47,661 bases of DNA. It comes from Candidatus Goldiibacteriota bacterium (GTDB lineage: Bacteria; Oederibacteriota; JAAXVQ01). The stretch covers positions 1 to 47,661 of the forward strand of contig JAGVPM010000087.1 in the NCBI GenBank assembly GCA_020052235.1, given 5' to 3'. Below are positions 1-47,661 of the stretch, piece by piece; within the stretch, counting starts at the first letter, position 1; each line of letters opens with the position of its first letter. Below the pieces are notes generated by a model that did not search any database, was not told the origin of the DNA, and saw only the letters and a list, made by a program, of their open reading frames with translations. The translations under genes were made by a program, and so were the position numbers.

Positions 1-195
1 CCCCTCACCCTCTCCCTCTCCCGCAGCTAACGCCGGGGAGAGGGGATATTATATGATGCTCATTCCTCTCGTTGAGACAGTTGTGACACAGTCTCTTGAT
101 GGGAGGGGGCGAGGGGGAGGGTGATGAGCTTTTCTGCAAATACTTTTAGCCCCCTCCCCTAGCCCCTCCCACCACAACCTGGGGAGGGGAATATT
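1..195. repeat. C/G-rich interspersed repeat cluster downstream of hisC
   Basis: No gene is visible in the first 259 bases. The stretch holds purine/pyrimidine-biased blocks of the type CCCTCACCCTCTCCCTCTCCC (about 5-24) and, inverted, GGGAGGGGGCGAGGGGGAGGG (about 100-121). A third block at 148-190 forms a hairpin between AGCCCCTCCC and GGGGAGGGG. Elements of this kind recur between genes in many bacterial genomes. The rest, 196-259, is AT-rich and looks empty. No T-run follows the hairpin on the minus strand, so it is not a textbook terminator for hisC. Confidence 0.6.
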
Positions 196-259
196 TTTTT
201 CATGCTTCCTTCAGTTTTCTCATAAATCTTTTAACATTACTTAATTACATTAGTTCGGT

Positions 260-1363
260 TTAAACATTAAACGACGAATTTTGAATGGCCTTGATGGCTT
301 CGATTAGACGTTCATTTTGATCCCGCGTGCCCAAGGTAATCCGGACATAAGGGCCCGGCATGGGACGTATGATCACGCCGTGTTTCATTAATTCCGCAAA
401 CCAGGTCTGTCCCGTCCCCCGGGGCACATTCGCAAACACGAAATTGGTTTGGGAAGGAACTGCTTCAAATCCATATTTGCCCAAATGAACCGTCAGCCAT
501 TCCCTTTCACGCCGGGCCAAAGCCACGCTGCGTTTGACGTGCAGGCTGTCGGCCAAAGCGGCCATGGCCGCTTCCTGGGCAATATGGTTCACGTTAAACG
601 GAGCCCGCACGCGCTCCACGGCATGCGCCACTTCCGGAGACACCAACCCATAGCCGACCCGCATCCCTGCCAGGCCGTACGCTTTGGAGAAGGTGCGCAG
701 CACGGCCACATTGGGCTGGCGCAAAACCCAGCTGAGTGAATCCGGACGCCACAGCGGATCCGTGTATTCATAATACGCTTCATCCAAAACCAGCAGGCAG
801 GACGCAGGCACGCGCCGCACAAACTTTTCCAATTCCGTGGGTGAAACCATGGTGCCGGTCGGATTATTGGGATTGGCGATAAAAATAATTTTGGTGCGGT
901 CGGTAACGGCTTTGCTCAAGGCTTTTAGATCGAAGGTAAACTCGCGCATGGGGGTCGCAACGAAACGCGCTTCGGCGAGTTGGGCCACGGCCGGATACAC
1001 CGCAAAAGACATTTGCGAAGTCAACACCTCGTCGCCGGGATTGAGAAAAGCCTGGCCCAGCAGCAAAAGCAATTCATTGGACCCGGACCCCAAAATAATG
1101 CCTTCGGGGTTCCAGTCATAAAACTTAGCCAAGGCATGACGCAAGCGGTAACAAGAACCGTCCGGGTACATAGCCGCGGCCGCAACCGCTTTTTCAGCCG
1201 CGCGCATGGCTTTGGCGGACGGTCCCAATGGATTTTCATTGCTGGCAAGTTTGATGACATCTTTCAGGCCCAATTCCCGCTGGACTTCTTCAATGGGCTT
1301 TCCGGGCTGATAGGGAACGACGGCCTGCAAACATTTACGGGCGGACAAGACATTTTTTTTCAT
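260..1363 (-). CDS. hisC: Histidinol-phosphate aminotransferase
   Basis: This 367-residue protein is a fold-type I PLP aminotransferase of the HisC family. It transfers the amino group from glutamate to imidazole-acetol phosphate in histidine synthesis, and many members also act on prephenate or phenylpyruvate. Visible signatures are SNENPLG at 41-47, NPNNPTG at 164-170, DEAYYEY at 194-200 and the PLP lysine in RTFSKAYGLAG (Lys227). Length is normal for the family. The ATG lies 8 bases after GAGGTG and overlaps the pheA stop codon as ATGA. Because it is coupled to pheA rather than to other his genes, it may serve phenylalanine/tyrosine transamination; that part is inference. Confidence 0.93.
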   Translation of the reverse strand: MKKNVLSARKCLQAVVPYQPGKPIEEVQRELGLKDVIKLASNENPLGPSAKAMRAAEKAVAAAAMYPDGSCYRLRHALAKFYDWNPEGIILGSGSNELLLLLGQAFLNPGDEVLTSQMSFAVYPAVAQLAEARFVATPMREFTFDLKALSKAVTDRTKIIFIANPNNPTGTMVSPTELEKFVRRVPASCLLVLDEAYYEYTDPLWRPDSLSWVLRQPNVAVLRTFSKAYGLAGMRVGYGLVSPEVAHAVERVRAPFNVNHIAQEAAMAALADSLHVKRSVALARREREWLTVHLGKYGFEAVPSQTNFVFANVPRGTGQTWFAELMKHGVIIRPMPGPYVRITLGTRDQNERLIEAIKAIQNSSFNV

Positions 1364-2433
1364 GCGCGTTCACCTCGCGGGTACGATCCCAGAACCTTCA
1401 GGGTAGAAGTCAGAGGCTGCAGAGCCTTTAAAACCCGGCGCACTTTCGGGTCCTGAATATGGCCGTAGCAATCAATAAAAAAAATATAGTTCCATACCCG
1501 CAACTTCGATGGCCGCGATTCAATGCTGGACAAGTTGACCCGGTTTTGGGCAAACGGCTTCAAAATATGATACAGCGCTCCCACCCGGTCCTTGATGGCC
1601 AGCATGATGGATGTTTTATCGTGTCCGGTCGGACCGGGCACTTGGCGCCCCAGCACTAAAAAACGCGTGGTGTTGTCGGGTTGATCTTCAATGCCTTTTT
1701 CCAAAATGTTCAATTCATAGAGTTTGGCGGCCATGCGCGAGGCAATGGCTGCGGAAAATTTAGTTTTGGTTGCCAGTTCGGCAGCCTTGGAATTGGAAAT
1801 CGCTTCCACCACTTCCACATCCGGCATGTTGCTGTCCAGCCACAAGCGGCACTGCCCCAAAGTTTGCGGGTGGATAAAAAGCTTACGGATCCGGGAGCGG
1901 TCGGTTTCGCGGGAAAGCAGATTGTGCATGATGCGCAGGGATATTTCCGCACAAATTTTCACTTGGGAATCGGCGAACATATCCAGAGTGTGATTGACAA
2001 TCCCCTCGGTGGAATTTTCAATCGGCACCACGCCATAATCCGCGCGCTCGCGTTCCACTTCGCGGAATACATCCGCAATGCCGCGCAGCGGCAATAAAAT
2101 CGTCGAAGAACCAAAACGCTCGCGCGCGGCCTGATGCGTGTAACTTCCTTCCGGCCCGAAATAGGCAATGCGCAATTTGGATTGCAGTGAAATGGAGGCG
2201 GAAATGATTTCCCTGTATATCGATTGCACGGCCGGAGCCGGCAGCAATCCCTCGCGCGATAAAAGCTCAAGGCGCTGCAACAATTGGCTCTCGCGGTCGG
2301 GGGCAAAAACAGGAGCATTGACGCGGCGTTTCTGATGGGAGACTTCCACGGACAAACCCGCCCGCTCGTTGAGCAACTTCACGATCTGAACGTCCAAACG
2401 GTCAATGGACCGCCGAATTTTCGCAAGGCTCAT
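1360..2433 (-). CDS. pheA: Bifunctional chorismate mutase / prephenate dehydratase (P-protein)
   Basis: The 357-residue protein has the three-part layout of bacterial P-proteins. An all-helical AroQ-type chorismate mutase occupies about 1-85, prephenate dehydratase about 87-265, and a C-terminal ACT domain about 273-350. The dehydratase shows AYFGPEGSYTHQA near 90-102, ENSTEG at 139-144 and the catalytic TRF motif at 256-258. The ACT domain carries ESRP at 305-308, the phenylalanine-binding signature, so feedback inhibition by Phe is expected. It converts chorismate through prephenate to phenylpyruvate. The start has a good GAGGTGGG Shine-Dalgarno. It is translationally coupled to hisC, whose product could complete the pathway to phenylalanine. 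Confidence 0.94.
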   Translation of the reverse strand: MSLAKIRRSIDRLDVQIVKLLNERAGLSVEVSHQKRRVNAPVFAPDRESQLLQRLELLSREGLLPAPAVQSIYREIISASISLQSKLRIAYFGPEGSYTHQAARERFGSSTILLPLRGIADVFREVERERADYGVVPIENSTEGIVNHTLDMFADSQVKICAEISLRIMHNLLSRETDRSRIRKLFIHPQTLGQCRLWLDSNMPDVEVVEAISNSKAAELATKTKFSAAIASRMAAKLYELNILEKGIEDQPDNTTRFLVLGRQVPGPTGHDKTSIMLAIKDRVGALYHILKPFAQNRVNLSSIESRPSKLRVWNYIFFIDCYGHIQDPKVRRVLKALQPLTSTLKVLGSYPRGERA

Positions 2434-2450
2434 GTTCCCACCTCATTGCA

Positions 2451-2504
2451 TGTAGGGGCGATCCAAAGTGATCGCCCGGGCGAACATAAAGTTCGCCCCT
2501 GCAA
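2451..2504. repeat. Compound palindromic repeat between rluB-like gene and pheA
   Basis: TGTAGGGGCG at the left end pairs with CGCCCCTGCA at the right end. Inside sit two perfect hairpins, GGCGATC/GATCGCC and GGGCGAAC/GTTCGCCC. The whole can fold as a cruciform or three-way junction. It fills almost all of the 86-base gap and lies just upstream of the pheA ribosome-binding site. Confidence 0.75.
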
Positions 2505-2519
2505 ACATTAAAAAATATT

Positions 2520-3281
2520 TTACAACACAGGCTTTCCCTTCAACTTTTGGACTTCTTCCTGGGTTAAATACCGCCAACGCCCCAAGGGAACCCCCGCGGC
2601 CGATAAAAATCCGAACTTTACCCGGGTTAATTTGATCACCGGATGTCCAATCACCATGCACATTTTACGCACCTGGTGATGACGCCCTTCGTGGACCGTT
2701 ATCTCCAGCAAGGCGTTGCGTTCAAACGACTTGACCAGCCGTACCTTGGCCGGCAGCGTGGTTTCCATTCGCCCGGATTCCGAAGTTATCCGCACGCCTG
2801 CGGCCAGTTTCTGAATGGCCCGCGCCGAAGGCATGCCCTGCACTTTGGCCTGATAAGTTTTGGCAAATCCAAAACGGGGATGGGTCAGCCGCAGCGCCAA
2901 ATCACCGTCATTGGTCAGCAAGATCACACCCGACGTGTTCATGTCCAGGCGTCCCACCGGATATACATGCGAACGCACGCCGTGCAATAATTGCACCACG
3001 GTGTTGCGCCGTTGCGGGTCCTCGGAACTGGAAATCACGCCCTCGGGCTTATTTAAAAGCACATATACTTTCTGCTGGGGCCAAATCCGTTTGCCGGAAA
3101 TCTTTACCGAATCCGTTTCAGGGTCAACCTGTTCGGCCGGGGTGGCTGCAACTGTGCCGTTAACTGTAACTTTTCCCGAAAAAATAATCTGATCCGCTTC
3201 CCGTCTGGACACCGCGGCATTTTCGGCCAAATAACGGTTTAACCGCACAAAATGAATTTCACGATTACTTTCTTCTGTCAT
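2520..3281 (-). CDS. RsuA/RluB-family 23S or 16S rRNA pseudouridine synthase
   Basis: The 253-residue protein has an N-terminal S4 RNA-binding domain (about 12-58, starting VRLNRYLAENAAVSRREAD) followed by the pseudouridine synthase domain. The family motif VGRLDMNTSGVILLTNDGDL contains the catalytic aspartate, Asp113. Length and the presence of S4 fit RluB (23S U2605) best, but RsuA, RluE and RluF are close relatives, so no symbol is assigned. An ATG 18 bases further upstream is possible. The chosen start follows GGGGGT at proper distance. RsuA/RluB-type genes next to scpA/scpB are a common arrangement in bacteria. Confidence 0.9.
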   Translation of the reverse strand: MTEESNREIHFVRLNRYLAENAAVSRREADQIIFSGKVTVNGTVAATPAEQVDPETDSVKISGKRIWPQQKVYVLLNKPEGVISSSEDPQRRNTVVQLLHGVRSHVYPVGRLDMNTSGVILLTNDGDLALRLTHPRFGFAKTYQAKVQGMPSARAIQKLAAGVRITSESGRMETTLPAKVRLVKSFERNALLEITVHEGRHHQVRKMCMVIGHPVIKLTRVKFGFLSAAGVPLGRWRYLTQEEVQKLKGKPVL

Positions 3282-3319
3282 ATTACCCCCAAACCTCATC
3301 CGTACATAAAATCTTATTC

Positions 3320-3393
3320 ACCGCAGAGGCGCAGAGGACGCTGAGAAAAAACAAAATCCATGTAATGCTCTGCGAACTCTGCGTCTCTGCGGT
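3320..3393. repeat. Long imperfect palindrome (ACCGCAGAG...CTCTGCGGT family)
   Basis: The left arm ACCGCAGAGGCGCAGAGG (3320-3337) and right arm CTCTGCGTCTCTGCGGT (3377-3393) are near-complementary, separated by about 40 bases. The element exactly fills the space between the scpB stop and the leader of the pseudouridine synthase gene. Repeats with this core are widespread in unrelated bacterial genomes; I infer a non-autonomous mobile or REP-like element that may also form a transcript hairpin. Confidence 0.75.
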
Positions 3394-3398
3394 AAAAC

Positions 3399-4619
3399 TC
3401 AATTATAATATTTCTTTTTCTTGGCGCCGCCCTTGCCCGGCGCATCATCATCTTTTTCCGGGGACCCTAAATCATCAATATCATCCAAATCATCGTCGTC
3501 TTCATCGTCTTCTTCCGATTCTTCATCATCGTCGTCTTCGTCCGCATCATCTTCTAAATCATCATCGTCATCATCCTCGTCGTCATCGTCTTCTAAATCA
3601 TCTTCGTCTTCATCGTCTTCATCGTCTTCGTCTTCATCATCTTCGGCGTCTTCGAGATCCGCATCATCTTCCAAGTCTTCGTCATCCTCATCATCATCTT
3701 CCGGATCTTCATCATCGCCGTAATGACCGTCGTACTCATCTTTTTCTTTCCAGGCCGCGCGTACCGCTTCCCCCGAAGGGGCTGAATTCTCAACACCCGC
3801 TTCGGCAACGGTTTTATTGCCCGCGGTTTCCGATTCCAGTGCCGCAAGCACCTCAGCGGCAATCGGATGGCCATTGCCGCCATCGGCATTGGTTGTGTGC
3901 GTCTCCATGTAGGGTTGCATTGTTACCTCCGTGGTTTCAACAGTTTTTGATTCCGGTGAATCCGGCGTTTGGAGTAACGCTTCGGTTCCCGGTTCTAGGG
4001 CGGGTGAAGACTCGGTTTCTTCCTTGGTTTTGATCTTGGCGACCAAAGATCCTTCGGAATTCAGTTCCCAATCTTCCCCTACCTCATCTTGGCGGAGCAT
4101 GTCCTGGAGATCTTTCAATTCCGGCATGTCCGACAGATCTTTCAATCCGAAATAATGCAAAAACTCCTTGGTAGTGCCGTACAACAAGGGACGGCCGATC
4201 ACTTCCTTACGCCCAACCACGCGGATCAACTTGCGTTCCAGCAGAGAGTTCATGACCCCGTCCGCCGATACGCCGCGGATATCTTCCACCTCGGCTTTGG
4301 ATATGGGCTGCCGGTAGGCGACAATGGCCATGGTCTCCAAAGCCGCGCGCGACAATTTATTGCTGGCGCGGTTTTTATACAGTTTCCGTATCCAAGGCGC
4401 CAAGGACACCCGGGTTACCATCTGGTACCCTTCGGCAATTTCCACCAAATGAAACGCCCGGGCTTGGGTATCGTATTCGGCTTTCAATTCATCCAGGCAT
4501 TGAATAATATCGCGCCGGTCCATGTCCTCCAATAAAGTCTTGAGGGTGGACAGGGAGAGCGGTTTATCCGACACGAACAACAAACATTCAATGACTGTCT
4601 TTGCTTCTTTGATTTCCAT
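3399..4619 (-). CDS. scpB: Segregation and condensation protein B with long acidic tail
   Basis: Residues 1 to about 180 are a normal ScpB: two winged-helix domains containing ALETMAIVAYRQPISKAEVE and IGRPLLYGTTKEFL. ScpB works with ScpA and SMC in chromosome condensation. The usual length is near 190-200, but this protein runs to 406. After a Glu/Thr/Ser-rich linker comes an almost pure Asp/Glu block (301-392), ending in a basic GKGGAKKKKYYN tip. The ATG at 4619 is chosen because GGAGG lies 6 bases upstream; the frame is open further upstream but inside scpA. The start nearly abuts the scpA stop, so the pair is co-translated. Orthology is secure; the tail has no function I can assign. Confidence 0.93.
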   Translation of the reverse strand: MEIKEAKTVIECLLFVSDKPLSLSTLKTLLEDMDRRDIIQCLDELKAEYDTQARAFHLVEIAEGYQMVTRVSLAPWIRKLYKNRASNKLSRAALETMAIVAYRQPISKAEVEDIRGVSADGVMNSLLERKLIRVVGRKEVIGRPLLYGTTKEFLHYFGLKDLSDMPELKDLQDMLRQDEVGEDWELNSEGSLVAKIKTKEETESSPALEPGTEALLQTPDSPESKTVETTEVTMQPYMETHTTNADGGNGHPIAAEVLAALESETAGNKTVAEAGVENSAPSGEAVRAAWKEKDEYDGHYGDDEDPEDDDEDDEDLEDDADLEDAEDDEDEDDEDDEDEDDLEDDDDEDDDDDDLEDDADEDDDDEESEEDDEDDDDLDDIDDLGSPEKDDDAPGKGGAKKKKYYN

Positions 4620-4620
4620 A

Positions 4621-5397
4621 TTATTCCTCCAGACCCGCCAAGGCTGCCCGCGCCGAAGCCGCAAACTCATCCACGCGTTGCAGCAAAATGCGGTCAAACA
4701 CACGTTCTTGAATGACACGTATGGCTTTCAATCGCGCCAATTCCAAAATGGCCAAGAAAACAGTAACCATGCCCATGCGGCTGGTTTGATTTTTAATCAG
4801 TTCCACAAATTCCAAGGAAGACGATTCCTCCAACAAGTCCAAAATTTCATTAATTTTCTGGCTGGTCTTAAACTCCTCCCGATCAATTTCCCGGAACATT
4901 TCCGGCCGGGCATAGGTTAAAACCTGCTTAAACGCCGTAAGCAGGTCAAACAAATTGACCTCTTGAAACTCCGGCATGGATTCTTCTTCCTCGGGCGTCG
5001 GACCGTCTTCCTCGGGTTTCCCAACGGCCCGCCAATATACTTCCCTTTGGTATTGCTCCTTGGCTTCCAGTTTCAATGCCACTTCCTTATACCGCTTGTA
5101 TTCCAACAGTTGCCGGACCAAATCCGCGCGCGGGTCAACCTCGGCGCCTTCTTCTAATGCCAACGATTCCTGCGGCAGCAGCATACGGGACTTGATGTGC
5201 ATCAGGGTTGCGCCCATTAAAATAAAATCCCCAGCCACATCCAAATCCAATTCCTTGATCATTTCCACATAGCCCAAAAACTCTTCTAAAATTGAAGCAA
5301 TGGGAATATCGTAAATATCGATTTCATTTTTTTTGATCAAATACAACAACAGATCAAAAGGGCCTTCAAACACATCCAAATTCAACCGGTAACTCAT
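4621..5397 (-). CDS. scpA: Segregation and condensation protein A
   Basis: The 258-residue protein is the kleisin ScpA, which bridges SMC heads and binds ScpB. The N-terminus has the hallmark LDVFEGPFDLLLYLIKKNEI, and the C-terminus has the winged-helix region (FLAILELARLKAIRVIQE). A central acidic stretch, EEDGPTPEEEES, is the linker. The start at 5397 gives the canonical MSYRLNLDVFEG N-terminus and overlaps the trpS stop as ATGA; upstream in-frame codons belong to trpS sequence read in another frame. It sits between trpS and scpB, a neighbourhood common in bacteria. Confidence 0.94.
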   Translation of the reverse strand: MSYRLNLDVFEGPFDLLLYLIKKNEIDIYDIPIASILEEFLGYVEMIKELDLDVAGDFILMGATLMHIKSRMLLPQESLALEEGAEVDPRADLVRQLLEYKRYKEVALKLEAKEQYQREVYWRAVGKPEEDGPTPEEEESMPEFQEVNLFDLLTAFKQVLTYARPEMFREIDREEFKTSQKINEILDLLEESSSLEFVELIKNQTSRMGMVTVFLAILELARLKAIRVIQERVFDRILLQRVDEFAASARAALAGLEE

Positions 5398-6413
5398 GCC
5401 GCCTGCTTTCCTGTGGGGCGGGGACGCCAACCCATGGCTTGCCTGATCTTCTGCAAAGTTTCCTGCGCACACGTCCGGGCGGCTTCAGCGCCGTCGGACA
5501 AAATTTTATCCAATTGTTCCGGTGTGGCTGCCAATTGTTCGCGCCGGGTGCGAATGGGTTCAATGACGGCTTGCAAAATCGGCGCTAAGCCTTTTTTGCA
5601 GACCACGCAACCACGTTCCCCGGCCCGGCATTCCCGTTCGGCGGTCTCTGCCAAATCCGGACGGTAAATTTTATAAAACGCCAAGACCACGCACTTTTCC
5701 GGATTGCCCGGCGTATTGGCGCGCACTTTGTTCGGGTCCGTATACATTTGCATGATTTTACGGTTAATTTCATCCGCCGAATCCGAGAGCAGAATGGCGT
5801 TGCCGTAACTCTTGCTCATTTTACGCCCATCAATACCGGGCACCCGTGAACTCGGCGTGATGACCGATTGAGGCTCGGGCAAAACGTCGCCGTAAAAATG
5901 ATTCAGCCGCCGGGCAATTTCCCGCGTTATTTCCACATGCGGCAACTGGTCCGCCCCAACCGGCACGTGCGTGGCGCGGTACAATAAAATATCCGCCGCC
6001 TGCAAAATCGGATAGCCTAAAAAACCATAGGTGGACAAATCCTTGTCCGTGATTTCCTGCTGTTGTTCTTTGTAGGTCGGGCAGCGCTCAGCCCAAGCCA
6101 AGGGCGTAAGCATGCCCAAGATCACAAACAACTCGCTATGCTCGGCCACATCGGATTGCACGAACAACGTGGCGCGTTTTGGATCCACCCCCACGGCCAG
6201 CCAATCCAAAAGCAGCTCATGGGTGTTTTCGCGGACCGAGGCCGGCGATGCGTACTCGCTGGTTAAAGCATGCCAATCGGCAATCATGAAATAACAGCGG
6301 GCATCGTCGGCTTGAAACTCCAGATAATTTTTCAAAGCCCCTTCCCAATGGCCCAAATGCAGTTTGCCCGAGGGACGCATGCCGCTTAAAATAACTTTTT
6401 GACTTTCAGACAT
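5394..6413 (-). CDS. trpS: Tryptophanyl-tRNA synthetase
   Basis: This class Ic aminoacyl-tRNA synthetase is 339 residues, normal for bacterial TrpS. It charges tRNA-Trp. The ATP-binding HIGH-type motif is HLGH at 19-22 in GMRPSGKLHLGHW, and the second signature KMSKS is at 198-202 followed by SYGNAI. GADQLPHVEITREIARR is typical of the tryptophan subgroup. The C-terminal anticodon region contains CVVCKKGL. I place the start at MSESQK because GAGG is 7 bases upstream; an ATG six codons earlier lacks a site. The gene is coupled to scpA by a 4-base overlap. Confidence 0.95.
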   Translation of the reverse strand: MSESQKVILSGMRPSGKLHLGHWEGALKNYLEFQADDARCYFMIADWHALTSEYASPASVRENTHELLLDWLAVGVDPKRATLFVQSDVAEHSELFVILGMLTPLAWAERCPTYKEQQQEITDKDLSTYGFLGYPILQAADILLYRATHVPVGADQLPHVEITREIARRLNHFYGDVLPEPQSVITPSSRVPGIDGRKMSKSYGNAILLSDSADEINRKIMQMYTDPNKVRANTPGNPEKCVVLAFYKIYRPDLAETAERECRAGERGCVVCKKGLAPILQAVIEPIRTRREQLAATPEQLDKILSDGAEAARTCAQETLQKIRQAMGWRPRPTGKQAA

Positions 6414-6435
6414 AAATTCCTCAAATTTCATATTC

Positions 6436-6464
6436 GTAGGGTCCTTCGCATGCCTGGACCCTAC
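6436..6464. repeat. GTAGGG...CCCTAC palindrome between M50 protease gene and trpS
   Basis: A perfect 9-base inverted repeat, GTAGGGTCC (6436-6444) and GGACCCTAC (6456-6464), has an 11-base loop containing GCATGC. A second element with the same outline is at 8371-8398. It occupies most of the gap between the protease stop and the trpS ribosome-binding site. No T-run follows, so it is annotated as a repeat, not a terminator. Confidence 0.7.
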
Positions 6465-6468
6465 AGGA

Positions 6469-7119
6469 TCAAAACGGATTGCCGAACGGGCCCAAAAGCA
6501 GTTGCAACAGCAAATAAATCGGCACCATAAAAACCCGCAACAGTCCCGTGAAATAAAGGCCCATCAGAATTAAAAATCCAAAAGGCGCCAAACGCTGATA
6601 CTTGTATGCCCACGGGCCGGGCAAAAGCGCCACCACCAATTCAGAACCATCCAAGGGCGGAATAGGCAGCAAATTAAACGCAGCCAAAACCAAATTAATG
6701 GTCATTCCCGCTTCCAGCACCCGGCTGACTCCCGGATTATGCATAACTCCGGTGTAATGCCCCAACCATCCCGCCAAAATAAAAATAATCGCCAAAAGCA
6801 CATTGGCCACTGGACCGGCCAAGGATACGAACACCGAATCACGGCGGGGATGCTTAAAATTCTGAACCGTCACCAATACCGGGCGGGCATAGCCAAACAC
6901 CATGCTGCCCTGCGAAAAAACGATCAATAACAAAGGCAAAAGCACCGTCCCCCAGGGGTCGATATGTTTCATGGGATTTAGTGAAATCCGGCCCAACATG
7001 CGTCCGGTCGGATCGCCCAACTTATTGGCAACCCAGGCATGCGCCGCTTCATGGCAAACAATGGCCAGTAAAAAACCGGGAACAGCCAATAAAATGTTAA
7101 GTATCAATTGTGATTCCAC
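6469..7119 (-). CDS. Site-2 protease (peptidase family M50) membrane protein
   Basis: This 216-residue integral membrane protein belongs to the short M50 rhomboid-like/site-2 zinc protease group, like the one next to trpS or scpA in many bacteria. The zinc-binding HEAAH is at 23-27 in the first transmembrane helix, and the second metal motif NLLPIPPLDGSEL holds Asp157. About five or six hydrophobic helices are visible and no PDZ domain. It should cut a membrane-embedded substrate, which is unknown. Translation starts at GTG, with AGAGGG 8 bases upstream lying inside the end of a small upstream reading frame. It heads the probable trpS-scpAB operon. Confidence 0.9.
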   Translation of the reverse strand: MESQLILNILLAVPGFLLAIVCHEAAHAWVANKLGDPTGRMLGRISLNPMKHIDPWGTVLLPLLLIVFSQGSMVFGYARPVLVTVQNFKHPRRDSVFVSLAGPVANVLLAIIFILAGWLGHYTGVMHNPGVSRVLEAGMTINLVLAAFNLLPIPPLDGSELVVALLPGPWAYKYQRLAPFGFLILMGLYFTGLLRVFMVPIYLLLQLLLGPFGNPF

Positions 7120-7123
7120 TGCT

Positions 7124-7198
7124 TTACCCTCTATAAAGCTTCACCTGCAACCAGGCTTTTTCAACTTTACGCGCTGCGAGTTGCAAAGCCATGGTCAT
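7124..7198 (-). CDS. Possible 24-residue leader peptide upstream of the M50 protease gene
   Basis: An ATG 45 bases after the -10 element opens a 24-codon frame: MTMALQLAARKVEKAWLQVK followed by LYRG and TAA. Its stop codon lies within the Shine-Dalgarno/start region of the protease gene, which would favour coupling. AAAGG is 9 bases upstream. It has a single Trp codon, so a tryptophan attenuator is not convincing despite trpS downstream. It could be a coupling leader, a small protein or chance. Confidence 0.33.
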   Translation of the reverse strand: MTMALQLAARKVEKAWLQVKLYRG

Positions 7199-7242
7199 GG
7201 GTAAAAACCTTTGTTTTATGAGTGTTTTTCGAATCGCGAAAG

Positions 7243-7271
7243 AGTGTAACAAAGATGCGGGGCAGTGTCAA
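7243..7271 (-). promoter_or_regulatory. Strong sigma-70 type promoter for the M50-trpS-scpAB operon
   Basis: On the minus strand a perfect -35 TTGACA (7266-7271) is followed by exactly 17 bases and a -10 TACACT (7243-7248). It lies just beyond the DUF362 gene end and about 120 bases before the protease start. This is the best consensus promoter in the window. Confidence 0.72.
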
Positions 7272-7274
7272 TCT

Positions 7275-8345
7275 TCATTCAACCTCCCGCAACCGGTAGG
7301 TCCGGCTTCCCAAGCCGATTTTCTCTCCATGCTCAAGCTGGATTTGGCCATCCAAGCCCGGATACGATAATTCCGCCAAATCCCGGCCATGCTGCCGGCG
7401 AATCAAATCCATACAAGCCTGATCCACGGCCACAGGATCGGTGGAGGCTAAAACGCCTAAATCCGGAATAAATTTACTTTGCTGATATCCCATGCAATCA
7501 CAATCCTTGGTCATATTCATTGCTACATCAATAAACAAACACTTATCCCGCATGTGCTGAATCGCTCCCAAAGCGTGTTCAGCCATATGTTTCTCCATGA
7601 GCCCGCTTTCCATGCCCCAATTATAGGTTACGGCGTCAAAGCGGCATACAGCCGCGCACTCCCCGCACCCAATGCATTTTTCTTTTTGAATGAAGGCCTT
7701 GCCTTTTTTTTCCACAATCGCGTCCTCGGGGCACCAGGTAAGGCATTTTTTGCAAAACGTGCATTTGGCGGTCCGAATTTCCGGATGCATGGATGAATGC
7801 TGGCGCAACTTCCCCATGCGCGATGCCAAACCCATGCCCAGGGTTTTCAGCGTAGCGCCAAACCCGCTCCCCAAATGCCCAGTGGCATGCGCCACGGAAA
7901 CCAAAGCATCGGCCATCAATATTTCGCGCGCGATTTTAACGCGCTGGTTCAATTCCCCGGGAATGGCCACCTCGGTCTCAGTGTTCCCTGCCAAACCATC
8001 GGCCGAAATAAAAGGCAGTCCGGTTGCTTCAAAGGTAAATCCGTGCCGTTGGGCGTGAATAAAATGTTTGATGGCATTTTCACGCTCCCCGCGATAGAGC
8101 GTCGAAGTTTCGGTTAAAAAAGGCTGCCCTTGGAGAGCTTTGAGCTTTTCCCCCAAAACCCGGTACACGGCCGGAGGTACATACGTATGGTTGTGCAACT
8201 CACCGACGTGGCATTTGACAGCCACGAAATCACCAGCTGATATCCGGGTTGAACCTCCGGCTGCGTCAAATACTTTCCCTACGGAATCCGCCATGGTTTC
8301 AGGCGCTGCGCCGTCTTCCAGTGCTTGGTAGAATACATCCGCCAT
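7275..8345 (-). CDS. DUF362 protein with two 4Fe-4S clusters
   Basis: The 356-residue protein has an N-terminal DUF362 domain (about 1-185) and a C-terminal bacterial ferredoxin domain. Two CxxCxxCxxxC motifs are present, with cysteines at 195, 198, 201, 205 and 224, 227, 230, 234, enough for two 4Fe-4S clusters. It has no signal peptide, so it should be cytoplasmic. DUF362 iron-sulfur proteins are common in anaerobes, and their reaction is mostly unknown; electron transfer is the safe statement. GGGGAG sits properly before the ATG. The gene stands alone between a terminator and the next promoter, so it is probably monocistronic. Confidence 0.88.
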   Translation of the reverse strand: MADVFYQALEDGAAPETMADSVGKVFDAAGGSTRISAGDFVAVKCHVGELHNHTYVPPAVYRVLGEKLKALQGQPFLTETSTLYRGERENAIKHFIHAQRHGFTFEATGLPFISADGLAGNTETEVAIPGELNQRVKIAREILMADALVSVAHATGHLGSGFGATLKTLGMGLASRMGKLRQHSSMHPEIRTAKCTFCKKCLTWCPEDAIVEKKGKAFIQKEKCIGCGECAAVCRFDAVTYNWGMESGLMEKHMAEHALGAIQHMRDKCLFIDVAMNMTKDCDCMGYQQSKFIPDLGVLASTDPVAVDQACMDLIRRQHGRDLAELSYPGLDGQIQLEHGEKIGLGSRTYRLREVE

Positions 8346-8370
8346 GGTGCTCTCCCCTTACGGCTAAAAC

Positions 8371-8398
8371 GCAGGGAACAGGCATGCTTGTTCCCTAC
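8371..8398. repeat. GCAGGG...CCCTAC palindrome in the DUF362 leader
   Basis: GCAGGGAACA (8371-8380) and TGTTCCCTAC (8389-8398) form a 10-base stem (one G-T pair) around a GGCATGCT loop. It is a relative of the element at 6436-6464. Just beside it, 8408-8420, the words ATTAGATTTCTC match one arm of the repeat at 28551-28629, so a truncated copy of that family may also be here. Confidence 0.6.
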
Positions 8399-8482
8399 AA
8401 GCGTAAATTAGATTTCTCACTGCGCTGTTACAGGGGTATCTTAACGAAATTTGTTTAAAAAAGATAGGCGTGATTTTCAGCA

Positions 8483-8522
8483 TAAAAAGCCAAGGCGATG
8501 CCAAAAAAACGGCATCGCCTTG
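8483..8522 (-). terminator. Rho-independent terminator after the sigma factor gene
   Basis: A perfect 12-base stem, CAAGGCGATGCC (8491-8502) with GGCATCGCCTTG (8511-8522), has an 8-base A-rich loop. On the minus strand it is followed by GGC and a T-run (8484-8488). It lies 27 bases past the sigma factor stop and marks the end of the long region 2 transcript. Confidence 0.88.
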
Positions 8523-8548
8523 TTGTACTATCCTTACGGGGAAAAACC

Positions 8549-9193
8549 CTATGCGGCATCCACAAAAGCATTGGCCAAACTCAAAGATTTAAATTTAAAA
8601 GAATTTAAATCAGTCACGCGCTTGCTGGTCAGCAGTGCCGACAGCATTTTTTTACCGCGTAAAATCTGAACGCCCAAAGCGGTGATGGGAATGCCCAGGA
8701 CTTGAGCCGCTTCACGGTAGGAGCGATTTTCCAAATAGGTTGAACAAATCGCACGGCGGTACTTGGGCGGCAAATGCTCGAGCAAAAGGCTTAACCGCGC
8801 CGCGGCTTCATTCCGGGCCAACCGCTCCTCGGGATTAGGACACGAACAAGGAATGCACTCATCCATCCGCTTGGTCTTTTCATATTCGGAAAAATTAAAT
8901 TGCCGCCGCTGATACCGGCTGTATTGACTGTTGCAGGCATTGATCGCGATCCGCGTCAGCCATGTAGCCAACTGCGATTGCCCGCGAAATTCAAAAATTT
9001 TCTTTTCCACCATTACTTTAAAAAACACATTTTGCGCCACATCCTTGCCATCGTCGTTTGAGCGCAGTCGCCTGCAACAAAAGCGCAGTATTTGAGGATA
9101 GTGACGGTTAATCAATTCCTCGCCGGCCTGCGACAGGCCCCGCTTGTATGCGAGGATTAATTCCGCATCGGTTTTTTCACGTATAGCTTTCAT
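8549..9193 (-). CDS. ECF-type RNA polymerase sigma factor
   Basis: The 214-residue protein has sigma region 2 (about 18-95, including DGKDVAQNVFFKVM and QLATWLTRIAINACNSQYSR) and region 4 (about 130-190, with LPPKYRRAICSTYL and the helix-turn-helix SYREAAQVLGIPITALGVQI). It has no region 1 or 3, so it is an ECF factor. The linker between the two has a small cysteine cluster, CIPCSC, around 113-118, which could be redox- or metal-sensitive. No anti-sigma gene is adjacent. I chose ATG 9193; the frame also opens at a TTG further upstream. A run of nine G residues overlaps the ribosome-binding site. Confidence 0.9.
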   Translation of the reverse strand: MKAIREKTDAELILAYKRGLSQAGEELINRHYPQILRFCCRRLRSNDDGKDVAQNVFFKVMVEKKIFEFRGQSQLATWLTRIAINACNSQYSRYQRRQFNFSEYEKTKRMDECIPCSCPNPEERLARNEAAARLSLLLEHLPPKYRRAICSTYLENRSYREAAQVLGIPITALGVQILRGKKMLSALLTSKRVTDLNSFKFKSLSLANAFVDAA

Positions 9194-9237
9194 GGTATCC
9201 CCCCCCCGGTCCAACTGGATAACTTATCATCACTTAA

Positions 9238-9265
9238 TCTATAAGCAAAAGGGGTGCCACTCCAA
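9238..9265 (-). promoter_or_regulatory. Possible promoter for the sigma factor gene
   Basis: TTGGAG (9260-9265), 16 bases and TATAGA (9238-9243) form a weak sigma-70-like pair in the 190-base gap between pgsA and the sigma factor gene. The rest of that gap (9194-9383) is AT-rich with no gene seen. Matches are only 3/6 and 4/6, so this is tentative. Confidence 0.28.
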
Positions 9266-9383
9266 GCTTTCTTAAAAGGCTTTAAAATAAAGATTAATTT
9301 TAATCCCAGACAGCACATAATTAACAAATCGAAAGTTTTTTATTTCAAAACGAAAGTAAAAACTATCAGTTGGCGGTCATTTT

Positions 9384-9947
9384 TCACTTGGCCGGCGGCG
9401 GATCGGAATGGGATTGTGCGGACAAAGTGTTGGCTTGCCGAATACCGAATAAAACATAATCCACGCCGGAAATGGCTGTAATAACGGCCACGGTGTACAT
9501 GGCGTAGATCACCAACTCATGCGGACCATGAAGCAATTTGTCCAACATCACCAATCCGACAACAATGCATTGCGACAAGGTGGTGATTTTCCCTAAAGGC
9601 CGGACTGTAATTTTTGCCGATCCCCACGTTAAATACATAATCCAATACCCCAGGGTGATAATCACATCCCGTGAAACCACCACCACGGCCACCCAAACCG
9701 GAATACGGTCAATGATGGGAAGAATGACAAAAGCCGACGCCAGCATTAGCTTGTCCGCCATGGGATCCAAAAAACGGCCCAAGGTTGTGGTGCGGGTGCG
9801 CCGCGCAATATAGCCGTCCAACATATCCGTGATAGCGGCGGCGCAAAATGCAGCCAGGGCCCACCCCATGCGGTCCTGCAACAACATGGTGATAAATAAG
9901 GGGATCAAAAAAATACGGGATGCCGTCAAGCCATTGGCCAGAGTCAT
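9384..9947 (-). CDS. pgsA: CDP-diacylglycerol--glycerol-3-phosphate 3-phosphatidyltransferase
   Basis: This 187-residue membrane protein is a CDP-alcohol phosphatidyltransferase. The family motif is visible as DGYIAR (44-49), then G57 and the aspartates in FLDPMAD (Asp61, Asp65). The spacing between AR and G is seven residues, one less than in most PgsA proteins I know. Several hydrophobic helices follow. It would make phosphatidylglycerol phosphate, the first committed step to phosphatidylglycerol and cardiolipin. The start MTLANGLTASRI matches the usual N-terminus (LPNxLTxxRI) and has GGAGG 6 bases upstream; an earlier in-frame start would add 15 residues. Cardiolipin or other CDP-alcohol synthases are less likely alternatives. 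Confidence 0.88.
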   Translation of the reverse strand: MTLANGLTASRIFLIPLFITMLLQDRMGWALAAFCAAAITDMLDGYIARRTRTTTLGRFLDPMADKLMLASAFVILPIIDRIPVWVAVVVVSRDVIITLGYWIMYLTWGSAKITVRPLGKITTLSQCIVVGLVMLDKLLHGPHELVIYAMYTVAVITAISGVDYVLFGIRQANTLSAQSHSDPPPAK

Positions 9948-10012
9948 ATTGCCTCCACCGGTTTCATTTCTCTGCATGTCCATAAACGGCACCTCCCATG
10001 TTCTAATTTATT

Positions 10013-10459
10013 CTATTCCCAATGTGTTTCTACCCAGCTCACCGGCTGTTTAAACTTTCGGGCCCAGGCGCGCAAAAGCTCCTTGCGGACTTCCGGATAA
10101 AACGCCAATTTACCCAACTCCCGCCGCGACACCCAGGCAACATCCTTCAGACGCCGGTCGGCATGAAGTTTGAGCGTGCCTCCGCGCCGCTTGACGGTAA
10201 AAGTTAAGTTGACAATATGCCGCCGTCCCGCAGGATCAATGGACTCATTGATCAGCAACAATGGCCCCACGCTGACTTGCAGGGATAATTCCTCTTCAAA
10301 TTCACGCGCCAAACCTTCGGCGCAAGTCTCGCCCCATTCCAAACCGCCGCCGGGCAATAAAAAATATTGCCGTCCTTCGCGTTCGTGTTTAACCAAAAGA
10401 ATTTCATCGCCGCGGGTTAAAATACCCGCCACACGAATACGCGGTGTTTTCCCGCTCAC
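10013..10459 (-). CDS. NUDIX hydrolase
   Basis: The 148-residue protein has one Nudix domain. The Nudix box is intact: Gly38, Glu44 and the REFEEEL core at 52-58. It would hydrolyse a nucleoside diphosphate linked to another group; the substrate cannot be told from sequence. The preceding [11 protein letters not shown] is typical of the MutT/ADP-ribose type. Translation starts at GTG, overlapping the ruvB stop as GTGA, with AGGGAG upstream. The linkage to ruvABC and pgsA says little about substrate. Confidence 0.88.
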
Positions 10460-11502
10460 AATAAGCTCCCTTGCGGTGTTGCCTGATTCCTGCCCAAATG
10501 GGCATATGCCTGGGCCGTGGCGCGCCGCCCCGCAGGCGTCCGCTGCAGCAATCCGATTTGAATCATAAACGGCTCGTATACGTCTTCCAAGGTCTCGGTT
10601 TCTTCCCCTAAGGATACGGCCAGGGTTTCTATGCCCACGGGACCTCCGTTAAAATGATCGATCACCGTGGCCAGCAACCGCCGGTCCATCTGATCCAAAC
10701 CCAACCCGTCAATTTCCATAAGGTCCAAGGCTGCGGCGGCCACCGCTTGATTCACCACCGGATGGGCATGCACTTGGGCAAAATCGCGCACGCGTTTTAA
10801 AAGGCGGTTGGCAATGCGCGGAGTGCCGCGGGATCTGCGTGCGATTTCAAAGGCACCGCCGGCATCCACGGAAAGATTTAAAATCCTGGCCGAACGCACC
10901 ACGATCAGCTGCAATTCTTCCGGGGAATAAAAATCCAAGCGATGGATGACTCCAAACCGGTCGCGCAAAGGGCTGGTAATCAATCCCGCGCGGGTCGTGG
11001 CGCCGATTAGAGTAAACCGCGGCAGATCCAAGCGGATGGAACGCGCACTGGGTCCCTTGCCGATCATGATGTCCAGCGCAAAATCTTCCAGCGCGGGATA
11101 TAAAATTTCCTCCACCGTGCGGTTTAACCGGTGAATTTCATCAATAAACAAAATATCATCCGGTTGCAGGTTGGTTAAAATAGCGGCCAAATCACCCGCG
11201 CGTTCAATGGCCGGTCCGGAAGTAACTTTGATGTGAACGCCCATTTCATGCGCCATGATCATGGACAGCGTAGTTTTTCCCAGTCCGGGCGGCCCTAAAA
11301 ACAATACATGATCCAGGGATTCTTTCCGTTCCCGGGCCGCTTGAATAAAAATCCGCAAAGCGGAAACCACCTTGCTCTGCCCAATGTATTCCTGCAAACG
11401 CGTTGGGCGCAGCGAATATTCCTGTTCCGCCTCCTGGGGCAAATGTTCCTTATCCAGCAACCGTTCCGCTTCGGAAACCGGCTGGTCTTTTTTCTTTTTC
11501 AA
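10456..11502 (-). CDS. ruvB: Holliday junction branch migration ATPase RuvB
   Basis: The 348-residue AAA+ motor drives branch migration of Holliday junctions together with RuvA. Walker A is GPPGLGKT (70-77), Walker B is DILFIDEIH (116-124), and the sensor/arginine-finger region reads [20 protein letters not shown]-terminal winged-helix domain ([12 protein letters not shown] onward) is present. The gene starts at TTG, 8 bases after GGGAG, giving [11 protein letters not shown]; RuvB normally begins with a short variable lead. It follows ruvA by 18 bases in the order ruvC-ruvA-ruvB, the standard recombination operon. Confidence 0.97.
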
Positions 11503-11520
11503 AGTTATCTCTCCCGCCGA

Positions 11521-12120
11521 TTAGATATGTTTCAATGCTTGCCGGATCAGATGCGCCACGCGGTCGGACCCCGCGGGTGCCGCGATGTCTTGTTCGGCAA
11601 CTTTCTGCAAAGCCGTCCGCGCTTGCTGGACAGAATACCCCAGCGCCAACAACCCTTCCAACGCTTGTGCCTGATCCGTATGCAAACCGCCGGTGTCCGA
11701 ACTGGGAATAAGGTCTGAAATTTTTAATTTGTCCTTCAATTCCAACAACAACCGTTCAGCGGTTTTACGCCCGATTCCCGGAAGCCGGGAAAAAGCCTGG
11801 ACATCCTGCCGGGCCACGGCTTGTTCCAAATCAGGTTTGGACAATCCCGACAAAACCGCCAAAGCAGCCTTGGGTCCAACGCCGTTGACACCCAAAAGCA
11901 ATTTAAACAATTGACGGCTCTCCCAGCTTAAAAAGCCGAACAACTGCACGCCGTCTTCTCTGCCCAAATACCAAGTATACAAAGTCACGGGTTGGCCCAA
12001 GGGGGGCAAACGGTCCCACTCCGAGGCCGGCAAAACAACTTCGTATCCAACTCCTTGGACATCCACGAAACAACTGGAGTCTGATTTCGAATGTATCAAT
12101 CCGTTTAAAAAAGCAATCAT
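11521..12120 (-). CDS. ruvA: Holliday junction DNA-binding protein RuvA
   Basis: The 199-residue protein has the RuvA N-terminal OB-fold (MIAFLNGLI..., ending with YLGREDGVQLFGFLS), the central tandem helix-hairpin-helix region (LLGVNGVGPKAALAVLSGL and FSRLPGIGRKTAERLLLEL) and the C-terminal three-helix domain that contacts RuvB (about 150-199). It binds four-way junctions as a tetramer and recruits RuvB. Length is typical. The Shine-Dalgarno is weak, and the 45-base gap to ruvC contains a partial GTAGGGAACG repeat word near 12146. Confidence 0.96.
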   Translation of the reverse strand: MIAFLNGLIHSKSDSSCFVDVQGVGYEVVLPASEWDRLPPLGQPVTLYTWYLGREDGVQLFGFLSWESRQLFKLLLGVNGVGPKAALAVLSGLSKPDLEQAVARQDVQAFSRLPGIGRKTAERLLLELKDKLKISDLIPSSDTGGLHTDQAQALEGLLALGYSVQQARTALQKVAEQDIAAPAGSDRVAHLIRQALKHI

Positions 12121-12165
12121 AACCCGGCTTTCGAATAAGGAATTACGTAGGGAACGGTTTACAAA

Positions 12166-12663
12166 TCACCGTCTGCCTAACCCATTGCGGGAATGTGCAT
12201 GACAAATGGCCACGGCCAAGGCATCAAACGCATCATCGCGCGCGGACAAATCCCTTACATTTAACAAAGTTTGCACCATTTTTTGCACCTGGCTCTTGGT
12301 GGCTGCGCCGTATCCGGTCACCGCCAGTTTAATTTCCACGGGTTTGTATTCAGCCACTTTCAGCCCATTTTGTGCACAAACCAATACAGTCACGCCGCGG
12401 GCCTGGCCCACGTCAATACCGGTTTTAACATTCTTTGAAAAAAAAAGTTCTTCGATTGCAACTTCCGTCGGAGCATGCCGCCGGATGACCTCATTTAATT
12501 CCTGAAACAAAATCACCAAACGTTCGGGCAAAGGCTGTCCGGACGGAGTTTCAACCACGCCGCATTCCACAGCGGACAAACGATTGCCCAAGACTTCAAT
12601 GACACCCCATCCGCAACGGCCATATCCCGGATCGATACCCAAAATAACATCCCGCGGCTTCAC
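12166..12663 (-). CDS. ruvC: Holliday junction resolvase RuvC
   Basis: The 165-residue endonuclease resolves Holliday junctions delivered by RuvAB. The RNase H-like catalytic acids are all present: Asp11 in GIDPGYGRCGWG, Glu71 in AIEELFF, and Asp144 and Asp147 in ARDDAFDALAVAICHAH. It begins with GTG and overlaps the stop codon of the upstream TPR lipoprotein gene as GTGA, with AAGGAAGAG ahead. The overlap places DNA repair genes in the same transcript as the Bat proteins. Confidence 0.95.
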   Translation of the reverse strand: MKPRDVILGIDPGYGRCGWGVIEVLGNRLSAVECGVVETPSGQPLPERLVILFQELNEVIRRHAPTEVAIEELFFSKNVKTGIDVGQARGVTVLVCAQNGLKVAEYKPVEIKLAVTGYGAATKSQVQKMVQTLLNVRDLSARDDAFDALAVAICHAHSRNGLGRR

Positions 12664-13478
12664 CAGTTTTTCTCTTCCTTACCCCAGGGTGATTGGAAAT
12701 CACTCTTGCGGTTCGGTTTCCGGTCTTCTTTCTGCCGTTGCTGATTTCTATCTTCCTGGTCATTCTTATCCAACTTATCCTGCATCTCCTTAGGCAACGG
12801 CTCCGGCTGCCGCTGAGGCTGTTGCTTCGGCGGCGGTGGCGGCTGCTGCTGAGGCTGTTGCTTCGGCGGCGGTGGCGGTTGCTGCTGAGGCTGTTGCTTC
12901 GGCGGCGGTGGCGGTTGCTGCTGAGGCTGTTGCTTCGGCGGCGGTGGCGGCTGCTGCTGAGGCTGTTGCTTCGGCGGCGGTGGCGGCTGCTGTTGTTGTT
13001 GTTTCTGCTGTTGTTGCTGTTGGTTCTGATTTTGATTCTGTTGCTGTTGCTGCTGTTGTTGCTGCTGTTGTTGTTGTTTTTGCTGTTGCTGCTGTTGTTG
13101 CGAAGAACCGCCCCCTCCGCCCCCTCCGCCCCCTCCGCCGCTTCCGCCGCTGCCTTGATTCTGTATTAATTTTTTAGCAATCTTTAAATTATTTTTAATA
13201 TCTTCATCTTTGGGCGCCATTTTTTGGGCTTTTTCATAGGCTGAAACAGCCTGTTGATACTTTTTCATCCGCATCAAGGCATTCCCCATATTGTAATAGG
13301 CCTCGTGCAAAGTGGGGTCAGCTTGCAGCGCGCGATCATACTGCTTTACTGCTTCTTCATAATCATAATCTTTCATGGCTTGATTGCCCAAGGCAAATTG
13401 ACGTTGCGCGCAGCCGCCGAGAAGCAGTCCCGGGAGCAAGCATAACATCAAAATGAAAAAACCGCCGCGCAACTTCAT
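12660..13478 (-). CDS. BatC-like TPR lipoprotein with Gly, Gln and Pro repeats
   Basis: The 272-residue protein starts with a lipoprotein signal peptide (MKLRGGFFILMLCLLPGLLLGGC, lipid cysteine at 23; here written in two parts: MKLRGGFFILML then CLLPGLLLGGC). Residues 32-105 form about two TPR repeats. Then come a Gly block (111-124), a Gln-rich block (127-164) and five 12-residue units of the form PPPPPKQQPQQQ (165-224), ending in a charged tail. Position next to two VWA genes fits BatC of aerotolerance operons, which often also has a low-complexity tail. It is probably anchored to the outer leaflet of the inner membrane or the outer membrane and holds Bat proteins together; that role is inferred. 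The codons of the repeats make the region prone to length change. Confidence 0.8.
   Translation of the reverse strand: MKLRGGFFILMLCLLPGLLLGGCAQRQFALGNQAMKDYDYEEAVKQYDRALQADPTLHEAYYNMGNALMRMKKYQQAVSAYEKAQKMAPKDEDIKNNLKIAKKLIQNQGSGGSGGGGGGGGGGGSSQQQQQQQKQQQQQQQQQQQQQNQNQNQQQQQQKQQQQQPPPPPKQQPQQQPPPPPKQQPQQQPPPPPKQQPQQQPPPPPKQQPQQQPPPPPKQQPQRQPEPLPKEMQDKLDKNDQEDRNQQRQKEDRKPNRKSDFQSPWGKEEKNW
12813..12992. repeat. 36-bp tandem repeat, five copies, within the BatC-like gene
   Basis: Units start at 12813, 12849, 12885, 12921 and 12957, each 36 bases, beginning CTGAGGCTGTTGCTTCGGCG on the plus strand. Copies differ at only a few bases. The unit is a multiple of three, so gain or loss keeps the frame. 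Next to it, 12989-13155 is CTG/TTG-rich and CCGCCC-rich sequence coding for polyglutamine and polyglycine. Confidence 0.92.
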
Positions 13479-13479
13479 C

Positions 13480-14535
13480 TTATTGTGCCGCCCTTTTCCG
13501 GCTTTGCAGCCACGCCAGGAAAAACCCGTAAAACAATTCCAAAATTAAAAAAAGCAAGGCCGGAATTGCCAGCCAAATGTAATATTCCCTATATTTCATT
13601 TTTTTCTTTTTCTCCGTATGCGCGCTTTTGGTTAAACGGCTGATGTCCGCATAGGCCTGCAACAAGGCATCGCTGGATTGGGTTTGAAAATATTTCCCGC
13701 CGGTTTCAGCGGCAATGGTTTTTAAAAGTTCTTCATCCAATTTGGTAACCACGGGCTGGCCGTCATACATGATCACTTTGGGTTGATTTTTTTCATCCAC
13801 TCCGTCCGGAATTTGAGCTCCCCCGGGAGTTCCAATGCCGATGGTATAAATTTTGGTCCCCGCTTCCTTGGCTTTTTTAATCGCTTCTTTGGGATCCGTC
13901 CCGCGCGTGTTTTCCCCGTCCGTCACTAAAACGATCACCGCGTTTTTTTGATTTTCCTTGCCGATCTTCGCCAGAGTGAAATTGATCGCATCTCCGATGG
14001 CGGTCCCGTCCATGGGTAAAAAACTGGTGTTGATAATGTCCATCATCATCTTGGCCGTGCGGTAATCCAAAGTTAGGGGAGACTGCAATGACACGGACCC
14101 GGCAAATACCACCAAACCGACCCGGTCCGTGGACAACCGGTCAATAAATTCTTTCAACGCGGTCTTGGTGGCTTGCATGCGGTCCGGAGATAAATCCGTG
14201 GCTTTCATGGATTTGGACAGATCCACCAGCAACATGATATCCAACCCGGTTTCCGTGACCTGTTCTTCCTCGGCCACCGGATTCCCGCCGGGGCGGGCCA
14301 AGGCCAGCACCACCAAAATCAAACCCACGCTGTATAACAGCAATCGCGGAAACGCACCCACGCGTTTGCCCAACTGAGTGGGATTTTGCTGCATAAATAA
14401 ATTCAATTCCGAAAATTTCGCTAAAGCCCGGCGGCGGCGGGAAAATTCCCACCACTTAAAAATCACAAAAAAAGGCACCAACACCAAAAGCCATAACATG
14501 CGCGGATCGATAAAAGAAATGTCCGGAAGGTTCAT
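13480..14535 (-). CDS. BatA-like membrane protein with von Willebrand factor A domain
   Basis: The 351-residue protein has two N-terminal membrane helices (about 14-28 and 63-81), a VWA domain (about 98-300) and a C-terminal helix near 325-345, so the domain faces the periplasm. The metal site is complete: DLSKS with Asp105, Ser107 and Ser109, Thr178 in DGTAIGDA, and Asp206 in VTDGENTRG. This is the BatA/BatB architecture of Bacteroides-type aerotolerance operons. The start at 14535 has GAGGT 7 bases upstream and overlaps the previous stop as ATGA. It presumably pairs with the neighbouring VWA protein and MoxR. Confidence 0.87.
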   Translation of the reverse strand: MNLPDISFIDPRMLWLLVLVPFFVIFKWWEFSRRRRALAKFSELNLFMQQNPTQLGKRVGAFPRLLLYSVGLILVVLALARPGGNPVAEEEQVTETGLDIMLLVDLSKSMKATDLSPDRMQATKTALKEFIDRLSTDRVGLVVFAGSVSLQSPLTLDYRTAKMMMDIINTSFLPMDGTAIGDAINFTLAKIGKENQKNAVIVLVTDGENTRGTDPKEAIKKAKEAGTKIYTIGIGTPGGAQIPDGVDEKNQPKVIMYDGQPVVTKLDEELLKTIAAETGGKYFQTQSSDALLQAYADISRLTKSAHTEKKKKMKYREYYIWLAIPALLFLILELFYGFFLAWLQSRKRAAQ

Positions 14536-15530
14536 GTCAATGACCTCAACCAAGTACTGGCCAACAAGGTTTCAAGCATCAAAGCCAGGCAAGCGCCCGC
14601 TAAAAAAATAAAAAACAATTCACGGTAATGCGGATCGCGCCGTTTTTTCTCATCTTTGATCAGTTTGTTGATTTTTGTATAAATAACCGCCAAAGATTTT
14701 TCATCGGTCGCTCGAAAATACTCGCCCCCGGTTTTGGCCGTCAATTCCCCCATTAACTTGTCGTTGGGTTCTTCCCAATTCATGGGCTTGCCGTCCAGCA
14801 CGTACTGTTTTTTCACGCCAAATTGGTCGGGCGTATAAATTGGGGCGCCGCCTTTGGCTCCAATACCGATGGCATATATGCGAATCTTCCGCAAGGCCGC
14901 CATTTCCGCGGCCTTCAGCGGTTCTTCGCCGCGATTGTTGGTCCCGTCCGTGGATAAAACAATTACATTCGTTTGCCCGGCAAACTCGGATAACCGGTTT
15001 ACCGCCGTCATGAGGCCGTCGCCAATGGCTGTCCCGTCGGCATCCACGGTGTTCAGATCAATTTCTTTAATGGCCGTGGCCAACACCTCATGATCCAACG
15101 TCAACGGAGACTGGGTAAAACTCTTGGCGCCAAAAACCACCAAACCCACCTGATCCTGTTGGGTCTGTTTGACAAAGTCTTCCAATACTTTTTTCTCAGC
15201 GCGGATACGGTCGGGTTTCAGGTCTTCGGCCACCATGGACCCGGATAAATCCACCACGAACATGATGTTGACGCCTTTTAACTTTACTTCTTCTTCTCCC
15301 ATAAGGGCTTGGGGGCGAACCACTGCCACGGTAATAAGCACCACGGCCAAAATCCGCAGAACCATCGGCAAATACCGCAAGCGCGCGGCCAAAGTCTTGC
15401 GTGCTTTGAGAAAAGGGCTTAAATTGGAGAACAGGATTCCCTTGCGGCGCAGGCGTTCACGCAAGGCCAAAATGGCCACCAAAAGCACCGGCAGCCCCAA
15501 CCAAGCCAGCCAAAGATTTGCCCACTTCAT
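14532..15530 (-). CDS. BatB-like membrane protein with von Willebrand factor A domain
   Basis: The 332-residue paralogue of the next gene has the same layout: helices near 8-24 and 55-71, a VWA domain about 87-290 and a C-terminal helix about 308-325. Metal-site residues are Asp94, Ser96 and Ser98 (DLSGS), Thr167 (DGTAIGDG) and Asp195 (STDGTNNRG). It overlaps both neighbours by four bases, so stoichiometric translation with DUF58 and the second VWA protein is likely. Which of the pair equals BatA and which BatB cannot be settled from this sequence alone. Confidence 0.86.
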   Translation of the reverse strand: MKWANLWLAWLGLPVLLVAILALRERLRRKGILFSNLSPFLKARKTLAARLRYLPMVLRILAVVLITVAVVRPQALMGEEEVKLKGVNIMFVVDLSGSMVAEDLKPDRIRAEKKVLEDFVKQTQQDQVGLVVFGAKSFTQSPLTLDHEVLATAIKEIDLNTVDADGTAIGDGLMTAVNRLSEFAGQTNVIVLSTDGTNNRGEEPLKAAEMAALRKIRIYAIGIGAKGGAPIYTPDQFGVKKQYVLDGKPMNWEEPNDKLMGELTAKTGGEYFRATDEKSLAVIYTKINKLIKDEKKRRDPHYRELFFIFLAGACLALMLETLLASTWLRSLT

Positions 15531-16417
15531 CTGATCTTCCTCTTTCCGGCTCTGCGGAAAAACGCCACAATGGCATCCACAAAAGAACGGCTGGTATCCA
15601 AATAGACCAAATCGGTTTTACAGCGTCCGAGCAAATCCTCCAATTTAAGGCGATGCTCCTCGGCCAGCTGTTTGTATTGTTTTCGGGCATTGCGGCTGCC
15701 GGTATCAATCACCACTTTTTTTCCGGTTTCCGGGTCGGCCAATTCCACAATGCCGACATTGGGCATTTCCCGTTCACGCCGGTCGGTCAAAATGGCGGCA
15801 AACACATCATGCCGGAAATTGGCCAAACGGAGTTTTTGCTCAAAATCAACATCAGATAAAAAATCAGAAATAACAAACGCCGTGCATTTTTTCTTAACAA
15901 TTTGATTTAAAAATTCCAAGCCGCAATTCAGATCAGTTTTAACGGATTTGGGTTCGAAAAAAATCATATCGCGGATAAGCCGCATTACATGGCCGCGGCC
16001 TTTGTTGGGCAGGCAGTAGTGTTCAATGCGGTCGGTGAAAATAACCAGCCCGACGCGGTCATTATTTTTAACGGCGGAAAATGCCAGCGACGCCGTGAAT
16101 TCCACGGCCAATTGGCGTTTCATGCGGTTTACAGTGCCGAAATCCACGGACCCAGATGCATCCAAAAGAATCATCATGGTACGTTCGCGTTCTTCCTGGA
16201 AAAGTTTGATGTGGGCAACCGTGGTGCGGGCCGTAATGTTCCAGTCGATGTTGCGCACGTCATCGCCTTCGACGTACTCGCGCACATCGGCGAATTCCAT
16301 GCCCTGCCCTCTGAAGCGCGAAAGATAAGCGCCTCCGAGCATGTTTTCCACTAAGACACGATTGATTAATTCTATCTTACGTACTTGTTTCAGTACGTCC
16401 TTTAAATCCATTTTCAT
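15527..16417 (-). CDS. DUF58 protein (MoxR partner)
   Basis: The 296-residue protein belongs to the DUF58 family. The signature GDDVRNIDWNITART is at 51-65, preceded by GQGMEFADVREYVE. A VWA-like fold follows with DASGS at 86-90. No membrane segment is seen, so it is cytoplasmic. DUF58 proteins are nearly always encoded beside MoxR ATPases and are thought to act with them in chaperone-like or metal-insertion tasks. The ATG at 16417 follows GGGAG; an upstream TTG in frame is less likely. The 84-base gap to the MoxR gene shows no clear signal. Confidence 0.9.
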   Translation of the reverse strand: MKMDLKDVLKQVRKIELINRVLVENMLGGAYLSRFRGQGMEFADVREYVEGDDVRNIDWNITARTTVAHIKLFQEERERTMMILLDASGSVDFGTVNRMKRQLAVEFTASLAFSAVKNNDRVGLVIFTDRIEHYCLPNKGRGHVMRLIRDMIFFEPKSVKTDLNCGLEFLNQIVKKKCTAFVISDFLSDVDFEQKLRLANFRHDVFAAILTDRREREMPNVGIVELADPETGKKVVIDTGSRNARKQYKQLAEEHRLKLEDLLGRCKTDLVYLDTSRSFVDAIVAFFRRAGKRKIR

Positions 16418-16501
16418 AAACAAGCTCCCGTTCAAGGTTCAATCCCAGAGCTGAAAAATCAAACAAGCTGAACCTCACGCGCTGAACTTAAAAAACACCG
16501 C

Positions 16502-17485
16502 TTACGGAACTTTAATCGCTTTTAAAACCTCATCCACAATGTTCTCGGAAGTAATCTCCTCGGCTTCGGCTTCATAACTGATAATCAGGCGGTGCCGCAA
16601 AATATCGTGGGCAATGGCCTTAACGTCATCGGGCGTAACGTAGCCGCGCCCTTCCATAAACGCATTCCCTTTGGCTCCTGTGGTAAAATTCAAGGAAGCG
16701 CGGGGACCGGCGCCGTTTTGGATCAGATTTTTAATTTTCATGCCGTAACGCTCCGGGTAACGGGTGGAATACACAATATCCACGATGTATTTTTTAATTT
16801 TATCGTCAATATAAATGGAGTTGATGATCTTGCGCGCGGTAATGATGTCTTCCGGCGTGCAAATAGGGCTCGCGGTGGGATTTTGTCCCTTGGTAAAACG
16901 GTTCACGATTTCGAACTCTTCTTCCACGGTCGGGTATCCAATCCGCACCTTGAACATAAAACGGTCCAACTGGGCATCGGGCAGCGAATAGGTGCCTTCG
17001 GATTCCAATGGGTTCTGCGTGGCCAACACCAAGAAGGGGGCTTCCAATTTAAAGGTCTGACCGCCGATGGTAACCTGTTTTTCCTGCATGGCTTCCAGCA
17101 GAGCGGCCTGCACTTTGGCAGCCGCGCGGTTAATTTCATCGGCCAGTACAATGTTGGCGAAAATCGGACCTTTCTTGATGGAGAACTCGCCGGTCTTGGC
17201 ATTGTAAATATTGGTGCCGATAATGTCCGAGGGCAGCAAGTCGGGTGTAAACTGAATACGCGAAAACTTAGCTTGAATACAGGTGGCCAAAGTTACCACG
17301 GCCAAAGTCTTGGCCAACCCCGGCACGCCTTCCAACAGAATGTGCCCTTGGGTGAGCATCCCCATCAGCAAACCGCGGATCATTATGGGTTGCCCGACCA
17401 TAACCTTCGCCGATTCGCTTTGAATGCGGCGCAGGATTTCGCTCATTGCCTTGCCTGTTTGATCCAATTCATGAATTTCCGCCAT
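16502..17485 (-). CDS. MoxR-family AAA+ ATPase
   Basis: The 327-residue protein is a MoxR-type AAA+ ATPase (MRP subgroup). Walker A is GVPGLAKT (53-60), Walker B is IVLADEIN (112-119), followed by RAAAKVQAALLEAMQEKQVT, the family signature, and sensor-1 LATQNPLE. The C-terminal lid has GASPRASLN-like sequence, here GAGPRASLNF. MoxR ATPases remodel VWA-domain proteins; here DUF58 and two VWA proteins follow directly. Translation starts at ATG after GGGGAG. This is the only MoxR gene in the window, so it might also serve the second Bat set at 21-25 kb. Confidence 0.94.
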   Translation of the reverse strand: MAEIHELDQTGKAMSEILRRIQSESAKVMVGQPIMIRGLLMGMLTQGHILLEGVPGLAKTLAVVTLATCIQAKFSRIQFTPDLLPSDIIGTNIYNAKTGEFSIKKGPIFANIVLADEINRAAAKVQAALLEAMQEKQVTIGGQTFKLEAPFLVLATQNPLESEGTYSLPDAQLDRFMFKVRIGYPTVEEEFEIVNRFTKGQNPTASPICTPEDIITARKIINSIYIDDKIKKYIVDIVYSTRYPERYGMKIKNLIQNGAGPRASLNFTTGAKGNAFMEGRGYVTPDDVKAIAHDILRHRLIISYEAEAEEITSENIVDEVLKAIKVP

Positions 17486-17530
17486 GAAAGTCTCCCCTTT
17501 CCGTTATCTTCAGATGCCTACATTAACCGT

Positions 17531-18502
17531 TTACTCCTCGTCTTCGTCTTTTTTCTTCTTGGGCTTGGCGGCTTTGATTTTAATTTTCCGCCCGGCTTCG
17601 ATAAAATTTTTATTAATGCCGTGGAGAATAATCATCTCGTCCTCGTTGGGAGCGTATCCGCCGAATTTGGCTTTGTCCGAAGTTTTCAGGAACGTTTCCA
17701 GTTCGTGCAAAATTTTCGGGCCAAACCCAAATTCCTTCATTTTCGCCAGCAACGCAGGGGTGGCCAACATATCCCCGTCAATGCCGAACTTGTTCCGTAA
17801 ATAATCCAAAAAGGCGCGGCTCAAGGCAACATAATAGGCTTCAAGATTTTCCTCTTCCGCGTGCCCGATGGCTTTGTCCAAAGCCCGCAAGGCCGTGTCC
17901 TCGTGGATCACTTTGGGAGCCGAAGGCTTGTGGAAAACGATCACCAAAATCAAAAGCAGCAAAACCGCACCTACGCCTCCCGAAATGATCCAAAACATTT
18001 TTAGTTTAGCTTGTGCCACAGGTGTGTTGGGGGCAGCCGCAGGTGCCGCAGTTGCCGGAGTTTCTTTAACCACACTGTGCACAACAGTTAAAAACTGAAC
18101 CTGGGTTTTTCCGTTTTTTAACAGATTGGTTGTCGGATCCTGATAGGTAATAATGGCCGCGGCAATTGAAATTTTTCCCGGCTCCGTAGGTTGTAACAGC
18201 CAAATTTTCTTCAAGACCTGGTACCGTTCAGGGCCTTCCCCTTTGGGTTGAATGGTCTGATATTCATTTAAAACCGTGAATTGGTTGAATGTAGGGGGGG
18301 TAATGGAAGGAGCCATGGTGCCCATTCCGAAATTAATCGTAATCAAGTACTGCACATTCTCGCCGACTTCAACTTTATCTTTATCAATCAAAGCTTCAAA
18401 GGTGACTTCATCCAAAGCCCAAAGAGAACAAGGCATTAAAAAAAGCGCTCCAAGTAAAACGCCGCCTAACCACCTCAGCCGCAGCATCATTATCTTATGC
18501 AT
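17531..18502 (-). CDS. BatD-like membrane protein
   Basis: The 323-residue protein has a signal peptide (about 1-32), an N-terminal beta-rich region starting DEVTFEALIDKDKVEVGENV, an Ala/Pro-rich linker, one transmembrane helix (about 175-196) and a cytoplasmic helical domain with a Lys/Asp/Glu-rich end. The opening motif, a VxVGE-type beta strand, is typical of the BatD/oxygen-tolerance family. It leads the region 2 operon. The ATG at 18502 has GGGGAGGG just upstream; a TTG six codons earlier is in frame but sits before that site. Role: probable periplasmic partner of the VWA proteins. Confidence 0.78.
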   Translation of the reverse strand: MHKIMMLRLRWLGGVLLGALFLMPCSLWALDEVTFEALIDKDKVEVGENVQYLITINFGMGTMAPSITPPTFNQFTVLNEYQTIQPKGEGPERYQVLKKIWLLQPTEPGKISIAAAIITYQDPTTNLLKNGKTQVQFLTVVHSVVKETPATAAPAAAPNTPVAQAKLKMFWIISGGVGAVLLLLILVIVFHKPSAPKVIHEDTALRALDKAIGHAEEENLEAYYVALSRAFLDYLRNKFGIDGDMLATPALLAKMKEFGFGPKILHELETFLKTSDKAKFGGYAPNEDEMIILHGINKNFIEAGRKIKIKAAKPKKKKDEDEE

Positions 18503-18558
18503 GCACCCTCCCCGGTCCAAGCTAAAAAACCCACTATTTTAAAAGCGAAATCTGAAAC

Positions 18559-18586
18559 ACATTAACAAAAAAAAACGAAAAGTCAA
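18559..18586 (-). promoter_or_regulatory. Possible promoter of the region 2 (Bat/ruv) operon
   Basis: On the minus strand TTGACT (18581-18586) is followed by 16 bases, mostly T, and TAATGT (18559-18564). The -35 match is good and the -10 match poor. The position, 57 bases before the BatD start and in a divergent gap with plus-strand FIST transcription, is right for a promoter. Confidence 0.4.
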
Positions 18587-18631
18587 TATGGGGCTGTAAG
18601 GGCTAAAAATGAAAAAACTGTACAAAAAAAA

Positions 18632-18660
18632 ATTTTTAAGCTAAAATCTCTTTGTATAAT
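18632..18660 (+). promoter_or_regulatory. Probable promoter of the FIST gene
   Basis: A perfect -10 TATAAT lies at 18655-18660 in the AT-rich divergent gap (18503-18754). The -35 position holds only ATTTTT. Transcription would begin near 18667 and give a leader of about 88 bases. The leader contains GCCTT (18705-18709), AAGGC (18713-18717) and GCCTT (18723-18727), so two alternative short hairpins can form just before AAGGAGGT (18742-18749). Confidence 0.5.
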
Positions 18661-18754
18661 TAACAAAATACCGATGATATTGTGGAAGAATTATTTCCTA
18701 CTCGGCCTTAACAAGGCAAAACGCCTTTATTCCAAACTAACAAGGAGGTAGGCT

Positions 18755-19885
18755 ATGGGTTTAAAAATCAAGTCCGGAGTCAGCACGCAAGTCAATACCG
18801 CAAGCGCCGTTAAAGAAGTCGTCGATCAGATTAAACAAGACGGGATAAAATTGGTGGTGTTCTTTTCAACCACGGGACACGATGGTCAACAGTTAACTCA
18901 AGCCTTAGCTTCAGCACTTCCGGGTGTTAAATTAGCGGGATGTTCCACCTCAGGAGAAATCACCCCCAAAGGCTTTATCACCAAATCATTAACGGCCATG
19001 AGTTTTTCCTCACCCGACTTTGCAGCCGGTATCGGGTTGGCTGCAGGCCTTGCCACGCAACCGCAAAAAGTGGCTTCCGAAGCCTTAACCCAGGCATTTA
19101 AAGATCTGGGCAGTGATGTCAATTCCTTTGATCCAGCCAAGCATGTATTGATGGTTCTGCCCGACGGCATGAGCGGCAAGGAAGAAATGTTCCTTTTAGG
19201 GCTTAACGACGTAGCGCCCCAACTATCGGTAGTAGGCGGCTCGGCGGGTGATGACCTCCAGTTTAAGCAAACCTACGTCAGCAACGGCAAACAAGCATTA
19301 TCCAATGCCGCCGTGGTCGTTTTGATTAAAACCAGCCATCCGTGGACCATGGTAAAAACCTCAAGTTATCTCCCCACGGGGAAAACATTGACCATCACGA
19401 AGGCGGACCCGGAAAACCGCGTGGTGAATGAATTTGACCATAAACCCGCCATGGCCGCCTATGCCGACGCTGTCAACCTCAGCGTGGACAAAGCGGCTGA
19501 AGCGTTCATGGATCATCCCATTGCCGTGGAATTGCCCGATGGATTTTATAACCGCAGTCCCCAGCAAGTCATGCCTAATCAAGGCATGAAATTTTACTGC
19601 AATATCGCAGAAGGCGTTAAAGTTGCGGTTATGCAACCCGGTGACGTAAATGCCAATTTGTCCAAATTGATGGACGAAATGAAAAAAAAGCTGAATGGCA
19701 AAGTCGCCGGCTTCCTGGCTTTCAACTGTATTCTCCGTTTCCTGGAAGCGCAAAATAAAAAGCTCAACGAAGATTTGTTCAAGACCTTAAACATTGCACC
19801 GGTGATTGGTTTTGCCACCTATGGAGAGCAATTCAACACTTTGCATATCAATCAGACCTTGACCGTTCTGGCTTTTGGCGAGTGA
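18755..19885 (+). CDS. FIST-domain sensory protein
   Basis: The 376-residue protein has the FIST N domain (about 10-210) and FIST C domain (about 215-360). Recognisable pieces are FFSTTGHDGQQLTQAL, LAGCSTSGEI near the start, VVGGSAGDD in the middle, and GFLAFNCILRF and GFATYGEQF in the C-terminal part. FIST modules are proposed small-ligand sensors, possibly for amino acids, that occur with signalling proteins. No signal peptide or membrane segment is seen, so it is cytoplasmic. The Shine-Dalgarno AAGGAGGT is the best in the window, suggesting strong expression. A chemoreceptor gene follows, which supports a signalling partnership. Confidence 0.9.
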   Translation: MGLKIKSGVSTQVNTASAVKEVVDQIKQDGIKLVVFFSTTGHDGQQLTQALASALPGVKLAGCSTSGEITPKGFITKSLTAMSFSSPDFAAGIGLAAGLATQPQKVASEALTQAFKDLGSDVNSFDPAKHVLMVLPDGMSGKEEMFLLGLNDVAPQLSVVGGSAGDDLQFKQTYVSNGKQALSNAAVVVLIKTSHPWTMVKTSSYLPTGKTLTITKADPENRVVNEFDHKPAMAAYADAVNLSVDKAAEAFMDHPIAVELPDGFYNRSPQQVMPNQGMKFYCNIAEGVKVAVMQPGDVNANLSKLMDEMKKKLNGKVAGFLAFNCILRFLEAQNKKLNEDLFKTLNIAPVIGFATYGEQFNTLHINQTLTVLAFGE

Positions 19886-19915
19886 AAACGATCTGGAAGC
19901 TCCAACATTAACCGG

Positions 19916-20140
19916 GTGGAGGTTTATCAAACCGTGGCACTGCACGATGAAGCCAAACAAATTATCGCAAAAGTCTTTGGGCCGACCAATGCCGCCAGAG
20001 TGGATGCGTTTGCCCTGGAAGTCAATCCCGATGCCCGTCCCAAGGAATTTTTACAAAAATGCATAGATCTTTTGGCATTCATGTTGGGACCCAATCTGGC
20101 CCAGGAAAAGTTCAAGGATTTGTTAAACCGTTATCATTAA
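19916..20140 (+). CDS. Small helical protein between FIST and chemoreceptor genes
   Basis: A 74-codon frame begins at GTG ([15 protein letters not shown]...) 30 bases after the FIST stop, in the same frame. The product is predicted mostly helical, mildly acidic, with no cysteine pair, signal or membrane segment. I do not recognise the family. The ribosome-binding site is poor, so translation may depend on coupling to the FIST gene. Composition looks like real protein (balanced hydrophobic spacing, [19 protein letters not shown]). A competing frame, 19875-20066, overlaps it and is less protein-like. It may be an adaptor or regulator of the FIST-receptor pair. Confidence 0.65.
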
Positions 20141-20153
20141 TAAACTTGGTTAA

Positions 20154-20195
20154 CCCAGGGACGGTGCCCGTACGCCGTCCCTGGGGTTTATTTTT
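20154..20195 (+). terminator. Terminator-like hairpin between the small gene and the chemoreceptor gene
   Basis: A perfect 11-base stem, CCCAGGGACGG (20154-20164) with CCGTCCCTGGG (20175-20185), has a 10-base loop and is followed by GTTTATTTTT. It begins 14 bases after the small gene stop and ends 20 bases before the chemoreceptor start, so it could stop or attenuate transcription into that gene. Confidence 0.85.
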
Positions 20196-20214
20196 ACGGA
20201 TGAGGAGATCAAAG

Positions 20215-21408
20215 ATGCCGAGCCGTCATTTTGATATACCGGATTTTTTTCAACATATGCTCCCTATCGCGGGACTCGTTTGGGTTAGTGCCTTATTATC
20301 CGCGGTTCTGGCCAACAACTTGAACTGGACCTTGACCTGGGCGAGCTTGGCTCTGGCTCTGGCCGGAGGCTCAGGTTTGGCTTATTGGAATTTAAAACGT
20401 ACTTCGGAAACACCTCCGGTTCTAACCGAACGTCTGCAGGCCTTGGCTGAAGAACGAGACCCCGGTAGCTTGCCTGCCGGGGAAACCGATCCCCTGCTTT
20501 TATACAGCGATATAATCCGTCAACGCCTCGCCCGGATGCAAATTTCGGAAAAAAATTCCCCCAAGTCTTTCAAACTGGAGGAGTACCGCCATTCGGTGAC
20601 CGAATCATTCAGTTTGATTTCCCGATTGACCCAGTCCATAGAGCAAATCACCACCACGGCCAACCAGCAAAGCGAACGCATCAGCGATATCAGCACCATT
20701 GCCGACCGGATGCATGAATCTTTTATTCAAGTCTCCGAATATATCACTCAGGTGGTGGACCGCAATAAAACCTCCATCTCCACCGCGACGCAAAACCGTT
20801 CAGCCGCCGCTCAATCGGTTGAGCTGATGCTGCAAATCAAACATATCCTCAACAGTTACATCAACCTCATCAAGGAAATGGGCGGTTCCAGCCAGGAAAT
20901 CAGCAAGTTCGTCGAGATCATCAAACGTATTGCTTCCCAAACCAACCTGCTGGCATTAAACGCCGCCATCGAAGCCGCGCGCGCCGGGGAACATGGCCGG
21001 GGATTTGCCGTAGTCGCGGATGAAGTCCGTAAATTGGCCGAACAAAGTTCAACTTCCGCCAAAGACGTCACCCAAATCATTAAAAGTGTCGTACAACAAA
21101 CCCAAAAAGCCTTGGAGATCTCTTCTGAAAACGAAGCCACTGTTTCCCAGGTGCAAAATGTTGCCGACCATTCCCTGGAGGCTTTGGCCGCTTTGGAGAC
21201 TTCCATGCAGTCATTCTCCCAGCAATTTCTGCAAATCAGCGAATTAACCGAACGTCAGGTAGGCGGGATCAATACCATCAAGATGGGTTTGCAGGATTTA
21301 AGCTCCATTGCCGAAGAATTTGCCGCCACTACGCAGGAAGTCAGCGCTGCCGGCACGGAATTAAAAGATCATCTAAACCGCCTCAGCCGCTTCTCCGGCG
21401 AAATATAA
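20215..21408 (+). CDS. Methyl-accepting chemotaxis protein without periplasmic sensor
   Basis: The 397-residue protein has two adjoining membrane helices (about 15-34 and 40-58) with only a few residues between them, a linker, and a long coiled-coil signalling domain (about 120-390). The conserved hairpin tip that binds CheA/CheW is clear: [20 protein letters not shown] at about 239-258 and [18 protein letters not shown]. There is no periplasmic ligand domain and no obvious HAMP, so input must come from the membrane or from a cytoplasmic partner such as the FIST protein. The start at 20215 has GAGGAG 7 bases upstream; earlier in-frame codons lie in the terminator. No che genes are in the window. 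Confidence 0.92.
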
Positions 21409-21416
21409 CCTGTATT

Positions 21417-22031
21417 TCACCAGTCGATTTCATCCGGTTGGCGCGTTGTTGTACTTTTCACCAATGAGCTGCCCGGACGAAACGGATAACCCGCCTTGGT
21501 CAATTCCCGAATATAATCCGCCAAACCCTCGGGGGGTAAAGAAAAAATATCCGCCGGGCTGTAACTCTCCACGGTTTCCCCTTCACCGGAGTCCAGGTGA
21601 GCTTTTTTATCCGCCGCGGAATTTTCCACGCGCTGTTGTTCCTCACCTTTACGCCCTGGGCGCTTTTTCGCGCCCAGGCCCGGTTTTGCGGAATTCGCAG
21701 CAGGCGTGCCGGATTCTATTTCCATGCGCCGGCGGGCCAATTCCAAATTAAACCAGGCATCTTCATCATCCGGCCGGATGCGCAGCGCTGATTCAAAATA
21801 GTCCGCTGCCTTTTGCCAGTGCCCCTGAAAATATTCGGCATTCCCCGCATTGTATAATGCCGCCGCACCTAACGCGGGATATTTAAACACATTCCGGTAA
21901 TAGTGTTCAGCGGCTTGATAATTCCCGGCTGCGTATAATCGGTTTCCGGCATTGTAATAATTCTCAGGCGGAACTCCCGCCAAATGAATCAGCCAGTTAT
22001 AAATCCACAAGACGGCAATGAATTGAGTCAC
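21417..22031 (-). CDS. BatC-like TPR protein of the second Bat set
   Basis: The 204-residue protein has an N-terminal hydrophobic segment (about 2-20) and about two or three TPR repeats (about 26-110: YYNAGNRLYAAGNYQAAEHY, AALYNAGNAEYFQGHWQKAA, DDEDAWFNLELARRRME). A basic, low-complexity tail follows. It starts at GTG, overlapping the upstream VWA stop as GTGA. It has the place of BatC at the end of a Bat operon. It ends 8 bases from the convergent chemoreceptor gene, with no strong terminator between. Confidence 0.75.
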   Translation of the reverse strand: MTQFIAVLWIYNWLIHLAGVPPENYYNAGNRLYAAGNYQAAEHYYRNVFKYPALGAAALYNAGNAEYFQGHWQKAADYFESALRIRPDDEDAWFNLELARRRMEIESGTPAANSAKPGLGAKKRPGRKGEEQQRVENSAADKKAHLDSGEGETVESYSPADIFSLPPEGLADYIRELTKAGYPFRPGSSLVKSTTTRQPDEIDW

Positions 22032-23080
22032 GCGCCCCGCCTTTCCCCGGCTGCCCAAACCAACATTTCCGCCAGCAGTCCCATTCCCATTAACAAAATT
22101 GCCCAAGGGAATAATTCAATTGCTTCAGCCCCGGTCACACCACCGCCAGCGGGCATTTTTGACTGAATTTTATTTTTCAACCAGGGATGCCTCTGCAGGG
22201 CAACCACCAATCCTTGCCACAAGGTTGCATTGGCATCCTGAATCTGCACATACTCCCCGGTGCCGATTTGCGCCAAATGCCGGAGCCCTTGGGGTTGCAA
22301 GCGGCTGTGGACACGCTGCCCTTGATGGATTCGAAAAATAGGCTTTCCCCAAAAATCGGCCCCCAGGGGAATCGGCCCTCCTGCTTCGGTTCCCACCCCA
22401 ACGGTAAAAATCGGTATTATTTGTGCAGCTGCCTCCCGTGCGATTTGTTCCGGGTTTCCCGGCCGGTTCATTTCTCCGTCAGAAAGAAGCACGATGGCCG
22501 CGGGCATGCTTGTCCGCGTGCGGATAATTTTTTTCAAGGCCAATTCCAGGCCGCAGTCTGCCTGCGAACCGTGTTGGCCCAACATTTTGGCCTGAATTCC
22601 TTCCACGGCTTGCGCGAAAGCCCAATGATCCAGTGTGGGCGGGCAAACCACCTTGGCTTCGCTTTCAAACACAATCAGACCCAGCGGCGCCTGCGGGAGC
22701 AGGCGCATGAGTCCCAAGCAAAAACGCTTGGCCAGAGTCAGCCGTGAAGGAGCCGCATCCTGTGTTTGCATGCTGAGGGACGTATCCATAACCATATAAA
22801 CAGTCCAAGGTGTTGTTGCCGATGAGGAATGCGAATTTGAAATCCACTGGGGGCGGGCCAGCCCCAAAACCAGCATGGTCATGCTGAAAAACCACAGTCC
22901 CATTCTCCATCCGTACCCACGTGAATCAGGCGGCCGCTGTTGCAATCCGGGCCAAAGTCCGGTTTCGGCAAAAATTTCCCGGTGGCGTGATTGCCAGCGG
23001 CAATATCCCAGGTAAGTGCCGATAAAAAACGGATAGGCCAGGAACAACCAGGCCGCATGAGGATACAAGAATCGCAGCAA
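22028..23080 (-). CDS. BatB-like VWA membrane protein of the second set
   Basis: The 350-residue protein has N-terminal helices (about 8-24 and 58-74), a VWA domain (about 93-300) and a C-terminal helix (about 325-345). The metal site starts DTSLS (Asp99, Ser101, Ser103) and ends with Asp201 in LLSDGEMN. The third position, normally Thr in GTAIGDAL, aligns with Ser172 in GSQADCGLEL, a departure from the other three VWA proteins here. Translation begins at TTG, shortly after a strong GAGGAGG. Membrane-bound with the domain in the periplasm; probable partner of the upstream VWA protein. Confidence 0.82.
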   Translation of the reverse strand: MLRFLYPHAAWLFLAYPFFIGTYLGYCRWQSRHREIFAETGLWPGLQQRPPDSRGYGWRMGLWFFSMTMLVLGLARPQWISNSHSSSATTPWTVYMVMDTSLSMQTQDAAPSRLTLAKRFCLGLMRLLPQAPLGLIVFESEAKVVCPPTLDHWAFAQAVEGIQAKMLGQHGSQADCGLELALKKIIRTRTSMPAAIVLLSDGEMNRPGNPEQIAREAAAQIIPIFTVGVGTEAGGPIPLGADFWGKPIFRIHQGQRVHSRLQPQGLRHLAQIGTGEYVQIQDANATLWQGLVVALQRHPWLKNKIQSKMPAGGGVTGAEAIELFPWAILLMGMGLLAEMLVWAAGERRGA

Positions 23081-23116
23081 ACGCCACCCTCCTCAAAATC
23101 CCGTTTATAATTAAAT

Positions 23117-23146
23117 TGTAGAGACGCAAAATTTTGCGCCTCTACA
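23117..23146. repeat. Perfectly placed palindrome at the BatA-like gene end
   Basis: TGTAGAGACGCAAAA (23117-23131) and TTTTGCGCCTCTACA (23132-23146) form a nearly perfect hairpin with one mismatch. The stop codon of the upstream VWA gene (23142-23144) is inside it. The same core occurs as an interspersed repeat in other bacteria, so it is probably a mobile repeat rather than a terminator, though it could act on the transcript. Confidence 0.75.
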
Positions 23147-24206
23147 CAGAAAACAGCCGCCGAAAATAAATCGTACCCAATAAAAATTCCAATCCCATGC
23201 ATACAAACGCCGCGAGCAGCGGAATCCAAAACAAATCCCGCGGCGGTCCCGCCGAAGACCGGCGTCCGGTATCCGCTTCCCATTGCGCCAAGGCATGTTT
23301 CAAGGCATTAAATGCATTCGGGTGGTCCAAGCGCAGAAACAATCCGCGGCCATGACTCTGCGCCAATTGTTGCAGCCCGCGTTCATCCAAGGTTTCCCAA
23401 TTTTGAATTTGTCCATAAGGGTCCAACACGGGTTGGCGTTTTCCTGATATTTCATTATACGCTAACCGTACAGTTGGTTGCACGCGTCCCACCCCCACCA
23501 CGCATACTTCAATCCCGCGCTGCCCCAATTCACGCACGATGGGCAACGGATCCATACCGGTATGATTGGCGCCATCGGTCAGCAACAACAGCGCCCTGGG
23601 CGTTTGGGACGGACCAGGCTGGAAATCCGGCAATCCCGGGGTATGGAATTCCAAACGCTGTTGCGCCAAGCGCAGGGCATCCCCTATGGCTGTACCCGCC
23701 CCCGGACTGTCTTGAATGGTCACGGCGCGCAACGTGTCCAAGAACATCTCATGATCATTGGTAAGCGGGACCAAGGAAAGGCTGCGCCCGGCAAAAATGA
23801 CCAATCCAAAACGGGCGTCAGTATGTTTTTGAATGAACTCTTCCAGGAAAATTTTGGCGGCCGCCAACCGGTTGGGTGCAATATCCTCGGCCTGCATGCT
23901 CTTGGAAACATCAAGCAGCAACAAAACATCCAGCACCCGTCCTTGATCCGGCATGCCGGCAGCCGGTGTCCAGGGACGCGCCAGAGCCAAAATCAAACAC
24001 AACCAAGCAAAACTGCGCAGCACAACCAGGCTGTATCGCCCATATTGTCCCGGTGTCCGCATTATCTGAAGCATTAAAGGGACCCGGGTGAACGTTATCC
24101 CGAGTAAGCGCTTCTCGCGCCAATAGGAAAAACCAAATGGAATCAGCACGACCGGCAATAACCAAAAAAAAGCCGGATACATCCAATGCCAGGCAAATAA
24201 GTTCAA
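23142..24206 (-). CDS. BatA-like VWA membrane protein of the second set
   Basis: The 354-residue protein repeats the Bat layout: helices near 10-28 and 58-77, VWA domain about 92-300 and C-terminal helix about 330-348. The metal site is complete, with Asp99, Ser101 and Ser103 in DVSKS, GTAIGDAL and LTDGANHTG. The apparent start is TTG, overlapping the BatD-like stop as TTGA and lacking a clear ribosome-binding site, so coupling is likely; an ATG eight codons later is an alternative. The last codons run into an interspersed palindrome, which supplies the stop. Confidence 0.85.
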   Translation of the reverse strand: MNLFAWHWMYPAFFWLLPVVLIPFGFSYWREKRLLGITFTRVPLMLQIMRTPGQYGRYSLVVLRSFAWLCLILALARPWTPAAGMPDQGRVLDVLLLLDVSKSMQAEDIAPNRLAAAKIFLEEFIQKHTDARFGLVIFAGRSLSLVPLTNDHEMFLDTLRAVTIQDSPGAGTAIGDALRLAQQRLEFHTPGLPDFQPGPSQTPRALLLLTDGANHTGMDPLPIVRELGQRGIEVCVVGVGRVQPTVRLAYNEISGKRQPVLDPYGQIQNWETLDERGLQQLAQSHGRGLFLRLDHPNAFNALKHALAQWEADTGRRSSAGPPRDLFWIPLLAAFVCMGLEFLLGTIYFRRLFSV

Positions 24207-25291
24207 TTGGATTTAGGTTTAGGTTCGCCGCTCCCGGCTTTTTCAGGCGCAACGGAAGCAACCGCCTCCCCATATTGGGCAACAGGCACTTCCCCCTCCC
24301 CAGGAGCGGTTTCACCTTCGGGGGGCGGGGGTGGTTCACGGTAAATGCGTTTGTCCGGGTCCAAAATAATCTGACGCGCGCGCGAGTCCACGCTGTCCAG
24401 CAATTCCTTTTCCGGGACCAAGTTGGCAAATTTAACAAAGTCACTCTCATTAAAATAAGGACGGTAGCGGTCGATAAATTCCGGTTTGAAATCCAGCCGT
24501 TCCATTTCCGCGAACAATTCGCGCGTGGTCATTTCCTGAGCTTTGAAATCAAAAGCTTCCTCCAGGTAGCGGCGCACCACCATGTTAAGCAGCGTATAGA
24601 GTTCGTTGATTCTGCCTTCTTTTTTCAAACGTTCAGCGTCTTTCAAGGCATCCAAAGCACGCTGTTCCGGAGTCCGGGGATCCACCGGCTCGGATGGCGC
24701 TACGGGTTGCGGGACAGGCCGGTGACGCCAATACCAAACCCCAAATATTACAGCGCCGATCAATACACTACCTACCAAAATCGGCAACCATTGATTTAAG
24801 GAAATATGGGCAAAATGTTTATTGGGACGCAAAACCCCGATTTCCGGAGTGGGCGTGGGTAACGCCGTCACGCCCGAGGCTTCATTAATTTGAATGACTA
24901 CCTCATTGGTTTCCTTGGTTACACGCTGGCGTGATTGAGGATCGAGCCACTGAACTTTCGCAGGTGGAATGGTAATAACCCCTGTATGGTTGGCAATGAG
25001 GGGCAATTCCTTAAAATTGACGACGTAAGTCCGGCCGTTTAATATATTGATGGAAGAACGGGTTATGCTGTCCTGAACTTGGAAGGATCCGAGCAAATCA
25101 GGTAAAACAATATCCGGCGTGGTTTGTTGGGCACTGGCCACCATGACTTCAACCGTATACAAAACGGTATCACCCAGGTTGGCCGTGGCGCGATCGGCTT
25201 GGGCCCTAAAATAATCCGTCGCTTCCCCGGCCCACACGCAGGGGTTAATCACGCCAACAAGCATTGCCATCATAAACAGTTGCCGCATCAT
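24203..25291 (-). CDS. BatD-like protein of the second set
   Basis: The 362-residue protein has a signal peptide (about 1-21), a beta-rich domain starting DYFRAQADRATANLGDTVLY, a linker, one transmembrane helix (about 167-187, LPILVGSVLIGAVIFGVWYW) and a cytoplasmic helical domain (about 205-300) with a Pro/Glu-rich end. The order beta domain-helix-helical domain equals that of the BatD-like protein at 17531-18502, and both carry an EEAFDFK/FLDYLRNKFG-type helical region, so they are paralogues. It heads the second Bat set. Confidence 0.76.
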   Translation of the reverse strand: MMRQLFMMAMLVGVINPCVWAGEATDYFRAQADRATANLGDTVLYTVEVMVASAQQTTPDIVLPDLLGSFQVQDSITRSSINILNGRTYVVNFKELPLIANHTGVITIPPAKVQWLDPQSRQRVTKETNEVVIQINEASGVTALPTPTPEIGVLRPNKHFAHISLNQWLPILVGSVLIGAVIFGVWYWRHRPVPQPVAPSEPVDPRTPEQRALDALKDAERLKKEGRINELYTLLNMVVRRYLEEAFDFKAQEMTTRELFAEMERLDFKPEFIDRYRPYFNESDFVKFANLVPEKELLDSVDSRARQIILDPDKRIYREPPPPPEGETAPGEGEVPVAQYGEAVASVAPEKAGSGEPKPKSN

Positions 25292-25338
25292 CCCATGTCA
25301 CCTGTGCTTATTTTAGCGTATTTTAAATTATTCCGCAG

Positions 25339-25887
25339 TTATTTTTTCTTTGCAGCTGTGCTTACAACTTTTTTCACTGCGCTTGATTCATCTTTTACGC
25401 CATCGGAAATTTTCAAATCCGAAATTTTCGCTACGCGCTCAAAACCTTCAAGCCAAATTTCAATCCAAAAGGAATGTTTACCGCTCCAGGGAGTCTTGCC
25501 TGCAATCTTAGCGGAATATTCACCGGCTTTATACGCCTTAAAAAGTTCGTGTGAATCATACGGTTCAGAATTGGTCATCAAATTGACCTTGATATCGCCT
25601 TTAGGAATATCTGCCAACAACCTAAAAGAAATGATTGTATTTTCATCTATGTTTACAGAAATGCCATTTTCAGCCGACATTATTTTTCCGAAATTATTTT
25701 CCGTGTTGGTTTTAATTGTCATCATACCTTTATCAACTTCTTTGAAGGCATTAAACCCAGGATTAGTACCCTCATCGCGCCAATTGCTATAATCTTCCTG
25801 ATATAAAATTTTCGCCTGTACAGCCTGTGCAATCCCGACTAATCCCAGTATCATCAAGCCAGTTAAGCTCATCTTTAGCCGCTTCAT
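25339..25887 (-). CDS. Secreted protein of unknown function
   Basis: The 182-residue protein has a clear signal peptide (MKRLKMSLTGLMILGLVGIA, cleavage probably after AQA near 22-25) and a beta-rich mature part ending in a lysine tail (AAKKK). The mature part, with YQEDYSNWRDEGTNPG near its start and HSFWIEIWLEGFERVAKISD near the end, looks like a small jelly-roll or LamG-like sandwich, but I do not recognise a family. It is AT-richer than its neighbours. AGGAGAAGGA precedes the ATG. It lies between tonB and the second Bat set and could be a periplasmic accessory. Confidence 0.8.
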   Translation of the reverse strand: MKRLKMSLTGLMILGLVGIAQAVQAKILYQEDYSNWRDEGTNPGFNAFKEVDKGMMTIKTNTENNFGKIMSAENGISVNIDENTIISFRLLADIPKGDIKVNLMTNSEPYDSHELFKAYKAGEYSAKIAGKTPWSGKHSFWIEIWLEGFERVAKISDLKISDGVKDESSAVKKVVSTAAKKK

Positions 25888-25973
25888 GATTCCTTCTCCT
25901 TTTATCTGTAGGTAAAAACAGATTAAAGCCTATATTTGCCCATCAAATAACCGAAGTCAAGAAAAATACATTT

Positions 25974-26888
25974 TCATTGCCGGAAAGTAAAGCGGATGAT
26001 AATGGAACCCTTTTGTTCCGCCTGTTTGACGTTTAAGGGCAAAGGGGCAAAAACATATTTCTTCAACGCTTCAATGGCCAGCTTGTCCAATTCCGCGTAG
26101 CCGGAGGTTTTTTCCACAAACAAACGATCCCCCACTTCTCCGTCCGGATTCACCACAAAACTGATAATCACTTCGGCTTCAACACCTTTTTCTTCCAACC
26201 AACGGGGCATTGCCGGTTTTTCGCGGTGCAAAATTTCACGATTTTTCACTTCACCAGAAATCAAGGTATCCCGGCTTAAACTCAAGTGTTTGGCCGCATC
26301 AACATTAGTGACTTGTTTACGCTCAGACTTGACTTTTTTAATGATCAACTCGGGCTGTTGAAATCCGCGGCGGGAAATGTCCGGCCCAAAGTCCGCAGGC
26401 GGCAACTCATCGGGAACCACCTTGGTGTCGAGTTCCTGAAGGGGCGAAACTTCGGCATGCACCAGATTGATCTTTTTTATGGGCATGGGAGCGAGATTGG
26501 GTGCTGGAGCTTTTTCAAGTTTAAGCTTCGGCAAAGCCGCCAAATGCGTCAAGTCGGCTTCCGTAACCATATCCTGGGCCGGCAATGCATGAACACCCAC
26601 CACTTTCTTAAACGAGGTCTTTTCCAATTCCGCCATGGCCGCGTCAATGGATTCCGCCTTGGTCGGCGGCGGGAGCGGTTTGACTGGGGCGGTTAATTTA
26701 TTCATTAATTTTTCAATTTCCGTGGGTTTGGGAGCTTCTTCCATATATTCGACTTCGGTGAGTTTCAATTTCTGAGAAGTAGGGCCTATTTTCCCCGAAC
26801 CGAACATGCTCAATAAAACAGCATGTAAAACCAAAGAACCTATAAGGGTTATCTGCAAACGTCCATTCGGGCGGTCCAAAAAAAACAT
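25974..26888 (-). CDS. TonB-family energy transducer
   Basis: The 304-residue protein has a short cytoplasmic start, one transmembrane helix (about 12-30, ITLIGSLVLHAVLLSMF), a long Pro/Lys/Glu-rich periplasmic spacer, and a TonB C-terminal domain (about 222-304). The domain shows EVIISFVVNPDGEVGDRLFV, a Tyr/Ala-rich helix DKLAIEALKKYVFAPLP, and a final strand GSIIIRFTFRQ. It would transmit proton-motive force from ExbB/ExbD to an outer-membrane partner. ACGGAG precedes the ATG. It follows an ExbD gene by three bases. No TonB-dependent receptor gene is in the window, so the partner is probably not a classical receptor. Confidence 0.9.
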   Translation of the reverse strand: MFFLDRPNGRLQITLIGSLVLHAVLLSMFGSGKIGPTSQKLKLTEVEYMEEAPKPTEIEKLMNKLTAPVKPLPPPTKAESIDAAMAELEKTSFKKVVGVHALPAQDMVTEADLTHLAALPKLKLEKAPAPNLAPMPIKKINLVHAEVSPLQELDTKVVPDELPPADFGPDISRRGFQQPELIIKKVKSERKQVTNVDAAKHLSLSRDTLISGEVKNREILHREKPAMPRWLEEKGVEAEVIISFVVNPDGEVGDRLFVEKTSGYAELDKLAIEALKKYVFAPLPLNVKQAEQKGSIIIRFTFRQ

Positions 26889-26891
26889 GGG

Positions 26892-27311
26892 TTACTCCGT
26901 TTTGGATTCAGTGCCGAACGTTATACGCCGGGCACCGGCCTGTTTGATGAAATTCAAAGCATCAATCACGGCTCCGCTTTTCGAATTTTCATCGGCGCGA
27001 ATAACCACTAATTTATTCCGGCTGCGGCGGAGCTTTTCGCGGATCAAATCCTTAAACTCCGGTAAACTCACCTTGGTTTCATTGACCGCCAACTGCCCGT
27101 CCGGTGAAATGGCCACAAATAAATTTTCTTCCTTGGTTTGCTCTGCCGTGTGGGCCTTGGGCAGTTTAATTTCAAACGGCGGCTGCAAAAACATGGCTGT
27201 CGTCACCATGAAAATGATTACCAACACCAAACACACATCCACCAAAGGGGTGACATTAATGTCGGTTAACAGGGCTTTGGGATTTTCACTGCGCATTTTG
27301 CTTTTCAGCAT
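26892..27311 (-). CDS. ExbD/TolR-family protein, second copy
   Basis: The 139-residue protein has one helix (about 18-38) directly after INVTPLVDVCLVLVIIFMVT, the ExbD signature with the proton-path aspartate, and a periplasmic domain (about 50-139) ending GARRITFGTESKTE. An open frame extends 39 codons further upstream, but those codons lie in an interspersed repeat. I start at MLKSKMRSENPK, 7 bases after GGAG. It is the second of two ExbD genes in the cluster. Confidence 0.9.
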   Translation of the reverse strand: MLKSKMRSENPKALLTDINVTPLVDVCLVLVIIFMVTTAMFLQPPFEIKLPKAHTAEQTKEENLFVAISPDGQLAVNETKVSLPEFKDLIREKLRRSRNKLVVIRADENSKSGAVIDALNFIKQAGARRITFGTESKTE

Positions 27312-27347
27312 AATAAGCTCCAATACTTTCCGGGCTATTGTTTTGCC

Positions 27348-27422
27348 GTCATACCGGCGGAAGCCGGTATCCAGGAATATAAATTTCAAAGTTTTCTGGA
27401 CCCCGGTTTTCACCGGGGTGAC
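27348..27422. repeat. GTCATACCGGCGGAAGCCGG repeat between the two exbD genes
   Basis: Left arm GTCATACCGGCGGAAGCCGG with TATCCAGG (27348-27375) and right arm TTCTGGACCCCGGTTTTCACC with GGGGTGAC (27394-27422) are two back-to-back copies of a well-known type of interspersed repeat, in inverted orientation. It separates the two exbD genes and is translated in one frame as a false N-terminal extension of the downstream one. Confidence 0.85.
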
Positions 27423-27439
27423 GAACATTACCTAAACGC

Positions 27440-27877
27440 TTAGGGCTGAGCGGGCGCTGCACTCTCGGCCTGAGATTTGCCTAAAATCACCAAATTTTCC
27501 GCTCCGGCTTGCTTGGCGATGTCCATGATTTTCACCACTTGCCCATGCCGGATTTCCCGGTCGGGATTAACAATAACCCGCTTTTGCTGCGATGTCTGCA
27601 ACATGCTCCTCAGCAGTTGGGGAAGTTCCTCTTCCTTGACCACTTGCTGGTTTAGACGAATTTCTGAGTTTTCCAATTTTATAATGATGTTATCTTTTTG
27701 GGTGCTCGTGGATTGGACATCCACGGTTTTCTTTTCCCCGGAAGTGACAATGATCCCGCTCTGTAAAAACATAGGGGCGGTGGCCATGAAAATAACCACC
27801 AACACCAGGCTGACGTCCACCAAAGGCGTCATATTGATGGTGACGATCGGTTTTTTATTGTCCAGCATCATAGCCAT
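27440..27877 (-). CDS. ExbD/TolR-family protein, first copy
   Basis: The 145-residue protein has the ExbD helix (about 16-36) beginning NMTPLVDVSLVLVVIFMATA, again with the conserved aspartate, followed by a periplasmic domain with VIVNPDREIRHGQVVKIMDI. It forms a proton channel with ExbB. AGGGG lies about 10 bases before the ATG, and 11 bases separate it from ExbB. Two ExbD genes per ExbB suggest a heterodimer or separate partners. Confidence 0.92.
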   Translation of the reverse strand: MAMMLDNKKPIVTINMTPLVDVSLVLVVIFMATAPMFLQSGIIVTSGEKKTVDVQSTSTQKDNIIIKLENSEIRLNQQVVKEEELPQLLRSMLQTSQQKRVIVNPDREIRHGQVVKIMDIAKQAGAENLVILGKSQAESAAPAQP

Positions 27878-27888
27878 GACAAATTCCC

Positions 27889-28500
27889 CTACCGTTTCAA
27901 CATGAACAAAATTTGCTCAACCGAGGCTTCGATGTCCGTGATGGTTTGACGCACCCGCGAAACATAGTAGTTGTAAAAAATAACCGCCGGAATAGCCACC
28001 ACCAAACCGGCCGCCGTGGCCACCAACGCCTCGGCAATACCCGCGGCCACCACATTGGGGCCCCCGGAACCGGCTGCCGAAAGGGACTGAAAGGCTTTGA
28101 TAATGCCAATGACCGTGCCGAGCAGTCCGATAAACGGCGACGTATTCCCCAGGGTACCCAAAATGCCCAGAAAGCGTTCCAACTGGACTTCCTCTTTTTT
28201 AATCAAACTGGAAAGCAAACTGGTCAAACTCTCCAAGGATTCCTTATAATTTTCCAACGTAGCTTTCACAATCCTGCCCATGGGTCCGCGTTGCTTATCG
28301 CAAAATTCAATGGCCCCGGCGATATTCTTTTTTTCCAGCAAAGGTTTTAATTGTTTGATGAACTTATCGCTGTCGGTTAAATTGCGCCAATAATAAATGG
28401 CCCGTTCCAAAATAAACACCACCGACAATACCGAACAAAACAGCAGCACCACCAGGGTTGGGCTTGATACCAGCAAGGCCATCCATTTGACATCCATCAT
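27889..28500 (-). CDS. ExbB/TolQ/MotA-type proton channel
   Basis: The 203-residue protein has three membrane helices (about 10-30, 112-140 and 155-178) and the family motif GTVIGIIKAFQ followed by GIAEALVATAAGLVVAIPAV. It is the channel subunit that harvests proton-motive force with the following ExbD proteins. GGAGG is just upstream of the ATG. The next 160 bases upstream hold an interspersed repeat, so a promoter here is possible but not seen. Confidence 0.94.
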   Translation of the reverse strand: MMDVKWMALLVSSPTLVVLLFCSVLSVVFILERAIYYWRNLTDSDKFIKQLKPLLEKKNIAGAIEFCDKQRGPMGRIVKATLENYKESLESLTSLLSSLIKKEEVQLERFLGILGTLGNTSPFIGLLGTVIGIIKAFQSLSAAGSGGPNVVAAGIAEALVATAAGLVVAIPAVIFYNYYVSRVRQTITDIEASVEQILFMLKR

Positions 28501-28550
28501 TGTATTTCCTCCAAGAGTGATTAGACTACAGCTGCGTTTTTAATGCATGC

Positions 28551-28629
28551 TGTCATTTCGAGGAGCTTCAGCGACGAGAAATCTGAACGCAACACATGAA
28601 TTAGATTTCTCGCTTCGCTCGAAATGACA
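28551..28629. repeat. TGTCATTTCGAGG...CGAAATGACA repeat upstream of exbB
   Basis: Left arm TGTCATTTCGAGGAGCTTCA plus GCGACGAGAAATCT and right arm AGATTTCTCGCTTCGCTC plus GAAATGACA are inverted with a 20-base spacer. Such elements are widespread in unrelated genomes. It fills the 160-base gap (28501-28660) between exbB and the OmpA-like gene; I see nothing else there. Confidence 0.85.
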
Positions 28630-28660
28630 ATTGTTTTCCAAAACGCTGCTTTTCCCCGCC

Positions 28661-29587
28661 TTAAGGCTGCCCGGTTTTTGCACCCGCCTGCTGAGCGCCG
28701 GGCTTCAATGCTGTTATTTTTACCATAGCTTCGCCTGTTGCGGGAGCATTTTTTATACGAATATTTTTCAAACGCAAATTTTCCCGTGAAAAATACGTTT
28801 TTAAAGCCTGGGCCCGTTCGCCGGAAAGATCCTGATCCGGCCCGGTGCATTCAATTTCCAGAACCCACGCATCCTGTTGATTGACCAAATTGGAAACTTC
28901 CTGGACAACTTGCTGACCCAGTTTGGAAAAACGATTGCGCTTCGCATCAAATACGGAATCCTGCATAAACGTCAACGCCATCTTCAGCGGCTCTTCCCAC
29001 ATAAATTGGTCCAAATAAAACATTTTTTGCGGCAAATTAACCCGGGCGCCATAATAATCCTCCAAGGTCAATTCCGGGATATACGCTTGCCCGGCTGTTA
29101 CGGGATTGTATTGCGAGTCACGCCCGTTCCACGCAAATGCCTCGGGAGGATTGCCCACGCCGCTGAAGGTTTTCACTTCCTTACCCGTTGTATCCCTCAC
29201 GGTCACCGACCAGCGGGCAATTTTCAGGCGGCTGGAATCCAAATGCCCGAGCACGAACACCATGGATTGTTTGAAATAACTTGCCCAGGGCGTGTAAACT
29301 TTGTAACTCGCCAAAGGAACGGGATCCACTTCCTGGTACAAATACCGCGCTTCGGAAGGCGATTTTGTGCCTTCTTGCTTTTTAGCCAATGCGCCGATTT
29401 GAAAACTGACATCCAACCGGGCGAATAAAAGTTTGCGCTCGGTCTGAATAACCGCGCGATTTTTCCCAGCCGCGGAAAAATCCTGGGCTGTCGGCGTCAC
29501 GTCAGCCCAAACCCCTGGGCTTAAAAATGCGCAACCCACCACTGCGGTTATCATAATGCCCCTCAATTGCTTTGCATGCCGGTGCAT
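28661..29587 (-). CDS. Secreted protein with FlgD-like and OmpA-like domains
   Basis: The 308-residue protein has a signal peptide (about 1-29, ending GVWA), a beta-rich middle part with a FlgD/Ig-like section (RWSVTVRDTTGKEVKTFSGV and PPEAFAWNGRDSQYNPVTAG), and a C-terminal OmpA-like fold (WVLEIECTGPDQDLSGERAQ followed by ALKTYFSRENL). The OmpA part lacks the usual NRRVE motif, so peptidoglycan binding is uncertain. AGGG lies upstream of the ATG. It lies between the large TPR gene and exbB, so it is probably part of the same envelope complex. Confidence 0.72.
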   Translation of the reverse strand: MHRHAKQLRGIMITAVVGCAFLSPGVWADVTPTAQDFSAAGKNRAVIQTERKLLFARLDVSFQIGALAKKQEGTKSPSEARYLYQEVDPVPLASYKVYTPWASYFKQSMVFVLGHLDSSRLKIARWSVTVRDTTGKEVKTFSGVGNPPEAFAWNGRDSQYNPVTAGQAYIPELTLEDYYGARVNLPQKMFYLDQFMWEEPLKMALTFMQDSVFDAKRNRFSKLGQQVVQEVSNLVNQQDAWVLEIECTGPDQDLSGERAQALKTYFSRENLRLKNIRIKNAPATGEAMVKITALKPGAQQAGAKTGQP

Positions 29588-29590
29588 ATT

Positions 29591-32500
29591 CTATCCCTTC
29601 GACTGACTCTGCAAAATCCGTTGCAGCAATTTAATTCTTTTCTGAGCCGCATCCCGCCACTTGGGTTGGCGGGTAACTTTCATCAGGCGTTGATAAACTT
29701 CCACGGCCGAAGCCCATTTTTTGGCTTGTTCGTACACCGAGGCCAAGTCCACCAACGCCAGGGAATATTCTTCTTGTTTGGGGTCGCCCTTTTCCATCAG
29801 GCGTTTCAAAACCGCTTCACGCTTCTCGTTATCTCCCTGTTCCTGGTACATACCGGCCAATCCGAGCCACGTTTTTAAAACCAACTCCTGATCCTTGCCG
29901 GTTTCCAATTTCCGCAATGCCGCCTCGGTCCCGGCGCTGTTTTTTTCAGCTGCCTGCATCAAAACCAGCCGGGAAAGACTAAGGTCCGCGTTGGAATCTT
30001 TGGGATAGGTCTGGGTCAACTTGGTATAATATTCAATTGCTTTGGCGGGCAACTGGATTTTTTCATAAGTCACTGCTGCGTTATACCAAGCGCGGGGCTG
30101 ATATTCCTTCAACGCATATTGCTCGGCACAAGCCGCAAAATGTTCGGCCGCGGCCGGGTAACGCTCCAATTGAAATTCAGTGGAGGCCAAACGTAACATC
30201 ATTTCGGGAGCCAACTCGTGCTGCGGATAGTTCTTCAAGAAAGCCTCGGTCTGTTGGGCGGCGTTTAAAGAGTTCCCCAACTGCTCCTGACAAACAGCCA
30301 GATAATATTGCGCATTGGGGGTCCGCGGGCTTTTGGTATAGGTTAATACAAATTGCAAAAACTCATGGACCCCTTCCGCGTATTTTTCTTTTTGATAGTA
30401 CGCTTCCCCGATGCGGTACTGAATATCTTCAGCCAAATTGGAACCCGGGAATTTTAAAATAAATTCGTGAAAAACCGGAATGCTGTTTAACCGGTCGGCA
30501 ATCCGGTAAGACGCGGATTCAATGGCATTTTTAGCCTCTTTGGCTTCATCCGTTTCGGGATAAGTTTGCAAAATCCGCATAAACCGCGGGATGGCATCCT
30601 CGTCTTTTTGTTCATTGTAATACGTTTGGGCAATGCGCAATTCATACGCCTTGCGGTCTTTGGAATCCGGGAAACGTTTCAGCAGATCGTCATAAACATT
30701 CCTAGCCTGGGTATTTTCACCGCCCTGAAAATAAGTATCCGCCATCCAGGCCAAGGCTTGGCTGGTCTCGGGCGCTTGCGGATATTTCCGCACCAAGTCT
30801 TTCCAGGTTTCCACGGCATCCAAATAAGCTTTATTCAAATAATGCGCCCAAGCGATTTGAAACAAAACCCTCGCGGCCTCGGCATGATCCCCCGCGGAGG
30901 TAAGCCATAATTGATACGCATGGATGGCCTCGGGATATTGCTGTTGGTTGAAAAACGCATGCGCCCGGAGCAAGGCAATTTCATTTTGCATATATTCGGG
31001 AACATTTTTACTTTTTAACAAACGCTCGCTTTGCGTCAGCACCGAGGCATAGTCCTGCAATTGAAAACCGCACCAAACCAAACCCGCCCAAACATAAATT
31101 TCAACTTTACCGCGAGGATAAAAATTCAACGCCTTGTGATAATATTCACGCGCGGCCGTATAACTGGCTTGATGGTAATACGCTTCCGCCATAAGCAGCC
31201 GCACCCAAGCCGCGGTTTCGCGGTATTCCAAAGCCGGTTCCCGGTTGGCGATATCTTTTTCCAACAAAGCCCATTGTCCCACCAACGTTTGGACATCTTG
31301 CCGGTTCATGTAGAATTCCGCCAATAAGTACAAAGCCAACTCGGCCAACGGATCTTTCGATTCCACCAGCACGCGCACCGAACGAAAAGCCAGCGTTTCC
31401 CGCCCCGCCTGCAGATACGCCCGTACTGCCAAAACATGCGCAAGACTATCCGGATGCCCGGTCTTTTGAAAATATTCATTTAAGGTTTTAGACGCCTGCT
31501 CCCAATTGCTTAACATCGAATGCACATACGCTAATTTCAACAGCCACTCGGAGCGGTAGGCTGAGCGCAATTCCAAAGCACTGGAATAGGCATTGGCCGC
31601 TTCGGCCAGGCGGTTCAGGTTCAAGGCGGCTTCCGCCAATACACTTTGCACCAAAGCACGGTCATTTTCCGGTAAGCGTTCCAGAAGCGGCTTCAATTTC
31701 GGATATCCGTCTAAAACCCCGTCAAAGCGTGCTTGCGACAGCCACACCAACAGCCGGATCAAGGCTGCTTTGGGTGCAAAAGGACTTTGCGGATACTTCG
31801 CCAGGTACTGTTCACTCAGCTTCCCTGCCGACAAATAATCTCCGGATTTATAAAATGCCCGGATTTTAAAATAACCTGCCATCAGCTTATGCGAATCTTG
31901 ACGCGCTTTTTCCAGCGCTTGATTATAGGCTTCAATTGCCGTGAGAAAACGTCCCTGCGTTTCCAAAATCGAACCCGCGAACAACTGAGCCAAAGGATCA
32001 TCGCTGAGTTCTTCGTACAGTTTTAGGGCATCGAATGTTTGGCCCTGATATTCCTTCATGATGCCGAATAAAAATTTGATATCCGGGTCCAGCAAGGCGC
32101 GCGGGTAGGCTGCCAGCAGATTGGTGAACATCTGCCGGGCTTCGTTGAGGCGTTGTAATTTCAAATTGGTTTTTACCAGTGCCAGACGGATCTGCGGAAA
32201 TAAAAAATCAGCCTGCGAATCGCGGGTCAAATCATTCAGGATATCCGCGGCTTGAGCATAATCCCCCCGGTTGTACGCCAACTCGGCTTCACGAAAATAA
32301 GCGCTGACTTTCAAGGGACCCTTAGGAGCCGACGCCGCCAATCCATGATACAAGGGGCGGGCAATCTCCGCCGAACCTGCGAGCCGGTAATTTTCCGCCA
32401 AAAAAAATTTGGCGGCCAGCTGATGCTCGCGGTCCGCTTCCTGGGTCAGGTATTGATTCAGACTTTGAATGCTTTGGGGATAATTTTTAGATAAATAGGC

Positions 32501-32668
32501 ATGAATGGCATTTTGCCAGGTTTCGGCGGCCAAAGTCGTTTGCGCCCAGGCTGCGGGAATTCCTCCCGTGCCGAGCAAACACGCAACCAGTATTCCAATT
32601 ACCGTGAATCGATTGTGCCGGGAAATCAACGAATTACTCCAATCCCTAGTCATTACGACAGACGCCAT
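29591..32668 (-). CDS. Large secreted TPR-repeat protein
   Basis: The 1025-residue protein has an N-terminal signal or anchor (about 20-42, FTVIGILVACLLGTGGIPAA then WAQ) and is otherwise a solenoid of TPR and TPR-like helices, with many A-x-x-x-Y-x-x-L and KYP/FP turns such as LVRKYPQAPETSQALAWMAD, LLKRFPDSKDRKAYELRIAQ and EAFLKNYPQHELAPEMMLR. The C-terminal part resembles YbgF/BamD-type repeats. It is most likely periplasmic or bound to the outer membrane and scaffolds other proteins. The ATG has a weak site, and a second start lies five codons on. The gene abuts the OmpA-like gene by 3 bases. Confidence 0.88.
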   Translation of the reverse strand: MASVVMTRDWSNSLISRHNRFTVIGILVACLLGTGGIPAAWAQTTLAAETWQNAIHAYLSKNYPQSIQSLNQYLTQEADREHQLAAKFFLAENYRLAGSAEIARPLYHGLAASAPKGPLKVSAYFREAELAYNRGDYAQAADILNDLTRDSQADFLFPQIRLALVKTNLKLQRLNEARQMFTNLLAAYPRALLDPDIKFLFGIMKEYQGQTFDALKLYEELSDDPLAQLFAGSILETQGRFLTAIEAYNQALEKARQDSHKLMAGYFKIRAFYKSGDYLSAGKLSEQYLAKYPQSPFAPKAALIRLLVWLSQARFDGVLDGYPKLKPLLERLPENDRALVQSVLAEAALNLNRLAEAANAYSSALELRSAYRSEWLLKLAYVHSMLSNWEQASKTLNEYFQKTGHPDSLAHVLAVRAYLQAGRETLAFRSVRVLVESKDPLAELALYLLAEFYMNRQDVQTLVGQWALLEKDIANREPALEYRETAAWVRLLMAEAYYHQASYTAAREYYHKALNFYPRGKVEIYVWAGLVWCGFQLQDYASVLTQSERLLKSKNVPEYMQNEIALLRAHAFFNQQQYPEAIHAYQLWLTSAGDHAEAARVLFQIAWAHYLNKAYLDAVETWKDLVRKYPQAPETSQALAWMADTYFQGGENTQARNVYDDLLKRFPDSKDRKAYELRIAQTYYNEQKDEDAIPRFMRILQTYPETDEAKEAKNAIESASYRIADRLNSIPVFHEFILKFPGSNLAEDIQYRIGEAYYQKEKYAEGVHEFLQFVLTYTKSPRTPNAQYYLAVCQEQLGNSLNAAQQTEAFLKNYPQHELAPEMMLRLASTEFQLERYPAAAEHFAACAEQYALKEYQPRAWYNAAVTYEKIQLPAKAIEYYTKLTQTYPKDSNADLSLSRLVLMQAAEKNSAGTEAALRKLETGKDQELVLKTWLGLAGMYQEQGDNEKREAVLKRLMEKGDPKQEEYSLALVDLASVYEQAKKWASAVEVYQRLMKVTRQPKWRDAAQKRIKLLQRILQSQSKG

Positions 32669-32760
32669 GGTGCCTTACCGCAGTTTCGTCCGAACTACCA
32701 TATTTTAATTGGCTTGAGTCGATGAATTCCTTGATCATTCGGTTGCCGAATCCGGACGGA

Positions 32761-34494
32761 TCATTTCACTGTGGGTTTGTTCTCTTTCCGGAGATGCTGT
32801 TGGTTGAACATTTCCTCAACGTCTTTTGAATTCATCTGCATTTCATAAACCTTGACTTTTTCCTTCTGTTTTTCAAGATCTTCGTACCGGACAATATCCT
32901 CGGGTTTAACCGGCTCGGTTTTGGAAACCGCAGGAGCAGCTTCCGGAGCCGCAGTGTCTTTGGATGCCTCCAAACCCGAGGGTATCAACACTTTCAATTC
33001 CACCCGGCGATTGGCGGCTTGGCCCTCGGGTGTCTTATTGCTGGCCACGGGACGCGTGTCGCCATAACCTATGGGAATTAAATTATCCGGATTAAACTTA
33101 AACCGGCCTTTTAAATGTTCTTTCACGGCCTCAACGCGGGTTTGCGAAAGCTTCAAATTCGCTTTGGATTTTCCTTGCGCATCGGTATGGCCTTCAATTT
33201 TAACCTTAATGGCCGGGTACTGTTCCAACACCGAACCAAAGCGGTCCAAAGTCGTAAAAGATTCTTTCATTAAAATGGCTTTCCCGGGTTTGAATTGAAT
33301 GGCCGGGGCTTGGCCCAGTTTGATTAATTCATTCACGCGGTTAATTTCGTTCTTAGCCCGCTCAATGTCATCCTGCAGTTTGCTCAACATTTCCTTAAGT
33401 TTGGTTTCTTCCCGGGAGCGCGCCCGGCTTAATTCCTGCTCTCGCTGGGCTGCCATATTTTCTTCGGCTGTAATAACCAAGGTTTGCGGTTTTGGAGGAA
33501 GCACAATGACCTTGGTAGGCGTCGCCTGCTGGCCCCAACTGGCAGTCAGCGAAAAACGATGCGTCCCGTAGGTTTTTGTTTTTTCTACATAAGAAGGCAG
33601 CGCAAAAGCATAATCAAATTGCAACTGCGTCATGTTCAGCTGCGGGAAGGCATAGCGTCCGGTTAACCCTACTGTAAATTCCGTCGAGTTTAATCCCAAG
33701 CGCGCGGCCGCCAAGCCCTGAAAAAACCAACTCTCGGCGCCAAAACGGAACGTATTCGTGTTTTGCGCATAACTGCGATTGGCCCATTCGGTGGACAGCA
33801 ATACGCTGTCCAAAGCTGTTTTTAAAGATGTAAGATCCTGACTCCAGGAAAGACCAGCCCGAAAATTGCGCGGAACCTCTTCATAAGTAGTCACCCCTAC
33901 ATCAGCAGGTATGATATTTTCCACACACAGGCCCGCGACAAACTGCCGGCGCAAGGGATACAACAACGCCAAATCAGCCGTAACTCCGGTTTTCGACAGG
34001 GGTTCGGTATAATCGTTGCCCGGAACATTCCAATTCAAAATTTTAAAATTACCGCCTACGTGAATGGTTTTGGTTAGATAATTCAGCGTCCTGGCATACG
34101 CAAAATTAAAAGTATTTTCATGATATAATTCAGAATTAAATTGGGACCAAGAAGTGCCGAAATATCCAATCTCCGGATTAACCGGGACGGACGCGGCCAC
34201 ATAATTATAACTAAGCGCATCACGCTGACCAGTGAACAAACGGCCTTCAAAACCCCAAAATAAATTCGCGTACATGGTGGTGATTTCATAACGCCGCATG
34301 GCAGCCAAGCCCGCGGGGTTCCAATTGATGGTATTGACGTCGTCGGCCACGGCCACAAACGCACGCCCCAAACCGGCCGGACGCACACCAGCGCCATAAT
34401 CAAAAAAATAGCCCATGGCCGAAGAGACCATCAGCCCCATGGCCAAGGCCAGCCCTATTCCTCTCAATATGTTTACCCTGAAGCGCACCATCAT
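32761..34494 (-). CDS. PorV-like outer-membrane barrel fused to an OmpA domain
   Basis: The 577-residue protein has a signal peptide (about 1-28), then a beta-barrel (about 29-320) opening with GAGVRPAGLGRAFVAVADDV then NTINWNPAGLA, the hallmark of the PorV/PorQ/UPF0164 family. A helical linker (about 343-393) with many Glu/Arg heptads follows, then an OmpA C-terminal domain (about 397-505) with GHTD (435-438), LSQTRVEAVKEHL and NRRVEL (495-500), expected to bind peptidoglycan. The last 70 residues are charged. PorV proteins are part of type IX secretion or similar export. The fusion links an export-type barrel to the cell wall. It overlaps the upstream gene as ATGA. Confidence 0.85.
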   Translation of the reverse strand: MMVRFRVNILRGIGLALAMGLMVSSAMGYFFDYGAGVRPAGLGRAFVAVADDVNTINWNPAGLAAMRRYEITTMYANLFWGFEGRLFTGQRDALSYNYVAASVPVNPEIGYFGTSWSQFNSELYHENTFNFAYARTLNYLTKTIHVGGNFKILNWNVPGNDYTEPLSKTGVTADLALLYPLRRQFVAGLCVENIIPADVGVTTYEEVPRNFRAGLSWSQDLTSLKTALDSVLLSTEWANRSYAQNTNTFRFGAESWFFQGLAAARLGLNSTEFTVGLTGRYAFPQLNMTQLQFDYAFALPSYVEKTKTYGTHRFSLTASWGQQATPTKVIVLPPKPQTLVITAEENMAAQREQELSRARSREETKLKEMLSKLQDDIERAKNEINRVNELIKLGQAPAIQFKPGKAILMKESFTTLDRFGSVLEQYPAIKVKIEGHTDAQGKSKANLKLSQTRVEAVKEHLKGRFKFNPDNLIPIGYGDTRPVASNKTPEGQAANRRVELKVLIPSGLEASKDTAAPEAAPAVSKTEPVKPEDIVRYEDLEKQKEKVKVYEMQMNSKDVEEMFNQQHLRKENKPTVK

Positions 34495-35444
34495 TTAATA
34501 ACCACCATGGTCCCTGAAATGAAATGCCCTTCCACTTCAATTTGATACAAGTATAAGCCGCCCTCCACCCAATGTCCGTTGGAATTGCGGCAATCCCAGT
34601 AACGGGTATTATCCAACGTCACGATCGGATATCCCGTGGGATCATAAATTTTAATGCGAATCTTGGAATCGGGCGAATTGGTGTAAAAATTAAAATAAGC
34701 CCTCTGCCCCAACACCGGTTTAACCGGATTAGGCGTAACATAACATCCTTTGTTGAAATCAAAGGGATAATGGAAAAAATCCATGACCATTTGACCCACA
34801 AAATCCTGAGTCGAAAGCACACCGCGCAAATCCGCGGCAAAATAAAGAAACGCATTGGTTCCTTGTATTAAACGGCCAGGCAAGGGATAAGTGCCCAGCC
34901 CGCTGACACTGGCCACCACGCGATCATTACGTTCCGCATCCCATGTGGGAATACGGTCGACATCCGAACGATCATAGACCGTGCCCCAATACCGCAGCGT
35001 ATTGTCGTAAAACCCCAACCCACCCGCAACGACGGTTACGGATTGAGGTGTGCTCCAAGTGGAGATAACACCCAGATCGGTTGGATAGACTTGCCAATAG
35101 AGGGGGATTTTTTCCGCCGGAGTCGTGTACCCGCGCAGACCGCGATACAAGCCATCCGGGGTTGCATTGGCCGTGCTGGTCAAACGCTGGCGATTATCCG
35201 AGTACAACTCAATGCCCCAATTCATATTCTGGTTCCCGGAAAAATTAAGTTGTAAATAAAAAGGCATCAGGGTCAAACCCTGATTGCGGTTCATTTTGGG
35301 TAAGGATAAACTGCCGTTAAAGGTATAAGCAGGAATGGTCAGACTAAAAGCATCTATAGTCACAAATGAAGCCTGCACCGGGCAAACTGTATAAACCCAG
35401 AACAAAGCGGCCAAAAGTAAAATTTTCCTGTAATTAACGCGCAT
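34491..35444 (-). CDS. Secreted protein with FlgD-like C-terminal domain
   Basis: The 317-residue protein has a signal peptide (about 1-25), a beta-rich body I do not recognise, and a C-terminal immunoglobulin-like region (about 235-317) with KIRIKIYDPTGYPIVTLD and then HWVEGGLYLYQIEVEG and GTMVVIK. That end resembles FlgD-type Ig domains and type IX secretion sorting domains, in which a YxYxI/V strand and a basic end are usual. It overlaps the PorV-OmpA gene by four bases, suggesting that the two act together. Function unknown. Confidence 0.78.
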   Translation of the reverse strand: MRVNYRKILLLAALFWVYTVCPVQASFVTIDAFSLTIPAYTFNGSLSLPKMNRNQGLTLMPFYLQLNFSGNQNMNWGIELYSDNRQRLTSTANATPDGLYRGLRGYTTPAEKIPLYWQVYPTDLGVISTWSTPQSVTVVAGGLGFYDNTLRYWGTVYDRSDVDRIPTWDAERNDRVVASVSGLGTYPLPGRLIQGTNAFLYFAADLRGVLSTQDFVGQMVMDFFHYPFDFNKGCYVTPNPVKPVLGQRAYFNFYTNSPDSKIRIKIYDPTGYPIVTLDNTRYWDCRNSNGHWVEGGLYLYQIEVEGHFISGTMVVIK

Positions 35445-35459
35445 GTTGTATTAACTCCA

Positions 35460-36224
35460 TCAATTCATACGGGCCGCATTAAACGGTACCATTTTCTCAG
35501 AACTTTTGGGCACACCCACGGCTTGGTTCCCATACAGCGTATCCCAGAATATTCGCACATGCAATTCACCCACACCTGGAAAAATCGGCGCAGACCCGTG
35601 CGCGCTCATGGACAGGATATCCTTGGGAAACACAGGTTGTTCGCTTCTAATATCCATTTGCCATACGCGTTTGCCTTGGCTGTCGTTCACCCACGCCAGA
35701 CCAAACGGAGCCAAATGCAAAACACCCTGGTTTATAACCTGAACATTCACTACCAAAAGTCCATCGGGCATGAGTTTGGATTCCACGCTCGTAATTTCAC
35801 CCGAGGCCCGGCGCTCGTTGTTAAACCGGATAATAATCGGCATGCCCATCCGCACGTTTAATGAAATCGGCGCATTTACCTTTTCCCCGGCAAACAACGA
35901 AAGAACGCATTCCCCCTGGGCATCGCTCCCGCACTTTAAAATAACAATTATACGTTGATGGGCTTTCGGCTCTAATCTAATCTTGGCCGGTTCAACGGAA
36001 CACCAGTTTGCCAAAGTTTCTGTTAACGGTCCCGGCTTCCGGTATTCAAGCTTAAAAGTCACATCTTTAGCTGTATCCTGATTATTGGTAACTTCTATTT
36101 CCGCGGTATGGTTTTGTCCCTTTTGCAAAGATAAAATCAACATTTCCGGAGAAAAAGAAACTTGCCCCCAAACGGTTTCCATCAACCCCAAAAGCACAGC
36201 CAATGACATCCAAACGCTTTTCAT
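35460..36224 (-). CDS. Secreted chaperone-like immunoglobulin-fold protein
   Basis: The 254-residue protein has a signal peptide (about 1-20, ending VWG) and a mature part starting VSFSPEMLILSLQKGQNHTA, with AEIEVTNNQDTAKDVTFKLE and IRLEPKAHQRIIVILKC. This is the strand pattern of periplasmic pilus-chaperone N-terminal domains (a P-x-x-x-x-L-x-P-G-x-s-x-x-x-x-V-x-N type layout). Two cysteines (around 91 and 114, 8 in all not seen) may form a disulfide. It is first in the region 4 operon. A TATAAT is 7 bases before its ATG, so either the start lies nearly at the 5' end of the transcript or a second promoter exists. Confidence 0.72.
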   Translation of the reverse strand: MKSVWMSLAVLLGLMETVWGQVSFSPEMLILSLQKGQNHTAEIEVTNNQDTAKDVTFKLEYRKPGPLTETLANWCSVEPAKIRLEPKAHQRIIVILKCGSDAQGECVLSLFAGEKVNAPISLNVRMGMPIIIRFNNERRASGEITSVESKLMPDGLLVVNVQVINQGVLHLAPFGLAWVNDSQGKRVWQMDIRSEQPVFPKDILSMSAHGSAPIFPGVGELHVRIFWDTLYGNQAVGVPKSSEKMVPFNAARMN

Positions 36225-36231
36225 TATTTTA

Positions 36232-36237
36232 ATTATA
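36232..36237 (-). promoter_or_regulatory. TATAAT element before the region 4 operon
   Basis: A perfect -10 TATAAT lies 7 bases before the ATG at 36224. The -35 position is not recognisable (GGAATT). If active, it would give a leaderless or near-leaderless message. It is the only promoter-like word found for the 15-kb operon. Confidence 0.3.
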
Positions 36238-36630
36238 ACCCTTTTTCATGTTAAATTCCCTTTTTTTATTTTCAGACCAATTCAAGCCTGACCTTACCTA
36301 ACAACTGCTAGTCTTTGCGCGACAAAACAAGCCCAATTTAATACGGGTAAAATCAGATTACCGCGCTCCTTTGGCCGTTCGCAATGATTTATAAAAATTT
36401 TCCAGACTCCTGTTAGACACTATACTCAAAAATAAATTACAAATATTTCCATCAATTGAAATACTGTAGATTGGATACGAAAACAACATGAATAACCCCA
36501 AGTATATCAGAGTTTTTTTTGAACACAAGCCTATTTTTATATACTTAAAACATTTCAAAATACAAAACTCGAAAACACCATATAAATACAATATCGTAAC
36601 AAATCACTTACTTAATAGCTTTATATATAG
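36238..36630. other. AT-rich gap between the giant gene and region 4
   Basis: About 390 bases, clearly richer in A and T than the rest of the window. It carries one 77-codon frame on the minus strand (36358-36591) with a hydrophobic centre but TTG start, no ribosome-binding site and Cys/Ile/Tyr-biased make-up from the base composition. I see no repeat, RNA gene or clear terminator. A 5-base stem TAGCT/AGCTA lies just after the giant gene stop. Confidence 0.5.
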
Positions 36631-37243
36631 CTACGCTGCCTGAGCCGTACTCTTAAACAACGAACGGCGGTGGCGTTCCAATTTCTCCAAATCCAGCTTC
36701 ACCGGGAACTTGTTCGCCGTATCCGCGTACACGCCAAACGTTCCAGCTCCTCCGGACACCAGCAGCGCTCTGGGCACCCAGATCACTCGCCCAGCGCCCA
36801 CCGACGCTTTCTCCCAGTTTCCCAGCGCTTGCGCATTCATCACCTTCATGTTCCCCATCAATTCACTAAATGCCAGCACCGACTTCTCCGCCTCGATCCT
36901 GGCTTGCGCTGCTTCCGCTACCTTCCCAGAAGCTTCCAGCTCATCCGCCAGCCGTGTTTGCGCCTTCAATACCCTCACGATTGATTTCATGAACCCTTGG
37001 TTCAGCCGCCGACTTTCCGGTTTCCCGGCGTACTTCAAATAGGCTTGCACCAGTGGGCTTTTCTCAACACTCAGCAATTGCTTCACCTTCGATTCGCCCA
37101 GCTCCGACACTTTACTCTGCAGGTACCCAAGCGCATCCGCTCCCTGCCACATCTTTTCAGTGCCAATCAGTTGCGCCACGCCGCTGTAGAACTTCGCTTG
37201 CGGTGCTTTTAAGGCTTCAGCACGTTCGCCGGTGTATTCACGC
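36631..37243 (-). CDS. C-terminal segment of the giant protein (frameshifted)
   Basis: The frame codes for about 203 residues from the shift site to the stop at 36631. Directly after the apparent stop of the main segment (TGA at 37238-37240) this frame reads REYTGERAEALKAPQAKFYS followed by GVAQLIGTEKMW, protein-like and continuous with the preceding ...TLPKGVQA. The 182 residues from an internal GTG are helical and end HRRSLFKSTAQAA. There is no ribosome-binding site at that GTG. I conclude it is the true end of the giant protein, out of frame by one base. No domain is recognised. Confidence 0.7.
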
Positions 37244-40200
37244 GGCTTGCACGCCCTTTGGCAACGTGGTGCCCTGCAGCGCTTCCAGGGTCAGTTTCTG
37301 CTTGCTCGGAGCCACTACTTCGTACACCACGCTCCGCGCATACGCCACATCCCCGACTTTTTCCGTGGCCACTTTCCCGGTTACCACCGCATGCGTGTTT
37401 TCCGTCAAATCTTTGGCCATTTCACGCACACCGGCTACTGTGGTCCTGGCCTGATGGTTCACTTCTCCCAACAACGCTGCGCCTATTTCCGCAGACAGCG
37501 GGCTGCTCTCTCCGGCATTCACACGCGCTCCGGCTTCCAGCACGCTTTCCAACAGTCGCAGTCTGGCAATCAGCCCCGCCGCTTTCCCTTGTTTTTCCAG
37601 TTCGCTTCTTGCAGCACTCACGCGATTTTTGATATGGGCGTACGACTTCATGCCCATCACATTTACTTCTTGTCCTACTTGCAGCCCTGCGCTTTCCACC
37701 CCGCGTTGCGCACTTCCCGCCACGTTTTGGCCGGACATCAGCTTCAGCAACCCGGCGCCTACCACGGTTTGTTTCGTGCCCACAAACTGCCCGCTTTCCT
37801 GCGCCACTTGCTTCACCAACTCGGCCACGCTTCCGGTTTTCACGGCCGCGCTTTCCAAACCGCTTCTCATTTCCTGCAACCGCGCATCCGCGCCTTGGTC
37901 CACTTGCTTGGACAATACGCCGTTCAAGCTTTCCAAACTTACATCCGCGCCTTGCTTGAGTTCGCTTTCCACTTCTTGCAGGTATCCGGCGGCCAATTCC
38001 AGTACCTCCGCTCCATTGACGCCTACTTTGCCCAAGTTTTGCTTCAACCATTCATCATGGCTGATGCCACCCTGCAAATTCTTGACTTCGGCCGCGTTGG
38101 TTTCAACATCCGCTTGGTATTGCTGTTCCCGGATGCCTGCATAGTGTTTATTCGCCTGCTGCCCGGCGATCACGCCGAACAAAAAGGCTTTCACCTGATA
38201 ATTCAAACGCGCCAGACTGGCTTGGATGGTTCCGTCAACGACCGGTGCCGGATTGCTTACAGCTGCCAGCAGAACATCCGGCACGTACACCGTGGCCCAC
38301 GCGCCTTGATCCGCCGTGCTTTGGCTGCCTTCCGTGTACGCTCCGAACAGCATGCCTTTGAAGATTCTTTTCAATAGTCCGCCTTGTTCCGACAAACCGC
38401 AGAACCTCAAACCTTTGATTCCGTATTCTTTAGCTGCGGTGGCATCCGGCACTACCAGTAAACTCTTCATGGCTTCCAAGCGCGGATTATCATCCGACAC
38501 TTTCACACTTACTACACTGTCGGCAAACACCGTCACGGCTCCGGCCAACAGGCTCACGCCCACCAACACCACAACCGCCAAACCTTTAACCAGGCCGCGC
38601 ATATTGGCCAAAGTTTGCACTTCATTCCCAAACAATACAATCTGCAATCCGTTTTGCAGCAGCCGCAAGGGCCAGAAACGCAATCCCTTCACCGGTTCGT
38701 TCACGCCTTCAGGCAACAGATTGCGCAAGCGTTCCAATTCCCGTTGCACTGCTTCCTTCCGTATCTGTGTCTTCTGATCACCCAAAGCAAAAACCAACGC
38801 CCCATGCTCATAGGAAGCTGTATCGAGTCTATGCGTCACATCCGCGTCTCCGCGCGGCGACAAAGTCGTATTCCCCCCGTAAACATCACTCGCCCGCCCT
38901 GTATTCACCACCAAAACCCAGGTATTCGCCGAGACACCTTGCCGGATATTCCGAATATATAGATCCACATCCGCCGAGCGCATGCTGGCGACATTGACGG
39001 ATAGATCAATATCTCCCGGCATTCCCTGGAAAGACTTGGCTTGACGGGCGTCGGCGCATAATGTCGCATGCACCCGGACCGGGCGCCCGCCCAATTCCAT
39101 TTCCACAATATTTTGCAACACAGTCAATCCGCCATCCAAAGCGCGCTGGATACCCGGATACGCCTTGAGTTGCTCCTGCACCTCGGGTTTACTGTCAAAC
39201 CCGACGAGTTTCCCGCTTTCCCGGAATATATTGCCAGTCAACAAATCGCGTAAAATAACCGGCCCGACTCCCGGCCGAATCACTAAAATCCCATCCACCG
39301 GTGTATCCCCCAGCAACAACCGGGTGCCCATAATGATATTTATTTTATCCCGGTCCGCTTGTGTCTGGAGCTCACCAAGCGCGCGTTCAAATTCTTCCGG
39401 ATTTTGCGTGGCCAAGTATCTTTCCGGAAAAACCGCGATCTCCATCCCAGCCTGGCGAAGTTGCGTTAGATTCCTCTGTACCCCCGCCAGCCACGCGGCC
39501 ACTTTGTCCCGCATCACATTCATAACCGAATCTTGAACCGCGACCACGGCCGCGCCTTCCTGCATCACATCAACTACTTTAACCGGTATGGATTTACCGC
39601 TTACGGCACTTTGCAGTTGCACTGTGTCCCAAGTGCGTGTTTCGCCCGCCACTGGTGCTTCCTTCTCGGGATTGACTTGCACGTGCTGTTCATGCCCGGC
39701 CACAGCTTCGGCGATCATGTGTTCCAAATCCTGTTGGTTCCACTTGCCGGAACCCAGCATCAGCACTGGGGCTACTCGCGCCAGGAACTTCACGATCTCC
39801 ACGTCGCCGTAGGTGGTGATATCTGCGGTGGTGCTGGCCTGAAAGGTACTCGGGAGCACATGGTCTTCCAAGGAGAGGCGCAGACAGAAATCCGCCAGCA
39901 GTCGCAGGGCCGTGCGGGCATCCATGCGGGCCGGGTAATGCTCGTCGCCGACCCCCAGCCTGTCCCCCACCACGTCAGAGTCCACATTAATATATGCGTC
40001 CTGATGCTGCGGCCGGCCGGCATAGGCAAAATATTTATCCAAACCCACCTTAATGTGTTGCAGCACATGCGCATGCACTTGTTTTTCCGTAACTTGCGCT
40101 TCACCACTCAGACCCTGGGATTCAAAATACCGGGAGCGGGAATCAAACACCCAAATATGCCGTTTGATGAGACCTGCCGAGGCCAGGATCCAATTAAGAT

Positions 40201-43200
40201 TGTTCATAAAAATATATTTTTTCACGCCCTGAAACCATTCGTACAGGGAGTGCGGCTTGCCTAGAGACTCAATTTCCCGGGGGAAACTGGCATCTGTCAC
40301 TTTACCTTCAAAATCAAAATGTTCGTCGAGAAAAAGCTGCGTATTGCCGCTGGCAGGCAGTTCACCCCGGGCCACGGCTTCCTGGGCATAAGGCACGGCA
40401 TAAGCATGATCATCGTAATAATAGAAACTAACGATTTTACCGTCCGGGCGCCGGAAGCGCTCCACCACATGTGTTTTCATTTTTTGATGATTGTGAGGCA
40501 GGCCCTTTTCGAGGTCCTGCCAAGAACCCAGGATGAGCTCCGGCTCGCGCCGGTCCTGGCGCCCAAAGTCGCGGGAGCGCCAATAGCCCAGGTGCGTTTG
40601 GGCATCGGTTTCCACAAACTCAAAATGCTCCCGGTCAAACGCATCCAAATGCGCGGCCAGGTCCGGGCTGTGGAGCAGTGCTTGCGGGTAAAGACGAAGC
40701 TCGGCCGCAGCTGCGTCCAGGGTAACGCGCACGGGTTGTGCAGCAACGGGCTCAATCCGGCGGAAGCGCAACAGTAAGGCGCGCAGCCCATTATCTCCTA
40801 AAGCGGGGAGGGAAAAATAGGTTCCATACTCCGCCAGCGTCGCACGCCAGTGGCTGGAGTAATTCAGTTCATATAATTCGTGTTTCAAAACCGCCACTTG
40901 AACCACCCGCGGCAAATTTAAAAAACGTGCATCCAGTTCAATCCGTCCCTTGCGGCGGTCCGCCTGGCCGATCAGAATCCCCTTCCAAAACTGTTTCCAA
41001 CTCACGGACGGAGACAAAACGCCAATGGCCGGACGGGTATAACCCACCGGCAGCTTGGAAATCCGCTCCACTTCCGAAAGCACGGATTCAATTTGCTCTT
41101 CAGCCATGCTTGGATCCAAAAACATATTTTTACCCGCGAATAAGCGAAAAACATAAAACAATCGCGGAAAATAATTTAAAACCAAACCCAGGCCGCTGAA
41201 AATCCCCCATCCCAAGGCGGGATTCAGTATCAAATCCGGCGACCCGAAAGAAGTCAAAATCATTCCCACCACCAACGCACCAAGTCCTGCCAGCAACATA
41301 CGCAGCGGCGAGACGTGCAGCCTGCCGGGCGTGGATGCTTTCCCTTGGGCAACTGCTTCTTCAGAATTAAAAATTTTCGCTCCCTGATCCGGCAGGAAAA
41401 TATGCGCGTCCGCTTCTGTTTTCAGTTCTCTGATTTCCATTGGATTTGGGTAGCTATCCAAAGCTTCTTTGGTCAGCACAAATGCTTGTCGGGCTAGGGA
41501 GCTGTCCTCCACAGCCGTTTTAATTGGATTCATAAAATATCCAAAGGCACTTTTATTGAGCGTAGAAAAAACGACGGTTAAACTTTTAAAATCCTCCCGG
41601 TTGCGCAGCAAACTCCCCATATTCGGTTTTCCGTCCGGCCGCACTTTTAAACCCGAATGATTTATTCCCATGTAAACCAAAATTTTCGCCTGTGAATTTT
41701 GCTTAACGATGTCCGCTACTTTTCCAGCCATTACTTCATCTGTGATATCCCAATTCGGCACAACGCGGTAGTTGCCCCCGTCTCCCCTGGGATCCGGAAA
41801 AATAATGGGAATGCCTTTTTTAACTCCCGCACTAATGACCTCAGCCAGCCCATCAACATCGCAAATGGATTTATAATGCCGGAAAATGGCCTGTTTAAGC
41901 GGCATGGCCTCCCCGGTTTGAATATAATGGTCCAACGCCGGCCGCGCGCTTTCATTAAGTTCGATGACCAAATGCGTCACAGGTGTGTTTTCAATGATAT
42001 TGACCGCTTGTGCCTTACTGGCCCGGTCATAATGAATTTCCCCCAGCGTAATCACCTGTACACCTTCGGAAAATTTTTGGCGGATGAATTCAGTAGGTTG
42101 GAAACCGGCTTTTTCCCGGATAAATTCTTGGATTTCGCCGGTTTTTTCCAGGATGCGCGTTTTTTCATGCCCGGCCGCAGGGAGAAATTCTCCAGTATTG
42201 GGATGGGCCAAAACCGCCGGTGATATAATCAGCAACAAAAAGGTTACAATCATCGGCAGACGTAAAAAATTCAAATTGAAAAATTTCCGCAACCTATTTA
42301 CGTTGAAAACATCCTTGGCCCAGATGATTGACGCGGCAAACATATCCATTCCGTGCGCCAACACTTCACTGACTAAACCGTTCCAGATCGTATATCCCAG
42401 CGGCGCGCGCTTGCCTGCCGCCTGGGCAGTTTGCGCCGCTTGCGCGTAAGTTGCCAGCGACTTGCCAAACGCGCTCAATATCCAATCCACTATGGTCTGT
42501 GTCCAACGATGAGCATACTGATCGTGCGCCCGCACTAATAATGGAACTTCGGAAATGACTTCATTGGGCTTGGCCGGATTGACCATAGCGCCCAATTGCG
42601 GGTTATATGCGCCCACAGGATCACCCAAGTGCGCAAACATCCGTACGCCGTGCTGCTTCGCCAGTTGGATAAGCACCCATCCGGTCTTCACCAGGCTCCA
42701 CAGGAAAAAACCGCCCACGAATATATTGAGAACGGGGATAGAAAACGCGACAACCGCCAAACCACCTGCCAGCGCCATGATTGCGGCTGACCCAGGCAAA
42801 TGCAGGGGTTGAAAAGAAGAATTTTTCGTGCTTGGCGCCACGCCTCCCGGTATGAACAACATACGTTCCGGCGTATATGTCTGGCTTAACAATGCAGTTT
42901 TCAACCAAGCATTGCTTAGGGTAACCGGCAATTGACCTTTCCAGGCATGCACACCCTGGCTGAATGCCTGATATACGGCTTGTATTTCTTGGCTCATTTG
43001 ATATACAACCGCGGTGAATACTACAGCTAAAATTTCGTTTTGCTGCTTTTGAAGATCACCCACCTGCAACTCCGAAATAAATTTTCGCAAAACCGGTGAG
43101 TCCAAAGGATTTCCTTTGCTTTGCAGGGCACGCAATAAAGCTTCGGGAGTGCCGTCCTGCTTTAATGCTTGATTAATTTGCCCCAGGTAATAATATCCGC

Positions 43201-46200
43201 CTTCAAAGCCGGCCATGGGTTGTGACAACTGGCTAAACGTGCTTAATCTGTCTTGAACCGGTTGAAACGGCATGCCGTAAATTACGCCAAACGCTTCTTC
43301 CAAAATATTCACCTGCGCGGTTTGATACCTTTCCACACGCTGGTTGGGCTTATATTCATCCAATCGGAACTTGGCAAAATCCGCAACAGCTTGTTCGGGT
43401 TTGGCCGAGGCGCAGAGCATGAAAACGTGCCGCCGTACCCGCTCAGGTGCGGACTGCAACGAGTTCCAATCCCGACGCTTCGAACCCTGATATTGTTTGG
43501 CCCAGCGCTGAATTTCCTGTTCCGTCCATTCCACTGCCCCCCGCGCACTCAAAGGAGTTGTCCCACGGTCTGATGTTGACGCACCCACGACTCCGGCTAG
43601 GGAGTCCGGTGCCATGCCTTCCTCATCTTGCGGTATATCATTCAACTGCCGGATTAACTGTGCCAGCCGCTGCGGGTCCCGCAAAGTTCGGATGATCGCC
43701 GCAGCTGCCAAAACGCCCTGTTGTTCAAAAGTTTGCTGGACTTGCACAGCTTGCCAATGCGCTTCATTCGATCGCAGACCATTTTCCATAAGTTCTATCT
43801 CAATCATTTCATGCAGCAGATCGCCCAAGGCCACGGGGGCGGCCGTCAGACGATGGCGCGGAAAAGCCACTTTGAATTGCCCGTCATGCCTGAGAATAAG
43901 GCCACCAAGGGTGCTGCCCGCTTTATCCAAGCGCGATTCCTTGACCGAAACCAACAAGATCCGGTCTGCCATGCGGTCTATTTGTTCCTGCGTCAACCCC
44001 GCTGCCAGCAATGATTGCAATGCCGTACGCACGGCCTCCCGGTCCGCTTGAGTTTGGGCTGCTTCCAAGCGTTGCAAAACCCGGCCCCACCCGAAATAGT
44101 CAACCACGGCTCCAAAGCGGGCTTTCATTTCTAAATAGAGTTCACGGTGCCCTGTGTGGGCAGCGCCTACTATGCCGCTTCCATTGAATTTGACGCGCGG
44201 CACCTTTCCCGCTGAAATACTTGGCGCCACTTCCAAGGCGATCGTAGCTTCTTCCGCAGCATGCTGCGCCAAAACCTTGGCCACATTTTTTTTCGATTCC
44301 TGAAATTTATGCTCCAGATCCTCAAGAATTGCGGCAACAGACACACCACCAGGAAAAATCGCAGAACCGTATTGACGGCTAAACTCGTCCGTCACCTGGT
44401 TCACATCCAAATCCAAAAACATTTCCAAACTTTGTAAAATTTGGAGTTGAATTACCTGGCTTTCGTACTTTGTAAAGGGCCGGTCCAAAAGGCCGGCATC
44501 CTGAAAATACATTTCCGTTTTTTCAAGCAGCTTGCCCGAAAAAGCCTGTTCGGCCAAATCCGAAACATCTCCCCGGCTGATTCTTTCCATTTGCTTATTT
44601 TTTTCCAGCCATACGAAAACGTCCTGCATGCTCATAACCTGGCCGCGAATAAGCAAGGACCAACCCATTTTAACGAGTCCCATAACATACGCCAGGCCCG
44701 AAATATCGGTAATAGACCGAAAAACAGCCTGATATATTCTTGAAATTACCGGAATAATGCCCTCCGGCCGGAGCTCGCCCAAGGTTCCGCCAAAATACGA
44801 ATCCGTATCTATTTTATAGATCTGCCCGCCATCCTGGGTAATCATAAGATTACCGAAATTCGGATTAATAAACAAATCCGTATGCCCCAGCATTACTTCG
44901 CTGGCCATGATGCGCCCGATTTGGCGCAACACATCTCCCTCGATTTCCCAGCGCGTGCCTTTCAAACGAACACCGGGAGAGCCTGCTATAACCCGCTGCA
45001 TATTGGTGTCCGCTGAAATAACTGTTTCCGGAAGTTTTTCCTGAACATACACGAATCCGGGCTCTCCTTGCGGCAGCATACTCGGATCCAAATATTGAGT
45101 CAGAAGGTCGTGTAAAACACTGTCCTCTGCATAAAGCAGCACGCCGCGCGGAGCGTTTACATTTATTTGGCGGAGGACACGTTCGGCCACAGCCGCCAAT
45201 AGCGCGCGCCGCGGAAACGCAGCTTTAATGAAATAAGGACCCGCAACTACTGCGCCGGTTATGCCTTGTTGCGCGGGAAGAATTTCATATTCTTGAATAG
45301 CTTTGAGAACATCCTCCGGCTGCAAGGAAAGCTGTGCTTGAATAAACCCATTGGGAATCCATGCCTTGCCCTTGGAAATGCGGACAGGACTTGCTGCTTT
45401 TTCAACATCGTTTAATGACGGGGCCCGTCTGAAATACGAACTGTATTCATGCCATGTAGCCTGCCAATGATTCCCAAAGCGCACTTCATAAAGTTCATGG
45501 ATCAGGACTGCCCGCTGCACGGCCAAAGGCAATGAGAGGAATTTCGGATGCAATCCGATTTTTCCGTGATGCGCATACCCCAGACGAATACCGCGCAATC
45601 TTTGGATTTGAGAATCCCTGTTCGGCAACACATAGAAAGTAGGGATTTCCAGGTCATCCGGCAAGCCTCCGCGGCGCCGGATATCTGCAATTAAATCCTG
45701 TAATTGAACATTAATGCGCGCCGGATCCAAACGGGGTTTGGTTCCAGTCCAAAGTCTGAATGCATAGTATAAACGCGGGAGATAATTTATGCCCCAGGCC
45801 AGTAAGCCAACACCCAACACCGACAACGTAGTAATAATCGCATCCGGAAACAACCCCACAGTCCAACCGCTCAACAGCAGCATGCTGATTAGAGCCGCAC
45901 CCAAACGGCGAAACGAAACGCGCAACTCTCCGAAATTTGTGCTTGGCAGCTGCTCTCGCACTCTCGCCAATTCGCGCCCGACGGTGCCGCCGACGGGATT
46001 TTTAAAGTAGGTGGGTTGGCCCGCCCAGAGACGCTTAAGATTCGCTGCCAAGTCATTGGGCTTTTTAAATACCCCGGCACCGAACAATTTATACCCGAAA
46101 TGTTGAACCACCTCTCCGGCATACCAGAACCAAAGCAACAAAGCGCCCATATCGGTTATATCGATATTTTCAAAAATAAATTTTCCGGCAACGATGGCCT

Positions 46201-46477
46201 TGAGACCGTACACCAAGCTGAGGAAAATCGCCGCGATAATATTTGCATTTTGCATAAACCGGAAAAAACCGGTTATGATTATTTGCTGCCGTGGGCCTGC
46301 TTTGTCAAAATAAATTAAACGCACACTCCAGAACGCCAAGACCGTAATCATTACCAAATACATACCCGCGACAAAAAAACCATTAACCGCACCCACGGCC
46401 AACAATAATGAAATGCCCGTGATAACTACCACGGGGTTGACTATCCCGGACAAAACCGAACGAGCCAGCGGGCCCTT
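37238..46477 (-). CDS. Main segment of a giant multidomain membrane protein
   Basis: The frame codes for about 3,080 residues; numbering is from a TTG at 46495 which is not a real start, because the protein is entered from the previous frame near 46475. Layout: membrane helices 12-215; repeat cassette A with HELYE at 333 (187-358); kinase-like fold (about 410-575) with LGHTDLFINPNFGNLMI near 533-549 and a following IDTDSYFGG; HEMIE region near 895; helical region; membrane helices about 1225-1260 and 1415-1440; ChaN/EreA-like hydrolase (about 1465-1700) with LGEIHYD; cassette B with HELYE near 1872 (1722-1890); UPF0489-like fold (about 1955-2290); nitrilase-like domain (about 2299-2580) with Cys near 2480; a helix near 2620; and a helical C-terminus to 3085. 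Only this kind of large Omnitrophota-type protein comes to mind; the function is unknown. Confidence 0.88.
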   Translation of the reverse strand, partial: KGPLARSVLSGIVNPVVVITGISLLLAVGAVNGFFVAGMYLVMITVLAFWSVRLIYFDKAGPRQQIIITGFFRFMQNANIIAAIFLSLVYGLKAIVAGKFIFENIDITDMGALLLWFWYAGEVVQHFGYKLFGAGVFKKPNDLAANLKRLWAGQPTYFKNPVGGTVGRELARVREQLPSTNFGELRVSFRRLGAALISMLLLSGWTVGLFPDAIITTLSVLGVGLLAWGINYLPRLYYAFRLWTGTKPRLDPARINVQLQDLIADIRRRGGLPDDLEIPTFYVLPNRDSQIQRLRGIRLGYAHHGKIGLHPKFLSLPLAVQRAVLIHELYEVRFGNHWQATWHEYSSYFRRAPSLNDVEKAASPVRISKGKAWIPNGFIQAQLSLQPEDVLKAIQEYEILPAQQGITGAVVAGPYFIKAAFPRRALLAAVAERVLRQINVNAPRGVLLYAEDSVLHDLLTQYLDPSMLPQGEPGFVYVQEKLPETVISADTNMQRVIAGSPGVRLKGTRWEIEGDVLRQIGRIMASEVMLGHTDLFINPNFGNLMITQDGGQIYKIDTDSYFGGTLGELRPEGIIPVISRIYQAVFRSITDISGLAYVMGLVKMGWSLLIRGQVMSMQDVFVWLEKNKQMERISRGDVSDLAEQAFSGKLLEKTEMYFQDAGLLDRPFTKYESQVIQLQILQSLEMFLDLDVNQVTDEFSRQYGSAIFPGGVSVAAILEDLEHKFQESKKNVAKVLAQHAAEEATIALEVAPSISAGKVPRVKFNGSGIVGAAHTGHRELYLEMKARFGAVVDYFGWGRVLQRLEAAQTQADREAVRTALQSLLAAGLTQEQIDRMADRILLVSVKESRLDKAGSTLGGLILRHDGQFKVAFPRHRLTAAPVALGDLLHEMIEIELMENGLRSNEAHWQAVQVQQTFEQQGVLAAAAIIRTLRDPQRLAQLIRQLNDIPQDEEGMAPDSLAGVVGASTSDRGTTPLSARGAVEWTEQEIQRWAKQYQGSKRRDWNSLQSAPERVRRHVFMLCASAKPEQAVADFAKFRLDEYKPNQRVERYQTAQVNILEEAFGVIYGMPFQPVQDRLSTFSQLSQPMAGFEGGYYYLGQINQALKQDGTPEALLRALQSKGNPLDSPVLRKFISELQVGDLQKQQNEILAVVFTAVVYQMSQEIQAVYQAFSQGVHAWKGQLPVTLSNAWLKTALLSQTYTPERMLFIPGGVAPSTKNSSFQPLHLPGSAAIMALAGGLAVVAFSIPVLNIFVGGFFLWSLVKTGWVLIQLAKQHGVRMFAHLGDPVGAYNPQLGAMVNPAKPNEVISEVPLLVRAHDQYAHRWTQTIVDWILSAFGKSLATYAQAAQTAQAAGKRAPLGYTIWNGLVSEVLAHGMDMFAASIIWAKDVFNVNRLRKFFNLNFLRLPMIVTFLLLIISPAVLAHPNTGEFLPAAGHEKTRILEKTGEIQEFIREKAGFQPTEFIRQKFSEGVQVITLGEIHYDRASKAQAVNIIENTPVTHLVIELNESARPALDHYIQTGEAMPLKQAIFRHYKSICDVDGLAEVISAGVKKGIPIIFPDPRGDGGNYRVVPNWDITDEVMAGKVADIVKQNSQAKILVYMGINHSGLKVRPDGKPNMGSLLRNREDFKSLTVVFSTLNKSAFGYFMNPIKTAVEDSSLARQAFVLTKEALDSYPNPMEIRELKTEADAHIFLPDQGAKIFNSEEAVAQGKASTPGRLHVSPLRMLLAGLGALVVGMILTSFGSPDLILNPALGWGIFSGLGLVLNYFPRLFYVFRLFAGKNMFLDPSMAEEQIESVLSEVERISKLPVGYTRPAIGVLSPSVSWKQFWKGILIGQADRRKGRIELDARFLNLPRVVQVAVLKHELYELNYSSHWRATLAEYGTYFSLPALGDNGLRALLLRFRRIEPVAAQPVRVTLDAAAAELRLYPQALLHSPDLAAHLDAFDREHFEFVETDAQTHLGYWRSRDFGRQDRREPELILGSWQDLEKGLPHNHQKMKTHVVERFRRPDGKIVSFYYYDDHAYAVPYAQEAVARGELPASGNTQLFLDEHFDFEGKVTDASFPREIESLGKPHSLYEWFQGVKKYIFMNNLNWILASAGLIKRHIWVFDSRSRYFESQGLSGEAQVTEKQVHAHVLQHIKVGLDKYFAYAGRPQHQDAYINVDSDVVGDRLGVGDEHYPARMDARTALRLLADFCLRLSLEDHVLPSTFQASTTADITTYGDVEIVKFLARVAPVLMLGSGKWNQQDLEHMIAEAVAGHEQHVQVNPEKEAPVAGETRTWDTVQLQSAVSGKSIPVKVVDVMQEGAAVVAVQDSVMNVMRDKVAAWLAGVQRNLTQLRQAGMEIAVFPERYLATQNPEEFERALGELQTQADRDKINIIMGTRLLLGDTPVDGILVIRPGVGPVILRDLLTGNIFRESGKLVGFDSKPEVQEQLKAYPGIQRALDGGLTVLQNIVEMELGGRPVRVHATLCADARQAKSFQGMPGDIDLSVNVASMRSADVDLYIRNIRQGVSANTWVLVVNTGRASDVYGGNTTLSPRGDADVTHRLDTASYEHGALVFALGDQKTQIRKEAVQRELERLRNLLPEGVNEPVKGLRFWPLRLLQNGLQIVLFGNEVQTLANMRGLVKGLAVVVLVGVSLLAGAVTVFADSVVSVKVSDDNPRLEAMKSLLVVPDATAAKEYGIKGLRFCGLSEQGGLLKRIFKGMLFGAYTEGSQSTADQGAWATVYVPDVLLAAVSNPAPVVDGTIQASLARLNYQVKAFLFGVIAGQQANKHYAGIREQQYQADVETNAAEVKNLQGGISHDEWLKQNLGKVGVNGAEVLELAAGYLQEVESELKQGADVSLESLNGVLSKQVDQGADARLQEMRSGLESAAVKTGSVAELVKQVAQESGQFVGTKQTVVGAGLLKLMSGQNVAGSAQRGVESAGLQVGQEVNVMGMKSYAHIKNRVSAARSELEKQGKAAGLIARLRLLESVLEAGARVNAGESSPLSAEIGAALLGEVNHQARTTVAGVREMAKDLTENTHAVVTGKVATEKVGDVAYARSVVYEVVAPSKQKLTLEALQGTTLPKGVQAA

Positions 46478-47661
46478 TGAACTCGGGTTGCCCAAGCATT
46501 TTCTGAATTGCGGGCTTCGTGCCGACTTTTAACGTGACGATAACCGCAGTGGTTGCTGCAGAAATACTCGTGGCGAAATATAAGAATGGATTGCTGATCT
46601 GAAACACCAAAGCCAGAATGACCGCCCAACTTCCCGCCACGGCGATCAACCGGGTTCGATTGAGGCTTGCCACGGCCAGCAGCGCCTGGCCAATGGCTGA
46701 AACAGCCTTTCCCAATAAACGGTACCAGGCGACAGGGGCAACAACATCTTGAGCCGAAGATGTTGCCGGACCCGCTGTCAAAACATCCGGCACCAATTTC
46801 ACTTCCAAATTCCGCACTTCATTGTCTTTTTCGTTTTTCGCTACAGTCACTTCGGCTTTTGCAAAGTCGACGGCATATGTTTCATCGAACAATCCACTGG
46901 CAGTAATTTCCCCGTCATTTAATATCACTACCGTTTTTTCGGTTCTATCCTCCAACAGCGCAGGCAACTGAGCGTGTAAGAAATGCACAGTAAACTCAGT
47001 GACATCAAACAAAGCGCCATAGCCTTCTTCCGCTTTGTGCTCCGCCACCAATTCTGAAATCTGTTTGGGTGTAAGTTCCAGACCCTGGTCTGCGCAAAAA
47101 TCGGCTATTTTTTCCAAATCAAGCGGTTCCGTTTGCCGCGATGCTTCCTCAAGCCTTTTCCAAACATCCCATAGTGCATTGCCGTGCAGATACACAAACT
47201 GTTTGGAATCAACAGGCAGAGGAATTTCACCTGCTTTGAGGGAACTCACAAAAGCGGATTTACCCGCGCGTTGCGCATACGCGCCGAATCCCTGAATGAC
47301 CACTAAAAGCGGCCGCCCGGGTTTAAATAAATTTTGAAATTTTTTCAATCCGCTTTTTTTATAGGAAAGCCCGGAACGGGTCTTAAAAACATCCGAACCG
47401 GATTCAATTTCGCGCCGCGAAACACCGGCCTGCATCCAATCCAAATCCGCAATGCGGGTACGCGACAAAATTTGGTTAACCGCCCAATGCATGCCAAATG
47501 AAGCAATGAACATCAGGGGCAGGGACATGGACGTGAACAGCAAAGCTGCATTGGCACCGGTAATAAATAGTGCAGGCAGCCAGACCCGCAAAGGCGGTGC
47601 GCGGCCTTTGGCCAGCATCTGCGCAAAATGCAGACTAAAGAAAACAGGCCAGGCAGCCAGG
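46383..47661 (-). CDS. Upstream segment of the giant protein, open at the window edge
   Basis: The frame is open from the right edge of the window (in frame before the first ATG it reads LAAWPVFFSLHFAQ) and runs to a stop at 46383, but coding probably leaves it near 46475, where the next frame continues as KGPLARSVLSGIVNP. Two hydrophobic stretches are at about 10-30 and 33-50 from the first Met. Residues 104-121 read LLVVIQGFGAYAQRAGKS, a Walker A-like loop resembling the QGFGGAGKS of uridine-kinase-type P-loop proteins but with extra residues inserted. Two more hydrophobic helices lie near 320-375. The true start and the length are outside the window. Confidence 0.75.
   Translation of the reverse strand, partial: LAAWPVFFSLHFAQMLAKGRAPPLRVWLPALFITGANAALLFTSMSLPLMFIASFGMHWAVNQILSRTRIADLDWMQAGVSRREIESGSDVFKTRSGLSYKKSGLKKFQNLFKPGRPLLVVIQGFGAYAQRAGKSAFVSSLKAGEIPLPVDSKQFVYLHGNALWDVWKRLEEASRQTEPLDLEKIADFCADQGLELTPKQISELVAEHKAEEGYGALFDVTEFTVHFLHAQLPALLEDRTEKTVVILNDGEITASGLFDETYAVDFAKAEVTVAKNEKDNEVRNLEVKLVPDVLTAGPATSSAQDVVAPVAWYRLLGKAVSAIGQALLAVASLNRTRLIAVAGSWAVILALVFQISNPFLYFATSISAATTAVIVTLKVGTKPAIQKMLGQPEFKGPAGSFGFVRDSQPRGSYHGHFIIVGRGCG

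Follow-up and report, generated by a model that had tools for sequence, protein, structure and literature searches.

What does an ExbB-ExbD-ExbD-TonB motor drive when its genes stand in one run with those for a PorV-type outer-membrane barrel and a protein with a T9SS-like C-terminal tag? This arrangement occurs in a Candidatus Goldiibacteriota MAG (3.17 Mb, 99% complete), on contig C109, which forms the whole 47 661-nucleotide stretch analyzed here (the window). Published accounts confine the T9SS to Bacteroidota or the FCB superphylum and have GldLM power it (PMC10994853, PMC11205867); the open-access literature yielded no description of a T9SS driven by an ExbB-type motor, nor of one beyond the FCB group. 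SprA-like genes are present in all genomes of the phylum and in about one third of the sampled genomes outside it, with GldM nearly absent, which places their power source in question.

Gene order and conserved core

The genes over 21417-36224 are contiguous on the minus strand, several with overlaps of a few bases or with hardly a gap between them (ORF calls in the window), which bears out a sequence-only reading of this DNA. In transcription order they run a, b, c, d, e, ExbB, ExbD, ExbD, TonB, j, BatD, BatA, BatB and a small TPR gene (Table 1), and the identities proposed in that reading (ExbB, ExbDs, TonB, PorV-OmpA, TPR, BatD, and VWA) are backed by Pfam and NCBIfam. Its view of 13-14 genes as one set proved too wide: the conserved core comprises b, c, d, e, ExbB, ExbD, ExbD, and TonB (~26-35.4 kb), and Bat adjacency varies among relatives. 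For the second ExbD, the start as listed (27428) probably lies too far upstream and the true one near 27311, where the conserved part begins in a comparison with two related loci (L038 and L040). Gene a is common to relatives in the order; its product gave no family match at gathering level and is perhaps a periplasmic chaperone.

Table 1. Positions of the core genes and their neighbors in the window.
Feature	Position	Strand	Description
a	35460-36224	-	Secreted, 254 aa, Ig-like start; upstream neighbor of the core
b	34491-35444	-	Secreted, 317 aa; C-terminal T9SS-CTD/FlgD-Ig-like tag (~34494-34778)
c	32761-34494	-	PorV-type 14-strand outer-membrane barrel, coiled coil, OmpA peptidoglycan-binding domain
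d	29591-32668	-	Exported TPR scaffold protein, 1025 aa
e	28661-29587	-	Signal peptide, disordered stretch, FlgD-like Ig domain, OmpA/MotB-like domain
ExbB	27889-28500	-	ExbB/TolQ-type motor subunit; PF01618, E 1e-35
ExbD 1	27440-27877	-	PF02472, E 2e-22; transmembrane Asp kept (TPLVDV)
ExbD 2	26892-27428	-	PF02472, E 1e-26; transmembrane Asp kept (TPLVDV)
TonB	25974-26888	-	TonB-like force transducer; PF03544, E 4e-10; S-x3-H in membrane helix
j	25339-25887	-	Secreted, 182 aa, without known family; lineage-specific neighbor outside the core
BatD	24203-25291	-	Bat neighbor, outside the core
BatA (VWA)	23142-24206	-	Bat neighbor, outside the core
BatB (VWA)	22028-23080	-	Bat neighbor, outside the core
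Small TPR	21417-22106	-	BatC-like; Bat neighbor, outside the core

With a full MoxR-DUF58-Bat set at 12663-18520 of the window, the Bat genes were treated as a neighboring known locus; features of a MoxR-Bat (aerotolerance) locus (MoxR ATPase, DUF58, BatA/BatB VWA, BatD, and TPR proteins) extend over 12663-25291. The window shares the Bat genes after TonB with two related loci (L087 of G002 and L086 of G005), and in L038 (G001) the contig ends in a BatD fragment at this place. In L040 (G004) and L085 (G006), TonB is followed by j-like proteins and one of ~1200 aa rather than by Bat genes; in both genomes j is repeated and forms part of larger fusion proteins. vWA transducers have been proposed beside such motors (PMC12204202), and the VWA proteins of the window had been counted as parts of the machine. 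They are BatA and BatB, next to a MoxR-DUF58-Bat set, and adjoin the core in only part of the relatives. Given this variable adjacency and the presence of a TonB, we rejected VWA force transducers as the main reading.

Profiles of the window genes run over the fetched loci revealed a recurring block in fixed order: PorV, a ~1000-aa TPR protein, ExbB, ExbD, ExbD, TonB, and e. It is present in most of the phylum, which is probably FCPU426/Goldbacteria (45 species compared), and the genome studied harbors three copies (the window, L079 on C116, and L080 on C166). Eleven genomes of other groups also encode it (G069, G115, G159, G186, G216, G250, G251, G296, G317, G323, and G381), some of their blocks being visible only partly at contig ends. 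The window-type copy is common to the order, with e between TPR and ExbB and with a and b upstream; its PorV bears an OmpA domain where the PorV of other copies bears a FlgD-like tail. The trio a-b-PorV lies ~16 kb away from the TPR-to-TonB part in G002, and the TPR-to-e part occurs without PorV or CTD gene in G186 and G323. The e family is kept in all blocks. Second-tier TPR matches (~200-800 bits) were set apart from full-length block members (>900 bits) and rejected as block variants, most being TPR-barrel-ExbB-ExbD-TonB loci of receptor type. An accidental gene order can be dismissed for the core, whose order is kept inside and outside the phylum; the block is real and deeply conserved. 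This conservation also supports the earlier view of a proton-driven trans-envelope machine resembling Tol-Pal and gliding or type IX parts.

The scaffold protein d belongs to a family with CpoB/YbgF-like TPR matches. The SprE/PorW model NF052312 matched 14/14 TPR members (best E 5e-41), with all tested scores below its cut-off, and generic TPR models outscored it on members of the family. An AlphaFold model of e, searched with Foldseek, gave a FlgD-like Ig domain and an OmpA/MotB-like domain.

Carrier, tag and translocon

Protein c scored 58 bits on NF033709, below the model's cut-off of 90, and its OmpA domain was recognized at E 7e-19 (Pfam/NCBIfam). Among solved structures, the best match of the carrier profile was the T9SS protein PorV (6h3i_F, E 1e-15). 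The AlphaFold model of c contains 14 barrel strands and the OmpA domain, and Foldseek paired its barrel with PorV (6h3i_F/8gl6_F), a FadL-type fold. The tag is a C-terminal domain of ~90 residues, found in b with a local CTD profile (E 1e-24); the tag alignment matched the CTD (export domain) of PorU (6za2, E 1.9e-7). TIGR04183 matched 13/15 tag members and FlgD_ig matched the tag as well, the window's own tag falling below cut-offs. Homology of barrel and tag ties the block to T9SS-like carriers and tags.

A CTD-tagged gene lies upstream of PorV in all copies with a recognized PorV and visible upstream DNA (21/21), directly in 18 and with one small gene between in three; the background frequency of the tag was 49 in 1005 ORFs, and receptor-type or unlinked TPR loci had no CTD gene on the same strand (0/11). 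Most tagged proteins are giant, and the tested ones contain bacterial Ig-like domains; in the window the small protein b takes the place of the giant adhesin of other copies. A parallel is found in type B substrates, which have carriers of their own, as SprB has in SprF (PMC12635249). PorV-type barrels elsewhere in the fetched loci are paired with CTD genes too (29/38), which makes the pairing a property of the carrier and no proof of a link to the motor.

The genome studied encodes an SprA homologue of 2136 aa on a separate contig from the block (C134), and a four-member SprA profile matched SprA 6h3i_A at E 4e-33. Across 384 genomes, this profile detected SprA in 45/45 genomes of the phylum and in 116/339 others at E<=1e-20, a strict threshold set against the inflation of weak matches by fn3 repeats in the query; weak matches were set aside, as these repeats match unrelated proteins. 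All outside genomes with the block encode SprA (11/11 vs 116/339 background, p 5e-6, the species not being independent), as do 9/9 outside carriers after genera were collapsed (p 5e-5). About 105 outside genomes and ~12 genomes of the phylum contain SprA without a detected block; the motor is therefore not obligatory for SprA. GldM (TIGR03517) was detected in 0/45 genomes of the phylum and in 4/384 overall.

Motor

ExbB matches both TolQ and ExbB structures, TolQ being nearest among solved structures and NCBIfam models. The S and H of the TonB motif are invariant in an alignment of 12 relatives, and one of the two ExbDs lacks the membrane Asp in several outside blocks. Judged by sequence, the motor is of the Ton/Tol type, with a TonB/TolA-type arm. 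In a tree of 45 ExbBs, a single clade (SH-aLRT 99) gathered those of the blocks, with receptor-linked ExbBs and E. coli ExbB/TolQ outside it. Neither a plug domain nor a TonB-dependent receptor was found in the cluster with Pfam and NCBIfam models, in agreement with the sequence-only reading, though receptors are encoded elsewhere in the genome, some next to their own ExbBD-TonB. Other ExbB operons of the genome read TPR-barrel-ExbB-ExbD-TonB (C114) and ExbB-ExbD-TonB-receptor (C120). A further ExbB-ExbD-ExbD-TonB set, on C193, adjoins a caspase-domain gene, and its ExbB falls inside the window-type branch.

Proposed mechanism

The genomes hold a conserved gene content and order, a barrel, tag, and translocon homologous to T9SS parts, and no detectable GldM. 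We infer that the products form a complex, that export proceeds through SprA, and that the output is export, anchoring, or motion. The chances appear evenly balanced that the core couples a Ton/Tol-type proton motor to a T9SS-like carrier-adhesin pair for one of these ends. By analogy with known motors, an ExbB pentamer would surround an ExbD dimer, two ExbD genes being present here. The TonB-like arm would span the periplasm and, together with the long TPR scaffold and the peptidoglycan-binding FlgD/OmpA-like proteins, act on the outer-membrane carrier of the PorV family and on the CTD-tagged surface protein of the adjacent gene. For this tagged protein, the route through the outer membrane would be the SprA-type translocon, whose gene lies outside the block, and the carrier would then take it over. 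Force drawn from protons would serve to release, anchor, or move carrier and adhesin together, a task that falls to the GldL/GldM energy chain in Bacteroidota.

Several features are shared with the T9SS and gliding machinery of Bacteroidota: a PorV-type carrier beside a surface protein with a CTD-like tag, an SprA-type translocon in the genome, a proton-driven motor, and a long TPR protein (as SprE/PorW). By contrast, the motor of the block is ExbB-ExbD-ExbD-TonB, GldM was not found, SprA lies outside the block, the PorW/SprE model stays below cut-off, and a C25 peptidase (PorU-type fold) occurs in only 4/44 genomes of the phylum, the genome studied among them.

Alternative readings

The cluster had been put forward as a possible complex not yet described, but similar gene content has been published for Fibrobacter succinogenes: FSU_2396-2403 encodes OmpA, TPR, TPR, ExbB, ExbD, ExbD, and TonB (PMC6851124, PMC4619616). 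The likeness is very close in published gene content, with homology as a lead only. That cluster is upregulated on cellulose, and its published interpretation, cellodextrin import (PMC6851124), differs from the function proposed here. Under a TonB-driven import, the motor would open or drive a barrel (PorV-OmpA or nearby large barrel-like proteins) for the uptake of polysaccharides or hydrophobic compounds. The TonB family protein and the FadL-type fold of PorV agree with this, as do neighbors of the block in G004, G002, and G005 that by eye resemble sugar permease or glycosidase genes, a glycosidase-like gene preceding TPR in G002 and G005; because of these neighbors, import is possible above all for the window-type copy. 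However, the block has neither plug domain nor TonB-dependent receptor, receptor systems with their own ExbBD-TonB stand separately in the genome with ExbBs outside the block clade, and the CTD adhesin beside PorV would be left unexplained. We consider import unlikely.

Tol-Pal-like tethering, in which the motor would move OmpA-type anchors (e and PorV-OmpA) and so bind the outer membrane to peptidoglycan, seems to us quite improbable. The block shares with Tol-Pal a TolQ-like motor (its ExbB being nearest TolQ), a TolA/TonB-like arm, CpoB/YbgF-like TPR matches, and two proteins with OmpA-like domains, but YbgF matches are generic for TPR proteins, TolB and Pal genes are absent from the block, and two ExbDs are present together with a PorV and a CTD partner; that a genome has three copies and a separate PorV for each fits dedicated devices better than one housekeeping system. 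The Agl-Glt gliding and spore-coat machinery of Myxococcus (an AglR-AglQ-AglS motor with GltG, GltD, GltE, and GltC) has the same motor make-up of one ExbB and two ExbDs, a TonB-like arm, and large TPR proteins, and a core copy has been reported in Fibrobacteres (PMC3169522). Yet the GltC-bearing clusters examined (L187-L194) differ in gene content, with no PorV/CTD pair and no adjoining ExbB-ExbD-ExbD, and their long TPR proteins, of another family, scored 102-187 bits on the block TPR profile against >900 in full-length blocks. The AgmX/PglI tail matched 4/12 TonBs weakly, the window TonB not among them. With GltC above cut-off in no genome of the phylum and other content in the Glt clusters examined, we rejected membership in this machinery as highly improbable.

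Coupling of a Ton/Tol-type motor to a carrier-adhesin pair may be an unrecognized means by which bacteria outside Bacteroidota power the export or movement of surface proteins, and the block is a concrete candidate for powering SprA-like export. More tentatively, and with some doubt, SprA-type export could be widespread outside Bacteroidota and energized by Ton-type motors where GldL/GldM are missing, the block being one such chain that serves a single carrier-adhesin pair and possibly drives the adhesin along the cell surface, as in gliding. T9SS use has been proposed for the tagged cellulases of Fibrobacter (PMC6851124), and the block offers an alternative reading of the published ExbBD cluster of this culturable organism.

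Motor subunits in related blocks

The blocks of loci L131, L132, L134, L144, L162 and L164, all from genomes outside the phylum, each encode two ExbDs, one of which has Asn or another residue instead of the protonatable Asp in its membrane helix; this suggests that these motors are built with an unequal ExbD pair. In the window, the second ExbD carries an additional N-terminus (27311–27428, MFVTPVKTG...DTGFRRYDG) resembling a translated dispersed repeat, and its real start probably lies near 27311. The element between the FlgD-Ig/OmpA-like gene (e) and ExbB, with perfect 12-base arms (TGTCATTTCGAG) spaced 55 bases apart, also resembles a dispersed repeat. The ExbB-ExbD-ExbD-TonB set of locus L081, in the same genome, is without TPR or PorV, has its first ExbD split into two frames, and adjoins a caspase-domain protein and, by eye, a likely ECF sigma/anti-sigma pair.

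Coordinates of features in the window and in fetched loci
Feature	Location	Strand	Remark
Palindromic element	window 28551–28629		between e and ExbB
FIST-domain sensor and methyl-accepting chemotaxis-type genes	window 18755–21408	plus	
Single open frame, 3085 aa	window 37238–46495		
ExbB-ExbD-ExbD-TonB set	L081 (own genome, G000:C193), 3015–7610		
SprA-type translocon gene	L149:7161–13571 (G000:C134)		relatives likewise
Tandem j-like proteins	L040:3799–9347 (phylum relative G004)		

Translocon and neighboring genes

SprA-type genes were common across the sample (222/384 genomes at E ≤ 1e-5; 116/339 outside the phylum at E ≤ 1e-20), whereas the T9SS motor protein GldM occurred in just 4 of the 384. 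In several phylum genomes (L153–L157), a large CTD protein directly follows the SprA-type gene.

In the relative G004, tandem repeats like j, the secreted protein after TonB, are fused to a 1206-aa protein with a SlpA-type β-barrel match; a sugar-permease-like gene, recognized by eye, adjoins the fusion. The FIST-domain and chemotaxis-type genes separate the two Bat sets of the window. Pfam searches of the 3085-aa frame returned no match at E ≤ 0.001; by eye, stretches of it appear nitrilase-like and ChaN-like.

Follow-up and report, generated by a model that had tools for sequence, protein, structure and literature searches.

Constant Ends and a Variable Middle in Putatively Exported Giant Proteins of a Candidate Bacterial Order

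The partial giant gene described here is likely a tail-bearing member of a family of putatively Sec-exported, membrane-threaded proteins with constant ends and a variable middle. We give this reading a probability of about 0.6, and with it the assignment of the coding unit to a single giant gene, of which it forms the 3' portion of about 3,700 codons. The window, i.e., the whole stretch of 47,661 bases that was analyzed, is the entire contig C109 of a 3.17-Mb genome bin that is 99% complete. The reading draws on a head domain that occurs throughout the order and is predicted to have an EreC-like fold, a tail that distinguishes headed giants from other open reading frames (ORFs), modules restricted to giants, the shuffling of these modules, and purifying selection. 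The giants of this order have constant ends, share modules whose order has been lost, carry many transmembrane (TM) segments, and occur in all eight of its genomes examined.

A giant coding unit cut by the contig end

A single coding unit at 36631-47661 (minus strand) is spread over three frames (A, B, and C) and truncated by the contig end. Based on codon-usage log-odds trained on the main frame B, the coding signal leaves frame A for B near 46,470, and B gives way to C near 37,240. An earlier note, made from the sequence alone, had described one leftward 11-kb coding unit, open at the edge and containing two frame shifts and at least four membrane regions, as a giant multidomain membrane protein whose domain order matched no family known to its author. 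The codon-usage signal and the single-frame relatives at B/C confirm the unit and place both shifts (the second being bridged in one frame by relatives), hydropathy gives at least five membrane clusters, and the lack of a described family is likewise supported. The frames, followed by the modules from the N- to the C-terminus, are as follows.

46383..47660, minus strand: 5' frame A, 425 aa, open at the contig end and coding to about 46,470
37238..46495, minus strand: main frame B, 3085 aa, with the frame open up to 46528
36631..37227, minus strand: 3' frame C, 198 aa (182 aa as the ORF 36631-37179), continuing frame B in relatives
46184..46718, minus strand: membrane cluster of about six hydrophobic segments (by hydropathy), spanning the A/B frame switch
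45344..45946, minus strand: HELYE cassette 1, two TM segments and an H-E-x-x-E-x5-H metallopeptidase-like module
44159..45358, minus strand: region called kinase-like, with a GHTDLFINPNFGN...KIDTD motif, without database support
43649..44131, minus strand: third HE-motif region (HEMIE)
42209..42832, minus strand: TM-anchored module with a conserved AHxxYAH motif and a later His, common to seven giants of four genomes
41489..42208, minus strand: region called ChaN/EreA-like (GEIH...E...GINH), a weak resemblance
40754..41341, minus strand: HELYE cassette 2
39494..40741, minus strand: UPF0489/arginase-like module that keeps DDH and DEHxD metal motifs
38684..39661, minus strand: nitrilase-like module
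37244..38758, minus strand: C-terminal module with one TM segment, full-length copies of which occur only near the C-terminus of giants
36634..36873, minus strand: family tail ending ...RRSLFKSTAQAA

The B/C junction is open in one frame in contig C451 of the same-genus genome G001, where the C-terminal module and the tail (55 and 62% identical to those of the window respectively; frame C, 62%) form one frame, and also in giants of two other genera (G004:C4, G004:C49, and G006:C14). Since these relatives read module and tail together, the B/C shift is a local indel and not a boundary between two genes. For the A/B junction, no intact relative was present among the sequences searched, and residues 1-277 of frame A have a 30% identical copy in G007:C85 (L140), about 570 aa behind a head module. 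The position of the gene at a contig end and its need for three frames might point to an assembly chimera or to several separate genes, but this is highly improbable, as the same modules and the B/C junction occur in single frames of independent assemblies.

Between the window and G001, codon positions 1, 2, and 3 diverge by 0.34, 0.29, and 0.57 respectively in the C-terminal module, and by 0.28, 0.22, and 0.48 in the tail. The third position thus diverges about twice as much as the other two, which argues for coding under purifying selection and, together with the 24-55% identity of long parts of frame B to modules in independent assemblies, against a chance origin of the 3085-aa frame. Two frame changes within 11 kb could signal a decaying gene, and one might regard the giants as a graveyard of captured genes, still open but decaying, in which the frame changes are real mutations and the catalytic sites of some module copies have degenerated. 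We consider this very unlikely given the excess of third-position divergence, the conservation of motif residues and of both ends, and the frames that, in several genomes, run open for up to 9,482 aa. A 9,269-aa giant in another genome (G004:C12:9046-39848; L024, L025) is frame-broken too, with its GAA-ending tail in an overlapping 1,013-aa frame; frame breaks may therefore be common in such long genes.

The genes immediately downstream of the giant (29591-36224), which lie on its strand, encode a fimbrial-chaperone-like protein and a protein with a FlgD/sorting-like end (both recognized by eye), as well as a UPF0164+OmpA outer-membrane protein and a TPR protein of 1,025 aa. Farther away, BatA/BatD-type genes with a von Willebrand domain (22028-26888) lie near a TonB gene (25974-26888), and a gene for a FIST-domain protein adjoins that for a methyl-accepting chemotaxis protein (18755-21408).

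Conserved head and tail

The giants start alike, with a tryptophan/proline motif, a basic stretch, and a hydrophobic core ending in FVFPYLTWAFE, followed by a head domain with the motif DLHCNYEVQ...VEG...FY..AD.RS...GGFHT. In head alignments of 13 and 58 rows, the DxH...E...GxE...FY..R...GGxH residues are invariant. A profile of this domain matched 112 copies in 8/8 genomes of the order (8-26 per genome), in line with about 112 giant ORFs of up to 9,482 aa, and matched none of the 37 other genomes of the phylum. The genome of the window has eleven heads, and in four cases the frame is still open where the contig stops. The head of the window member itself lies beyond the contig end, and no overlap was found between the window and the four head contigs of its own genome that are open at the 3' side.

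The head, modeled with AlphaFold over 438 aa from an alignment of 58 sequences, reached a mean pLDDT of 89.8. In a Foldseek search with this model, the erythromycin esterase EreC ranked first (probability 0.99, E 1e-3, with a TM-score of only 0.25), followed by EreA-like proteins of Bacillus cereus, with ChaN at rank 24; a PDB profile search with the head gave no match. The likeness to the superfamily of EreA/EreC erythromycin esterases and heme-binding ChaN lies in the predicted fold and in the conserved paired His motifs, Glu, and Arg, whereas the giant head has motifs of its own (DLHC and GGFH) and is fused to a signal peptide and a giant body. Judged by the model, the head appears to be EreA/ChaN-like and is not a proven member of that superfamily.

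At the other end, the giants share the pattern 'vP..ll...G...D.......R..LR....AA'. For 43 headed giants, the stop codon lies within the contig; [ASM]A is the C-terminus of 36 of these, compared to 0/119 other (background) ORFs. The seven exceptions include four with a similar tail and a final Val, and one whose frame is broken so that the following frame encodes the tail. A tail profile gave 50 matches in 8/8 genomes of the order, almost all of them where giant frames end, and the window unit carries this tail, ending in Ala-Ala. AlphaFold modeling of the C-terminal module plus tail (seven rows) gave a pLDDT of 45, which is unusable.

The Ala-Ala tail was observed in this order only, plus one Omnitrophota case ending in ASA. 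That protein (L151; 2,639 aa) has the head and ends in ...AASA, similar to the FCPU426 tails. The head extends farther: in a collection scan, 449 stretches encode head relatives, and in Omnitrophota, Elusimicrobia, Auribacter, and Theseobacter records it follows a signal-peptide-like start, often that of a giant frame. Such head-started giant frames beyond the order reach 16,199 aa, and the head sometimes makes up a protein of its own (about 490-635 aa). This co-occurrence of stand-alone and giant-front heads suggests that an exported stand-alone enzyme became the front of the giants.

Shared and shuffled modules

The modules of the window are common to headed giants and, outside of the window, were found only inside giant frames; those recurring include the HELYE cassettes, the TM-anchored module at 42209-42832, and the UPF0489-like, nitrilase-like, and C-terminal modules. 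Residues 906-1082 of frame B, overlapping the C-terminal side of the HEMIE region, also recur in the giant of G004:C12. The earlier note had proposed a conserved domain order as the mark of one family, which does not hold. Between giants of different genomes, neighboring shared segments were in the same order in 32 pairs and reversed in 15, and only 4 of the 32 same-order pairs retained their spacing. Judging from these comparisons, the giant bodies appear to be mosaics in which the ends are conserved and the module order is not.

The folds that the note had assigned to individual modules fared differently. The HELYE cassettes, read there as hydrolase-like, indeed resemble a metallopeptidase (proabylysin, E 0.0014), with HExxE-x5-H in place of the HExxH zinc motif, which is absent; HE is missing in one of the 11 copies aligned across giants. 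The nitrilase-like fold is upheld by profile comparison with nine stand-alone nitrilases (hhalign probability 77%, E 2.1e-5). The module shares this match and its aligned Glu and Cys with the nitrilase superfamily (PF00795), but it stays below the Pfam cut-off, is embedded in giants, and has Arg for Lys in three of four giant copies, one of which also lacks Glu and Cys; the window copy has the Glu-Lys-Cys triad positions (FPE, SKPE, and TLCAD respectively). For the UPF0489-like fold, the metal motifs are intact and a counterpart with 49% identity lies within the G004:C12 giant of 9,269 aa, whereas its best profile match is weak (peptide arginase, E 0.15) and no Pfam match to UPF0489 (PF12640) was found in the window. 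The putative kinase-like fold gave no match in Pfam or PDB searches, unlike other giants of the order, which have kinase-family matches. The ChaN-like stretch at 41489..42208 scored below the Pfam cut-off for ChaN (PF04187; 14.1 bits versus 27.7, E 0.049) and did not match the head profile in hhalign.

Other giants contain cytidylate kinase, glycogen debranching, HD, HTH, methyltransferase, LOG-like, NUDIX, rhomboid, SecY, and SecA-DEAD modules, as well as glycoside hydrolases (GH5, GH26, GH77/GDE, GH99, and GH130). The latter, along with the nitrilase triad positions and the UPF0489 metal motifs that the window retains, would fit an envelope-bound enzyme factory, in which a single membrane-anchored chain carries active modules that modify or break down a polymer of a surface or of prey; this is close to the published view of Omnitrophota giants (PMC10066038). 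We regard it as possible but rather doubtful: no glycosidase was found in the window, catalytic residues are lost in some HELYE and nitrilase-like copies, and many modules are of cytoplasmic type with no shared substrate logic. Such modules in relatives (cytidylate kinase, NUDIX, HTH, and methyltransferase) suit a purely external role poorly.

The same cytoplasmic-type modules (kinase, NUDIX, methyltransferase, HTH, and glycogen enzymes) behind an exported head, with rhomboid and SecY-SecA modules in some giants, could instead belong to a multi-payload polyprotein that delivers them into another cell, perhaps after proteolytic processing. This is unlikely, as neither a known secretion family nor a known toxin family turned up and no host is on record. 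Cutting by signal peptidase was considered and rejected, since cleavage-like motifs are not enriched after isolated internal TM segments (47, versus 48/204 in the control before the TM segments).

Putative export and relation to known giants

In the favored constant-end, variable-middle reading, family members open with a conserved signal peptide of the Sec type, followed by a head of predicted EreA/ChaN fold. The body is a mosaic in which membrane segments alternate with divergent enzyme-like modules, and a conserved tail with a C-terminal Ala-Ala closes the protein. Sec would export the giant, whose signal-peptide cleavage and topology are predicted from sequence; the membrane segments would anchor it, and its soluble modules may face the periplasm or the outside. 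A factor for export, quality control, or processing may recognize the tail. Modules would be exchanged between family members by in-frame recombination, giving each cell a varied set of giants, used on neighboring cells or polymers. On this sequence-based view, the giant scaffold probably faces other cells or polymers.

In four genomes, a SecY-like domain is followed about 300-700 bases on by a SecA-DEAD-like part within one giant (G004:C4, G003:C297, G007:C62, and G005:C13), and the same genomes have ordinary secY and secA genes. The pair is a possible built-in export channel. More tentatively, several candidate phyla might share one giant-export system in which the signal peptide and the EreA/ChaN-like head are fixed, the tail is fixed in some lineages, and the body is varied by in-frame module exchange; in some genomes, the SecY-SecA pair in one giant might serve as a dedicated export channel.

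Giant ORFs are already known from Omnitrophota (Seymour et al., 2023; PMC10066038), among them one encoding 39,678 aa in Ca. Velamenicoccus archaeovorus, and predation or adhesion has been proposed as their role (PMC10066038; PMC12057145); PMC12057145 cites a preprint on them (West-Roberts et al., 2023). They share with the giants of the window order very long frames (>20 kb in PMC10066038; 11 kb for the window unit, cut by the contig end, and up to 28 kb in order relatives), multiple TM helices, and few recognizable domains, the latter two being features of the window unit as well, and giant ORFs in Omnitrophota records start with the same kind of head. They differ in their host. The relatives of the window are deposited as 'Candidatus Firestonebacteria' (G001, JAAXVQ) or 'candidate division FCPU426' (G002, JAUVAV; G003, JAUXBQ; G007, JAFGIQ), with JAGLMY (G006) as a further record, so the genus and order of the window are not Omnitrophota as named there, and Omnitrophota as the host is not upheld. 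Further, giants have been called poorly conserved in the literature, whereas constant ends define a family here. No paper on the head domain in Omnitrophota was found, and the constant ends are apparently undescribed in the literature searched, the main preprint (West-Roberts et al., 2023) being outside its scope and priority being uncertain.

Polymorphic toxins and adhesins combine constant delivery parts with a variable payload. The giants may resemble them by analogy, in the logic of constant ends and a swapped middle, with no shared sequence family shown.

With one head profile across phyla and a shared tail in the order, the giants become a family that can be defined, counted, and compared. 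Head and tail are two short parts whose function could be probed in laboratory strains with no need to produce the whole protein, and the constant-end family offers a way to approach the unexplained giants of uncultured bacteria.
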